Origin: a virus
IMG/VR virus record: IMGVR_UViG_3300044627_001013
Location: 1 to 49,919 of that record
Length of the DNA stretch: 49,919 nt
Reading direction: 5' to 3' (one strand)
Shown in pieces: positions 1 through 49,919 of this stretch. Both the position numbers and the translations under genes were made by a program. The notes below the pieces were generated by a model. It did no database searches and had not been told where the DNA came from. It saw only the letters and a list, made by a program, of their open reading frames with translations. The first letter of the stretch is position 1; each line of letters begins with the position of its first letter.

Positions 1-3000
1 GGCGAAGCAAACAAGTATGGCGGTGCAACACGATTACCTGTAACGAACGTTAACAGTAGCAATAAAGAGATCACTAACACTGGTAAATATTTAACAGAAG
101 CGAAACCAGTACACCGATATGTCGCTGCTACAATGTGGCAACAAGGCATTTTGCGCGATCCTATAAGAGGGCCTATAAGTTCAAGTTCACAGCGTGAAAA
201 TGCAAGTAGAGTGGGTTTTGGTATTAGCACTCCCGGAAGACCTATATATGAAGGCGGATTTAACGATACCAATATAGTTGATAATTTGACCCCAGATAAA
301 GCCGATAGTTTAAAAATTATAGGTAGAAGAGCAGGTCATAGCATAGTGATGGATGATGGCGATGTTATCGGAAGAGATCAATTAATAAGATTACGCACAG
401 CAGACGGTCACCAAATCACTATGAGTGATGATGGTCAAACCATTTTTATTATTCATAAAAACGGACAAAGTTATGTTGAGCTAGGTAAAGAAGGCACAGT
501 TGACATATACTCTACAAATAGTATTAATCTACGAACACAAGGTGATTTAAACCTACACGCAGATAACAACTTAAACATACATGCAGGAAAAAACTTAAAT
601 ATTTTTGCCGGCGAGGCAATGCATGTACAAAGCACTAAAGAATTTAAGTTAAGGGCAGGAGCAGATTTAAGTATTTTCACAACATCTATTTTTACTGCTA
701 AAGCATCTGGTGCTATGAGTTTAGAAAGTACAGGTGATATTAGTATGGCATCATCTGCAAAAGCCTTTGTGAATGGAAGTAGAGTCAACTTAAATTCAGG
801 CAAAACAGGTACGACTCCTAAAGAAGTGCCTGCGATAGATCAAGTATTGCATACTGATACGTTGTTTGATAGTGCAAAGGGTTATGTAGCAGCGCCTGCA
901 AAATTAAAGAGCGTAACTAGTAGAGCGCCGGCACATGCTCCATGGACAAACGCAGGTCAGGGTGTTGATATTAAGAGTAACTTAAATGCTGGTTCAAATT
1001 TACCAAGCAAACCAAATACTGCTACAAGTTCAATTAATACAGCAGCAAGAAACGGCGGAGTCACTAATCCAGTATCAAATGCTACGATTGCAAAAACTCC
1101 CGTCAAACAAAACATCAGTAATGCTATTGATAAAAATGCGACTCAGGCGTTGTCCGCTCAAGTTGCTACAAATGCTGCTGCAGGTCCTGCAGCCGACGCA
1201 GTGAAAAAAGGTGCGACCCTTGTTCAAAATGCTACAGGCAATAGCACTGTTGCTATTGGACAATTTGCTCAAACACCAAAACAATTAGAACAAGCAGGTA
1301 TATTAAAACCTGGTTCATCAAGCCTAGTTGATAGCCTTGTAGCATCAGGATCTAATATTGCCAATGCTATACCTAGTACTCTGTTTACAGGTAAACCAGG
1401 CGCAGAAAATCTGCCTGCGTTCATCAATAATATAGGAGCACAGCAAGAATCGTTAGCAAAGAATTTACAGATTGCACAGACAAAATTACAAAATGCTGGT
1501 GCGATAACTGGTAATGAATCAAGTACTGAAATAGGTGGTGTGATATTATCTGCTGCAAATAACGGTGTAGACAACGTATTAGGATCAATGCAAACATCTA
1601 AATTGTCAGATTTCTTACCTGGTAGTGGTCCTAACATTCAGTCCTTTACTAACAAACTAGATCAAACATTAAAAGATGTCTCACAAGGAAATTTTGCTAG
1701 CAAACTAGGTGAATCTGCAGGCGGAGCATTGGATGGTTTACAATCATCATTGAGTGCAATGTTTAAATCTTCTTTAGGAAATGCTAAACCAACATCACAA
1801 GGAACAGCAGCAGATGCATTCAGTGCTATAGTAAGTTCTATACCGTCATTAGTACCAAACAAACCTCAAAATCTAACAGCAGAAGCAACTAAGTCAGCAG
1901 AAAAAACGACTGCTGCATCAGTTGGTAATGAATCTCAAAATCTTGCACAGGGTTTATTTGGAGCAGCAACAAACATAGCAACAGACAAATTATCAAGTTC
2001 AGTAGCCAAAAAATTATCAGGGAACTCATCCGATCCATTAGTTTCTGCTGTTGTGTTACCATTAACAAACAGTTTAGCGTCCTCACTGATCGAGGCTGCT
2101 AAGCCTAAAGCAAATGTTAATGTTGACACTAAAAATTCAGTTGCAACTTTAGCATTGGGTGTAACAGATCCTCAAACTGCTGCAAAAAATACAGCAGATA
2201 GCGTATCTGGAATTAAACAGGCAGCACAAACTGTGGCATCCGGATTAATCTCAACAACTGCTGCTACATTGGCATCAGGTGTAAATAATTTGCCCGGCGG
2301 CCAAGACGCTGTGTCAACTGTCAATAATTTAGCAAGTTTAACTCAAAACATTCCTAATACAAATGATTTGAAGGTTGCTATACAAAATGGGGCGACAGAT
2401 GCCATCAATAACGCACAAAATACTTTAGGTAACAATCCTACACTACAATTAATAAATGCTACAGCAAGCGATGTTCAAGCGTTAGCAAGCAAAGATGGAA
2501 TAGAACAATTGATTAGTGCCGGATTACCTGCTGGTAAAGTTGCTGAAGTTAAGAACGCACTATCAGCAATCACATCACAAGGCAGCGGAGTAAAGATGCC
2601 TTCTGTTGGTGTGAATACAAATGATAGAAGTTCATTAGAAGCAGGTGTTAAAGATGCTCTTGAAGATCCGGGACTACCGGCGCCTACATATGGAGAAGTT
2701 GATAGAGAAACATTAGACGATAAACGTAAACAGAAGAAAAAAGAATCTGATGCATTATATCAAACTTATCTTAAAAAAGATGAAGCATCACAAATAGCCT
2801 TCAATGATTTTCAAGATGCGCAGAAAGCATATGATACTGCACAAAAAAATCTAGTACAAGGTAGTCCAGAACTTGCCAATTTACGTCAAGCAAGAGATGA
2901 AAAATATTCAATATATGAGAAAGCATCCTTAGAAACAGATAAGGCTCTTATAGATTATGAAAATGCTTTAACCACCAATAAAACAAATAAAAATACACAA

Positions 3001-3147
3001 CCATCTAATGTTATCGTCACTACCGGTTCTCCTGATAATAATCTTGTCGTTTACAGGTCAGTAAATGAAAAAGGTGACGAAGAAATAGGCTGGATTGAAA
3101 ATAAATCACAGACTACAACGACAACTACGAGCAAAAGAGGTTCATAA
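1..3147 (+). CDS. Baseplate hub/spike protein, gp5/VgrG-like (5' truncated)
   Basis: The frame is open to the first base of the window, so the gene begins upstream; the first internal ATG (133) is not the true start. About 1048 residues are visible. Nt 328-460 looks like the end of an OB-fold/spike entry (RLRTADGHQITMSDDG). Nt 460-800 is a run of short alternating beta repeats (NLNIHAGKNLNIFAG), typical of the gp5/VgrG beta-helix needle. A long Ala/Asn/Ser/Thr-rich region follows (nt 810-2690), then a charged, probably coiled-coil segment (nt 2690-3000) and a Thr-rich tail. The protein should sit at the centre of the baseplate and pierce the host envelope. No lysozyme domain is visible, but it could lie upstream. 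The long C-terminal extension is much larger than in T4 gp5. The gene is followed 8 nt later by gp25, which supports a baseplate role. Confidence 0.75.
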   Translation, partial: GEANKYGGATRLPVTNVNSSNKEITNTGKYLTEAKPVHRYVAATMWQQGILRDPIRGPISSSSQRENASRVGFGISTPGRPIYEGGFNDTNIVDNLTPDKADSLKIIGRRAGHSIVMDDGDVIGRDQLIRLRTADGHQITMSDDGQTIFIIHKNGQSYVELGKEGTVDIYSTNSINLRTQGDLNLHADNNLNIHAGKNLNIFAGEAMHVQSTKEFKLRAGADLSIFTTSIFTAKASGAMSLESTGDISMASSAKAFVNGSRVNLNSGKTGTTPKEVPAIDQVLHTDTLFDSAKGYVAAPAKLKSVTSRAPAHAPWTNAGQGVDIKSNLNAGSNLPSKPNTATSSINTAARNGGVTNPVSNATIAKTPVKQNISNAIDKNATQALSAQVATNAAAGPAADAVKKGATLVQNATGNSTVAIGQFAQTPKQLEQAGILKPGSSSLVDSLVASGSNIANAIPSTLFTGKPGAENLPAFINNIGAQQESLAKNLQIAQTKLQNAGAITGNESSTEIGGVILSAANNGVDNVLGSMQTSKLSDFLPGSGPNIQSFTNKLDQTLKDVSQGNFASKLGESAGGALDGLQSSLSAMFKSSLGNAKPTSQGTAADAFSAIVSSIPSLVPNKPQNLTAEATKSAEKTTAASVGNESQNLAQGLFGAATNIATDKLSSSVAKKLSGNSSDPLVSAVVLPLTNSLASSLIEAAKPKANVNVDTKNSVATLALGVTDPQTAAKNTADSVSGIKQAAQTVASGLISTTAATLASGVNNLPGGQDAVSTVNNLASLTQNIPNTNDLKVAIQNGATDAINNAQNTLGNNPTLQLINATASDVQALASKDGIEQLISAGLPAGKVAEVKNALSAITSQGSGVKMPSVGVNTNDRSSLEAGVKDALEDPGLPAPTYGEVDRETLDDKRKQKKKESDALYQTYLKKDEASQIAFNDFQDAQKAYDTAQKNLVQGSPELANLRQARDEKYSIYEKASLETDKALIDYENALTTNKTNKNTQPSNVIVTTGSPDNNLVVYRSVNEKGDEEIGWIENKSQTTTTTTSKRGS

Positions 3148-3155
3148 ATAGTTTT

Positions 3156-3605
3156 ATGCCAGAATACATAGGTTTTACAACTTTAAACGCAAATAAACCC
3201 CAAACTGTAAATGCTCCTATAGGATACCAAGGGGGTGTTGGCACTGTTAACGAAACTATTATACCCGGGAAAAAGTTTAGATTAACTGATGCACCCCTTG
3301 TTATACAGGATTTTGTTAATGCCTTGAACATTAGAAGGGGAACGAAAGTAGGACAACCGCAGTATGGGACAGATTTATGGAATTTTATTTTTCAACCCAA
3401 CGTTCCTGAAGTACAACAAGCCCTACAAGAAGAAATCATAAGAATAGCGGGGGCTGACCCTCGCATACAACTCAATTTTGTAAACGTATATCCTAAAGAT
3501 AATGGAATATTACTTGAAGTTGAAATGGCTATCGTTCCTTTTAACCAAGCACGATTATTAAGTATCTTCTTTGATTCTAGCACGAATACAGCGTCATTGG
3601 CTTAA
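3156..3605 (+). CDS. 25: Baseplate wedge protein gp25-like
   Basis: 149 aa, close to T4 gp25 (about 132 aa). The central segment RRGTKVGQPQYGTDLWNFIF, followed by a QALQEEI helix and an IVPFNQ strand, matches the GPW/gp25 family. The family forms part of the wedge around the hub and links wedges to the sheath. The next gene is gp6, so the order is as in T4-like baseplate clusters. The ATG at 3156 has no close Shine-Dalgarno; an AGAGG at 3135-3139 is unusually far away, so translation may depend on coupling with the upstream gene, whose stop is 8 nt before. Confidence 0.88.
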   Translation: MPEYIGFTTLNANKPQTVNAPIGYQGGVGTVNETIIPGKKFRLTDAPLVIQDFVNALNIRRGTKVGQPQYGTDLWNFIFQPNVPEVQQALQEEIIRIAGADPRIQLNFVNVYPKDNGILLEVEMAIVPFNQARLLSIFFDSSTNTASLA

Positions 3606-3625
3606 AAAAGCAGTTTTTATTATTA

Positions 3626-3633
3626 GATAAATA
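3626..3633 (+). promoter_or_regulatory. Putative T4-type late promoter box (GATAAATA)
   Basis: GATAAATA differs at one position from the T4 late consensus TATAAATA, which the gp55-type sigma recognises without a -35 element. It lies in the 45-nt gap before gp6, 17 nt upstream of its ATG. The same octamer precedes two other structural genes here. Its function is inferred. Confidence 0.5.
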
Positions 3634-3650
3634 ATAAAACGAGATTTATT

Positions 3651-6600
3651 ATGGCTACAAGTTCTAGACAAAGTGCTTTGTTTGGTATAAATGACTGGAA
3701 GGCGATATATCAGACCTTTCGTGAGGCTGATTTCCAGAGTTATGATTATGAAACGTTACGCAAGAGTTTCATAGATTATTTGCGCGTATACTACCCTGAA
3801 ACATATAACGACTACATTGAATCAAGCGAATTTATCGCATTATTAGACGTTATGGCGTTCATGGGTCAAGGTCTAGCATTTAGAAATGACTTGAATGCCC
3901 GTGAAAACTTTATTGATACTGCTGAACGCCGTGATAGCGTTGTTAAGTTAGCAAACTTAGTAAGTTATACTCCGAAAAGAAATTTAGAAGCGCAGGGATT
4001 ACTCAAAGTTACTAGCATTCAAACTACTCAAAATCTAGTAGATTTTAATGGAGTTAATCTAAGCAATCTCACAGTATTATGGAATGACCCCGCAAATCCA
4101 AATTGGTTTGAGCAATTTAATACGATAATTAATGCTGCTTTAGTAGATAGCCAACGCATAGGTAGACCAGGAAATATAGCAGAAATTTTAGGCGTCACAA
4201 CAGCAGAATATGCATTGCAGATCCCTGCAGAAAGTTTACCAATAGTACCATTTACTTCAACAGTTGATGGTATAACTATGGGATTTGAATTAGTAAGTGT
4301 AACAAGCGTAGACGAAGATTATCTGTATGAAATTCCACCTGCACCTACAGGTCGTTTTAATATGGTTTATCAAAACGATAGATTAGGTTTTGCAAGCCCA
4401 AACACTGGTTATTTTTTCTATTTTAAACAAGGCTCATTGACTAATTTTGATTTTGTATTAGAACAGCAAATCGCAAACCAAGCAGTTAATATTGATATTC
4501 AAGGTATTAATAATGAAGATACTTGGTTGTATCAATTAAATTTAAACAATAATACAAGAACATTATGGAGAAAGGTAGATAACGTTTATGCTAATGCTTA
4601 TCTACAGACCGAAACAAGCAAAAAAAGTATTTTCAGTGTAAGTTCAAGATTTAACGATCAAGTTACTTATAATTTCGGTGATGGTGTATTCTCAAATATC
4701 CCAGTAGGAACTTTTAGAGCATATGTACGTTCAAGCAACGGATTAACATATACTATTGACCCAAGCGAAATGCAAGGTATTAATGTTGCTTTCAACTACA
4801 TCACACGCCAGGGTAAGGTAGAAACCTTAGCGATAGGTTTACAATTAACACAACCTGTCAGTAATGCGCAGGCAAGAGAATCATTACCTTCTATCAAGCA
4901 ACGCGCACCAACACGCTATTATACCCAGAACCGTATGGTCAATGGAGAAGATTATAACAATTTTCCTTATACATTATACAGTTCAATCATCAAATCAAAA
5001 GCGATCAATCGTAGTAGCGTCGGGGTTAGTAAAAATCTAGACTTGTTAGACCCGACTGGCAAATATTCTAGCACAAATACATTTGCAGACGACGGCTCAA
5101 TATGGGAAAACAATGAAGATACTGTATTGACACTTGCGATTAATAACACGCCTAGCGACATTATCGCATTTATCACTGATACATTGGCAAGCGTACTTGC
5201 ACTCAACAGATCAAATCAATATTATATTAATCAATCAAGCGACAGCATAACAGCCTGGTATAAGCGATTTGATTTACCAACAAACGCAGCAGATCCAGAG
5301 ACAGGGTCTCAAGTTATGTATTGGGCTAGCAGCACAGTTGATGCGAATAGCCAAACAGGATATTTTTATAACTTAGATCAAGGTTCTGAAGTACCTGCAT
5401 TCGTTGGAATATTCTCAACTACAAATGCGAAGTATGTAACTAAAGGAGCATTGATTAAATTTAGGGCTCCTGATAATTATTATTTTGATAATAATAATAG
5501 ATTAGTAGAAGGAATATCTGGACCTAATAAACCAAACACATTATGGACAACTGTGCTTAATGTGATAGGCGATGGAACAAATACAGGTCAAGGACAGTTT
5601 TCTAACGGAACAGGTCCTGTAACATTAAATGGTTATGTACCTGCTGAATGTATACTTGAACAAATAATACCTGCATTTGATAACTCACTACCTGTAGAAG
5701 TGGTACAAGATGCTATTATTAAAATGGAATTACAACAAAGTTTTTCACTTGTGTTTAACAATTCTTTATTAATAAATCAAAATAGATGGATAGTAAGACC
5801 TGTAAATGATTCTAATTGGTTCGTTAAGTTTGTATCAGATCCTGCTATTAACAGATACACTATCACAGTCAAATCACTAAAATATTATTTTGGTAGTGTG
5901 AGTGAAACTAGATTTACTTTTGCTACTAATGAAATTGTATATGATCCATTTAGCGGAAAGATTTTACAAGATTTTGTTAATGTCTTAGGAATAAACACAC
6001 AACCAGAATCTTTAGATGCATTAGGCAGAGATTATAAAGTTAATATAGTTGGACAAACAGTTGAAACAGATGGCTATGTAAATGATTTTCAAGTTGAAAT
6101 AAGTGCCACTGATATTAATAACAAACAACTTATATTAAATCCTGATTTCTTCACTACAATAACAGGCGTGACTTCTGATGGCAATAATGCAGGATTTTAT
6201 GTGTTTTTTGAAACGGTTCAAGACCCTATCAATTTAACAAGACTTCAATTAGTACCTGTAAACACAATTAATTTCCAGTATAGCACAAAGAATGAGATAG
6301 AAGATGTAAAATACGAATATCCAGTAGGTCAACTCTTTTTCGCCAATCAAGAGCCACTAGAGTCTAATCCTGCAATAAAAGGAGTATTTTATAAAACAGT
6401 TCAAGATACTTCAGTGACAACTATAAGTTATCAATTAGTGATACAAGATCAATTTTCATTTAAGTATGGAAGACAAGGATTAAGTTATCAATATCGTCAT
6501 AATAGTAATAATACAACACGTATTGATCCTGCTACTACAAATATAATTGATTTATATGTAGTTACACAATCATATTATACAGCCTATCAAAATTACATTC

Positions 6601-7094
6601 AAGATTCTACAAATACAGTACCTAAACCATCAACACCTACAATCGCTGAATTGAGTGCAAGTTATGGCAAAGTTCAAGATTACAAAATGTTGAGTGATTC
6701 TGTAGTATTAAATAGTGTAGTGTTCAAGCCTTTGTTTGGTCCTAAAGCAGATCCTGCATTAAGAGGCACAATCAAAGTCATTAAAACAAATACAACTACA
6801 GCAAGTGATAGTGAAATACGTAGCGCAGTGTTAACAGCAATGAATACATATTTTGATATAAACAATTGGAATTTCGGTGACACTTTCTTCTTTTCAGAAT
6901 TAAGTGCATACTTACATAATCAATTAGGTGATTTGATTAGTTCTGCTGTATTGGTACCAAATAATCCAAATGAACCGTTTGGTACTTTGTACGAGATAAA
7001 GAGCGCGCCTTACGAAATTTTTGTAAATGGTGCGGTTGCTGAAAATATTCTAGTGATCGCTGCATTAACACCAAATGAATTACAAATAGCATAA
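3651..7094 (+). CDS. 6: Baseplate wedge protein gp6-like
   Basis: 1147 aa, larger than T4 gp6 (about 660 aa). The N-terminus (residues 1-130; ALLDVMAFMGQGLAFRNDLN and RRDSVVKLANLVSYTPKR) is the characteristic opening of gp6 in T4-like phages. A Baseplate_J-like region lies near residues 400-440 (APTRYYTQNRMVNGEDYNNF). The last 100 residues (NWNFGDTFFFSELSAYLHNQ) match the usual C-terminal dimerisation region. In T4, gp6 forms the wedge dimers that build the inner baseplate ring. The extra length lies in the middle (about residues 550-1000) and is rich in Asn, Thr and beta structure. It follows gp25 and precedes the giant protein by 7 nt. Confidence 0.88.
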   Translation: MATSSRQSALFGINDWKAIYQTFREADFQSYDYETLRKSFIDYLRVYYPETYNDYIESSEFIALLDVMAFMGQGLAFRNDLNARENFIDTAERRDSVVKLANLVSYTPKRNLEAQGLLKVTSIQTTQNLVDFNGVNLSNLTVLWNDPANPNWFEQFNTIINAALVDSQRIGRPGNIAEILGVTTAEYALQIPAESLPIVPFTSTVDGITMGFELVSVTSVDEDYLYEIPPAPTGRFNMVYQNDRLGFASPNTGYFFYFKQGSLTNFDFVLEQQIANQAVNIDIQGINNEDTWLYQLNLNNNTRTLWRKVDNVYANAYLQTETSKKSIFSVSSRFNDQVTYNFGDGVFSNIPVGTFRAYVRSSNGLTYTIDPSEMQGINVAFNYITRQGKVETLAIGLQLTQPVSNAQARESLPSIKQRAPTRYYTQNRMVNGEDYNNFPYTLYSSIIKSKAINRSSVGVSKNLDLLDPTGKYSSTNTFADDGSIWENNEDTVLTLAINNTPSDIIAFITDTLASVLALNRSNQYYINQSSDSITAWYKRFDLPTNAADPETGSQVMYWASSTVDANSQTGYFYNLDQGSEVPAFVGIFSTTNAKYVTKGALIKFRAPDNYYFDNNNRLVEGISGPNKPNTLWTTVLNVIGDGTNTGQGQFSNGTGPVTLNGYVPAECILEQIIPAFDNSLPVEVVQDAIIKMELQQSFSLVFNNSLLINQNRWIVRPVNDSNWFVKFVSDPAINRYTITVKSLKYYFGSVSETRFTFATNEIVYDPFSGKILQDFVNVLGINTQPESLDALGRDYKVNIVGQTVETDGYVNDFQVEISATDINNKQLILNPDFFTTITGVTSDGNNAGFYVFFETVQDPINLTRLQLVPVNTINFQYSTKNEIEDVKYEYPVGQLFFANQEPLESNPAIKGVFYKTVQDTSVTTISYQLVIQDQFSFKYGRQGLSYQYRHNSNNTTRIDPATTNIIDLYVVTQSYYTAYQNYIQDSTNTVPKPSTPTIAELSASYGKVQDYKMLSDSVVLNSVVFKPLFGPKADPALRGTIKVIKTNTTTASDSEIRSAVLTAMNTYFDINNWNFGDTFFFSELSAYLHNQLGDLISSAVLVPNNPNEPFGTLYEIKSAPYEIFVNGAVAENILVIAALTPNELQIA

Positions 7095-7101
7095 TAATAA
7101 A

Positions 7102-10100
7102 ATGACACGCATTAGAACTTTAGATTTTCTACCAGAAATTTTTCAAACGCCAACAAATGAGCAATTTTTGTCGGCTACCCTTGATCAATTGGTAAATCCA
7201 CCTGTAACACGTAAGATACAAGGTTTCGTTGGTAGCACTATAGGTTATGGTGTAAATGCTAATGATTTTTATGTAACTGAACCTACTAAAGTTAGAAAAG
7301 ATTATCAATTAGAGCCGGGTGTAGTATTCTTAAAGAATAATCAGGGCAAAGCAAATGATTTTTTAAGTTATCCAGGAATACTAGATGCATTAAAACTTCA
7401 GTATGGATTAACAAATAATAATAATGATTTATTTGAAAGTCAATTTTATAGTTGGGATAGTTTTACAGACCTAGATAAAATTATAAACTTCAATCAATAC
7501 TATTGGTTACCACAAGGACCTCCTGCTGTAGTAGTTACAAACGAAGTTGTGTACCTTGAAAATCAATATGATGTGGTTAGCGCAGAAAATTCATATCAAA
7601 TTAAGCCATTGGGAGCAACTGGATATTCTGATAATCCTACGCTTACTTTGATACGCGGTGGCACTTATACTTTTAATGTAAATCAAGACTCTCAATTTTG
7701 GATTCAAGGCGCTCCCGGAATAAACGGCACTAGTTTAACACAACCTAACTTTAGTGTAAGACTAACAGAATTAGGTGGAGTGATCAATAACGGCGCAGAA
7801 TCAGGAACAATAACCTTTAATGTTCCTGCAAAAGATGCAATGGACCAATACAATTATGAAGCAGGAGTAGGTGTACCTGCATTCGTAGTATCAACAAAAA
7901 GTATAGAACAAATTCAAAATTTACCATTGAGCCAAGTAGGAAATATTGACGGCGTTACTGCATTAAACGGCATCAATATTCTATTTTATAATGCTGATAC
8001 TGAAACTATCACGGGAACTTTCCCATCAGATAATTTCTATAAAATCACATATGATTATAGTTCAAGTCCTGTAGACCCAATCGTTACTCTAGCACCTGAT
8101 GCTGTAATCTACAACGAAGAAAAAATAACTCCTTCATATGGTTCTACTTATATAGGCATTGGTTTTGTCAAAACAACTTCAATTGCACCTATTCCGTTTA
8201 TTTCAGCACCATTGGATACACTGTATTATCAAGATAGTGTGAATCCGAACAAAGTAGGTATTATAAAATTAATTGAAAATAATGATTTAAACACTCTTGA
8301 CGTAGAGACTCAGATATTAGGTAAAAAATCATTTACTTCATCAAATGGAATTAAGTTTACAAATGGATTAAAAGTATCTTTTAGCGGAGATATTATTCCT
8401 ACAAGTTATCAACAAGGCGAATATTATGTAGAAGGAGTAGGTACATCTATTGAATTAATTCCTACAACGGCATTATTAATTCCAGAATCTTTTACTACAG
8501 ATACATCAATTGCGTATGACATGACCAATTATGATATTGAAAACTATGACGAGGCTTTAAACTTACCTTTAACTCCCGACTATATTACTATTGCTAGAAA
8601 TAGTATCAATAAGAATGCTTGGTCACGCAGTAATAGATGGTTCCATAGTCAAGTAATTAGCGACACAGCAGTTTATAATGGTAATCCAAATATATTAAAC
8701 CTTGCTAGCAGTTTTAACAAAGCAAAAAGACCTATACTTGAATTTTATCCTAACTTAAGATTGTTTAACTCTGGCACAGTAGGCAAAGAATCAGTTGACT
8801 TTATTGACACTAGAACCACAGACGCACTTTCAACTGTAGCAGGGCAAGCAGGTTACTATCCTGATGTCAGCACATACACGGCTTATACAGGATCTATTGC
8901 AACAAATCCTACTGTAAATTGCGGAGATTTTATAGTAGGTGAACAATATAAAATTGCAAATCTAGGTACCACAGACGTAACGATTTGGGAGCAATTAGGT
9001 GCGACACTGGGTGTAGACGGACAATTTGTTGTCGGTCAAGAGTACATAATCTGGAATCTAGGTAGCACATCACAAGCAGCATGGAACAAAATTGCTGGAA
9101 CGACCGGTGTCACATACGCAAAAAATTCAACATTTAAATGTGCATATCCAGGTGAGATAATTGGATCTGGTGGAGGTCAGGCATTTAACGTTTTGTTTAC
9201 TGCATTGATTTCGGGATTACTAAATTCTTCTGATTTAGTCTCAGGATTACAATATACAATTGTATCTGTAGGCAGCACACTATGGAATAACATTGGTTAT
9301 GTAGGCACTCCTACAGTAGGTGGAACTTTTACTGCTACCGCTCCAGCCGTAGGTACGGGTACAGCGATACAGGGTAACGGCACTGCGCTAGCACAAACTA
9401 ATACTACGATTACTATCCCCACTTCTGATATCACAGGTACACTAAGTGCAGGCATGTACATCAATGATCTAATATTAGGAGAACAAAGTAAACTGCCTGT
9501 TGGTACACGTATTTTTGATATTATTAGTGGTACTACAACTACAACAATGACTGTAAATTGGCCAACTCCTACTATAGTATTGCCTACCTCAGGAGACGCA
9601 AGTTTTGTAGCAAGTATTAAAAATAATGCTGACTTAGCATTGTTTTCAGGTGCAAGAGTTGTATTCTCTGCCGATACTAATCCAGAAGTTTCAAATAAAA
9701 TTTTTGTAGCCAATTTTTCAACTACGATATCTGGTTCATATCCAGTATTAACTTTTACTGAGGCATTAGATGGAGAAATTTTAACTAATGATCAGTTTGC
9801 TGTTTTACGTGGACAAAACAATGAAGGTGTAAGTTGGTATTATGATGAAGATGAGTTAGGTGTATTGTTCCATGTGGCTCAACAGAAAATCAAAGTAAAT
9901 CAACCTCCAAAATTTGATGTGTTTGATAAAAACGGTATAAGTTTTGGTGACACAAGCATCTATAAGTCAACCACATTCCAAGGTTGCGAATTGTTTAACT
10001 ATAAAGTAAATTTAGGTGGTGTTAACGATACTATTTTGGGTTTCCCTATCACGTTTAGTAGTATTAGAAATACAGGAGATATTTCTTTTGAAGTATCATT

Positions 10101-13100
10101 AAACGTTGACGAATTCAATTATGTTACTGGTTTAGAACAAAATATTACTGAAACAGAAAAAGTTAATACAGGGTATGTGTATAATACGACCGGAAGATTA
10201 ACTTATGAAAGATTACTAGGATGGCAAACTGCGGTTGCCCCAAGCACTCAGTATCAAGTATTTGAATTTCCTTACACACCTCCTAATGTTGTTTTAACTT
10301 CTTTAGATGCAACAACTTTAGATGTTACAGTTACTTGCGATGTTCCACAATTAAATGTTGAAGATACTATATGGCCATCTATTCAAGTCTTTAATAATAA
10401 TAATCTTATCACTGATTATACTGTACAAAATACAGAAACAAGCACTAGTGTAACTGTAAATATCCCTGCACTTGAAAAAACAGTAATCCAAGTTTTAATT
10501 TTAAGCGATAAAGTAAGTACGCAAGCATTTTATACTATCCCTATAAACTTAAGCAACAATCCATTTAATACTGATATTACTTCAGTTGACGTTGGTGATA
10601 TACGTGGTCAATATCAAAGCATATTCTACAATAATCCTGACACTACCGGCGATGTATTTGGAGCAAACAATACACGCGATTTAGGTAATCTCGTACCATG
10701 GGGTAATCGCATTATACAAAATAGTGCAAGTTTAGTAATACCAGGTGCTTTCCTAAGACAAAAAGAGCATAACTTATTTGAAGCACTGTTGTTCAATAGC
10801 AGAGAATATGTAAAGTTTAAATCATTATTAGTAGATACTGCTAATAAGATAGATTGGCAACAACGTTACGATGCAGGTGCATTATTAGATTATACACTTG
10901 ATATTATATCAAGCGTCAAGAATCAAGAGATGCCTTTCTTTTGGTCAGACATGATACCAAACAAGGCTCCTTATATTTCAAACGTCTATAACTTTTTTAA
11001 TAATATCGGAACTACGACATTTGGTTTAAGCAAAGTTTATAATTATGAAACAGCAAACTATAATGGTATTTTAGTTTATCTAAAGCGTAAAGTACAGGGA
11101 ACTACAGTTACAGAGTTATTATATAAAAATATTGATTATACTGTAAGCAAAGATAGCCCATCACTTACTATCACAAAAGATTTAATTACTGGTGATCAAG
11201 TTATCATCAATGAATATAATCAAACTTATGGCTCTTATGTTCCTAATACACCAAGTAAATTAGGATTATATCCTGTAACTGTGCCTAAGGTAATTTATGA
11301 TGAAACATATATTACCCCGACATATTTTATAGTAGGACACGATGGGTCTTATACAAAACTATACGGTCAATATAGTGAATTATATGGTTTAACCGATTAT
11401 AGGGATCAAGTTTTATTTGAGTTTGAGAAACGTGTCTACAACAACATTAAATTAAGTTCAACTATTCCTATTAATGCTGCTGACATTATTCCTAATTATT
11501 ACAAAGATACTACTGAATATTATAATAACTGGTTGACAGCATATTCTCCTGCATTCTTAGATTGGGTAGGAAATAATAAACTTGATTATAAGGATCATAT
11601 TTTTACACAAAGTAATTCATATACATACAACTACCGAGATTCAGGGGCAAAAGTAACAGGTGACTTGTTGCTTCAAGGTAATTGGAGAGGTATATACATT
11701 TACTACTTCAGTACTTCAACACCAGCCACTACACCATGGGAAATGATTGGCTACGCTAATAAACCTGCTTGGTGGGATGAACGTTATGGTCCAAGCCCTT
11801 ATACAAGTGATAACTTAATATTGTGGGCAGATATGTTTGACGGTATTGATTACAATAACGGCAATCCTATAACATTATCTCGCTATAAAAAATCAAACTT
11901 CACTAGAGATACCACTGAGTGGGACACAGAGTTTGAGAACTTTTTATTAATACTTCCTGTAAATGAAGACGGTAGCCAAAAGAGCCCATTGAATTCAATA
12001 GTAGGAACATATGATCCAAGTCTATTTGCAGATCAATGGATAGTAGGCGATCTTGGTCCTGTTGAATTCAGTTATCGTCGCAGCTCAACATGGCCCTTTG
12101 ATTTAGTACGATTGGGCGCTTTATTAAAACCTGCCAACTTCTTTAACTTAGCAGTAGACCTAGACAATTACAAATACAACGCTGAATTTAATCAGTATCT
12201 TGTTAATGATCGCAGCCATCTTGTTCCTAATCAAATACAAATTTATGGTAACGGCACTGCTAAAACAAGTTATATTAACTGGATAGTTGATTATGAAAAA
12301 CAACTAGGCGTAGATGCTACAACTAATATAACTAATTTGTTCAAAAATATAGATGTACGATTAGTCTATAGATTGGCAGGATTCAGCGACAAGACATTGT
12401 TAAAGTTCTTTGTTGAGAAAGGCACACCTAACAGTAGCAATTCTTCTTTGTTAATACCTGATGAAAACTTTAGTGTATTATTATATGAAAATCAACCATA
12501 CACAAAGATAATTTATAGTGCAGTCAGCGTAGAAAAAGTTCCAAATGGTTATCGCGTAGATGGCTTTAGCCAGAATATTAATTATTTCTCAATTTTAAAA
12601 CCTATCAACAACGGTAACGTAAACAACATCATTATACAAGATTTAAGCGTAAAGGTCGCTAAAGATTATACAGATAAAGTTGAAATCGTTGAATATGGAA
12701 GCGTATTCAGAAAAACACAGGATTTAGCACAATTTCTTGCAAGTTATGGACGTTATTTGATATCACAAGGTTGTGAATACGAGTTAATTGAATCAGGAGT
12801 GCAACTTGACTGGAATCAGATGATCGGTGAGTTTTTATATTGGGCACAGATCGGCTTTGTTGATAGTAGCGTAATAACTTTAAATCCAGCAGCAAATACT
12901 CTTGCTATTAATGCAGAAAGTTTGATAGTGCAACCTCTATCTATACACAATAATAACTTTATTTTAAATCAAAACTTATATCCTATTGAAAATAGAGATT
13001 TAAGTATAGTCAGAGAAGGTACATCATTTAGTGTCACTGCACTAAAAGACGGCGATACAATATCTTATGGTCAATTTAACTTGAGTAATATTGAGCATGG

Positions 13101-16100
13101 TATAGTATTTGATAATAAAACTATTTTCAATGATGTCATTTATAATTTAATCACGGGATTAAAACAAAATAGAATTTACTTGCAGGGTACTAAGAGTGCT
13201 GAATGGAACGGCACGATGAATGCAAGTGGATTTATCTATAATCAAGATAATATACGAGAATGGACACCGGCTGTAAAATATACAAAGGGTGAGATTGTAA
13301 GTTTTAAAAACAAGTATTGGACAGCATTAAAAATCGTTCAGCCTTCAAAAACATTCACAGAGGCAGATTGGAAAGAAACAGATTACGATGAAGTTCAAAA
13401 AGGTCTGTTGCCTAACAGCAGCACAAGAAGTTATGAAAGTTCGTTATATTATAATGTAAACGAAGCAAATCTTGAAAAAGATGCAGATCAATTATCATTT
13501 AGTTTAATTGGTTATCGCTCTCGTCCATATATGGTAAGCGCAGACTTAACCGATATCACACAGGTCAATGTTTATAAAAACATGATCAAAGAAAAAGGTA
13601 CACGCGCTATACTAGATGTCTTTAAAGGCGCTGATTTACCTCAAGGCGGAATAGATTACGACCTTCATGAAAACTGGGCAATATTAAACAGTGTGTACGG
13701 TGGCGTGTTACAAAACAATTTCATTGAATTTAAACTCAACCAAAGCAAACTAACAAATAACCCAAGCATCATAGGTTTAACAAATGGTAATCCGGTACAA
13801 CAGGCACAAGAAATTGTTCCTATCTACAGTTTGTTCAATTATGGCAAACCGATAACAAATCCAGATGTTTTACCAACATTGAATTCCAACACACCAAACA
13901 CTATTTTCCCTGATGCAGGATATGTAAACTTTAATGATGTCAAAATGTCATCATACTTCTTTAGTGGATTCCCTGCAGCAGTAAACGAAGCAGGATTAGT
14001 CGTACCTTTAAATAAATTTTATGTAGGTGATTATGCTTATGTTGCAAATTATCTTGCAAACTGGAACGTATTGACACCTAATGTGTTAGGACAGGTCATT
14101 GGGGCTAGATCAAATTTAAATGGTACTACTACGATATTCTTTAGACAAGCACAGACACTACAAATCAATGATATTTTTGCTATTATTAATTTTAATGATT
14201 TAATAAATGGATACTTCACAGTATTACAAGTAGTAAGTCCATATCAAGTTATAATACCATTAAACTTATCAAATAGCACTTTGACATTGACAGGCGAAGG
14301 AATCGCCTATCAGTTCGTATCACAAAGAGTTGCACAACCTAGCGATATCCAAGATTTACTATTATTGAACAACGAATTTGTAAGCAATAAAGTTTGGGTA
14401 GATACAAACAATGATGGTGGATGGGCTGTCTATCGTAAAGGAATCAATTACGAATTTGACATTGAATTCACAAAAGATACACTACCTGACGAAGAGAAAA
14501 ATGATACAAGCACATTTGGTAGTGCTGTGTCCTACACTACACAAGGAGACTTTTTATTCAGTGATGCAGGCATGGGTCGTGTGTTTAGATACCAATATGA
14601 TCCTATCACTGAAGTTTACGATCCTGATCAAATTATTGAAAAAAGTACCTCATTCGGAACAACAATCGTAAAAGGACAAAACATTTTTGCGATCTCACAG
14701 CCTGTAGGCACACCAAAAGTATTCCTGTACTATGTCAACGACACATACGTTACAGATGATATCAATCCTTTACAAGAGATTAGTGCCCCAGTTGGATGTA
14801 CAAATTTTGGTTCCAGCATGGCAATGTCCGGTGATAGTAACTGGCTGTTTATAAGTGATTTTGATGATGCTGAACCTGTCGCAAGAAACAATGTACATGT
14901 TTACAGAAGAATTAATGGCATATTCAACGCTAACGAATTAGTAAATGGCACCTATTATGAGATTATAAGTTTAGGAGCAAACGATTTTACAAATGTAGGC
15001 GCTCCAGAAAATAAAGTAGGAATTATTTTTCAAGCAACAGGACCTTTAGTATCTACTGCAGGAACTTTCGTCATAGGTGAACAGTATACTATTAGTTCAT
15101 TAGGTACTACTGACTGGTCAGCAGCAGGCTGGCTACCAACTAATGTGGGCGAGACACCTTCACCGGGCGATACTTTCACAGCAATAAGTATAGGATCAGG
15201 AACTGGTACTGCTATTCCGTTTAATCAAGGCACTGTAATTAAACGCAGTTATGAATTTATTACTACTATAGCGGGTCCAACAGTTACAATAGATAAGTTT
15301 GGAAGTTCAATAACTACAAATTATTATGGAGACGTAGTAACTATAGGTGCTCCCAACGAAGATTTTGATGCATCAACTGAAAATTGGGGCAAGGCTTATT
15401 ATTATTCTAGATCAATACAAAATTTTGAAACACAAACAGCATCAACAAATGATCCGACAACATTTCAGTTAGCATGGACTCCTGACCCTAGCAAAACAGT
15501 TAATGTTTATCTAAACGGCGTATTAGTAGACGAATCAAATTATTCTATAAGTGGTTCAAGTCTAATATACTCCGGTACTTTCGTCGTAGGCGATATTATT
15601 AAAATAAGCGGTAATAAATTTACATTAAATCAAATTCTCACAACTGAAACTACTCCTAGAATAGGAGTTGGGTTCGGTACAAGCATTGATAATAATAGAT
15701 TTGCCACAGAAATTTTAGTAGGTGCACCGTTCGCTTTAAGTTCTGAAAATGAAGAAGGGGCAGTATATCGTTATACAAATGCCGGAGCAAGATTTGGTAA
15801 TATAACTGGTACTTCTACTGTAGATACAACTGCTAACCGTAAGTTATTGATTAACGGATATGAAGTTACTATTCCAGTAGATAGTGATGCAGAACTAGCA
15901 GCCTTAGCAATAAACACAGCGCAAATAACTAATATCACAGCAACAGCGATAAACAACAAATTAAATATTCAGTTAATAAAACCTGAATTAGGAGTCACAA
16001 ACCAGCAGATAGTATTAACTTCCACAGATGTTGATACTTTTGCAGAGTTGGGTATTGATGTTCTCACACAAACTCAAGTAATACAATGTCCACATTTGAC

Positions 16101-19100
16101 AGGACCAACTCAGTTTGGTACTGTCGTTAAATTTAATGAGTTTAATAGCGTGGCAATTAGTGCGCCAGTAGGCACACGCTATGCTCAAACTACTTTTGAT
16201 TTTATAGATGATTTAGATTTTACTAATGATACAATATTTGACAATAACGCTACACAATTTATAGACACTTATACAAATGCAGGTGCAGTATATTTGTTTG
16301 ATTATCTCTCAAATTACAGAGAATCATTAAACAATATAGGTGCGTTTACATATGCTCAAAGCACAAATGATAAGAGTCAAGTATATGGTTCACAACCTCG
16401 TTATGGTACAGCGTTAGACTTTACAAGTAATAAAGTGATTATAGGCACACCGGGCTATCGTCCAGATGATATAGATGGACAAGTAGTAGTCTACATCAAT
16501 CAAACAGGATTGCCAAACTGGAAAGAATTTAGACAAACAAACGAAATTGTTGATATTAGTAAAATTGATAACAGTCAAATATTCAGTGCTGAGTTGAATC
16601 AAACACTAACTAACTTAGATTATTTTGATCCATTACAAGGTAAATTATTAGGTGCAATACGACAGAATATTGACGTAATTTCTAACATAGATCCTGCGTC
16701 TTATAATAATGATAATAATACACAAAGTGGATTTGTTTGGGGATCGACTCAAGTAGGCACTGTGTGGTTTGATACTTCAAATGTAAGATTTGTAAATTAT
16801 CATCAGAATGATAATGCTTATAATGCGAAATATTGGGGAACATTATTTCCTGGTAGTGACGTAGCAATTTATTCATGGATAGCAAGCGCCGTTCCCCCTT
16901 CTGAATATGAAGGCTCGGGCACACCTAGAAATATAGATTTATATTCAGTTCAAACAGTACTAAATGCATCAAACACTATTGAGCCGGTATATTTCTTCTG
17001 GGTTAAAAATTCTGGAATTAAATTTAGAAATAAGAGTTTAGCAGATGTCAATGTTGCTAATTATATCTTGAATCCATTAGGATCTGGTATAAGTTACATC
17101 GCCCCATTATTACCGAATACATTTGCATTATATAACTGTCAACAATATATAAATGCAAATGATAGCGTCTTACATATAGGTTATTCTTCAGCAAATAATA
17201 CTATTCAACATGAAGAATATCAATTGATCAGAGAAAATTTTGCTAACGATTTCTTACCAGGAGTACCTAATTTTGTTGACGGTAATATAGCACCAAGATC
17301 ATTGTATGATAGATTGATAGACAGTTTAGGCGGTACAGATGAAGTAGGTGCTGTTGTTCCAGATCCATTCTTGCCAAAGACAGTACAAAGTGGTATATTG
17401 GCCCGTCCAAGACAGAGTTTCTTCTATAATAGATTAAAAGCACTTCAAAATTATTTAGAATATAGTAATTCAATATTGAAGCAATTTCCAATCGTAGAAA
17501 TACGTCCTAGAATTCCTTTCTTATTTAAATCAGGAGAATTTTATGACACTTCACTTTATTGGGAATATGTAAATTGGTGGGTTCCAGGATATAATGATAA
17601 TACTAAAGCAATCATGCAGGTACCTGCTTATAATGATTTACTAACTTTAGAGGTAGCACCCGGAAGCATAGTTACTGTATTAGAAAATGGACAAGGTAAT
17701 AGTGAGACTTACATTTATACAGACGAAGGTAAATGGAATCGCATAGGATTACAAAACGGAACTGTTAGATTCAAATCAGAATTATGGGATTATAGTTCTA
17801 ATAATATAGGTTTTGGTAGTGATTTTTATGGCTCACAACCATTTGATAATTATCCTAGCGAAGAAACACGATGGATCATACGTGCCTTAAACGAACAAAT
17901 TTTCACAGATGAATTATTAATTTTCCGTAATAGATCATTAATATTGTTGTTTAATTACATACAAGCAGAATCATATGAAAATCAAAATTACTTGCCATGG
18001 TTAAATAAAACTTCTTTAATTGATGTTTCTCACAAAATTAGAGATTTAAAGCCTATTCAAAATTTCCAAAATGATAATCAAGACTTTTTATCTGGTTATT
18101 TGAACGAGGCAAAACCATATCACGTTGTCATCAAAGAATTTTTATTGACATATACTGGAATAGACTGGTATCAAGGTAATATAACGGACTTTGATTTACC
18201 TGCAGAATATAGTTTTGAAAATCAATCATTTATCAGTCCGGAGTTGGTTTATACTAATCCAACTTTAGTAAGCGAATATTTGCCTAATAATGCTATTTGG
18301 ACAACTCAAAGTTACTCTGAATGGAGAAACAATTACGGTTTAAGTTTGATTGGACAAAACGATTATAACATTTCAACACTACGTTCATACGTCACATTGA
18401 ATAGTGATTTTATTATTGTAGATAACGTTTCTGGTTTCCCTGTAACGGGTACTATAAAAGTAAGTAGTGTCGCAGATCCTAATGTATACGAACTGATTGG
18501 ATATACGCAAGTTAATAGAGACACAAACAGTTTATCAGGATTAATACGCGGAGTTAATGGTACTGAAATTGCATATCATATCCCAGGAGAAAACATTTTT
18601 ATTGATTTACCTGCAATAGTCATACTAGACACAGGTAAAGGATATACCAATCCTCCTAAAGTAACTGCTTTTATTGATACTGCTATATATCCTGAACCAA
18701 GAGAAGAAGCAGTTCTAGAAGCGGTGATGCGTGTTGATAAGGTAATAGGCGTCAATGTTATAAATCCTGGTTCTGGATATGCAGTATTACCTAGAATAAT
18801 AATTGACTCAGCCTACGACTTCACAGTAGATAGCACTAATATCGCTATTAGCCCTGTCAATACACTTGAATTATATGCTCCAGAATTAGTAACAGGAGAC
18901 CTAATAAGATATGTAAGCGGTGAAGGTACAGAAGTAGGCGGTCTTGAAAATAACCAGTGGTACTATGTACGTGTATTAGATAATGTTCCTACAACTATCA
19001 TAGCATTATACACTTCATACGCAGATGCAATTTATGGTGCTGAAAATACCAGAGTGAAAATATTCAGTCAAGGCACAGGATCTCATACATTTAAGTTGGG

Positions 19101-22100
19101 TGCTAAAGCAGCGGCAGTAAGTTCAAGTTATCCAGTAAGAGAAAATAATATCACTCTACGATATGATCGTACAAGTTACAACACACAAATAGTTGATTGG
19201 GAAGCCAATAGTTTTTATGGCTCATTCTTTGCAGGATCTTATAACAATACAGAGAATATTGCAAGTTCAAGTATTACACTAGAAAGCACGTTGCCTGATA
19301 TTGCCAATATGCTTTCAAGCAATCAAGGACTTGTATTACCAATCTCAGAAATTTCTAATTATACTCAACCAGTTTGGTCTGAATTTGAACGTAGCGTAGA
19401 AAGCACTATATCAACAGGCAATAAAATCAGATTAAAACTAAACACTTCAACAGAAAATGCTAGCGGATCAACTATAGGTTTTGTTGAAAATATGCTTGTA
19501 GGTTTTGCTGGTGATCTAGGAACTTCAGGATTACAAGCATTTGATATTGAAACCAAATCTGGCACAGTATATTATATTGCTGAAGTTATAAATGATACTG
19601 ATTTCACTATCAAATCATCATTGACAGGTCCTGTAGTCACTCTTAACTCATTAACTATAAGTGGTTTAGGAGTAAGATGCTATACAGGACAAGACGTGAG
19701 CACTGCGGTAATCGCAACAAATTATCCTGGCATACGAACAGCAACAGCAACTAGCAGCACTAATAATATCGTAACTGTTCCATTAACAACGATAGGTCAA
19801 GGCGGAAGCCAAGGACTATACACAGGTATACCAATTGAATTTGTCGGTAATGTGTTTGGCGGTATTGAAGAAAATATTGTTTACTTTGTGACTTCTGTCA
19901 TTGATAAAGAAAGATTTACAATTTCAGCAAGTGATTCATTTACTAGAATCAAAGCCCTTTATATTGTAAGTGGAAATCAAATTGTTGTACAGAACACTAC
20001 TGGATTGAGTGTAGGTGATCAAATCGTATTCAGTAACATGACTATTAATGGTAACCAGGTTACTAATTTTGGTAACATAGTTGCTGGTAATTTTTATTAT
20101 GTAAAATCAATTGGCATCAACACTATTACAATAAGCACAACATTGGGCGGTGCAGTATTTACAGTCACAACTGTAGCATCAAGCAGCAACACTTATTGTT
20201 TCTTTGTAAGTCAAGAAAATAATGTAGAATTAACATCTGCGACAGGAAACATGACTGTCAACGTACAGTTGCCTGCAAGTCCTGGACAAGTTAACGGACA
20301 GCAATTTATATTCTACTCATCAAGTCAAGAATTTGAAAATATTACTTCTATAAATTACGGTAATCTTGTAGAAAGCAGTATATTAAAAACAGTACCACCT
20401 AGCGGATCTGTCCCAGTCAGTCAACAGAATTATATGATTTTAGATCGTGATGCAGGTGGAATACAAAGAGTATATAAAGGATTACCGATCACAGTAGGTA
20501 CAAGTATAGGTGGTCTAACAGCAGGAACTGCATACTATGTTAACACGTTTGGTAATGTAACATTACAAGGTACTTCATCTTCAAGTTCAGATAACACAAT
20601 AACAGTGAGCCTAACAACCACTACTACTAATTTAATGGTAGACATGCCTATAGTGATATCAAACTTCCCACTAGGTGGATTACAAATAGGACAAACTTAT
20701 TATGTACATAGTATTGTAGACTTGACTAATTTTAAAGTAAAAGCCACTTTAACTGGAGGTGTAGCAAGTTTAGTTAATACTGTAGGTACTGCTACAATCA
20801 CGGGAGCGCCATATATAACAGTATCAGACACTTATAATGGTGCAATAAAAACTTTAAGTCCTGGAACAGGCCCTGTAGATTTAGTACAGAAAATTACAGA
20901 AGCACCTACTTTTGATATTGGCTATCGTTTAGGTGGCTACACAGCAATTATAAGTAGCGGTGGTAAAGGATTTACGGTTGATAATACTATAAGCATTGCT
21001 GGAAACCTATTAGGCGGCACTACTCCTTCAAATGATTTGACTATCGTAGTAAATCAGATTAATCCTGTAGTAGAAGGCGAATATGTTTGGTCATTACCTC
21101 TACAATCAGAAGGAAATATTACTAGCGTAAACTGTCAAGGTAATCCTAATGATATAGTTGAAAGTTATTACTTGAAGGTAGCAGGTGCAAATACTTTCAA
21201 TGTTTATAGCGATCCTAGAATGACAGTTCCAGTTTCAGCAGACGATTTAGCCTTTGTAGGATATACGGTTACCACTGCTACAAATGTAACAGCAAGTGAT
21301 GATAGAGTTACGGTTACAAGTTCTACAGACTTTAATGTAAACGATCCTGTAGTGTTTACAGGTACGATGTTCTCAAATGAGATTGTGTTAGGTCAAATAT
21401 ATTATATCTACGACAAACCTACATCAACTACAGTTCGTCTAACTAACAATCCAGGTGGTACAGTAATTAATTTTGCGGATGATGCTAACGGTTCTATGAC
21501 TATGGCTACTGCAGGTAGTTTCATGTTCTTACCTGAACCATTCTACTTTACTCCAAGTATCGTAAAATTCAATAATAAAACTTATGTTTGTGTCGTATCA
21601 AACAATGACAGCGACTTTAATATCGGTAAGTGGGAAGAATTAGATAGTGGAGATCGCAGATTAAATGCACTAGACCGTGCATTCGCATATTATCAACCTG
21701 ATGTTAATATGCCGGGCGACGAGTTAACGCAGTTATTTACTGGATTAACATATCCAAATACAGTATATCAAGGAAATGCATTTGATCCTGCCGATCAGTT
21801 TACTGTTGATACTATATTACAAGATCAAGAATTTTATCCAACAGGAGTAAACGTAGAAGCAATTACGTTTAACGGTGTAAATTATATTGCTCCTGCAAAT
21901 TTACCTAATTCAAGTGTCTTGGCTATGGATATTGAAGTCTCAGATAATTGGCTATTAGGTAAACTAAGTGATTATCCATTAGGTTTGACTGATATCATAA
22001 ACAATAATGGTATCTATGTAATGACGACTACAAATTCAGCAACACCTATCATGAAGAGTGTTAATGGATATGTATTCTCAAGCAATGGGTACTTCATCCC

Positions 22101-25100
22101 TTATGACACAGATCCTGTTGATATCCCATATGAAAAAATATTATTAACACAAGCAGAACTTTCATTACACAGCGTAATATATCATAACAACAAATATATT
22201 GCTGCTGGTAATACATTATTATTAAGTGATAGCACAGGCACAGTTTGGACAGAAGTTTATAAGTTTGATACTGACTCAGGGTATTTCTATGATGTCTCTT
22301 ATGTTAATACATCATTCTTTACAGGGTATGTTGCAGTAGGTACCGACAATAGCACAAAATTAATTGTCTACAGTACTGACGGAACTACTTGGACTAAAGT
22401 AAGTTCATCAGATTATATCGGAACCGCAAATAATTCAACATTAAATTCTGTAACATACAACAACAATGTAATAGTTGTAGTTGGTAATAACGGTACTGTC
22501 TATCAAGCCTCAGCATTAAATGCATGGACATTAATATTAAGTTCTGGTAAAAACTTAAATGATGTGATTTGTGTAAACAATGTATTCACAGCGGTAGGCG
22601 ATGATGGTGTTGTTAAAGTAAGTACAACTAACGGTACATCCTGGACTGAACGTGCAACCGGCACATTAAATGATCTTAACGTAATATATTATGAAACATC
22701 AAATGCAACTTATACGATAGGTGGTGATGATAATACATTACTACAAACTTCAAATACTACTACTGATCCAGTAGTTTGGGATAGAACGCAGGTATTTGCC
22801 CTAGTAAAACCTGTCTATACTGTTCAAGGTGATCCGTTCCAAGCAGGTTATGGCCCGGAAGAATTAGTACCTGGTGTAGTATCAGACCAGTTGACTATGA
22901 TAGTCACTACAAGAGCAGGTACTAACTGGTCAGCAACACAGTATGCACATGTTGGTTATAATGTTGTATCAATTGAATTAGATGCAAACGCAGATAATGT
23001 TTATAGTTTCGCTGATGTAGTACAGGTGCCTGCATGTATTAGCGTATACATAATTGGAAGTGATGGATTATGCACTACAATCTATGAAGGAAATGGCTAT
23101 ACTAGCGATTATGTCAATAAAACAATTGAACTTGATACTAACATTTCTGATCCAGAAAAATTAAGAATTGATGTTTATGAAGTAGGAAACGGAGATCAAT
23201 TAATCAAATCAAGTACACAGATAAATCCTTTGATTGAAAATTCTGCTACTGGATTCCAAGAAGTATTTTTAAATTGCAATTACTCAGCATTTAGATTTAC
23301 AACAGGAGGTATAATCAAACCTGCTACTGATCCTATTGACGCTCAAGTATTTTCAACAGATAATACAACTAATACTATGGTAGTTGATGATGCGTCATTG
23401 TTTATTTTAAATTCAGCAATATACTTTACAGGTGATGTGTTTGGTGGAGTTGTTGCAAATACTAATTACTATGTAAAATCTATTAACCTAGTTAGAAATA
23501 GTATTTCAATAAGTAGCACTCTAGTTGATGGCATAGCAGGTCCAATATTTGACTTAACCACTGATTCTGGCTCAAACATGCAAGCAGTAATTCAGAATGG
23601 TCCAGGACAATTCTATACTGAACCTGCTGTATTCCATAACGGAATACGTTTACTTTCAGGTATAAGCAACACAGTCATCAAAACTAAGTCAAGCAACAAT
23701 GCCCTAGTAACATATAGCACAGTTGGGCTTGTCGCTAATCAGCAAATCGTATTTGATAAGAATATATTTGGTAACTTGAACGGCAATCAAGTTTACTATG
23801 TGAAAACTATCATTGATGATACTCAGTTTACAGTTTCTCTGACTGCTGGTGGGTCAACCGTAACATTAATAAACGCTTCAGGTGTATCTAACTTTATCAC
23901 AAATGATTATGCTGTAACTCTTGCTATAAATCAAATCAATGCAAACTTAGTATTCGCAACTGATTATGACACTGCTGTAGATTACATCTCATTTAGTTTC
24001 TTTAACGAAACTGACCCTGAACAATATGGTTACACAGTTCCAGAAATAGAAACATTCAATGGTGATGGCACTACAGGAGCATACACTTTATCTAACTACA
24101 TGGGCGAAGGTAATGCAACTAATGCTATTGTTGAAGTTGATGGCTTACGCATCATGCCAAATCAATATACAATATATTCTGGATTAAACTCACTTGTATT
24201 TGATTCAATAGCACCTGATGCAAATAGCACAATTAGTGTGATATCATTTAATGATACCAAGCGTCAATATTTTAATACACAATACGAAACTACTAGCAAA
24301 TATGTTACACCAATAGACAATGTTGAAAATACATTTAGTTTCCCATTATTAGATACTCAAACTGCTGCTTCTGTCGGGGGCTATTTTATCGCAGCCTCAA
24401 CAACAGGCATGGTGTTAGGACAGTCTGTCATGTTCCAAGTAGACATACCAGGTAGCACTCCAGTCTACGCAGGTTTCGGCGGCGTAAGAACTGACGGTAC
24501 TGTGTATACACTAAGTGAGATCAACACAGTTACAAATCAATTTAAAGTTCAAGACCAATATGGCACAACTTATCCTACTGTAAATCAAACAGGCTTGATG
24601 CACGTAGTAGTTGGAGGTCAGCCAACTGTGCGTATTGAGACATCAGATGCTCATCATTTAGATACAAACGATGTAGTAAGGATCGATGGATTAACTGGTA
24701 GCATACAGTTAAACAATAACGTGTTCTATGTTCATGTAATCACAGATAATATATTTGACATTTATCTGACTGAATTTAGCCCATACGTAGATGGTATAAA
24801 TGAGCCAGTAACATTGTGCGATGCTTATGTGAGCGGCGGATATGTTTGGTTAGATCAAAGTTGGATGTTAGAAACAACTGCTGCTGTAGAATGTGATACT
24901 ACACAAATCACTGCTTTAAGCGTGGTAAATTTAATTGTCAATACTCCAATAACATTTACTGAATCAAATGTATTGATTGGTGAAAGCACATCAATTCCGG
25001 AAATAATTGCAGGCAATATCTATTATATTAGATCAATTGATTACGACAATAATTCATTCACTATCAGCGAAACACCAGACGGTAATATCTTAACTTTAAC

Positions 25101-26619
25101 AAGCACAGGTGGTACTAGTGTTTGGACAGTAAATCACGATCTTAACACACAATTTGTAAGCGTAACTCCTATCTATGATAGTAATGTTGCTGTGACAGGT
25201 CGTTATAATTATCCTGAAATTTATTATAACAATGCTAATACTTGCACTATCACATTTGATCAAATAACTCCAGGGTATGCAACTATAGTAGGCGATAGTT
25301 CAAATGTATCAGGATACTACTTACATGAACAGTCCTCAGCAAGCACCACATGGACTGTAAATCATAATTTAAACAATCAGTATGTTGTAGTGGCACATGC
25401 TAATGTTGGCGATTATTCTTGGTACGGTAAGTATGATGGGGCAGCAATAACTTATACGAATGCAAATTCTTTAACATTGACATTTAATTCTGCACAAGCG
25501 GGTAATGTTGCTGTGATATCTGATAGCGATTTAGTTGGATATTATAAACATACACAAACAACACCAAGTACCACTTGGACAGTCAACCACAATCTAGAAA
25601 CTCAATATCTAAGTGTCACACCAGTGTATCCTAACAACTTGTCAATGGTAAGCACTTATAATTTCCCTGAAATTGTTTACAATAATGAAGATACTTTGAC
25701 ATTGACATTCACAAGTCCGCAAACTGGTAACGTGATTGTAGTAGGTGGCGGAGAAGGATCATACACACAACGTATAGGAACAAACTTAAGAGTTTCACAA
25801 TGGGTACAGACTAATGTTGATAGACTCTGGGTAACTGTGAATGGTAAGCGCGTACCATCAAGTTTGTTGAAATTAAATCCTGGTAATCAAATAAGCATTT
25901 TGACACCTATCACTAGCGGTGACGAAATCATTATAACTAGCATGATGCCTTCAGCAAGCCCTGACGAAGATGTATATATCAACATGGTTGACAAGAATAA
26001 CCAAGGCGCTGTGTACAGAGCAAACGCAGGAACTAGAACGTGGATCAATAAACCACTGTCAGAATTTGATACTATCATTCCAGTAGAGGATGCAAGCAAT
26101 TTGATTAGTTTAGAAACTCAAAGCAACGAAACTCTAGCAGAAGAATTAGGCTATTACTATATAACAGTAAATGGTAGTAAGACTGGAATATTAAACGTTT
26201 CAATCTACAATGAAACTAAGGGCCAATTTATTGAATCAGATTATATATCAATCATAGTTGAAAGTGCTGGAGCAGTATTAAAAATAACAGCTGGTCTATG
26301 GATAGAAGAAGATGACATATTGACTATTGATATTGACTATGGAAATAGCGTTTATATCAATGGTGAGTATATGCAATTATTAAGTGTTGATACTGTTGCT
26401 AATGAAATCACAGTAAGACGAGGAATTTTAGGTACAAGCACACAAACTTATATACCAAAATATGCGACTGTTTATGGATTATTAGACAACAATAGAATGA
26501 GTAATATACAATATAGTAAGACTTGGAACACTATTCCTGGAGACTATGATGCAAGTTTAGGAGACCCATTGCAGATCGCGTCAAGCACTGCTGCTGAATT
26601 CTTAAGAATGGATGTTTAA
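7102..26619 (+). CDS. Giant 6505-aa baseplate-wedge/tail adhesin protein
   Basis: One uninterrupted frame of 6505 codons (about 700 kDa), in the position of T4 gp7. The N-terminus (residues 1-143) carries SWDSFTDLDKIINFNQYYWL. Residues 1190-1800 are Trp/Tyr-rich wedge-like sequence. Around 2053-2085 lies a CBM5/12-like stretch (YTKGEIVSFKNKYWTALKI). FGSA/FGTS segments in residues 2470-3140 resemble an FG-GAP propeller. A second wedge-like core is at 3440-3720 (LNEAKPYHVVIKEFLLTYTG). Residues 4240-6000 hold at least eight PVVF-type modules ending in YYVKSI. A BNR/YCF48-like propeller is near 4985-5230, and three VNHNL tandem repeats lie at 6007-6217. No membrane segment or protease motif is obvious. 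I infer a baseplate-anchored structural protein with receptor-binding modules. The exact gp7 assignment rests on gene order, and an early assembly error hiding stops is unlikely because the frame is clean. Confidence 0.7.
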   Translation: MTRIRTLDFLPEIFQTPTNEQFLSATLDQLVNPPVTRKIQGFVGSTIGYGVNANDFYVTEPTKVRKDYQLEPGVVFLKNNQGKANDFLSYPGILDALKLQYGLTNNNNDLFESQFYSWDSFTDLDKIINFNQYYWLPQGPPAVVVTNEVVYLENQYDVVSAENSYQIKPLGATGYSDNPTLTLIRGGTYTFNVNQDSQFWIQGAPGINGTSLTQPNFSVRLTELGGVINNGAESGTITFNVPAKDAMDQYNYEAGVGVPAFVVSTKSIEQIQNLPLSQVGNIDGVTALNGINILFYNADTETITGTFPSDNFYKITYDYSSSPVDPIVTLAPDAVIYNEEKITPSYGSTYIGIGFVKTTSIAPIPFISAPLDTLYYQDSVNPNKVGIIKLIENNDLNTLDVETQILGKKSFTSSNGIKFTNGLKVSFSGDIIPTSYQQGEYYVEGVGTSIELIPTTALLIPESFTTDTSIAYDMTNYDIENYDEALNLPLTPDYITIARNSINKNAWSRSNRWFHSQVISDTAVYNGNPNILNLASSFNKAKRPILEFYPNLRLFNSGTVGKESVDFIDTRTTDALSTVAGQAGYYPDVSTYTAYTGSIATNPTVNCGDFIVGEQYKIANLGTTDVTIWEQLGATLGVDGQFVVGQEYIIWNLGSTSQAAWNKIAGTTGVTYAKNSTFKCAYPGEIIGSGGGQAFNVLFTALISGLLNSSDLVSGLQYTIVSVGSTLWNNIGYVGTPTVGGTFTATAPAVGTGTAIQGNGTALAQTNTTITIPTSDITGTLSAGMYINDLILGEQSKLPVGTRIFDIISGTTTTTMTVNWPTPTIVLPTSGDASFVASIKNNADLALFSGARVVFSADTNPEVSNKIFVANFSTTISGSYPVLTFTEALDGEILTNDQFAVLRGQNNEGVSWYYDEDELGVLFHVAQQKIKVNQPPKFDVFDKNGISFGDTSIYKSTTFQGCELFNYKVNLGGVNDTILGFPITFSSIRNTGDISFEVSLNVDEFNYVTGLEQNITETEKVNTGYVYNTTGRLTYERLLGWQTAVAPSTQYQVFEFPYTPPNVVLTSLDATTLDVTVTCDVPQLNVEDTIWPSIQVFNNNNLITDYTVQNTETSTSVTVNIPALEKTVIQVLILSDKVSTQAFYTIPINLSNNPFNTDITSVDVGDIRGQYQSIFYNNPDTTGDVFGANNTRDLGNLVPWGNRIIQNSASLVIPGAFLRQKEHNLFEALLFNSREYVKFKSLLVDTANKIDWQQRYDAGALLDYTLDIISSVKNQEMPFFWSDMIPNKAPYISNVYNFFNNIGTTTFGLSKVYNYETANYNGILVYLKRKVQGTTVTELLYKNIDYTVSKDSPSLTITKDLITGDQVIINEYNQTYGSYVPNTPSKLGLYPVTVPKVIYDETYITPTYFIVGHDGSYTKLYGQYSELYGLTDYRDQVLFEFEKRVYNNIKLSSTIPINAADIIPNYYKDTTEYYNNWLTAYSPAFLDWVGNNKLDYKDHIFTQSNSYTYNYRDSGAKVTGDLLLQGNWRGIYIYYFSTSTPATTPWEMIGYANKPAWWDERYGPSPYTSDNLILWADMFDGIDYNNGNPITLSRYKKSNFTRDTTEWDTEFENFLLILPVNEDGSQKSPLNSIVGTYDPSLFADQWIVGDLGPVEFSYRRSSTWPFDLVRLGALLKPANFFNLAVDLDNYKYNAEFNQYLVNDRSHLVPNQIQIYGNGTAKTSYINWIVDYEKQLGVDATTNITNLFKNIDVRLVYRLAGFSDKTLLKFFVEKGTPNSSNSSLLIPDENFSVLLYENQPYTKIIYSAVSVEKVPNGYRVDGFSQNINYFSILKPINNGNVNNIIIQDLSVKVAKDYTDKVEIVEYGSVFRKTQDLAQFLASYGRYLISQGCEYELIESGVQLDWNQMIGEFLYWAQIGFVDSSVITLNPAANTLAINAESLIVQPLSIHNNNFILNQNLYPIENRDLSIVREGTSFSVTALKDGDTISYGQFNLSNIEHGIVFDNKTIFNDVIYNLITGLKQNRIYLQGTKSAEWNGTMNASGFIYNQDNIREWTPAVKYTKGEIVSFKNKYWTALKIVQPSKTFTEADWKETDYDEVQKGLLPNSSTRSYESSLYYNVNEANLEKDADQLSFSLIGYRSRPYMVSADLTDITQVNVYKNMIKEKGTRAILDVFKGADLPQGGIDYDLHENWAILNSVYGGVLQNNFIEFKLNQSKLTNNPSIIGLTNGNPVQQAQEIVPIYSLFNYGKPITNPDVLPTLNSNTPNTIFPDAGYVNFNDVKMSSYFFSGFPAAVNEAGLVVPLNKFYVGDYAYVANYLANWNVLTPNVLGQVIGARSNLNGTTTIFFRQAQTLQINDIFAIINFNDLINGYFTVLQVVSPYQVIIPLNLSNSTLTLTGEGIAYQFVSQRVAQPSDIQDLLLLNNEFVSNKVWVDTNNDGGWAVYRKGINYEFDIEFTKDTLPDEEKNDTSTFGSAVSYTTQGDFLFSDAGMGRVFRYQYDPITEVYDPDQIIEKSTSFGTTIVKGQNIFAISQPVGTPKVFLYYVNDTYVTDDINPLQEISAPVGCTNFGSSMAMSGDSNWLFISDFDDAEPVARNNVHVYRRINGIFNANELVNGTYYEIISLGANDFTNVGAPENKVGIIFQATGPLVSTAGTFVIGEQYTISSLGTTDWSAAGWLPTNVGETPSPGDTFTAISIGSGTGTAIPFNQGTVIKRSYEFITTIAGPTVTIDKFGSSITTNYYGDVVTIGAPNEDFDASTENWGKAYYYSRSIQNFETQTASTNDPTTFQLAWTPDPSKTVNVYLNGVLVDESNYSISGSSLIYSGTFVVGDIIKISGNKFTLNQILTTETTPRIGVGFGTSIDNNRFATEILVGAPFALSSENEEGAVYRYTNAGARFGNITGTSTVDTTANRKLLINGYEVTIPVDSDAELAALAINTAQITNITATAINNKLNIQLIKPELGVTNQQIVLTSTDVDTFAELGIDVLTQTQVIQCPHLTGPTQFGTVVKFNEFNSVAISAPVGTRYAQTTFDFIDDLDFTNDTIFDNNATQFIDTYTNAGAVYLFDYLSNYRESLNNIGAFTYAQSTNDKSQVYGSQPRYGTALDFTSNKVIIGTPGYRPDDIDGQVVVYINQTGLPNWKEFRQTNEIVDISKIDNSQIFSAELNQTLTNLDYFDPLQGKLLGAIRQNIDVISNIDPASYNNDNNTQSGFVWGSTQVGTVWFDTSNVRFVNYHQNDNAYNAKYWGTLFPGSDVAIYSWIASAVPPSEYEGSGTPRNIDLYSVQTVLNASNTIEPVYFFWVKNSGIKFRNKSLADVNVANYILNPLGSGISYIAPLLPNTFALYNCQQYINANDSVLHIGYSSANNTIQHEEYQLIRENFANDFLPGVPNFVDGNIAPRSLYDRLIDSLGGTDEVGAVVPDPFLPKTVQSGILARPRQSFFYNRLKALQNYLEYSNSILKQFPIVEIRPRIPFLFKSGEFYDTSLYWEYVNWWVPGYNDNTKAIMQVPAYNDLLTLEVAPGSIVTVLENGQGNSETYIYTDEGKWNRIGLQNGTVRFKSELWDYSSNNIGFGSDFYGSQPFDNYPSEETRWIIRALNEQIFTDELLIFRNRSLILLFNYIQAESYENQNYLPWLNKTSLIDVSHKIRDLKPIQNFQNDNQDFLSGYLNEAKPYHVVIKEFLLTYTGIDWYQGNITDFDLPAEYSFENQSFISPELVYTNPTLVSEYLPNNAIWTTQSYSEWRNNYGLSLIGQNDYNISTLRSYVTLNSDFIIVDNVSGFPVTGTIKVSSVADPNVYELIGYTQVNRDTNSLSGLIRGVNGTEIAYHIPGENIFIDLPAIVILDTGKGYTNPPKVTAFIDTAIYPEPREEAVLEAVMRVDKVIGVNVINPGSGYAVLPRIIIDSAYDFTVDSTNIAISPVNTLELYAPELVTGDLIRYVSGEGTEVGGLENNQWYYVRVLDNVPTTIIALYTSYADAIYGAENTRVKIFSQGTGSHTFKLGAKAAAVSSSYPVRENNITLRYDRTSYNTQIVDWEANSFYGSFFAGSYNNTENIASSSITLESTLPDIANMLSSNQGLVLPISEISNYTQPVWSEFERSVESTISTGNKIRLKLNTSTENASGSTIGFVENMLVGFAGDLGTSGLQAFDIETKSGTVYYIAEVINDTDFTIKSSLTGPVVTLNSLTISGLGVRCYTGQDVSTAVIATNYPGIRTATATSSTNNIVTVPLTTIGQGGSQGLYTGIPIEFVGNVFGGIEENIVYFVTSVIDKERFTISASDSFTRIKALYIVSGNQIVVQNTTGLSVGDQIVFSNMTINGNQVTNFGNIVAGNFYYVKSIGINTITISTTLGGAVFTVTTVASSSNTYCFFVSQENNVELTSATGNMTVNVQLPASPGQVNGQQFIFYSSSQEFENITSINYGNLVESSILKTVPPSGSVPVSQQNYMILDRDAGGIQRVYKGLPITVGTSIGGLTAGTAYYVNTFGNVTLQGTSSSSSDNTITVSLTTTTTNLMVDMPIVISNFPLGGLQIGQTYYVHSIVDLTNFKVKATLTGGVASLVNTVGTATITGAPYITVSDTYNGAIKTLSPGTGPVDLVQKITEAPTFDIGYRLGGYTAIISSGGKGFTVDNTISIAGNLLGGTTPSNDLTIVVNQINPVVEGEYVWSLPLQSEGNITSVNCQGNPNDIVESYYLKVAGANTFNVYSDPRMTVPVSADDLAFVGYTVTTATNVTASDDRVTVTSSTDFNVNDPVVFTGTMFSNEIVLGQIYYIYDKPTSTTVRLTNNPGGTVINFADDANGSMTMATAGSFMFLPEPFYFTPSIVKFNNKTYVCVVSNNDSDFNIGKWEELDSGDRRLNALDRAFAYYQPDVNMPGDELTQLFTGLTYPNTVYQGNAFDPADQFTVDTILQDQEFYPTGVNVEAITFNGVNYIAPANLPNSSVLAMDIEVSDNWLLGKLSDYPLGLTDIINNNGIYVMTTTNSATPIMKSVNGYVFSSNGYFIPYDTDPVDIPYEKILLTQAELSLHSVIYHNNKYIAAGNTLLLSDSTGTVWTEVYKFDTDSGYFYDVSYVNTSFFTGYVAVGTDNSTKLIVYSTDGTTWTKVSSSDYIGTANNSTLNSVTYNNNVIVVVGNNGTVYQASALNAWTLILSSGKNLNDVICVNNVFTAVGDDGVVKVSTTNGTSWTERATGTLNDLNVIYYETSNATYTIGGDDNTLLQTSNTTTDPVVWDRTQVFALVKPVYTVQGDPFQAGYGPEELVPGVVSDQLTMIVTTRAGTNWSATQYAHVGYNVVSIELDANADNVYSFADVVQVPACISVYIIGSDGLCTTIYEGNGYTSDYVNKTIELDTNISDPEKLRIDVYEVGNGDQLIKSSTQINPLIENSATGFQEVFLNCNYSAFRFTTGGIIKPATDPIDAQVFSTDNTTNTMVVDDASLFILNSAIYFTGDVFGGVVANTNYYVKSINLVRNSISISSTLVDGIAGPIFDLTTDSGSNMQAVIQNGPGQFYTEPAVFHNGIRLLSGISNTVIKTKSSNNALVTYSTVGLVANQQIVFDKNIFGNLNGNQVYYVKTIIDDTQFTVSLTAGGSTVTLINASGVSNFITNDYAVTLAINQINANLVFATDYDTAVDYISFSFFNETDPEQYGYTVPEIETFNGDGTTGAYTLSNYMGEGNATNAIVEVDGLRIMPNQYTIYSGLNSLVFDSIAPDANSTISVISFNDTKRQYFNTQYETTSKYVTPIDNVENTFSFPLLDTQTAASVGGYFIAASTTGMVLGQSVMFQVDIPGSTPVYAGFGGVRTDGTVYTLSEINTVTNQFKVQDQYGTTYPTVNQTGLMHVVVGGQPTVRIETSDAHHLDTNDVVRIDGLTGSIQLNNNVFYVHVITDNIFDIYLTEFSPYVDGINEPVTLCDAYVSGGYVWLDQSWMLETTAAVECDTTQITALSVVNLIVNTPITFTESNVLIGESTSIPEIIAGNIYYIRSIDYDNNSFTISETPDGNILTLTSTGGTSVWTVNHDLNTQFVSVTPIYDSNVAVTGRYNYPEIYYNNANTCTITFDQITPGYATIVGDSSNVSGYYLHEQSSASTTWTVNHNLNNQYVVVAHANVGDYSWYGKYDGAAITYTNANSLTLTFNSAQAGNVAVISDSDLVGYYKHTQTTPSTTWTVNHNLETQYLSVTPVYPNNLSMVSTYNFPEIVYNNEDTLTLTFTSPQTGNVIVVGGGEGSYTQRIGTNLRVSQWVQTNVDRLWVTVNGKRVPSSLLKLNPGNQISILTPITSGDEIIITSMMPSASPDEDVYINMVDKNNQGAVYRANAGTRTWINKPLSEFDTIIPVEDASNLISLETQSNETLAEELGYYYITVNGSKTGILNVSIYNETKGQFIESDYISIIVESAGAVLKITAGLWIEEDDILTIDIDYGNSVYINGEYMQLLSVDTVANEITVRRGILGTSTQTYIPKYATVYGLLDNNRMSNIQYSKTWNTIPGDYDASLGDPLQIASSTAAEFLRMDV
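8920..9372 (+). repeat. LGTTDW-type module, first block in the giant protein
   Basis: Two adjacent copies of a GEQYKIANLGTTD-like unit (about residues 607-750) with the pattern 'Gx(Q/E)Yx(I)xxLGxT', each followed by a glycine-rich FxAxxxGxGT end. A related block occurs 6 kb downstream at 14932-15237. Such modules are probably small beta domains in phage adhesins; function unknown. Confidence 0.6.
14932..15237 (+). repeat. LGTTDW-type module, second block in the giant protein
   Basis: Residues about 2611-2712 contain NGTYYEIISLGANDFTNVGA followed by GEQYTISSLGTTDWSAAG and a GSGTGTAI end, matching the block near residues 607-750. It is inserted within the propeller-like region, suggesting a mobile or recombining module. 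Confidence 0.6.
19820..25090 (+). repeat. Dispersed PVVFTG...YYVKSI modules (at least eight copies)
   Basis: Degenerate units of 35-45 residues share a pattern: (P/Q)(I/V)xF, an FGG- or FGN-like turn, an N/G then (V/N)YYVKSI, and a closing (F/I)(T/S)(I/V)S strand. Clear copies start near nt 19820, 20010, 20480, 20640, 21340, 23415, 23740 and 24940. Examples are GDVFGGVVANTNYYVKSINL and FGNLNGNQVYYVKTI. They lie in the C-terminal third of the giant protein and are probably a repeated beta domain of an adhesin shaft. Confidence 0.65.
25120..25745 (+). repeat. Three tandem WTVNHNL repeats of about 75 aa
   Basis: Three head-to-tail copies start at nt 25120, 25348 and 25573 (residues 6007, 6083, 6158), spacing 76 and 75 aa. 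Each opens with (V/T)WTVNH(D/N)L followed by a Q(F/Y) strand, then a YNNANT- or YNNEDT-like turn and a LTLTF strand. DNA identity has decayed while the protein pattern is kept, so the duplication is old. Confidence 0.85.
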
Positions 26620-26622
26620 TAT

Positions 26623-26787
26623 ATGATAAATAAGTCAATAGATACTAAATTGGAAAATAGCGAGAAAAAAGAGGATAAACCAGTCAGTAAGCCTAATGAG
26701 CAGTCTGGTGTTTATTTCTCTAGTCACGTTAAAATTTATGATCCAAACTCTAACGAAGTTTTTGTACAAAAGAGGGCCGATGATTAA
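26623..26787 (+). CDS. 54-aa mini-ORF echoing the next gene's N-terminus
   Basis: The ATG lies 3 nt after the giant gene's stop, and the stop shares one base with the next gene's start (TAATG). The protein begins with a charged Lys/Glu-rich stretch (residues 1-26) and ends with SHVKIYDPNSNEVFVQKR. This closely matches FLKIYDPNSLEVFVDKK at the start of the following 204-aa protein. It could be a truncated paralogue, a small structural adaptor, or the product of a partial duplication. An AGAGGG inside its end (26771-26776) serves the next gene. I do not recognise a function. It is likely expressed, given its exact fit between two genes. Confidence 0.6.
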   Translation: MINKSIDTKLENSEKKEDKPVSKPNEQSGVYFSSHVKIYDPNSNEVFVQKRADD

Positions 26788-27401
26788 TGATTACTGTAAG
26801 TTATAAAATTGAAGGATTCCTTAAAATCTACGACCCTAACAGTTTAGAAGTGTTTGTAGATAAAAAGAACGCCATCAATTACGAAAACATGAGCGAAGCA
26901 TTAGCCGACACATTAAGTAATCGCGGTTACGGTGAAATTTATCAGATGGCTTTTGGTAACGGCGGTGCGTCAGTTGACGAGACAGGGGTGATAACTTATT
27001 TGCCACCTAACACTACAGGTCAAAACGCAGCTTTGTACAATGAAACTTACGCTAAGATTGTTGACGATACTAGCGTGTTCAATTTAGATCCTACACGTAA
27101 TAAGATGACCGTAAATCATACTTCAGGTAAATTATATTCTGACATATTGGTACAGTGCTTATTAGATTACGGCGAGCCTTCCGGGCAAGCAGCCTTTGAT
27201 AATAGCACTCAATTAGACGGAAATTTTACATTTGACGAGTTGGGATTATTAGCAAATTATGGTACTGACAGTGATGGTAATGTAATTACAAGATTATTAA
27301 CTCATGTGATATTCCATCCTGTTCAGAAGTCACTAAACCGTCAAATTCAGATTGATTATACAGTAAGAATTCAAAGTTTGACAAACCTACTAACTATATA
27401 A
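26787..27401 (+). CDS. Probable baseplate/tail structural protein (204 aa)
   Basis: 204 aa, beginning with the FLKIYDPNSLEVFVDKKNAI segment shared with the preceding mini-ORF. Then come NYENMSEALADTLSNRGYGE, a Gly-rich turn (MAFGNGGASV), and a C-terminal half with FDELGLLANYGTDSDG and THVIFHPVQKSLNRQIQIDY. I recall similar proteins beside fibre genes in aquatic T4-like phages but cannot name a T4 counterpart; it lies where gp8 would follow gp7. No signal peptide or membrane segment is seen. Translation is likely coupled to the mini-ORF (one-base overlap), with a usable AGAGGG ribosome site 10 nt upstream. A structural role is inferred from its neighbours. Confidence 0.65.
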   Translation: MITVSYKIEGFLKIYDPNSLEVFVDKKNAINYENMSEALADTLSNRGYGEIYQMAFGNGGASVDETGVITYLPPNTTGQNAALYNETYAKIVDDTSVFNLDPTRNKMTVNHTSGKLYSDILVQCLLDYGEPSGQAAFDNSTQLDGNFTFDELGLLANYGTDSDGNVITRLLTHVIFHPVQKSLNRQIQIDYTVRIQSLTNLLTI

Positions 27402-27403
27402 GA

Positions 27404-27411
27404 GATAAATA
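27404..27411 (+). promoter_or_regulatory. Putative T4-type late promoter box (GATAAATA)
   Basis: GATAAATA begins 3 nt after the stop of the 204-aa gene and ends 19 nt before the ATG of the 314-aa fibre gene. It is identical to the octamers at 3626 and 28371. The late-promoter role is inferred from T4. Confidence 0.5.
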
Positions 27412-27430
27412 TTAAAGCGAGTTTATAACT

Positions 27431-28375
27431 ATGGCATATACGATTGTTAAAAGCGACGGACAGGTACTGACTACTATAGCAGACGGACAAATTAACACTA
27501 CTAGTTCGTCATTAGGCCTACCTGGACGTAACTATGCTGGTTATGGTCAAGTATTAGATGAAAATTTTGTTTATTTGACTGAAAACTTTGCTTCAACTAC
27601 TCCCCCGGTCAACCCATTGCGTGGTCAATTGTGGTTTAATACAAATGATAATATACTATATGTCTGTCCTGCTGACGGAACTGTTGTAGCAGATGAGTGG
27701 CTAAGTCTAGCCATACAGACAGCAGAGGGAAATACTACATTCTCAGGAGTAGTTGTTACTGGTACTTTATCAGCCAATAACTTAATCATTACAAATAATG
27801 CATCAATACCCACTATTTCTTGTACAAACATAAGCGTATCTAATGTCGCAACGATACAAACAGCGAATGTTACATCTGCAAATATAGGAACAGTCACAAC
27901 TCAGGTAATTACTACAGGTGGCGTAGCGATTGCAGGAACGATTACAGGAAATTGGACTCTTACAGCAGGTTCAAGAATGCAAGCAACATATGCTGACTTA
28001 GCAGAACGTTTTGAATCTGATCTTGAATATGATGCTGGTACGGTAGTAGAATTAGGCGGCAGTAAAGAAATAACTGCTGTAAAATATGAATTAAGTGAAG
28101 ATGTATTTGGTGTAGTATCTAATACTGCTGCATATCTTATGAACGCAGGTGCAGGTGACGATAGAACCCACCCTGCTGTAGCAGTAACCGGTAGGGTAAA
28201 AGTAAAAGTAATTGGTCCAGTCCTTAAAGCACAACGACTTGTAAGTGCAGGTAATGGCTTAGCGAGGGCAGCAAAAGACGGAGAAGCCACTGCTTTTAAC
28301 ACTATAGGTCGTGCTTTGTCCGATAAACCTACTGACGATATCGGAACAGTAGAAGCAATTGTAACTATAAGATAA
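27431..28375 (+). CDS. Tail fibre-like protein with C-terminal ADLAE domain
   Basis: 314 aa. The N-terminus (GLPGRNYAGYGQVLDENFVY, then NPLRGQLWFNTNDN, residues 25-75) is a familiar opening of fibre/appendage proteins in aquatic T4-like phages. The middle (about 90-175) is Thr/Asn/Ile-rich beta repeat. The C-terminal 130 residues start with YADLAERFESDLEYDAGTVV and look like the terminal assembly or chaperone-type domain of fibres (Peptidase_G2-like IMC domains share the ADLAE-E-Y pattern). I cannot see whether it self-cleaves. It is preceded by a putative late promoter at 27404 and followed by another fibre gene. The probable role is host recognition or an appendage. Confidence 0.72.
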   Translation: MAYTIVKSDGQVLTTIADGQINTTSSSLGLPGRNYAGYGQVLDENFVYLTENFASTTPPVNPLRGQLWFNTNDNILYVCPADGTVVADEWLSLAIQTAEGNTTFSGVVVTGTLSANNLIITNNASIPTISCTNISVSNVATIQTANVTSANIGTVTTQVITTGGVAIAGTITGNWTLTAGSRMQATYADLAERFESDLEYDAGTVVELGGSKEITAVKYELSEDVFGVVSNTAAYLMNAGAGDDRTHPAVAVTGRVKVKVIGPVLKAQRLVSAGNGLARAAKDGEATAFNTIGRALSDKPTDDIGTVEAIVTIR

Positions 28376-28378
28376 ATA
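28371..28378 (+). promoter_or_regulatory. Putative T4-type late promoter box (GATAAATA)
   Basis: The octamer overlaps the stop codon of the preceding fibre gene and ends 23 nt before the next ATG (28402). A CGGAG ribosome-binding site (28389-28393) lies between them, the expected layout for a short late leader. Confidence 0.5.
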
Positions 28379-28401
28379 CATAGTCTAACGGAGATTTTAA
28401 T

Positions 28402-29352
28402 ATGACATGGGCAGCAGGCGGTTTAGTACAAGCAACTGATTTGAATACAATGCTAGGTGGTAATCCAACCACTACAACTAATACTCTTAATGCTACTTGG
28501 GCAACAGGTGGCAGTCAAGCAGGTTATGGTCAAACTGCTGTGGCAAACGTAGCAGCGGGTGATGTTGTTTCTGCTACCCCATGGAACGGATTATTCTATA
28601 ATACAGGCAATGCTGCTAGCCATCAAGGTACTAGCATCACTTCAATATCAAACGTCAGCTCAAGCAATGTCGTAACATTTTATTCAGCAGCCCAAACTAA
28701 TCTTAACAGCATCTACGCAGCGAGAGGTAATGCTGCAAGTCAAGGTTCAACCACATCAAACGCAGTCACAACTGCTTCAACTTGGACATCAACCGCAACA
28801 TTTACACAGACTGTAAGTTTTGCCAATGGTGACGCTGCACGTTATTTCTTTAATGCAGGCGGTCAGATCAAAATGACTGCCAGTCATCCTAATGTCACAG
28901 CAGGTGTGAATCAAGCATTATCAAATCTTTGCTCCGCAGTAGGCACAGTTGTAATCAGCGGACAAAATAGTGGCGCACGTACTATCGCAGGCACAAGTTA
29001 TAATGGTGTAACTAAAGTAGGCGGTAGCGGCTCAACACAAACACTATCAACAAACAGTGGTTATTTTGGATTGACTACAGGCAACACAACTATATTTGAC
29101 CAAAACTCAGCAGATAGCCCATATACTGCAAACATAGATTTGGTTTATATCGCAAAAACTACAGCAGCAACAGGCTCAAATGGAGACAATGGTAACGTTA
29201 TATCTGTTTTCACAGTACTAAGAGAAAGTGGAGCGAACGGAACTGTAGGTACAGGCACAGTCGTGACTTGCACAGTCACCCCACCAGCAACAACATATAT
29301 AGCCAATACTTGGGGAACTATTACGTTAGCCGGTAGTGTTGTAGTATCATAA
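28402..29352 (+). CDS. Ser/Thr/Asn-rich fibre or appendage protein
   Basis: 316 aa, strikingly rich in Thr, Ser, Asn, Ala and Gly, with almost no charged residues. The N-terminus MTWAAGGLVQATDLNTMLGG is followed by imperfect repeats (GNAASHQGTSITSIS and GNAASQGSTTSNAVTT). A segment ARYFFNAGGQIKMTASHPN is of a kind I associate with phage virion proteins, and the end (TWGTITLAGSVVV) looks like a terminal beta strand. The composition suggests a trimeric beta fibre or a decoration protein. A good CGGAG ribosome site lies 8 nt before the ATG, and a putative late promoter lies before it. It is the last structural gene; 53 nt follow before the accessory operon. Confidence 0.65.
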   Translation: MTWAAGGLVQATDLNTMLGGNPTTTTNTLNATWATGGSQAGYGQTAVANVAAGDVVSATPWNGLFYNTGNAASHQGTSITSISNVSSSNVVTFYSAAQTNLNSIYAARGNAASQGSTTSNAVTTASTWTSTATFTQTVSFANGDAARYFFNAGGQIKMTASHPNVTAGVNQALSNLCSAVGTVVISGQNSGARTIAGTSYNGVTKVGGSGSTQTLSTNSGYFGLTTGNTTIFDQNSADSPYTANIDLVYIAKTTAATGSNGDNGNVISVFTVLRESGANGTVGTGTVVTCTVTPPATTYIANTWGTITLAGSVVVS

Positions 29353-29379
29353 TAATTTTTTCTTAAAAGTTTGTCTATC

Positions 29380-29402
29380 TAAATACTTGGAAGAGGTATT
29401 TA
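29380..29402 (+). promoter_or_regulatory. 7-bp hairpin presenting a Shine-Dalgarno in its loop
   Basis: TAAATAC (29380-29386) and GTATTTA (29396-29402) are perfectly complementary around a 9-nt loop containing GGAAGAG. The loop and first stem base give AAGAGG, 9 nt before the ATG at 29406, so the ribosome site would sit exposed at a hairpin tip. The 53-nt gap has no GC-rich terminator. The regulatory role is inferred. Confidence 0.45.
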
Positions 29403-29405
29403 CCG

Positions 29406-29711
29406 ATGGACACGAAAAAATTGGTTGCTGACATGAAGGCTCGGTTTGAGCATAATTCAGCAAAGCATTATCTTAAAGAAAAATATTCCAGTAAATTGTG
29501 TGTAGCAGAGCAGGGCGGCTATTGGAAAGCCGATGTTAATACCATTTCTTTTTTGAATTCACTGACAAGTAAAACTGTTGTACTTTTAGATTTATATGAT
29601 ATTCCTGTAAGTGTAAATGTCAAGAAACTACGAGATAAATTACAATCTGTCTATGACACAGTTATGACAGAATGGCATAAAGAATATAAAGATTTGGAAA
29701 CCAAGAGATGA
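29406..29711 (+). CDS. Unknown 101-aa protein, first gene of the accessory operon
   Basis: 101 aa, basic and mostly helical, with AEQGGYWKADVNTISFLNSL in the middle and a C-terminal helix ending in EWHKEYKDLETKR. It has no signal peptide or membrane segment, and I do not recognise a domain. It is preceded by the hairpin-borne ribosome site at 29391-29396. Its stop overlaps the next gene's start by 4 nt (ATGA), coupling it to the glycosyltransferase-like genes. It may be a small phage regulator or adaptor. Confidence 0.6.
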   Translation: MDTKKLVADMKARFEHNSAKHYLKEKYSSKLCVAEQGGYWKADVNTISFLNSLTSKTVVLLDLYDIPVSVNVKKLRDKLQSVYDTVMTEWHKEYKDLETKR

Positions 29712-30508
29712 CTAGAGGTGCATTGTTATTTGCATTCAATAGTCCTAAAGTAGATTATTATGCAATGGCAGAGTATACTGCTAAGAGAATAAATCATTTC
29801 TTAGATTTGCCTGTAACCATAGTAACTGACGAACATTCAATTCCTAAAAATACAACTTATAAATTTGATAATGTTGTTATAAGTAAACCGGATAAAGATA
29901 ATAAATTTCGTGATGATATCTGGATAAACAAAGGAAGATATCAAGCATATGAATATACTCCCTATGATGAAACTATATTATTAGACGTTGATTATATGGT
30001 TAACAGTGATAGGTTGTTACAAGTTTTTGACTATGTTAAAGATTATGCTTGTCATCAAAATATAGCACAGTTGATGATACCCGAAGGACAACAGGAGCAA
30101 TTAAGTAATATTAGTTTTCCTACACTATGGGCTACTGTTTTGGGGTTTCGTAAAACAGAAAAAACAGAGCAACTTTTTGCTTGCATGAAAATGATACAAA
30201 AAAATTATAGTCATTATGCTGCCTTATTTAATTTCAGCCCTGATATATATCGCAATGACTTTTCACTTACTATCGCTCATAGATTAATAAATGGTCATCA
30301 CTTTGACAAAAGTAATATCTTACCTTGGAATCTTATGCACGTCTGGCTTAGAACTAAGCTATTTGTAGAAAAGAAAACAAAATACAATACCAAATATACA
30401 GTAATATATGATCATCATAAAAATGGAAAGGTAAAGAAAGAATATATCACTATAAAAGATATGGATTTCCACGTAATTAATAAAGATGTATTCTTGGAGT
30501 TAATGTAA
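29708..30508 (+). CDS. Glycosyltransferase-like protein (GT-A type) A
   Basis: 266 aa. The N-terminus (ALLFAFNSPKVDYYAMAEYT, then LPVTIVTDEHS) is the first beta-alpha unit of a nucleotide-sugar-binding GT-A fold. Residues 93-95 form a DxD motif (ILLDVDYMV), the usual site that binds the metal and sugar-nucleotide. It is paralogous to the next gene, with the same 'VDY...AE..AK' opening. The donor and acceptor are unknown. It overlaps the upstream gene by 4 nt and the downstream gene by 1 nt, so the three are co-translated. It probably transfers sugar to a glycan or to a virion protein. GT8-like assignment is possible but not provable here. Confidence 0.62.
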   Translation: MTRGALLFAFNSPKVDYYAMAEYTAKRINHFLDLPVTIVTDEHSIPKNTTYKFDNVVISKPDKDNKFRDDIWINKGRYQAYEYTPYDETILLDVDYMVNSDRLLQVFDYVKDYACHQNIAQLMIPEGQQEQLSNISFPTLWATVLGFRKTEKTEQLFACMKMIQKNYSHYAALFNFSPDIYRNDFSLTIAHRLINGHHFDKSNILPWNLMHVWLRTKLFVEKKTKYNTKYTVIYDHHKNGKVKKEYITIKDMDFHVINKDVFLELM

Positions 30509-31302
30509 TGAATAAAGGATTTGTAGTCATAGCCAACAACACTAAAGCAGTTGACTACGTTTATATAGCGGAAGCATTGGCTAAGTCCGTTAAAAGTGTA
30601 ATGCCATCTGCACACATTACTTTAATATCAGATGATGTTGACACAAGCAAATATTTTGATAAAGTCGTAGCGTTACCATATGGTGATTTAGATAAAGAAG
30701 GTGACTGGCGTTTAATCAATGATTGGCAAGTTTATGAGGCTAGTCCTTATGAATACACGATCAAATTAGAAGCCGACTTGTTTATACCCCAATCTATAGA
30801 TTATTGGTGGGATGTTTTAAAAAGCAGAGACATAGTTGTTTCTACTAAAATTAGGAATTTTAAACAAGAAATAAGTGACAATAGATATTATAGAAGATTT
30901 CTTGATACTAACAATTTACCTGATGTTTATAATGCTATAACTTACTTTAAAAAATCTGAATTAGCAGAGCAGTTTTACCTAACTATTAAAGATGTTTTCG
31001 TAAATTGGGAAAAATACAGGCTTGAACTTAAATGTCCAGCCACCGAAAAAGTATCTACAGATTGGGCATACGCTATCGCTTGTTTGATATTAGGTGAAGA
31101 TAAAACTACATTAAAGAACTTTGATAGCATGAGCATGGTGCACATGAAACAACAAATCAATAATCTAGTGACTGAAGATTGGACAGATACATTAGTTTAT
31201 GAATTAAGTAACAAACAATTACGTGTAAATACAATACCGCAAATGTATCCTTTTCACTATCATGTAAAGAAATTTGCTAAATTTATTCACGAAAAATTAT
31301 GA
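30508..31302 (+). CDS. Glycosyltransferase-like protein (GT-A type) B
   Basis: 264 aa and a paralogue of the preceding gene. The start is GFVVIANNTKAVDYVYIAEA, with ITLISDD ending the first unit. The DxD-like motif is EAD at residues 88-90 (IKLEADLFIP). The downstream region (TDWAYAIACLILGEDKT) resembles the acceptor half of GT-A enzymes. The change from DxD to ExD could alter metal use or donor choice, and the two may act in sequence or as a heterodimer. The one-base overlap (TAATG) with the preceding gene and the ATGA overlap with the next show tight coupling. Confidence 0.6.
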   Translation: MNKGFVVIANNTKAVDYVYIAEALAKSVKSVMPSAHITLISDDVDTSKYFDKVVALPYGDLDKEGDWRLINDWQVYEASPYEYTIKLEADLFIPQSIDYWWDVLKSRDIVVSTKIRNFKQEISDNRYYRRFLDTNNLPDVYNAITYFKKSELAEQFYLTIKDVFVNWEKYRLELKCPATEKVSTDWAYAIACLILGEDKTTLKNFDSMSMVHMKQQINNLVTEDWTDTLVYELSNKQLRVNTIPQMYPFHYHVKKFAKFIHEKL

Positions 31303-31670
31303 ATGATAAAGAATATGTCAAAATTGGTCCACTAGGCGACCTAATAATAAACTTTGTGTACGAACCACCACCTCCACCTGAGTTTAGATTATATTACGAC
31401 GATAATGGGAACGTATTATTTTACACGGGTGAAAAACCTGAAGGTAATTATATTGTAGTAGATAAACAAACGTTTGCTGAGGCACGTCCCGATGTCAAAG
31501 TTATAAACGGAGTAATCATACTTAATAGTAACATTACTCAAATTTACAAATTAAAACCCACTACAGAAGGCACTCTTACTTATGTTGATGACGTAAGTCT
31601 GATATTAGATAGTACAGATGTAGAAGGTACTTATTGGCAGTTTGATATGAAAGAACTAATCAGGGAATAA
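31299..31670 (+). CDS. Small Pro-rich protein of unknown function
   Basis: 123 aa. A proline stretch (YEPPPPPEF) is followed by RLYYDDNGNVLFYTGEKPEG and YIVVDKQTFAEARPDVKVI, a pattern I recall from small uncharacterised proteins of aquatic phages. It is mainly beta with no catalytic motif visible, and no signal peptide. It sits between glycosyltransferase-like genes, overlapping the first by 4 nt, and could be a carrier or adaptor for the glycan pathway. The function is unknown. Confidence 0.6.
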   Translation: MNDKEYVKIGPLGDLIINFVYEPPPPPEFRLYYDDNGNVLFYTGEKPEGNYIVVDKQTFAEARPDVKVINGVIILNSNITQIYKLKPTTEGTLTYVDDVSLILDSTDVEGTYWQFDMKELIRE

Positions 31671-31671
31671 T

Positions 31672-32616
31672 ATGAGCGAAATAATTGATGTTGTAGATTT
31701 AGATTGCATTTACTTAAGTTATGACGAACCTCAGAAAGAAGAATTTTGGCTTAAAATTCGTAACATGGTTCCTTATGCTAAACGTGTTGACGGCGTAAAG
31801 GGAAGTGATGCAGCACACAAAGCCGCTGCTGAAGCCAGCGACACAGAACGTTTTATATTAATTGACGGCGACAATATGCCTGACGAAAATTTTTTCAATC
31901 TACAGTTAGATTTTACAGATAAAGAATCTAACTTTGAGAAAGCACAGTTTCGTTGGAAAGCCATCAACGTCATCAATGGATTGCGTTATGGTAATGGCGG
32001 CATGAGTAGTTGGACAAAAGAATATGTTATGAACATGAAAACTCATGAGACAAGTAAAGGTGACCACGCTACTCAAGTTGATTTTTGTTTAGACAGTGCA
32101 GATAATCTTTACTGGGCTATGTATGATTGTTATAGCACTACATACCCTAATCAGACACCTTTTCAAGCATGGCGTGCGGGCTTCCGTGAAGGCGTAAAGA
32201 TGGTACTTGACCGTGGGGCACTACCTACAGTTGACACTTTCCGTGATCGTGTCGCTAACAGAAACTTAAATAATTTAACCATATGGCAAAATGTCGGTAC
32301 TGACGTTGAAAACGGAATATGGGCCATAGCAGGAGCAAGATTAGGAACATATAAGGCTCTGTTAACTGACTGGGATTATACAAACGTGATGTGGTTTGAT
32401 AACTATCCCACAATGTGGGAAGAATATGAGGACAAAGATCCTACAGAGTTATCAGACGAGATAGGAGAAATCTTAAAATCAAAATTGGGTTTACCTATCT
32501 GTACTTACACACCGGAACAGAGTAAACTATTTAAACGTCATTACAATGCAGACAAGTATAATCTTGGCCCATTAGTACGTGAAATGGATGTAATCAGAAA
32601 AATAGAAGGGTGGTAA
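31672..32616 (+). CDS. Glycosyltransferase-like protein with DGD motif
   Basis: 314 aa. A first unit (DVVDLDCIYLSYDEP) is followed by FILIDGDNMPDENFF, where DGD (residues 65-67) is a DxD-type metal/nucleotide-sugar site. Further on, LRYGNGGMSSWTKEYVMNM resembles acceptor-site segments seen in phage glycosyltransferase-like proteins. The C-terminal 130 residues (AWRAGFREGVKM onward) are mostly helical. It is unlike the two upstream GT-like genes in sequence, so it probably has its own donor or acceptor. The final codon overlaps the next ATG (TAATG at 32614-32618). Confidence 0.58.
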   Translation: MSEIIDVVDLDCIYLSYDEPQKEEFWLKIRNMVPYAKRVDGVKGSDAAHKAAAEASDTERFILIDGDNMPDENFFNLQLDFTDKESNFEKAQFRWKAINVINGLRYGNGGMSSWTKEYVMNMKTHETSKGDHATQVDFCLDSADNLYWAMYDCYSTTYPNQTPFQAWRAGFREGVKMVLDRGALPTVDTFRDRVANRNLNNLTIWQNVGTDVENGIWAIAGARLGTYKALLTDWDYTNVMWFDNYPTMWEEYEDKDPTELSDEIGEILKSKLGLPICTYTPEQSKLFKRHYNADKYNLGPLVREMDVIRKIEGW

Positions 32617-34016
32617 TGAGTTACGAAATACAAAGAATCAAAGATATCAAAATAAAAGTAGAGAATGAAGTTGGTCCTACTTTTTGTCTTGCTAAATGGC
32701 ATCACGTAACTATGTACCTACAATCAGGTGAGACACATAGTTGTTATCACCCACGACCACATAAGATTCCCCTTCACGAATTAGAAGGTAATCCTTCTGC
32801 ATTGCACAATACAAACGAAAAGAAACTAGAACGCAAGATGATGCTTGAGGGAAAGAAGCCTGAAGGCTGTGTCTATTGCTGGAACATTGAAGGCATGGGT
32901 CCAGATTACATCAGCGACAGACACCAGCGCAACGCTAGCATCTTTACTGAAGAAAGATATAATCAAACAGCATTTGGTCCATGGGATCAAAACATCAATC
33001 CAGAATATCTAGAGATCAATTTCGGTAACGAATGTAATTTTAAGTGCGGATATTGTCATCCAAAATACTCAACACGCTTCTATCAAGAAATCAAAGAACA
33101 TGGGCCTGTCACAAATGTAAAGAATCACCGCTGTGATATTGATTGGATGAAATTGTATCAGCGCGAAGAGGAAAATCCATATGTTGATGCATTCTGGAAA
33201 TGGTGGCCTGAACTACGCAAGACCCTCAACATCATGCGTATCACAGGTGGTGAACCAACAATGCATAGAAGCACATACATGGTTCTTGATGAGATTGACA
33301 AAGATCCCATGCCTTGGTTAGAACTCAATATCAATAGCAATCTTGGCACAAAGACTGCACTTGTTGAAAAGATGAGTAAGGCAGTTAGAAAATTAAGCGA
33401 CGAAGGCAAGATACGTTCATTTAAATTATTCTCTAGTATTGATACTTGGGGTCCAAGGGCAGAGTATAATCGCACAGGCCTAGATATAGAATTGTGGGAG
33501 AAAAATTTACATACATATTTGACTCTAACGAATAGTCCAGTAACCTTCATGGTTACATTTAATTTGTTTAGCGTAACATCATTTAAATTATTGCTAGAAA
33601 AATTATTGGAATGGAGAAATATGTATGATTGGTATGATGACCCTGTTAATCCTCAGCATCGTATCAGATTTGACACTCCCTATCTACGGGAACCATTACA
33701 GTATGACATGAACTTATTACCAAAAGATGAGTTTATGCCTTATATGCGTGATGCTCTTGAATTTATGAAAGAAAACGTTGACGACACCTCAAGTAAAAAG
33801 TTTAGTTCTATTGAATATGAGCGTTTTAAAAGAGTAGTTGATTACATGGCAGAAACAGTTTACGATGATGAAAAATTAATTGAAGGTCGCAGAGACTTTT
33901 ATAATTGGTTTAACGAATTGGATGAGCGCCGCGACACCAACATGTTAGATATTTTTCCTGAACTATTAAATTTCTATAGATTGTGCCAAGAAACAAATAG
34001 AACTAACCCTCTTTAA
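32616..34016 (+). CDS. Radical SAM enzyme with N-terminal SPASM/twitch-like Cys module (1)
   Basis: 466 aa when started at the ATG overlapping the upstream stop (TAATG); a GTG at 32610 is in frame but less likely. The radical SAM [4Fe-4S] motif is C140-x3-C144-x2-C147 (GNECNFKCGYC), and ITGGEPTMH is the SAM-binding GGEP. An N-terminal module carries C24, C43, C85 and C88 (CVYC), the spacing of an auxiliary cluster domain normally found after the radical SAM barrel. A conserved substrate-side motif SSIDTWGPRAEYNRTGLD follows. It is the most divergent of the five members of this type here. The substrate is unknown. Twitch/SPASM enzymes such as BtrN act on sugars or cyclitols, and others on peptides. 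The next gene starts in an overlapping TAATG. Confidence 0.82.
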   Translation: MSYEIQRIKDIKIKVENEVGPTFCLAKWHHVTMYLQSGETHSCYHPRPHKIPLHELEGNPSALHNTNEKKLERKMMLEGKKPEGCVYCWNIEGMGPDYISDRHQRNASIFTEERYNQTAFGPWDQNINPEYLEINFGNECNFKCGYCHPKYSTRFYQEIKEHGPVTNVKNHRCDIDWMKLYQREEENPYVDAFWKWWPELRKTLNIMRITGGEPTMHRSTYMVLDEIDKDPMPWLELNINSNLGTKTALVEKMSKAVRKLSDEGKIRSFKLFSSIDTWGPRAEYNRTGLDIELWEKNLHTYLTLTNSPVTFMVTFNLFSVTSFKLLLEKLLEWRNMYDWYDDPVNPQHRIRFDTPYLREPLQYDMNLLPKDEFMPYMRDALEFMKENVDDTSSKKFSSIEYERFKRVVDYMAETVYDDEKLIEGRRDFYNWFNELDERRDTNMLDIFPELLNFYRLCQETNRTNPL

Positions 34017-35290
34017 TGGAACTTAGCAAAGAATATTTACTAAAGAATAGTAAAACATTTTGTATGTTTCCATGGATACACTTGCATACCACGCCTGAGG
34101 GTATCGCGGCTCCCTGTTGTATAGCAGATGTGAAAAACAATGACTTAGATACTACTGCTTTTGGAAACAGTCGTAGCAGTGGACTTATGGAACTTGTCAA
34201 TAGTTCAGAAATGAATCAGTTGCGTCTTGATATGATCAACGGCATAAAATCAAAACATTGTGCAAAATGTTATATGCATGAGGATCAAATCATAGACAGC
34301 CATAGAAATTTTGCAAATAGAGAATATGGAGAATATTTTGAAAAAGCGTTCTCTTATACAGATTTAGAAACGGGAAGTTTAAAAAAATTTGAAATGGTAT
34401 ATTTTGATATACGTTTTAGTAATATTTGTAATTTTAAATGCCGTACTTGCGGGTCAGGATTTAGCAGTCAGTGGGAGCAAGAAGATTTAGCAAATAATCT
34501 TTCTTATGCAAAATCTATTCCTAAAAATGATGATAAACAATTTCTCAAAGATGTAATTGAACAAATTGATTTTATGCAAACTGCCTATTTTGCAGGCGGA
34601 GAACCGTTAATTACTGAAGAACATTATATAATGCTTGAGGAAATGATTAAACGCGGAAAGACAGATATAGTTTTAAGATACAATACAAATTTAAGTAATT
34701 TAAAGTTTAAAAATAAAGATATATTTGGTTTATGGAAACACTTTAAAAATAAAATAATTATTAATGCTAGCATAGACCATATAGGTAAAAGAGCAGAGTA
34801 TATCAGACACGGGACTGATTGGGGCTTAGTAGAAACTAACTTTTTAAATGCAAAAAGTAAACCATACATCAGTTTGCGAATGAACACAGTGTTAAGCATT
34901 TTTAATTATCTGTCGCTAACGGAATTTTATGAATACTTGATTAATCATAATATGTTTACTGGTGACGATGAAACATTTAGTTTATACCCCATGATGACTC
35001 CTACCTATCTAAGCGCACATATACTACCCAAAACATATAAACAAAAGGGTAGAGAAGGTATGACAAAAATAGTACAAATTTTAAAAGACAGTAATATTAA
35101 AGAATTTAATATAGGACACATTGCTGAAAGTTCTGCTTGGGTAGAAAGTCTAAATAGCTGGCATGTAGAATGCACTAAATTCAAGAGTGAAATTGAAAGA
35201 TTAGACAAAATACGCAATGAAAATTTCGTTGATGTATTCCCAGAATTAGCACAGTTATTAGATACCCCAGTAGATGTAGACCAAATATGA
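34016..35290 (+). CDS. Radical SAM enzyme with N-terminal SPASM/twitch-like Cys module (2)
   Basis: 424 aa. Auxiliary module: C16 (FCMFPW), C34-C35 (PCC) and C82/C85 (CAKC), the SPASM-like pattern placed before the core. The radical SAM motif is C138-x3-C142-x2-C145 (CNFKCRTC), with GGEP at residues 194-197 and the motif SIDHIGKRAEYIRHGTDWG. It closely resembles the next three genes and probably arose with them by tandem duplication. The start overlaps the upstream stop by one base, and the stop overlaps the next start by 4 nt (ATGA). It is probably a sugar- or peptide-modifying radical enzyme; the actual reaction cannot be told from the sequence. Confidence 0.85.
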   Translation: MELSKEYLLKNSKTFCMFPWIHLHTTPEGIAAPCCIADVKNNDLDTTAFGNSRSSGLMELVNSSEMNQLRLDMINGIKSKHCAKCYMHEDQIIDSHRNFANREYGEYFEKAFSYTDLETGSLKKFEMVYFDIRFSNICNFKCRTCGSGFSSQWEQEDLANNLSYAKSIPKNDDKQFLKDVIEQIDFMQTAYFAGGEPLITEEHYIMLEEMIKRGKTDIVLRYNTNLSNLKFKNKDIFGLWKHFKNKIIINASIDHIGKRAEYIRHGTDWGLVETNFLNAKSKPYISLRMNTVLSIFNYLSLTEFYEYLINHNMFTGDDETFSLYPMMTPTYLSAHILPKTYKQKGREGMTKIVQILKDSNIKEFNIGHIAESSAWVESLNSWHVECTKFKSEIERLDKIRNENFVDVFPELAQLLDTPVDVDQI

Positions 35291-36510
35291 AAAATTTAAA
35301 TAAAGAATATCTTTTAAAAGAAAGTAAATCATTTTGTATGTTTCCTTGGGTTCATCTATATACAAGTCCAAAAGGTAAAGTTTATCCATGTTGTACTACT
35401 GATGAGTCTGTCGTCCTAGGCGATACCCATAACGAAAAACTTGAACAAATTTGGAATAGTGATCAATTGAAACAGATAAGACTTGACATGCTTAACGACA
35501 AGCCTGTTAATTTATGTAGATTATGTTATAAAATGGAAGAGTCAACTCCTTGGACTTGGAGAAGATTTAGTAACGACACGTTTGAGAAATATTTTGATGA
35601 AATAGTAACACAGACAGAAGATGATGGTAGACTTGAAAACTTCAAACTAAAATTTATTGATGTAAGATTTAGTAATATATGTAATTTTGCCTGTAGGACA
35701 TGCGGTAGTGATTGCAGTTCAATGTGGGCTGCTGAAAATAAACAAAGAGGTCTGATCAATCATATAGTATTACACGCTGACGACCATAAGGGTAATTTAC
35801 TACAGGAAGTGTTGTCACAAGTTCATAATGCTGATATAATTTACTTTGCAGGTGGTGAGCCACTGATCACTGAAGAACACTATACGATACTTGAAGAGTT
35901 AGTAAGACAAAATTTAACCCATATTAAATTACGATATAATACTAATACAAGCACTATCAAGTTTAAAAGTTTTGATTTACTGGATTTGTGGAGTCGTTTC
36001 AACACCATTGAAGTACAATCAAGCATAGATCATTATGGAGAAAGGGCAGAATATATACGACATGGAACAGATTGGGCAGATGTTGAGAGAAACTTGTTGT
36101 TGTTTAGGCAACAACCTAATATTACTGTAGGTATATCTACAGTGTTAAGTGTTTTTAATTACCAAACTCTCACTGAGTTTTATAACTATATGTTAGACAA
36201 AAAATTATTGGGATACGGTGACAAAAATCTATACTTGACTCTTACAAACAACCCAAAACATATGTGTAGTAAAAATCTACCTGGCTACATCAAACATAGC
36301 GGTAATGAAAAAATTAAACGTTTTAATACATTATTGAACTATATAGAATTAAAAAATTGTTTAACTGAAGCAGCAGAATTTACTAATGCTGAAGATTATT
36401 GGCCTACCTATAAGGACAAACTAAAAATTGACATCTATAAAATAGACAAAATAAGGGGTCAAGATTTTGAAAAAACTTTTCCTGAGATAGCAAGTTTGTT
36501 AGATGCATAA
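35287..36510 (+). CDS. Radical SAM enzyme with N-terminal SPASM/twitch-like Cys module (3)
   Basis: 407 aa. C17 (FCMFPW), C35-C36 (PCC) and C77/C80 (CRLC) form the N-terminal auxiliary module, which also carries the SPASM-typical 'LEQIWNSDQLKQIRLDML'. The radical SAM motif is C132-x3-C136-x2-C139 (CNFACRTC), with GGEP at 189-192. SIDHYGERAEYIRHGTDW is nearly identical to the neighbouring paralogues. It starts inside the stop of the previous gene. A short 12-nt gap precedes the next paralogue. Confidence 0.85.
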   Translation: MKNLNKEYLLKESKSFCMFPWVHLYTSPKGKVYPCCTTDESVVLGDTHNEKLEQIWNSDQLKQIRLDMLNDKPVNLCRLCYKMEESTPWTWRRFSNDTFEKYFDEIVTQTEDDGRLENFKLKFIDVRFSNICNFACRTCGSDCSSMWAAENKQRGLINHIVLHADDHKGNLLQEVLSQVHNADIIYFAGGEPLITEEHYTILEELVRQNLTHIKLRYNTNTSTIKFKSFDLLDLWSRFNTIEVQSSIDHYGERAEYIRHGTDWADVERNLLLFRQQPNITVGISTVLSVFNYQTLTEFYNYMLDKKLLGYGDKNLYLTLTNNPKHMCSKNLPGYIKHSGNEKIKRFNTLLNYIELKNCLTEAAEFTNAEDYWPTYKDKLKIDIYKIDKIRGQDFEKTFPEIASLLDA

Positions 36511-36522
36511 GTGAGTATATAA

Positions 36523-37752
36523 ATGGATAAATCATTCTTATTGAACGAAAGTAAAGTATTTTGTATGTTTCCGTGGCTACACTTGAATGTGACGCCTAAG
36601 GGAGACATATATCCCTGTTGTAGCAATGACTACAAGTATCCATTTGCTAATACAAAAGATAGCACATTAGAGCAAGCCTTCAATAATGAAAAAATGAAAC
36701 AATTGCGTTTGGATATGCTTAACGAGAGAAAAAACTCTATTTGCAATTTTTGTTATAAGCACGAAGAAGCAGGCCCCTACAGTTTTAGAAATTATAGCAA
36801 AGACCAGTTTGCAAAACATTTTGATGAAGTTGTACCAACTACGTTAGAAGATGGCACAGTACCAGAATTTAAGATGCGTTACTTTGACATACGCTTTAGT
36901 AATATCTGTAACTTCAAATGTCGCACATGCGGAGCAGAGTTCAGTAGTCAATGGGCTGCTGAAATGCGTGAAAACTTTCAACCAGATCATCCTATCGTAA
37001 TACATGCTGATGATAATCGTGGAACATTACTTGACGAAGTTCTGAAACACATAGAACATATTGATTTGGCTTACTTTGCAGGTGGCGAACCATTGATCAC
37101 AGACGAGCATTATGTTATGCTTGAAGAAATGATACGTATGGGACGTACTGATATAACACTTAGATACAACACGAACGCAAGTAATATCAAATACAAAAAG
37201 CATGACATTTTGGATTTATGGAAACATTTTAAACGTGTTGAGTTAAGTTGCAGCATAGACCACTATGGTGAACGAGCAGAATGGCTTAGAAAAGGAACTG
37301 ATTGGGGTAAAGTAGAAAGTAATCTACTTACTTTTAGAGAACTAGATTATGTTAGTTTCCAGATTAATACAGTGTTTTCACTTTTCAATTACCATACTAT
37401 AAGCGAATTTTACAACTACTTAAAAAGTAAAAATTTGATAAGACAGCACGATTGGTATCATAGTCTATATCTCGCAGTACACCCGATACACTATTGTGCT
37501 AAGAGTTTACCTAAAATTCTTAAACAAGAGGCTTCTGAGAAGGCTAAAATTTTCGTAGACAATATTAAAGATGAGATACCCTTAATGGCAAATCTAGTTA
37601 ATGATGCGATCAAATTTGCTGATGAAGATAATACTTGGTCACAGGCTAAGCAGATGTTTATGCAACATACAGCATCAATTGACAAAATACGTGAGGAAAG
37701 TTTCTGGAAAACGTTCCCTGAATTAAATAGAATGAAGGATCTACTGGAGTAA
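36523..37752 (+). CDS. Radical SAM enzyme with N-terminal SPASM/twitch-like Cys module (4)
   Basis: 409 aa. C14 (FCMFPW), C32-C33 (PCC) and C74/C77 (CNFC) make the auxiliary module. The radical SAM motif is C129-x3-C133-x2-C136 (CNFKCRTC). FAGGEPLITDEHYVMLEEMI and SIDHYGERAEWLRKGTDWG are shared with the other paralogues. The C-terminal 100 residues are helical and diverge, and may set substrate choice. The ATG at 36523 follows a 12-nt AT-rich gap with no strong ribosome site. It is part of the same operon. Confidence 0.85.
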   Translation: MDKSFLLNESKVFCMFPWLHLNVTPKGDIYPCCSNDYKYPFANTKDSTLEQAFNNEKMKQLRLDMLNERKNSICNFCYKHEEAGPYSFRNYSKDQFAKHFDEVVPTTLEDGTVPEFKMRYFDIRFSNICNFKCRTCGAEFSSQWAAEMRENFQPDHPIVIHADDNRGTLLDEVLKHIEHIDLAYFAGGEPLITDEHYVMLEEMIRMGRTDITLRYNTNASNIKYKKHDILDLWKHFKRVELSCSIDHYGERAEWLRKGTDWGKVESNLLTFRELDYVSFQINTVFSLFNYHTISEFYNYLKSKNLIRQHDWYHSLYLAVHPIHYCAKSLPKILKQEASEKAKIFVDNIKDEIPLMANLVNDAIKFADEDNTWSQAKQMFMQHTASIDKIREESFWKTFPELNRMKDLLE

Positions 37753-37756
37753 CCTC

Positions 37757-39031
37757 ATGGATAAAGAAACAGTCCAAAAACTTGTAAAGGACGGCAAATA
37801 CTTTTGTGTTTTACCTTGGATTCACTTTCATGCTTGGCCAGATAAGCGTATTTTACCATGCTGTGTTGCAGACAGTAACATGCCCGTAAGTGAGATTGAA
37901 GATAATCAAAGTGTTCTAGATATGGTAAACAGTCCTGATTTTAAAAAGATCAGACTAGCCATGTTAAATGATGAGCCAGTAGAAGCATGTAAGCGTTGTA
38001 ACGACATAGAACAATTGGGCACGTGGACTATGCGTCAGAGTCATAATACTCGCCGCGGAGAAGAGTTAGTAGATTATATTGTAGAATCTACAAATAAAGA
38101 TGGAAGTCTAAAAGAATTTAAAATGAAATACATGGATATACGTTTCAGTAATCTATGTAACATGAAATGTCGCAGTTGTGGTCCAGGATGCTCAAGCCAA
38201 TGGGCGCAAGAGTATGTTGACGAATATGGTATGGAAAAATATGAACATTTTTGGAACGCTAAGAAAATTGTTGTGAACAACAATGAAGAACAAAAGTTCA
38301 TGAATAAATTAAAGTTACACTTAAAAGATGTAGAGGAAGTGTACTTTGCAGGTGGTGAGATCATCATCACTCCAGAACACTATGAGTGCTTAGACTATTG
38401 GATTGAGAATGGATTAAACGAAAAAGTTGAGTTGACTTATACAACAAACTTTTCGTCATTAAAATACAAGAAGAATGTAGATTTAATTGATTATTGGAAG
38501 AAGTTCCCTAAACTAAAAATATGGGCAAGTTTAGATGCTCATGGTGAACAAGCAGAGTTGCTGCGTAAGGGTACTGACTGGGAACGTATTGTCGCTAATA
38601 TCAAAACAGTAAAAGAACAAGTGCCTCACGCTGAATTTCAAATTACACCGACTATAAGCATATGGAATGTTTTCACATTTCCTACTTTCTTTGATTACAT
38701 GATTGAAAATGGATTTATTGATACAAAGTCAAGTCCAAGATTTAATATGTTAACTTATCCTTGGTATGCAAACGTAATGATATTACCAGGCTTTGTTAAG
38801 CGCAGGCTTGCAGAATTGTATCGTCATTATCAAAATAAGTATTCCGATAACATTCATATACATAATGGTTTTAAGATGATTGTTTATAACTTGTTGAGTG
38901 GTGAAGAAAACAAAAGCGGTATACGTGAATTTATTGAAGCCAACGACAAAGTAGACAAGGTTAGAGGTGAAAGCCTAGTTAGTATCATACCAGAATTACA
39001 AGAGGTATATGAGTGGGCCAAAGAAAATTAA
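37757..39031 (+). CDS. Radical SAM enzyme with N-terminal SPASM/twitch-like Cys module (5), GGEI variant
   Basis: 424 aa. Auxiliary module: C17 (FCVLPW), C35-C36 (PCC), C78/C81 (CKRC). The radical SAM motif is C134-x3-C138-x2-C141 (CNMKCRSC). The usual GGEP is GGEI (YFAGGEIIITPEHY), and the paralogue motif reads SLDAHGEQAELLRKGTDW, so this copy has drifted the furthest of the tandem four. It probably keeps SAM chemistry because the Gly-Gly-Glu is intact, but its substrate may differ. A CTGGAG ribosome site lies in the 3' end of the upstream gene. The next gene's start overlaps its last 19 nt. Confidence 0.83.
   Translation: MDKETVQKLVKDGKYFCVLPWIHFHAWPDKRILPCCVADSNMPVSEIEDNQSVLDMVNSPDFKKIRLAMLNDEPVEACKRCNDIEQLGTWTMRQSHNTRRGEELVDYIVESTNKDGSLKEFKMKYMDIRFSNLCNMKCRSCGPGCSSQWAQEYVDEYGMEKYEHFWNAKKIVVNNNEEQKFMNKLKLHLKDVEEVYFAGGEIIITPEHYECLDYWIENGLNEKVELTYTTNFSSLKYKKNVDLIDYWKKFPKLKIWASLDAHGEQAELLRKGTDWERIVANIKTVKEQVPHAEFQITPTISIWNVFTFPTFFDYMIENGFIDTKSSPRFNMLTYPWYANVMILPGFVKRRLAELYRHYQNKYSDNIHIHNGFKMIVYNLLSGEENKSGIREFIEANDKVDKVRGESLVSIIPELQEVYEWAKEN
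39001..39005 (+). promoter_or_regulatory. Ribosome-binding site deciding a GTG start
   Basis: AGAGG, inside the end of the upstream radical SAM gene, lies 7 nt before GTG 39013. It supports the GTG start of the following gene, which has no ATG nearby. Confidence 0.6.
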
Positions 39032-39984
39032 TTGCTATTGAAGCCCCTCAACCTTACCTAAGTATTACTTGGCAAGTTAATAACTATTGCAACTATCAAT
39101 GTAGTTATTGCAACCCGGGTAACTGGGGAGGTAGTGCTAAAAATGAAGGCAATACTGACAAGTATATAAAAAATCTAGAAACGATAGTTAACAAGTATAA
39201 GAACGCAGGCTATAAAAACTTTAAATTTTTCTTTAGTGGTGGCGAACCCACAGCATGGAAAAATTTTATACCTATCTGTGAATGGATATACAACGAACTA
39301 CCGCGTGCAACACTAGCAGTAAACACAAACTTAAGTCGTCCATTAGCATGGTGGGAAAAGCATTATTACTTATTTGATGATATAGTTGCTAGTTTCCACA
39401 TTGAATTTGCTAACAAAAAACGATACGAAGAAAATAATATATTCTTATGCGATAAGGTGAATTATCTATCTACAAAGATGCTATTACATGATGAGCGTTT
39501 TTGGGAAGTAGTAGAGTTTGGCAATTATCTAAAAACTGTGATGCCTAACTACTTTATTGAATGGACTCCTTTATTTGACGAGATGACTTCAAATACAGGT
39601 CCCTGGCATTATAGCGATCCTGCCAAAGTAGAATTTATTAAAAATAATATTACTGAAATTCAAGTAAAAAAGAGAAAACCTACAAAACGCACTACCATGA
39701 CAGTTAGTTACAACAGGTACGATGATAATACATCCGAAGTCTGTAATAGTAACGAAGTTATTGTCGCTGGTAATAACTTCTTCATGGGCTGGGAATGTAA
39801 TGTCGGTGATTGTATTTTCATCAATCCAGTTGGTGAGATGAGTCTAGCAAGTTGCGGTCAGGGAGGGTACGTCGGTCACATCCTTGAAGATATTGCTAGA
39901 GTAGGACCTAGAGTAGTACAATGCGGAAAAGAGCATTGTCATTGCGGAACCGATATTATAATTCCTAAATATTTACCTCAATAA
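39013..39984 (+). CDS. Radical SAM enzyme with C-terminal Cys-rich tail
   Basis: 323 aa from GTG 39013, supported by AGAGG upstream. The radical SAM motif is near the N-terminus: C26-x3-C30-x2-C33 (CNYQCSYC), with SGGEPTAW downstream and ITWQVNNYCNYQ as the lead-in. It lacks the SPASM-first module of the preceding genes. Instead the C-terminus has a Cys-rich end (WECNVGDC, then ASCGQGG and CGKEHCHCG), likely to bind an auxiliary cluster. It is therefore a distinct subtype with the conventional domain order. It is shorter than many SPASM enzymes (about 400 aa). The function is unknown, probably modification of the same glycan or peptide. Confidence 0.8.
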   Translation: MGQRKLIAIEAPQPYLSITWQVNNYCNYQCSYCNPGNWGGSAKNEGNTDKYIKNLETIVNKYKNAGYKNFKFFFSGGEPTAWKNFIPICEWIYNELPRATLAVNTNLSRPLAWWEKHYYLFDDIVASFHIEFANKKRYEENNIFLCDKVNYLSTKMLLHDERFWEVVEFGNYLKTVMPNYFIEWTPLFDEMTSNTGPWHYSDPAKVEFIKNNITEIQVKKRKPTKRTTMTVSYNRYDDNTSEVCNSNEVIVAGNNFFMGWECNVGDCIFINPVGEMSLASCGQGGYVGHILEDIARVGPRVVQCGKEHCHCGTDIIIPKYLPQ

Positions 39985-39992
39985 ATAATCTG

Positions 39993-41375
39993 ATGTTGTC
40001 AGATCATTTAAAAGTTGTATACTCATGGATGGGTCCTAAAGGGCCGATTTTTAATACTGAACCACCAAATCTTTACTCACTCATAACAGAAGCAGAAAAA
40101 ATTAAACCTGAAACTTTTTTCTATTGGAGTGATCAATTATGGCAAAATATATTTAAAAAAAGAAAAGAAGAATGGATTTTGTGGCCTAATAGCGAGGTCA
40201 CTCATAAAGATATTTTTGTTTTTCCTTATTCACTATACTGGAGAATTCCGCCTGAAAGATATTTCATGGCTGGTTCAGGTATAATTGAGTTTAGTCACAT
40301 GTCAGGACATGTATTAGAGCAGATTAGAACTGGTAGAGGGTTCATATTAATAGAACTAGCAGTGGAAGCTTATATTGATGACAAGATATTAACTAATATG
40401 CACCATTATTTTAATAGTTCATTAGGTTTACCTATGAATAAAATCATTTATATTACCGGTTGTATGAACGCTAAACAAATATATGACAATTGGTGTGAGC
40501 GCCACAATATACCAGATAGACCAGATCAACGAATGCATGTCATAGCATGGCCTAGTAGTCAGGGTATTTTTGCAAGGCAATTTTCTCTGAACATGTTGAA
40601 AGAACCTGTGTATGATGAAAATTACTTCCCTGAAAAATTATTTTTAAGTTTTAATAGAAGATTTAGGCAACATAGATTAAACTTATCATTAGCACTCAAT
40701 AAGCACAATCTATTAGAAAGATGTTATTGGGCTTTAAGTAAAGTTGATCCGGAAAGTCCTAGACCATTTTTAGAAAATGTTGATATAGCCGGCTACCCTG
40801 AGTTAAATTTGACTAATGAAGATATAACTAATCTTTATAACAAGTTACCATTAGTTCTTGACGGGGAAACACGCATAAATCAAATGTGTGCTGACGAAGA
40901 GATGGCTACTAGACAATTTTACACGAATAGCCTCATAAGTTTGGTTACAGAAACAAACTTTAGAGAACACAACGTTTCGCTTACAGAAAAAAGTTTTAAG
41001 CCACTTAAAGAAAAACATCCCTTCATAATTGTAGGGTCTGCTTATTCGCTGCAATCGTTACGAGATTTAGGTTTTCAAACCTTTAATGATTTTTGGGATG
41101 AAAGTTACGATCTACAGCACAATCACTATAAACGTATGGCAGCAATCGTAGATTTATGTTTGGAAATCAGTAAATGGGATATTAATAAAGTTCTAGAGTT
41201 TAGACGTAAAGTCAAGCCTATCTTAGAACATAATTTCAATCTTATGAAAGAAAGGCCCGAAGCAAACGTGAGTAAAAAGATAGCTAAATATATGATAGAT
41301 CAATTAGCTCTAACAGGTCAGTTAGACTATGAAACATATAAAAAAATAAGAGAAGAAAGAGGACTTAATTCATGA
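39993..41375 (+). CDS. Possible glycosyltransferase (GT-B/fucosyltransferase-like end)
   Basis: 460 aa with no confident family. The C-terminal half has FLSFNRRFRQHRLNLSLAL (residues 217-235), LVTETNF (317-323) and TEKSFKPL (331-338), followed by KHPFIIVGS and LGFQTFNDFWDESYD. This run resembles the nucleotide-sugar-binding half of GT10-like or exostosin-like transferases, where a conserved 'E-K-x-x-K-P' segment contacts the donor. The N-terminal half (IFVFPYSLYWRIPPERYFMA) would be the acceptor domain. It may alternatively be a non-catalytic phage protein of related fold. Its 4-nt overlap with the GDP-mannose epimerase gene downstream makes a GDP-sugar donor plausible. Confidence 0.5.
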   Translation: MLSDHLKVVYSWMGPKGPIFNTEPPNLYSLITEAEKIKPETFFYWSDQLWQNIFKKRKEEWILWPNSEVTHKDIFVFPYSLYWRIPPERYFMAGSGIIEFSHMSGHVLEQIRTGRGFILIELAVEAYIDDKILTNMHHYFNSSLGLPMNKIIYITGCMNAKQIYDNWCERHNIPDRPDQRMHVIAWPSSQGIFARQFSLNMLKEPVYDENYFPEKLFLSFNRRFRQHRLNLSLALNKHNLLERCYWALSKVDPESPRPFLENVDIAGYPELNLTNEDITNLYNKLPLVLDGETRINQMCADEEMATRQFYTNSLISLVTETNFREHNVSLTEKSFKPLKEKHPFIIVGSAYSLQSLRDLGFQTFNDFWDESYDLQHNHYKRMAAIVDLCLEISKWDINKVLEFRRKVKPILEHNFNLMKERPEANVSKKIAKYMIDQLALTGQLDYETYKKIREERGLNS

Positions 41376-42349
41376 AAACTGTTTTAGTGTGCGGTGCAGG
41401 AGGCTTTATAGGCACCCACCTTGTAGAAAGTTTAAAAAAACAAGGACATTACGTGATTGGGGCAGATTTAAAATTCCCATTATATAGTGAAACTAAATGT
41501 GATAAGTTTTACAAATTAGATTTACGTGAATATCAAAATGTAAAAACTATCTTTATGAATCGTATTGATGAAGTATATCAGTTAGCAGCAGACATGGGAG
41601 GCGCAGGGTATATATTTACAGGCGATAACGATGCTGATATCATGCACAATAGCGCAACCATAAACTTAAACATTTTAGACAATATGGTAAAACATAATGT
41701 AAAAAAGGTATTTTATAGTTCTAGCGCATGTATGTATCCTGCATATAATCAAACTGATCCCAATAATCCATTACTGACAGAAGATAGTGCATATCCGGCA
41801 GAACCAGACAGCGAATATGGTTGGGAAAAACTGTTCAGTGAAAGATTGTACTTAACCTATGCGCGTAATTATAAAATAGATGTACGTATCGCACGTTTTC
41901 ATAATATATTTGGCCCGAGAGGTAGTTGGAACAACGGCAAAGAAAAAGCCCCGGCCGCGTTGTGTCGTAAGGTAGCAATGGCCGAAGATAATGGTACTGT
42001 AGAAGTTTGGGGTCCTGGTATACAGACACGAAGTTTCTTATATATTGATGAATGCATAGATGGCATACATCGTATCATGGAAGCAGATTATCAAAAACCT
42101 CTCAATCTTGGTAGCACATTGATGATTAGCATCAATGATTTAGTCAAATTGATTGCTAAAATTTCAGGTAAAACAGTTAATATTAAAAACATTGAGGGTC
42201 CGATGGGCGTCATGGGTCGCAATAGTGATAATACATTAATCAAAGAAAAAATTAATTGGGCGCCCGACGAAGATTTAGAAGGCGGATTAATCAAGACATA
42301 TGCTTGGATTAAGGAACAATTAGACAATAATATTAAAGATGTAGAATAA
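41372..42349 (+). CDS. GDP-mannose 3,5-epimerase
   Basis: 325 aa, an SDR sugar-nucleotide epimerase. It has CGAGGFIG (residues 7-14, NAD binding), ADMGGAGYIF, the SSACMYP segment, YGWEK, the GKEKAPAALCRK stretch, and TRSFLYIDEC. As I know the Arabidopsis enzyme, its catalytic residues are C145, Y174, K178 and K217; here C120, Y149, K153 and K192 all sit exactly 25 positions earlier, so all four are retained in register. Family members convert GDP-D-mannose to GDP-L-galactose (and GDP-L-gulose). The gene overlaps the upstream possible GT by 4 nt, so the sugar is probably used by a local transferase. Presence in a phage operon is unusual. Confidence in the family is high; the exact product is inferred. 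Confidence 0.9.
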   Translation: MKTVLVCGAGGFIGTHLVESLKKQGHYVIGADLKFPLYSETKCDKFYKLDLREYQNVKTIFMNRIDEVYQLAADMGGAGYIFTGDNDADIMHNSATINLNILDNMVKHNVKKVFYSSSACMYPAYNQTDPNNPLLTEDSAYPAEPDSEYGWEKLFSERLYLTYARNYKIDVRIARFHNIFGPRGSWNNGKEKAPAALCRKVAMAEDNGTVEVWGPGIQTRSFLYIDECIDGIHRIMEADYQKPLNLGSTLMISINDLVKLIAKISGKTVNIKNIEGPMGVMGRNSDNTLIKEKINWAPDEDLEGGLIKTYAWIKEQLDNNIKDVE

Positions 42350-42350
42350 G

Positions 42351-43232
42351 ATGTCTAAAAAGTATATTATAGGCCTAGGCTGTAGTTGGACGCAGGGCGA
42401 AGGTGGATATCCTGAAGAAATATGGCAACAATATAACGGCAGAGTTCAACTAAGGGGTGTTGACGATTATCACTTACGCAAGTATGAACATGAAAATAGT
42501 TGGGTAAATGTATTGTGCAGGGACCACTTTAAAGATTACACACCAATCAATCTAGGTGTTCGCGGCATAGGTAATTTTGCAGCAGTAAATCAATTACATT
42601 TTTGTAACAGAATAGATTGGAAAAATGCAACAGGCATTATTATTTTAATGATGTCCGGCTTTGAGCGTTTTGATGTATTTCAACAGCATCCCAAGCATGA
42701 TAGAGGTCAAGATGACTTTTATAGCAGTAATGAATATGTACACTATAAATGGCGCACGGCTTGGCCTATAGCCAATAAAAGTGGCGCAAGCGATAACGTA
42801 TTTTGGGGAACCTATGCTAAAGAACTATGGTCAGAACAGTTTGTCGCTTCTTGGCAAGTAATTAATTTATTGAATCTACAAGCATTCGCTAGGGCAAATA
42901 ATTTTAAATTAGTTTTAGCCAATGCATTCAATCAATCTCCTAACGGTGTTTACAATTATCTAAAAGATAATACAGGATCACTAGTTTATCAATTTGAATG
43001 GAATAACTATATTCATAACTATGTTAATTATGAATCATTCATGCAAAAATTAGTAGATTTAGATGGACTGATTCCAAAAGAAAATTGGGGCGGTTATTTT
43101 AATGTTTATCGCAATAGATCATGGCCATCTACATATCTGACAAATTGTGAAGGGGCACATCCTACAATAGCAGGTTATAAAGTTATAGCAAGCGAGTTAG
43201 CCCAGTTCATAAATAGTCATGGATATGTCTAA
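42351..43232 (+). CDS. SGNH-hydrolase-like protein A
   Basis: 293 aa. Residues 8-16 (GLGCSWTQG) match SGNH block I, with Ser12 as likely nucleophile. GVRGIGN gives block II-type Gly and Asn. The C-terminus EGAHPTIAGY (residues 267-276) resembles block V, with His270 as catalytic His; the usual Asp is replaced by Glu267. SGNH enzymes are esterases or acyl-transfer enzymes acting on acetylated sugars and lipids, and here O-acetyl removal or addition on the glycan is plausible. No signal peptide, so it is likely cytoplasmic. It starts 1 nt after the epimerase stop. Confidence 0.72.
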   Translation: MSKKYIIGLGCSWTQGEGGYPEEIWQQYNGRVQLRGVDDYHLRKYEHENSWVNVLCRDHFKDYTPINLGVRGIGNFAAVNQLHFCNRIDWKNATGIIILMMSGFERFDVFQQHPKHDRGQDDFYSSNEYVHYKWRTAWPIANKSGASDNVFWGTYAKELWSEQFVASWQVINLLNLQAFARANNFKLVLANAFNQSPNGVYNYLKDNTGSLVYQFEWNNYIHNYVNYESFMQKLVDLDGLIPKENWGGYFNVYRNRSWPSTYLTNCEGAHPTIAGYKVIASELAQFINSHGYV

Positions 43233-45156
43233 AAAAATTGTTAGTTTCGTAAATCCAAATTTTCAACAAGGACCTAAAGAATATAACGCATATTATTTGC
43301 CTTATAGTCCGGGTGTCCTTTGGAGTTACGTAAGCCAATTTAAAGCGATTGATGATAATTTTCAATTAGGTGAATTTATCTGGCGCCGTGACACTATTGA
43401 AGAGGCTATTGAAAAACTTAAAGATAGTCATGTAGTAGGATTTAGTACTTATATCTGGAATCGCAGTTACAATAATGTACTCGCTAGAGAACTTAAAAAA
43501 AGAAATAAAGACATACTGATTTTTTTCGGTGGTCCAGAACCACCAATAACTGATAAAAACTTTTTTGCAAAGTTCCCTTATATTGATCTAGCAGTAAAAC
43601 AAGAAGGGGAAATCACATTTAAAAAAATACTTGAAACTGTGTTAGTTAAAGGTGCAAGTTTTAAGGCTATTCCTGGACTAATCATTAACGATGACGGTAA
43701 AGTATATGACACAGGACCCGGAATAAGAATTGACGAATTAGACAAAATTCCTAGCCCATACTTATCAGGGGTCTTTGATAGTTTGATGGAGAAGCATCCT
43801 GAGATACGCTGGAACGCCACATTAGAAACAAATCGTGGTTGTCCCTATGCTTGTACATTCTGTGACTGGGGTAGTCTTACATATAACAAAGTGAAAAAGT
43901 TTGATTTACAAAGAGTGTTTGACGAACTTGAATGGATTGGAAGTCATGGATTAGATTTTATCAGTTTGACTGATGCTAATTTCGGCATCTTTGCTGCACG
44001 TGATAGCATGATTGCTGATAAGTTGATTGAAGTACAAAAGAAGTATGGCAATCCTAAAGCCTATACAATCGCTTGGGCTAAAAATCAAAAACAAGAAGTA
44101 GTGGATATAGTGCGTAAATTGATATTTGAAGGCGGCAGTAAGATGGGCCTCAACTTATCAGTACAAAGCATGGATGATAATGTATTAGAAATTATCAAAA
44201 GAAAAAACTTAGAAATGAATAAAATTGAAGAAGTTTTTGAATTATGCGAAAAGTATAGCATCCCATTATATACTGAACTAATATTAGGATTACCTGGCGA
44301 AGATTTACATACATGGAAAGATAATTTTTATAAACTATTCAAAGCCGGCAATCATACTGGTATCACAGTATATCAAGCACAACTACTTGAAAATGCTGAA
44401 ATGAATCTAACTCAAAAAGAAGAGTTTAAGTTAGAGGGTAAAATCGTATATGATTATCTAGTGGGAACATATAACGAACATGAACTTAAAGAAGGAATTG
44501 AAGTTGTAGTATCTACTAAAGATATGCCCAGAGAAGATATGGTTAAAGCACAAATATGGAGTTGGTTTATTAATACATTTCATATTAACGGAATAACCAA
44601 TTATATAAGCAGAGTATTATATAAACTTAATAAGTTAGAATACCACGAATTTTACGAATCATTGTTTGATTATATACAAAAAGATGAATGGTTTAATAAG
44701 GAAATTGAAAGAATATCTGTCCATTATAATAAATGGACTGATCAAGGTAGAATAGACCACACCCCTATACAAGGTATGGAAATACATGGTTGGAACTTAA
44801 TTCACAGCACAGTGATTAATTTACATAGTGAAAATAAACATAAGCACGTATTTGATTTGATTGAAAGATTTTTATCTGAAAATTATGTCATTGATAATGA
44901 ATTAAAAAAGGAATTATTAGAGTTCCAGAAGTTATATCTTATAGATTATAACAAAATAGGTGCTTATCCGGTGCTTAAGACATTACAATATGATATTCCT
45001 AGTTATGTACAAGATGATAGTGTTTTAACAAAAAACAACTGTGTCTACGAATTTGATTTTCCAGAAGATAAGACTCAATCGTTACAACGTTTCTGTGAGC
45101 AGATTTTCTTTGCTAGACGCAGAAATTTTGGTAAAGCCTGGATTACAAAAAAATGA
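43219..45156 (+). CDS. B12-binding-like radical SAM enzyme A
   Basis: 645 aa. The N-terminal 200 residues form a Rossmann-type B12-binding-like domain (GVLWSYVS, HVVGFSTYIWN, IFFGGPEPP), but the DxHxxG signature of base-off cobalamin binding is absent. The radical SAM motif is C208-x3-C212-x2-C215 (CPYACTFCDW). The barrel follows with SLTDANFGIF and LILGLPGEDLHTW. The C-terminal 200 residues are unassigned. Such enzymes often methylate unactivated carbons of sugars, peptides or phosphinates. The ATG at 43219 or at 43225 may be used; the gene overlaps the upstream stop by 14 nt. Confidence 0.82.
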   Translation: MDMSKKIVSFVNPNFQQGPKEYNAYYLPYSPGVLWSYVSQFKAIDDNFQLGEFIWRRDTIEEAIEKLKDSHVVGFSTYIWNRSYNNVLARELKKRNKDILIFFGGPEPPITDKNFFAKFPYIDLAVKQEGEITFKKILETVLVKGASFKAIPGLIINDDGKVYDTGPGIRIDELDKIPSPYLSGVFDSLMEKHPEIRWNATLETNRGCPYACTFCDWGSLTYNKVKKFDLQRVFDELEWIGSHGLDFISLTDANFGIFAARDSMIADKLIEVQKKYGNPKAYTIAWAKNQKQEVVDIVRKLIFEGGSKMGLNLSVQSMDDNVLEIIKRKNLEMNKIEEVFELCEKYSIPLYTELILGLPGEDLHTWKDNFYKLFKAGNHTGITVYQAQLLENAEMNLTQKEEFKLEGKIVYDYLVGTYNEHELKEGIEVVVSTKDMPREDMVKAQIWSWFINTFHINGITNYISRVLYKLNKLEYHEFYESLFDYIQKDEWFNKEIERISVHYNKWTDQGRIDHTPIQGMEIHGWNLIHSTVINLHSENKHKHVFDLIERFLSENYVIDNELKKELLEFQKLYLIDYNKIGAYPVLKTLQYDIPSYVQDDSVLTKNNCVYEFDFPEDKTQSLQRFCEQIFFARRRNFGKAWITKK

Positions 45157-45194
45157 TTTTTTATACATATCTATAGTTGTTAAATAGATGTGAC

Positions 45195-45199
45195 AGGAG
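45195..45199 (+). promoter_or_regulatory. Ribosome-binding site deciding a TTG start
   Basis: A clear AGGAG ends 7 nt before TTG 45207, an ideal spacing. This favours the TTG over the longer open frame beginning at 45177. The 50-nt gap here (45157-45206) has no clear terminator. Confidence 0.7.
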
Positions 45200-45206
45200 A
45201 AAAAAC

Positions 45207-47513
45207 TTGGAGTTTACGCTAAGAAGTCTGGCTGCTGAAGAACTTAAGCCAAAAGAAAGGCCTACAGAGGATATTGCAGATGCACGCCATCGTAATATGA
45301 TGGAGGCTATAGCACCCTACGCCAAACCAACAATACAGAAAAATCTAACTCCTGTTTACGTAGACTACAAAACACGCAATACTAAACTAGTGCTAGTATT
45401 ATGTCCAGAATGGAGTCCATATATGCCTCCGTTCAGCCTAGCAAGATTAAGCGGTATAGCCAAAAGTGCAGGGTATGAGACTTGGCTGATTGATTTAAAT
45501 GTCAAAGCATTTACAGCATTTCGTGATGATTGGTGGCCTAGTAAAAAGATTCCATTTAGATTATGGGATCCTAGTGCTAGCTGGCGTTGGTTAGGAAACA
45601 ATTATAAAGAACATGTCCATCCATTACTTGAGCCATTATTAAGTGCAGAGATTGATAACATTTTATCCAAGAATCCAGATGTAGTTGGATTCAGCATTTA
45701 CTACATCAGCGAAGAACCTACCAAATGGATGTGCCAAGAATTAAAGCGTAGAGCCCCACATATCAAGATTGCTGTAGGTGGTCCTAACGTACACAAAAAT
45801 TGGTTCAAAGTAGAACCTTATTACGATTATGTCGTGATCGGTGAAGGTGAATTAAACTTACTCAAAGTATTAGAGGATGTTGAAAACAAAGTACAACGTG
45901 ACGGTCCATTAATATTAAATCAACCTGAAGATGAAAGATTAAATCTAAACGGTTTACCTATGCCTGATTATGAAAGTTTAGATTTTAGTTTATACGAATT
46001 GCCTAATGGTGTGAATACAGAAATCAGCCGTGGTTGCACTGCAAAATGTACATTCTGCGAAGAAACACACTTTTGGAAATATCGTCAACGTCAGAGTGTT
46101 GACTTAATTACTGAGATTGAGTGGCTATATTATAACAAAGGCACAGATGTTATTTGGTTTATTGATAGCCTAGTAAACGGTAACTTGAAAGAATTACGTG
46201 CGTTCTGTAAAGCAGTTGCAGCGAAAGGACTTAAGATTAATTGGACAGGTTATTCGCGTTGCGACGGACGCATGGACTTAGAATATTTCAAAGACCTCAA
46301 AGCCGGTGGTTGCATCATGTTGAACTACGGTTGTGAAAGCGGTAGTCAAAAAGTATTAGATGATATGAACAAAGGCGTTACCATCTCTGAGATGGAAGAA
46401 AATTTCAAGAGTGGTAAAGAAGTTGGTATATGGGCGGCTACTAACTGGATAGTAGGATTCCCCACAGAAGATTATCAAGACTTTGCTGATACTATGACAT
46501 TCATATGGCGCATGAGAAATTACAACGTAAACAATGCAGGTCTTGGTGTAGGTTATGGTCTAGGTCCAGAAACTATAGTAGGACAAAATCCACATAAGTT
46601 CAATGTAAGTTGGCACAAGTATCAAGGTTTTTGGATATGTAACGATTTCACTAAAGGTGGAAGCCATGTCATGGCTCGCGTGAAATTTATTCACATGTGG
46701 CTTGATATGTTTAAAGGATTTACTGAAGTCCCTATAGGTTATCCTATACGAACAAATCTAGCAAAAGAACATTATAAAGTTATATTTGAAGATCCTACGT
46801 ATTTTAGAGAAATTGAATATGAAAAATTTGATTATAATATAATCCCGCCGGTAGATCCAAACAATCCATACGCTAATCATCTTGTCAACGAACCTTGGGT
46901 GTTCTTCCGCATGTTGTGGAAAATACGCGGTGCATATACCGCAGTCATACATTTTAATCCTGAGATTGATAAGAGAGAATTCGGAGACAGTTACGGAGCG
47001 TGTTTATACACAGGTGTGTATAAATTCTCAATCACGCAAGACGGTAAATGGCATGCTAATTTCTATACTAAGTTTGATCAAATAGATAATCCTTTGGATG
47101 ATAGAGAAAGACCTCCTGCAGGACGCAAAGGACCATTTTACGCACAAGATTACAGCCGCTGGCAAAGTAATACTGTTAAACGTGCTAGAAAGTTGGCCAA
47201 GCCAACTTGGAGCGATGAGGAAGGTCGCAGCGGTCATGACTTCTGGCAATTATTACAAGAAGAAGATCATTTAAACAAAACAATAGATTGGAGTTTTGAA
47301 CATAGATATCAAGGAAGCGGTGACTGGGGCAATTATAAAGATTATGAAGTTGCAGTAAGCAATACATCAACTACAGTCATACCAGAAAAGCAAGCCATGA
47401 CGAATAAAGAATCAAAATCTATCTCTGTTAATATAACAGATATTCGTAGAAAGCCTGCTTTGACTAATAGTGATACAGAATTAAAAGTACCGGAAATTCC
47501 TAGCGAGTCGTAA
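45207..47513 (+). CDS. B12-binding-like radical SAM enzyme B
   Basis: 768 aa starting at TTG 45207. The choice rests on AGGAG at 45195-45199; a longer in-frame reading exists but lacks this spacing. Residues 60-235 form a B12-binding-like domain (PPFSLARLSGIAKSAGYETW, GFSIYY, AVGGPNVH), again without DxHxxG. The radical SAM motif is C277-x3-C281-x2-C284 (GCTAKCTFCEE), and NYGCESGSQKVLDDMNKG continues the barrel. The C-terminal 250 residues (GDWGNYKDYE region) are unassigned. It is longer than many members. It probably performs a methylation- or ring-type radical step in the pathway. Its stop shares one base with the next gene's start. Confidence 0.83.
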   Translation: MEFTLRSLAAEELKPKERPTEDIADARHRNMMEAIAPYAKPTIQKNLTPVYVDYKTRNTKLVLVLCPEWSPYMPPFSLARLSGIAKSAGYETWLIDLNVKAFTAFRDDWWPSKKIPFRLWDPSASWRWLGNNYKEHVHPLLEPLLSAEIDNILSKNPDVVGFSIYYISEEPTKWMCQELKRRAPHIKIAVGGPNVHKNWFKVEPYYDYVVIGEGELNLLKVLEDVENKVQRDGPLILNQPEDERLNLNGLPMPDYESLDFSLYELPNGVNTEISRGCTAKCTFCEETHFWKYRQRQSVDLITEIEWLYYNKGTDVIWFIDSLVNGNLKELRAFCKAVAAKGLKINWTGYSRCDGRMDLEYFKDLKAGGCIMLNYGCESGSQKVLDDMNKGVTISEMEENFKSGKEVGIWAATNWIVGFPTEDYQDFADTMTFIWRMRNYNVNNAGLGVGYGLGPETIVGQNPHKFNVSWHKYQGFWICNDFTKGGSHVMARVKFIHMWLDMFKGFTEVPIGYPIRTNLAKEHYKVIFEDPTYFREIEYEKFDYNIIPPVDPNNPYANHLVNEPWVFFRMLWKIRGAYTAVIHFNPEIDKREFGDSYGACLYTGVYKFSITQDGKWHANFYTKFDQIDNPLDDRERPPAGRKGPFYAQDYSRWQSNTVKRARKLAKPTWSDEEGRSGHDFWQLLQEEDHLNKTIDWSFEHRYQGSGDWGNYKDYEVAVSNTSTTVIPEKQAMTNKESKSISVNITDIRRKPALTNSDTELKVPEIPSES

Positions 47514-48271
47514 TGGAAAAGCAAAAAATTTGTCTTGTTGCAGGATGTAGTCATAGTGCCGGTGCTGAAATTGACGGTACTGACGATAGCACATACAATA
47601 GGTCCATGTCATTTGGTAATCAGTTAGGATTATTGATAGGAGCAGATAAGACCTATAATATTGCTGCGGGTGGTAGTGCTAACACTGGTATATCTAGAGC
47701 AGTAATGCGATGGTTTAAAGATAACTACGATCCCAACTCTATGAAAGTTTTCGTATGCATAGGTTGGACTGAAAATGTAAGATTAGAGGTTCCGGCATTA
47801 GCACATCCTATGGACTATTATAGGTCTAATACAACTGCTGATTGGTTTGATTATTCTGTTCATAGTTTTTATAGAGTTAACTTAGGTTGGGAAGGTTTAC
47901 AGCCTGAAGAGAAAGAAGTCCATAAATATTTTCACAAATTTATCGTTGAGCAAACTAGATTCATAGAGATAATGACTATTAAGAATGTATTGGAATTGCA
48001 ATACTTTTTAAAGATGAATCAGGTAAATTATGTCATGTGCAATACTATGCATATGTTTACGTTACCTGATATGCATTTAGACATATATTCCGACTTTTTA
48101 GATAAAAATAGATATTTTAATTGGGATAATAATCAAGAATCTTTCTTTTGGAAATATAGAAATGCAGGGCATGTCAATCCCAAAGCTAAATACTGGCATC
48201 ACAATGAGGAACCGCATAGGCTCCAAGCAGAAAGATTATATCAATTTATAGGAGGCGAATCATGTTTTTAA
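47513..48271 (+). CDS. SGNH-hydrolase-like protein B
   Basis: 252 aa. VAGCSHSAG (block I, Ser13), NIAAGGSANTGI (block II/III Gly and Asn), CIGWTENVRLE, and a C-terminal AGHVNPKAKYWHHNEEPHRL segment that would supply the catalytic His. It differs from the SGNH-like gene at 42351 in sequence and length, so it is probably not a recent duplicate. The start overlaps the upstream radical SAM stop by one base. It may act as an esterase or acyltransferase on the glycan, or be a non-hydrolytic member. No signal peptide is seen. Confidence 0.65.
   Translation: MEKQKICLVAGCSHSAGAEIDGTDDSTYNRSMSFGNQLGLLIGADKTYNIAAGGSANTGISRAVMRWFKDNYDPNSMKVFVCIGWTENVRLEVPALAHPMDYYRSNTTADWFDYSVHSFYRVNLGWEGLQPEEKEVHKYFHKFIVEQTRFIEIMTIKNVLELQYFLKMNQVNYVMCNTMHMFTLPDMHLDIYSDFLDKNRYFNWDNNQESFFWKYRNAGHVNPKAKYWHHNEEPHRLQAERLYQFIGGESCF
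48251..48255 (+). promoter_or_regulatory. Perfect Shine-Dalgarno (GGAGG) for a 32-aa ORF
   Basis: GGAGG lies inside the end of the SGNH-like gene, 6 nt before the ATG at 48262. It is among the strongest ribosome sites I noticed in the window and serves a very short gene. Confidence 0.7.
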
Positions 48272-48360
48272 AAAGATGGTGGCAAAAGTTAAAAAGAGAA
48301 ATACAATATCGCAAAAGATTGAAAGAGTTGCGTAAAAGAGACCCATTTATTTACAAATAA
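48262..48360 (+). CDS. 32-aa highly basic mini-protein
   Basis: The ORF overlaps the upstream gene by 10 nt and ends 3 nt before the carbamoyltransferase start. It begins MFLKRWWQKLKREI and ends LRKRDPFIYK; about 14 of 32 residues are Lys or Arg. It is probably an amphipathic helix that could bind membrane, nucleic acid, or the carbamoyltransferase. The perfect GGAGG makes real translation likely. I recall comparable 'RDPFIYK'-ended mini-proteins in aquatic phages but cannot verify this. Confidence 0.65.
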   Translation: MFLKRWWQKLKREIQYRKRLKELRKRDPFIYK

Positions 48361-48363
48361 TAT

Positions 48364-49848
48364 ATGATGTACGTAGGACTTAGTTGCGGATTCCATGACG
48401 CAGGGCTTAGTATTGTCAGTGATACTGGAGAATTATTATTTGCCGCCCATAGTGAAAGATATAGCAAAAAGAAACATGATGCCAATCTATGTGAAGGTAT
48501 TATTAATGAAGCATTGACATATCTTGTGAATAGTAATTTTGAATTACATTATTATGAAAAGCCCTGGCTAAAAGCAATACGTCAATTTCGTGCAGGACAG
48601 CCTATCGGACCTCTGAGCGTCAAGCAAATCATAGGTCCTGAACTTTACGAGAAGTTCGGTGACATGCCCATCACAACGCATGTGCATCACAAGACGCACG
48701 CAGCAGCAGGGTTTCAAACAAGCCCATTTGAGGATGCTACAGTCGTAGTGATTGATGCTATAGGTGAGATGGATTGTATTACTATATGGGATGCATACTA
48801 CGATAGTAAGGGTAATGCGCGTTATAAAAAAATATGGAGCAAGAAATATCCTAACAGCATAGGCATGTTCTATAGCGCAATGACTCAGCGTGTTGGCTTG
48901 AAGCCCATGGACGAAGAGTACATATTGATGGGCATGGCAGCATATGGAAAACCTGTACATGCTAATCGCATGGCTAGCAGTTTCTTGGACAATATACTTG
49001 ATGTAGAATTCAAACAGAATTTACACATTGGTTTAGAAGAAAAGAATTTTCTAGATAAAGCAGATGACATGGATATCGCTGCTAGCGCACAATTATTGTG
49101 TGAGACATTGATTGAAAAAGTTATGTATAAGGCTTTTCAATTAGGTAAGAGCAAAAATCTTGTTTATGGTGGCGGTGTGGCACTCAACTGTCTAGCAAAT
49201 AGGTTGTTAGGAAAATATTTCAAAGATATATGGATAATGCCTAATCCGGGTGATGCAGGTAACAGCCTAGGCGCAGCGGCATTGGGTTATGGTAAAAAGA
49301 TTAACTGGAAAGATGCATTTTTAGGTACGCACATAAAAGGTCCTTATCCAGTCAAAGAAGTTATCAAGCAGTTAACAAAAAAGAAGATGGTAGGAGTTGC
49401 CAGCGGTAGAGCAGAGTTCGGGCCACGCGCATTAGGCAATCGTAGTTTATTAGCAGACCCACGTGGAACCGAGATAAAAGATAAAGTCAATGAAATCAAA
49501 CGCAGACAAAAATTTAGACCATTTGCACCGATCATTCTTGAAGAGCATGTTGATCAGTACTTTATTATGCCTCGTGGTTGGAGTGATAGTAGGTATATGC
49601 AAGTCATCGCTACTTGCAGGCATCCTGACTTATTTCCTGCTATCGTTCATCATGACGGCACTAGTCGTGTTCAGACAGTTCCTAAAGATGGATCTGGGAT
49701 ACGACAACTCTTAGAAGCATGGTATGAAAAGACAGGCTGTCCTATGTTGCTCAACACAAGTTTGAACATTCGCGGAGAGCCTATGGTCAATTATCGCAGT
49801 GATGCGGATCGTTTTGAAAAATTATACAACTTAAAAGTCATATCATAA
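48364..49848 (+). CDS. NodU/CmcH-type O-carbamoyltransferase
   Basis: 494 aa, near the family's usual 500-580. The N-terminal part has LSCGFHDAGLSIV and the metal-binding HHKTHAAA (residues 108-115), then AIGEMD. GGGVALNC (269-276), PGDAGNSLGAA and GRAEFGPRALGNRS (348-361) are the nucleotide/carbamoyl-phosphate hallmarks. NTSLNIRGEPMV closes the protein. Family members use carbamoyl phosphate and ATP to carbamoylate a sugar hydroxyl (NodU) or a cephem (CmcH). Here a sugar is likely, given the neighbouring transferases and epimerase. The start may be ATG 48364 or the next ATG at 48367; neither has a strong ribosome site, so it may depend on coupling with the mini-protein. Confidence 0.88.
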   Translation: MMYVGLSCGFHDAGLSIVSDTGELLFAAHSERYSKKKHDANLCEGIINEALTYLVNSNFELHYYEKPWLKAIRQFRAGQPIGPLSVKQIIGPELYEKFGDMPITTHVHHKTHAAAGFQTSPFEDATVVVIDAIGEMDCITIWDAYYDSKGNARYKKIWSKKYPNSIGMFYSAMTQRVGLKPMDEEYILMGMAAYGKPVHANRMASSFLDNILDVEFKQNLHIGLEEKNFLDKADDMDIAASAQLLCETLIEKVMYKAFQLGKSKNLVYGGGVALNCLANRLLGKYFKDIWIMPNPGDAGNSLGAAALGYGKKINWKDAFLGTHIKGPYPVKEVIKQLTKKKMVGVASGRAEFGPRALGNRSLLADPRGTEIKDKVNEIKRRQKFRPFAPIILEEHVDQYFIMPRGWSDSRYMQVIATCRHPDLFPAIVHHDGTSRVQTVPKDGSGIRQLLEAWYEKTGCPMLLNTSLNIRGEPMVNYRSDADRFEKLYNLKVIS

Positions 49849-49857
49849 GTAAACATT

Positions 49858-49919
49858 ATGCTGAGAGATGTTTTTTATTATGGCGAAAAGCCAAATGTCC
49901 ATCCACGCGAACAATTCGC
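49858..49919 (+). CDS. Start of another gene, cut by the window edge
   Basis: An ATG at 49858, 9 nt after the carbamoyltransferase stop, opens a frame to the last base. Only about 20 residues are visible (MLRDVFYYGEKPNVHPR and onward). I associate this opening with glycosyltransferase-like proteins of aquatic phages, but the fragment is too short to be sure. The accessory operon therefore continues beyond the window. Confidence 0.5.
   Translation, partial: MLRDVFYYGEKPNVHPREQF

Follow-up and report, generated by a model that had tools for sequence, protein, structure and literature searches.

A 6505-residue single-frame protein of a jumbo-phage baseplate cassette: a long form of a known family with a proposed wedge-peripheral role

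The window analyzed here, a 49,919-nucleotide stretch of an uncultured virus (IMG/VR record IMGVR_UViG_3300044627_001013), encodes a protein of 6505 residues (positions 7102–26619, + strand; hereafter the giant) that is a longer form within an established family of jumbo-phage baseplate-cassette proteins and not an isolated oddity. We consider it likely, with a probability of about 0.68, that the giant is a jumbo-myovirus baseplate wedge-peripheral subunit at the place of gp7 with built-in host-contact arms.

A single frame and its family

The frame of the giant comprises 6505 codons, starts with ATG, and contains a sole, terminal stop; the predicted product has a mass of 716 kDa and a pI of 4.4. 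The longest stop-free run in shuffled DNA (200 base shuffles, three frames each) was 175 codons, and such runs reached at most 164 codons in the other five real frames of 7102–26619. A contig from a different IMG/VR dataset (G012) is 99.96% identical to the giant at protein level up to its own end at codon 5428, and the frame of another (G014; 83.5% identical) stays open for 5011 codons. Complete single frames of 5807–6747 aa were found in 15 related contigs (G001–G011, G015, G017, G019, and G022), the last four of which stop at 6483, 6529, 6436, and 6598 codons, respectively. In addition, the frame following gp6 was open to the end of the available DNA in all 75 IMG/VR loci extending past gp6, a set in which frames were seen up to 3332 codons and many loci are near-duplicates. 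The dN/dS values ranged from 0.02 to 0.27 across all compared 500-codon blocks of the giant, these ratios being rough because dS was near saturation. Purifying selection thus acts all along the frame.

The sequence-only reading had described a clean single frame of 19.5 kb and had named two findings that would refute it, an assembly fusion and separate gene products from internal starts; the latter are still compatible with the sequence. That the window stems from a metagenomic record for which no reads were available would favor a fusion or a chance frame, but we rejected a fusion because of the near-identity of G012, the complete single-frame relatives, and the low nonsynonymous change along the frame, and with the shuffles these observations also rule out a chance frame. 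The probability of either is practically nil, except as regards the copy number of three tandem repeats (HNL; 25105–25773), short of which the near-identical G012 coverage stops. Collapse or expansion of these repeats by the assembler is itself unlikely, since the copies are just 43 to 48% identical to each other. The described frame was therefore confirmed.

The giant was assigned to the phrog_10938 family of giant virion structural proteins on the basis of its frame, profile and tblastn matches, and relatives. It matched the family profile (length 3324) with E values of 1.8e-121 (residues 1–1666) and 5.2e-99 (residues 1667–3332). A tblastn search with the giant matched 58 phage records, and the matches in a BFVD search were other phage members of the same family. 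Family members in isolates span 3326 to 4555 aa and occur in RaK2 (3326 aa), PBECO4, GAP32, CBB (CBB_236; 3340 aa), PHA46, Vibrio 2.275.O, SCTP-2, PA5oct (gp355; 3857 aa), Atu_ph07 (gp180; 4449 aa), and Phosso (4555 aa). More than 500 stretches in IMG/VR are related. Outside the window's clade, the open frames of IMG/VR relatives cover 2613–4924 codons, some being cut by contig ends. The clade of the window is the long branch of a large family, with 5807–6747 aa versus 3326–4555 aa in isolates. The earlier suggestion had placed the giant at the extreme of known phage protein sizes; it is longer than all isolate proteins found in the family but is not the longest of its own clade, in which the maximum is 6747 aa; a literature search on record-size phage proteins gave nothing usable. 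Virion presence holds for two homologues: PA5oct gp355 is marked ESI-MS/MS in its record, and CBB_236 was represented by 21 unique peptides from virions (7.7% coverage; PMC5259590). In the related phage AP-J-162, a 4455-aa structural protein adjoins a 1198-aa wedge protein (PMC11242549). As a host hint, GTDB genomes were scanned with the core of the giant and yielded no relative, and a search for tRNA genes in the window found none.

Gene order, conserved core, and added modules

The features described below up to position 27401 are on the + strand. The giant is preceded by genes for a gp5-like baseplate hub/tail lysozyme homologue with an open 5′ end (1–3147; phrog_13211, E 7e-12), a gp25-like baseplate wedge protein (3156–3605; PF04965, E 2.3e-6, above the cut-off; phrog_43), and a gp6-like baseplate wedge protein of 1147 aa (3651–7094; phrog_10646, E 1e-257). 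The giant lies directly 3′ of gp25–gp6 in PA5oct, Phosso, Atu_ph07, GAP32, RaK2, PBECO4, Vibrio 2.275.O, PHA46, and CBB. The exception is Salicola phage SCTP-2, in which the gp6-like gene sits elsewhere, about 90 kb from the giant; the gene preceding the SCTP-2 giant (L004:5633–14923) is itself 9.3 kb long.

Downstream, the giant is directly followed by a conserved small ORF of 54 aa (26623–26787) that is present in relatives (48–54 aa in six of six clade members examined; 41 aa in PA5oct and 42 aa in Atu_ph07, in the corresponding position). The motif HVKIYDPNSNEVFVQKR of this ORF is similar to the N terminus of the next cassette protein (26787–27401; 204 aa, phrog_11259, conserved in relatives), as though either had arisen as a copy of the other. 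The product of 27431–28375 is a tail protein whose Peptidase_G2 intramolecular-chaperone (autoproteolytic) domain scores just over the Pfam cut-off. Further on are six adjacent radical-SAM genes (32610–39984), four of them with SPASM domains, followed by an epimerase gene (41372–42349) and a B12-binding radical-SAM gene (45177–47513); radical-SAM genes likewise lie shortly downstream of the giant in Atu_ph07 and Phosso.

Alignment with the isolates revealed core runs that total about 2190 residues, most of them before residue 3710. They include the N terminus common to all isolates (residues 3–138; 7102–7515), runs between residues 841 and 1287 (9622–10962), runs to residue 2048 that form the most conserved stretch by alignment and occupancy (11227–13245), and a second conserved block (residues 3141–3709; 16522–18228). 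Structure models of residues 1–1150 and 1100–2290 had mean pLDDT values of 55 and 44, respectively, with the N-terminal 140 residues, the part considered for a gp7-type helical core bundle shared with two gp6 copies, under 50, so that only single domains are readable and a wedge fold is not demonstrable. Fold searches with these two low-quality core models accordingly retrieved single inserted domains and no wedge fold, and PDB sequence searches with gp6, the N terminus, the core, and the arm retrieved nothing convincing.

Several domains are inserted into loops of the core. Residues 147–395 (7540–8286) form a predicted cupredoxin-like beta sandwich (VIA-align Z 8–9 to rusticyanin and laccases) that is largely missing from isolates, as indicated by low occupancy. 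Three GTTD-type repeats, which are clade-specific and variable in number, follow at residues 607–755 (8920–9366). Another insert of low isolate occupancy (residues 1288–1375; 10963–11226) is an adaptor-like beta domain that resembles, with middling Z scores of up to 8.4, the tail-fiber adaptor domains of the P1 baseplate, CBA120 TSP4, and the T7 gp17 N terminus. Residues 2049–2096 (13246–13389) resemble a CBM5/12 (chitin-binding type 3) domain: the fold matched Milano and 7-7-1 baseplate/tail-fiber proteins (Z 7.3; rmsd 1.6–1.9 over 45–47 residues), and the Pfam match (E 0.02) was below the cut-off. All 12 aligned clade members have this insert, and the nine isolates compared lack it at this site. 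PA5oct and Phosso possess a CBM5/12-like domain, also below the curated Pfam cut-off, in a different loop near window residues 1836–1851, suggesting that sugar binding may have been gained repeatedly, in different loops of different lineages. Two further GTTD-type repeats (residues 2610–2704; 14929–15213) lie within an FG-GAP-like repeat stretch (about residues 2470–3140; Pfam FG-GAP only E 0.097). This stretch and a second one (residues 5021–5183) look like beta propellers by eye, the Pfam matches being weak.

The C-terminal arm (residues 3710–6505; 18229–26616) is 2.2 to 5 times as long as the equivalent part of the isolates, with 2044–2833 residues past residue 3700 in the clade versus 534–1302 in isolates. 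A tblastn search of phage records with window positions 21001–26616 gave no match. FCCH-like repeats, most of them in the arm, number 9–17 per clade member and 0 in nine isolates; the giant has six copies at residues 4095–4803 (19384–21510) and five at residues 5412–6010 (23335–25131). The best match, to PF16190 at residues 5842–5898 (E 4.3e-6), was below the curated cut-off. Repeat count correlated with protein length (r = 0.50, n = 16), explaining length only in part. The HNL repeats, of about 75 aa each (residues 6002–6224; 25105–25773), were found in the window giant only, among 25 giants compared; their profile matches were to phrog_21918 and to the end of phrog_24148, whose family name is HNH endonuclease. 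The nonsynonymous share relative to G014 was 0.05–0.12 before codon 4000 and 0.16–0.19 at codons 4001–5000, and that relative to G015 was 0.19–0.29 in most blocks before codon 4000 and 0.27–0.31 after it. The arm has thus changed more than the core at the amino-acid level, which fits a host-contact arm without proving it. The wedge-like and adhesin-like modules proposed from the sequence alone were supported in part, by the core encoded beside gp6 and by the clade-specific CBM5/12-like, adaptor-like, and repeat modules.

Proposed role in the baseplate and alternatives

The baseplate of T4 contains six gp7 monomers, each of which links gp6, gp8, gp9, and gp10 and has a domain that swivels upon baseplate opening (PMC3004832); the 242-aa gp7 orthologue of phage XM1 holds the tail spikes via flexible parts (PMC10457771). 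We propose that the conserved core of the giant would dock on the gp6/gp25 wedge where T4 has gp7. The loop inserts and the 2800-residue arm, with their carbohydrate-binding-like, adaptor-like, and repeated beta modules, would reach outward and either touch the host surface or hold spikes and fibers, and host contact might be relayed to the wedge, helping to trigger sheath contraction. Judging from position and analogy, the inserts and arm may hold or replace peripheral adhesion parts. The baseplate position, outward orientation, sugar binding, triggering role, and copy number (six if T4-like) are all inferred by such analogy. Against this proposal we counted the undetected T4 gp7 homology, the separate gp6-like gene of SCTP-2, the poor core models, and the CBM5/12 and FCCH Pfam scores below the curated cut-offs.

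Two of these points would suit a structural tail protein outside the wedge, such as a tail-surface or fiber component encoded beside gp6, namely the undetected gp7 homology and the separation of the giant from the gp6-like gene in SCTP-2. Whisker-like structures whose origin is unassigned also occur on the related phages CBB and Atu_ph07 (PMC5259590, PMC6102473), but GAP32, RaK2, and others have the giant without reported whiskers, and the place after gp25–gp6 is kept in all other isolates examined; we thus regard such a component as rather improbable. We attach a similarly small probability to a chain that is made whole and cut during assembly, so that the virion would contain a wedge part from the N terminus and a detached fiber-like part from the C terminus. 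The sharp end of the core near residue 3709 and the faster evolution of the arm are consistent with cleavage, and the Peptidase_G2 domain of the 27431–28375 product indicates that the phage does have tail parts that cleave themselves. However, a chaperone or protease domain was looked for in the giant and not found, and the single frame is kept in all relatives.

Extending the wedge-peripheral reading, T4-type peripheral adhesion parts might have been absorbed into one chain, such that about six copies of 0.7 MDa would act at once as wedge subunits and as arms that bind the host, and module exchange would serve to change host; we offer this tentatively and think it unlikely. The window's clade is an uncultured one, present in many metagenomes, in which an already giant baseplate protein has been nearly doubled by loop inserts and a repeat-rich arm. 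Comparison of the short and long forms separates common machinery from added contact surface and yields module boundaries fit for expression and testing. That separate lineages carry the same type of putative sugar-binding domain, each in another loop, suggests that the baseplate core accepts host-contact modules.

Comparison with gp7, VrlC, and isolate giants

The gene for T4 gp7, a baseplate wedge protein of 1032 aa, lies directly after gp6, as does that for the giant, but gp7 is six times shorter and sequence homology was undetected. An hhalign comparison of the giant with a 28-sequence T4 gp7 profile gave no match, the control sensitivity being uneven, and neither did profile comparisons with T4 gp6–gp10 and the HTVC008M baseplate proteins. 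As a control, the window gp6 found HTVC008M gp6 at 94.5% and T4 gp6 at only 13.6%; since the window gp6 is barely linked to T4 gp6, the lack of a gp7 match says little. The gp7 placement of the sequence-only reading therefore stands for gene order, in the window and in relatives, and not for homology, and the label is positional because homology to neither T4 gp7 nor VrlC was detected. VrlC of pelagimyophages and cyanomyophages is a large protein reported to replace the missing T4 gp7 (PMC7029224), and in this respect is like the giant. It has 2001 aa in HTVC008M and is encoded two genes past gp6, unlike the giant, and a comparison of the giant with this single VrlC sequence showed no profile similarity. 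The isolate phrog_10938 giants share with the window giant a common core and the same order after gp25–gp6, at 22 to 28% identity over aligned columns, whereas the members of the window's clade are 1250–3400 residues longer and carry FCCH-like repeats, GTTD repeats, and insert domains that the isolates lack.

Follow-up and report, generated by a model that had tools for sequence, protein, structure and literature searches.

Five tandem radical SAM genes with the twitch domain in front of the barrel

The analysed window is the whole 49,919-nucleotide stretch of the IMG/VR viral record IMGVR_UViG_3300044627_001013; the virus carrying the array is giant-phage-like. Five successive open reading frames, all on the plus strand, occupy positions 32616-39031: T1 (32616-34016, 466 aa), T2 (34016-35290, 424 aa), T3 (35287-36510, 407 aa), T4 (36523-37752, 409 aa) and T5 (37757-39031, 424 aa). 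All five proteins passed the NCBIfam profile NF033640 (N_Twi_rSAM, curated whole-protein cut-off 170 bits) with 303, 358, 351, 363 and 364 bits, respectively, and covered nearly the full model. The SPASM profile PF13186 matched residues ~14-86 of T2-T5, before the radical SAM profile PF04055, the barrel starting at ~120. The PF04055 score was above the Pfam cut-off for T3 and T4, and below it for T1, T2 and T5. The original prediction, made from the letters of the DNA, of five tandem genes with SPASM-first domain order was thus confirmed, and the N-terminal twitch radical SAM family that it named from NCBI is real.

In each protein four twitch-type cysteines lie N-terminal to the CxxxCxxC motif: 24/43/85/88 then 140/144/147 in T1, 16/34-35/82/85 then 138/142/145 in T2, 17/35-36/77/80 then 132/136/139 in T3, 14/32-33/74/77 then 129/133/136 in T4, and 17/35-36/78/81 then 134/138/141 in T5. 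Among 340 distinct viral relatives the front cysteines Cys14, Cys74 and Cys77 were kept in all 340 and Cys33 in 334, and the three cysteines of the SAM cluster were kept in 339. Because it is near-invariant in these relatives, the cysteine pattern of the array proteins is not a product of chance. T1 has a looser version of the front motif (FCLAKW, single Cys43) and is just 21-23% identical to T2-T5. The motif SIDHxGxRAEYIRHGTDW, which had been attributed to four paralogues, was found near-exact in T2 and T3 only; T4 reads SIDHYGERAEWLRKGTDW and T5 reads SLDAHGEQAELLRKGTDW. No tandem DNA repeats bearing on the array were detected in the array region.

The N-terminal domain aligned over its full length with the C-terminal twitch of BtrN (E-value 2-3e-7), the 2-deoxy-scyllo-inosamine dehydrogenase of the butirosin pathway (PDB 4m7s/4m7t), which likewise has a twitch with four cluster-ligating cysteines. 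These (chain positions 169, 187, 232 and 235) match the four front cysteines of the N-twitch family. Agreement at all four cluster ligands identifies the front domain of T1-T5, at the level of sequence, as a permuted twitch, located before the barrel instead of after it as in BtrN; overall identity between the proteins is low. Cysteine conservation and the BtrN alignment together predict an Fe-S cluster in this domain.

The AlphaFold model of T4 (pLDDT 96, pTM 0.91) resembled radical SAM structures with Z-scores up to 12.9. Among the matches listed, the nearest solved folds (Z 11-13) were anSME, BlsE, maturases of the CteB/SuiB type, DesII and viperin; SkfB, which like anSME, CteB and SuiB modifies peptides, was also among the close folds. 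BtrN did not appear among the 50 matches listed in this VIA-align comparison. The substrates of BtrN, BlsE and DesII are sugars or sugar-like rings, and peptides are frequent substrates of SPASM/twitch enzymes. No characterised N_Twi_rSAM member or assigned substrate was found in the literature searched.

Ancestry of the array

In the gene tree T2, T3 and T4 formed a single phage-only clade with 100% support. T5 belongs to a distinct subfamily; in the free tree it stood apart, grouped with a protein from Bdellovibrionia, but an AU test did not reject T2-T5 as a single clade (p 0.60). T1, which typically heads the array across loci, falls into an old separate subfamily with a member in a bacterial chromosome too. 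The proposed local duplication of four paralogues holds for T2-T4, of which T2 and T3 are variable copies, and may or may not extend to T5. Nor are the paralogues exclusive to phages, as a Bacteriovoracaceae chromosome carries eight N-twitch genes in one array. A single local duplication giving rise to all five genes is not supported for T1, and five independent acquisitions are contradicted by the T2-T4 clade. The array is therefore the result of neither one duplication burst nor five separate acquisitions.

A fixed left block ends at an exchange point

The genes to the left of the array, all on the plus strand, form a block of conserved order. At its left end lie two genes of the tail-fibre region, fibG2 (314 aa) and fib316 (316 aa; together 27431-29352), whose synteny extends over ~60 viral loci. 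The C-terminal part of FibG2 is Peptidase_G2-like (PF11962, 4e-6); place and domain suggest a role in the fibre for both proteins. They are followed by GT1 and GT2 (29708-31302), whose order is conserved in all loci. GT1 has an invariant DVD motif, neither protein had a Pfam match, and GT1 had no match in the PDB; we consider them putative glycosyltransferases on the basis of the motif and of the GT8-type neighbours reported in PMC7029224. The block continues with the small protein u123 (31299-31670), placed by synteny, and ends with u314 (31672-32616). The AlphaFold model of u314 (pLDDT 80.8) matched only GT-A type structures in the PDB; over residues 4-160 the Z-scores to GT-A enzymes reached 10.0. 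For nucleotidyltransferases of GT-A fold, a fold common to both classes, Z was 8-9. The conserved D-G-D/D-A-D, in which D65 and D67 are invariant in the alignment, is D-x-D-like. Thus u314 is, by model, a GT-A-fold protein, the predicted fold being shared with nucleotidyltransferases.

We compared 80 related viral loci. The left block (tail fibres, GT1, GT2, u123, u314) was fixed and was followed by variable arrays. N-twitch genes occurred in one to eight copies in 52/52 loci that had u314 and at least 9 kb behind it, and in 40 of these they directly adjoined u314. Pairs of loci 81-88% identical over 2.8-6 kb on the left showed no similarity past the u314 stop codon; the pairwise alignment ended within -10 to +12 bases of this stop in 335 of 677 pairs. 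In the window the u314 stop overlaps the T1 start (TAATG), and TAATG or TGATG was present at the junction in 64 of 73 loci. The u314 stop codon is an exchange point for cassettes. Alternative cassettes at the junction carried genes for an NTP transferase, a cupin/mannose-P isomerase and a dTDP-4-dehydrorhamnose epimerase, as well as GDP-mannose dehydratase-like and UDP-glucose dehydrogenase genes.

A nucleotide search of 50,697 phage records with the array found no match. With T4 as query, tblastn detected only the Vibrio phages K566/K567, V05 and PG216 and one marine single-cell virus, and with T1 there was no match.

The bacterial relatives provide a different context. The 137 bacterial N-twitch neighbours included 12 radical SAM, 6 SGNH, 4 PhyH and 3 B12 proteins, and no glycosyltransferase family was among their 25 commonest families. 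One bacterial array of eight N-twitch genes (L072) sits between ordinary housekeeping genes. Since this array lies amid housekeeping genes and glycosyltransferase neighbours are seldom recognisable, the substrate may also be something other than a sugar. Direct modification of proteins such as the tail fibres or the small proteins u101/u123 by peptide-type SPASM chemistry (epimerisation, cross-links or C-methylation) would agree with bacterial arrays that lack glycosyltransferases and with the nearness of anSME, SkfB, CteB and SuiB to the T4 model, and sets of radical SAM and B12 radical SAM enzymes are known from polytheonamide-type peptides. However, no separate leader-binding (RRE) domain was matched in Pfam or NCBIfam, and what replaces the array at the u314 junction are nucleotide-sugar genes, not peptidases or transporters. 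We regard protein modification as quite improbable.

Genes downstream of the array

The original prediction ended the radical SAM genes at 39031. The count of five stands for the N-twitch type, but three more radical SAM genes, two of them with a B12-binding domain, lie beyond T5, making a set of eight in 15 kb. All downstream genes are on the plus strand. The first, rS6 (39013-39984), has the ordinary barrel-first order (PF04055, 1e-6; Cys 26/30/33 and seven C-terminal cysteines at 244-311) and adjoins T5 in nearly all loci. It is followed by u460 (39993-41375), present in several diverged copies per island; it is GT-B-like by eye only and had no Pfam or PDB match in sequence and domain searches. 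The next gene (41372-42349) encodes an NDP-sugar epimerase/dehydratase resembling GDP-fucose synthase (PF01370, 5e-43; NF047922, 2e-33, below its cut-off), and the one after it (42351-43232) an SGNH/GDSL-like hydrolase or acyltransferase (PF00657, weak, E 0.01). Two B12-binding radical SAM genes follow: one of the KedN5-like C-methyltransferase type (43219-45156; PF02310, PF04055; NF033712, 4.5e-73, below its cut-off) and u778 (45177-47513; PF04055, 3e-17; PF02310, 3e-10). A second SGNH-like protein, u252 (47513-48271; DUF6071, weak, E 0.006), precedes a NodU/NolU-type carbamoyltransferase (48364-49848; PF16861, 2e-48; PF02543, 2e-34; phrog_1601) close to the right edge of the island. Synteny showed u778, like the carbamoyltransferase, to be kept in five related jumbo contigs.

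The carbamoyltransferase raises the possibility that the radical enzymes and transferases decorate the bases of phage DNA; the MetaGPA study is said to have linked a carbamoyltransferase to cytosine modification in phage DNA. We consider such hypermodification extremely unlikely: each of the five related jumbo contigs has a single strong thymidylate synthase match (351-360 bits), a second copy of hydroxymethylase-like type being absent, and the island is located among tail genes. The accompanying search for a Tet/JBP dioxygenase gave no match, nor did its control set.

No flippase, polymerase or lipid-carrier transferase was found, and 0 of 537 open reading frames downstream of u314 in viral loci looked multi-membrane (at least two TM-like stretches), as opposed to 169 of 1054 bacterial ones in the same test. 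This result, together with the tight linkage of the left genes to tail fibres, speaks against a pathway whose product alters a host surface glycan (O-antigen or capsule) and so blocks further phages. The tail-fibre region of SAR11 myophages holds glycosyltransferases and radical SAM cassettes, and for these pelagimyophage host-recognition clusters PMC7029224 proposed a change of the O-chain. An island that changes fast would also suit an arms race in which surface sugars are at stake. On balance this explanation appears unlikely.

Relation to known phage systems

Multi-radical-SAM modules are already known from Campylobacter phages, Aeromonas phage 332-Vera and pelagimyophages. The Campylobacter phages CP220 and CPt10 have 11-12 radical SAM genes each, with one interchangeable module of five, for which an anaerobic or cofactor benefit to the infected host was suggested (PMC2853527). 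Their proteins do not pass N_Twi_rSAM and are far below its cut-off (best ~35 bits, nearly all in the barrel), and the present array is linked to genes for tail fibres and transferases, with sugar genes taking its place in other loci. An auxiliary metabolic role is therefore highly unlikely. The Aeromonas jumbo phage vB_AerVM_332-Vera, according to its published description, has eight radical SAM genes within a structural/tail-fibre cluster (PMC12390700). In the T4-like pelagimyophages of SAR11, one hypervariable region combines tail fibres and glycosyltransferases with added radical SAM cassettes, but PMC7029224 does not describe the enzyme family, the permuted twitch or the exact junction. 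Three contigs (L077/L078/L086) had the fixed order of the present locus with four to five N-twitch genes. The novelty lies in the arrays of permuted-twitch enzymes and in the fixed point at which they are exchanged: NF033640 is a family name only, and arrays of up to eight at such a point lie outside its definition.

A possible sugar-tailoring pathway

The sugar context that the original prediction had proposed gained support from the GT-A-fold neighbour, the NDP-sugar epimerase, the NodU/NolU-type carbamoyltransferase, and the alternative cassettes with nucleotidyltransferase, dTDP-sugar epimerase and GDP-mannose dehydratase-like genes; a radical pathway acting on a sugar would be compatible with this context. 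Fixed left genes, behind which radical enzyme sets or sugar genes are swapped at one point, make a changing sugar decoration the most likely product of the array. We give about an even chance to the array encoding a sugar-tailoring pathway that is exchangeable, operates in the cytosol and yields a glycan for the virion or tail fibre. The fixed left genes would encode the tail fibres together with one or more GT-A-type transferases, namely u314 and probably GT1 and GT2 as well, and the cytosolic enzyme set plugged in after the u314 stop would build or complete the sugar. Each N-twitch enzyme would contain two [4Fe-4S] clusters, one that cleaves SAM and an auxiliary one, ligated entirely by Cys, in the permuted twitch. 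By analogy with BtrN and anaerobic sulfatase maturases, the 5'-deoxyadenosyl radical may take hydrogen from a C-H beside an OH, and the auxiliary cluster may accept an electron, leaving an oxidised (keto) position. The paralogues might each serve a different position or step. C-methylation would fall to the B12 radical SAM enzymes and carbamoylation to NolU. Transfer would take place in the cytosol, probably onto a virion or tail-fibre protein; the gene place and the absence of membrane genes suggest this acceptor.

More broadly, and only tentatively, jumbo phages may have a dedicated locus that swaps whole radical-SAM sugar pathways as cassettes after one fixed glycosyltransferase stop codon, so that the tail fibres or virion of each line bear a distinct, otherwise unknown sugar tailored by radical chemistry.

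Phage and bacterial data contain many N-twitch radical SAM enzymes. The locus provides natural sets of one to eight paralogues next to constant partners, and its left boundary is sharp, which makes it possible to relate enzymes to products from phage to phage. Should the array indeed act on a sugar, phages would vary their surface sugars by oxygen-sensitive radical chemistry, with a bearing on phage-host recognition, on phage-phage exclusion and on finding new sugar-tailoring enzymes.

Domain order of the array enzymes

T1–T5 (window 32616–39031) are five contiguous ORFs, all on the plus strand, and each widely exceeds the cut-off of the NCBIfam family N_Twi_rSAM (NF033640). The order read from the motifs in the original prediction, a twitch-type cysteine motif ahead of the radical SAM CxxxCxxC, is correct, and the enzyme family is one already named. 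Three additional radical SAM genes lie in the same region: rS6 (39013–39984), which directly follows the array and has the ordinary domain order, and a pair of genes at 43219 and 45177 that also encode a B12-binding domain.

A profile of the front domain, built from 119 relatives, could be aligned along the entire domain with BtrN's C-terminal twitch (E 2–3e-7). The twitch cysteines of BtrN (chain positions 169, 187, 232 and 235), which we take to be the auxiliary-cluster ligands, align with the four cysteines of the family; for the second, either Cys of the PCC pair is possible. The ligand positions are nearly invariant among 340 distinct viral relatives. Given these four aligned cysteines and their conservation, the front domain is a twitch domain relocated from behind the barrel, its place in BtrN, to in front of it, its place in T1–T5. 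Auxiliary-cluster binding by this domain is predicted from the aligned cysteines. AlphaFold modelled T4 with very high confidence (pLDDT 96, pTM 0.91); the solved structures that match this model best, at Z 11–13, are those of the sulfatase maturase anSME, BlsE, sactipeptide maturases, DesII, MoaA and viperin.

Published multi-radical-SAM modules of phages include those of Campylobacter phages CP220 and CPt10 (PMC2853527), of Aeromonas phage 332-Vera (PMC12390700) and of the pelagimyophages (PMC7029224). Neither CP220 nor CPt10 has an N_Twi_rSAM member above the cut-off. In the literature searched, which covered a minority of subscription journals, we found no description of permuted-twitch arrays, of a fixed exchange point or of a link to a GT-A gene.

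Descent of T1–T5

A 164-sequence tree places T2, T3 and T4 in one phage clade (100%) and T1 in a deep separate clade that includes proteins from a Bacteriovoracaceae chromosome and from marine phage contigs (100%); T5 stands apart, grouped with a Bdellovibrionia protein (97%). The T1 and T2–T4 groups were both recovered in a second tree (mixture model). The AU test did not reject monophyly of T2–T5 (p 0.60), so T5 may instead belong to one clade with T2–T4.

The original prediction had raised the question of phage-specific paralogues; this applies to the T2–T4 clade and not to the arrays, which occur outside phages too. Bacteriovoracaceae contig L072 carries eight N-twitch genes in one array adjoining obgE and rpmA (L072:6055–18051), with copies from several subfamilies and no obvious sugar genes. 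The 936 kb Bdellovibrionia contig L148 has five together with further radical SAM genes, and also encodes a u314 relative and an SGNH-type protein; this chromosomal set (L148:1301–18812), with about nine radical SAM genes in all, resembles the phage one.

A probable fixed exchange point

The window is a 49.9 kb myovirus record with gp25- and gp6-type baseplate genes at its start. The gp6 relatives are jumbo phages, e.g. Atu_ph07, Phosso and RaK2, and the largest related contigs reach 364 kb. Behind the gp6-type gene lies one ORF of 6505 aa (7102–26619); Atu_ph07 has a 4449-aa structural protein at the equivalent position. The tail-fibre-region gene fibG2 (27431–28375) contains a part resembling the Peptidase_G2 intramolecular chaperone, weakly above the Pfam cut-off.

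A search with T4 yielded 61 viral loci in which the order fibG2-fib316-u101-GT1-GT2-u123-u314-T1-(T2)-(T3)-T4-T5-rS6 is largely conserved, T2 and T3 being the variable members; GT1 and GT2 are putative glycosyltransferases. A search with u314, the last gene of this left block (stop at 32616), gave 407 relatives, of which 80 were retained. In these the left block is constant and the downstream content is not, with one to eight N-twitch genes in many combinations. Wherever at least 9 kb of sequence follows u314 (52 loci), at least one N-twitch gene is present, and in 40 of these loci one directly adjoins u314. The tail-fibre-to-u314 order was also seen in contigs filed under GTDB species genomes (L077, L078, L079, L086, L103 and L109; Rickettsiales, Pelagibacter, Verrucomicrobia and Betaproteobacteria MAGs), which look like phage contigs mis-binned into bacterial MAGs.

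Phage pairs that are 81–88% identical over 2.8–6 kb remain so through the final nucleotide of the u314 stop codon; past it, no similarity or only scraps remain. The common stretch breaks off within −10 to +12 bases of the stop in 335 of 677 pairs and runs more than 1 kb past it in 301, with few intermediate cases. The stop codon and the following start codon overlap (TAATG or TGATG) in 64 of 73 loci. Fast divergence might in principle explain so sudden a loss of similarity, but gene content behind u314 also differs between phages, and for this reason replacement of the sequence behind the stop is the better reading. Alternative occupants include an NTP transferase, a cupin of the mannose-phosphate isomerase type, a dTDP-4-dehydrorhamnose epimerase, a GDP-mannose dehydratase-like protein and a UDP-glucose dehydrogenase, as well as SGNH-type proteins (DUF6071) and a carbamoyltransferase. 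On the right side, five jumbo contigs have in common the B12-binding radical SAM gene u778 (45177–47513 in the window), the NodU/NolU-type carbamoyltransferase gene NolU (48364–49848) and a second, larger u314 relative, and the conserved core is back about 30 kb on. In all five (G001–G005) the larger u314-like gene lies directly behind the carbamoyltransferase, about 13–19 kb behind the array.

Putative function of the pathway

In its model u314 adopts a GT-A fold, and it carries an invariant acidic motif, which makes it a putative GT-A glycosyltransferase; nucleotidyltransferases have the same fold. The most divergent phages (L051, L054, L057, L058 and L060) have u314 homologues of 541–924 aa with the GT-A domain C-terminal to a chain of ~75-residue repeats (pattern IWAVK...YNPDLPKL...PYHDLEYEHVWMLD).

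A sugar is the putative substrate of the N-twitch pathway, but recognisable glycosyltransferases are rare among the bacterial neighbours of N-twitch genes, and the related structures are often peptide modifiers. None of the 537 ORFs behind u314 had two or more membrane-like stretches, whereas 16% of bacterial ORFs had them when tested in the same way. This speaks for a pathway that is soluble and cytosolic and has no flippase or polymerase, and such a pathway would in turn favour, though not prove, the virion as acceptor over a lipid-linked host glycan.
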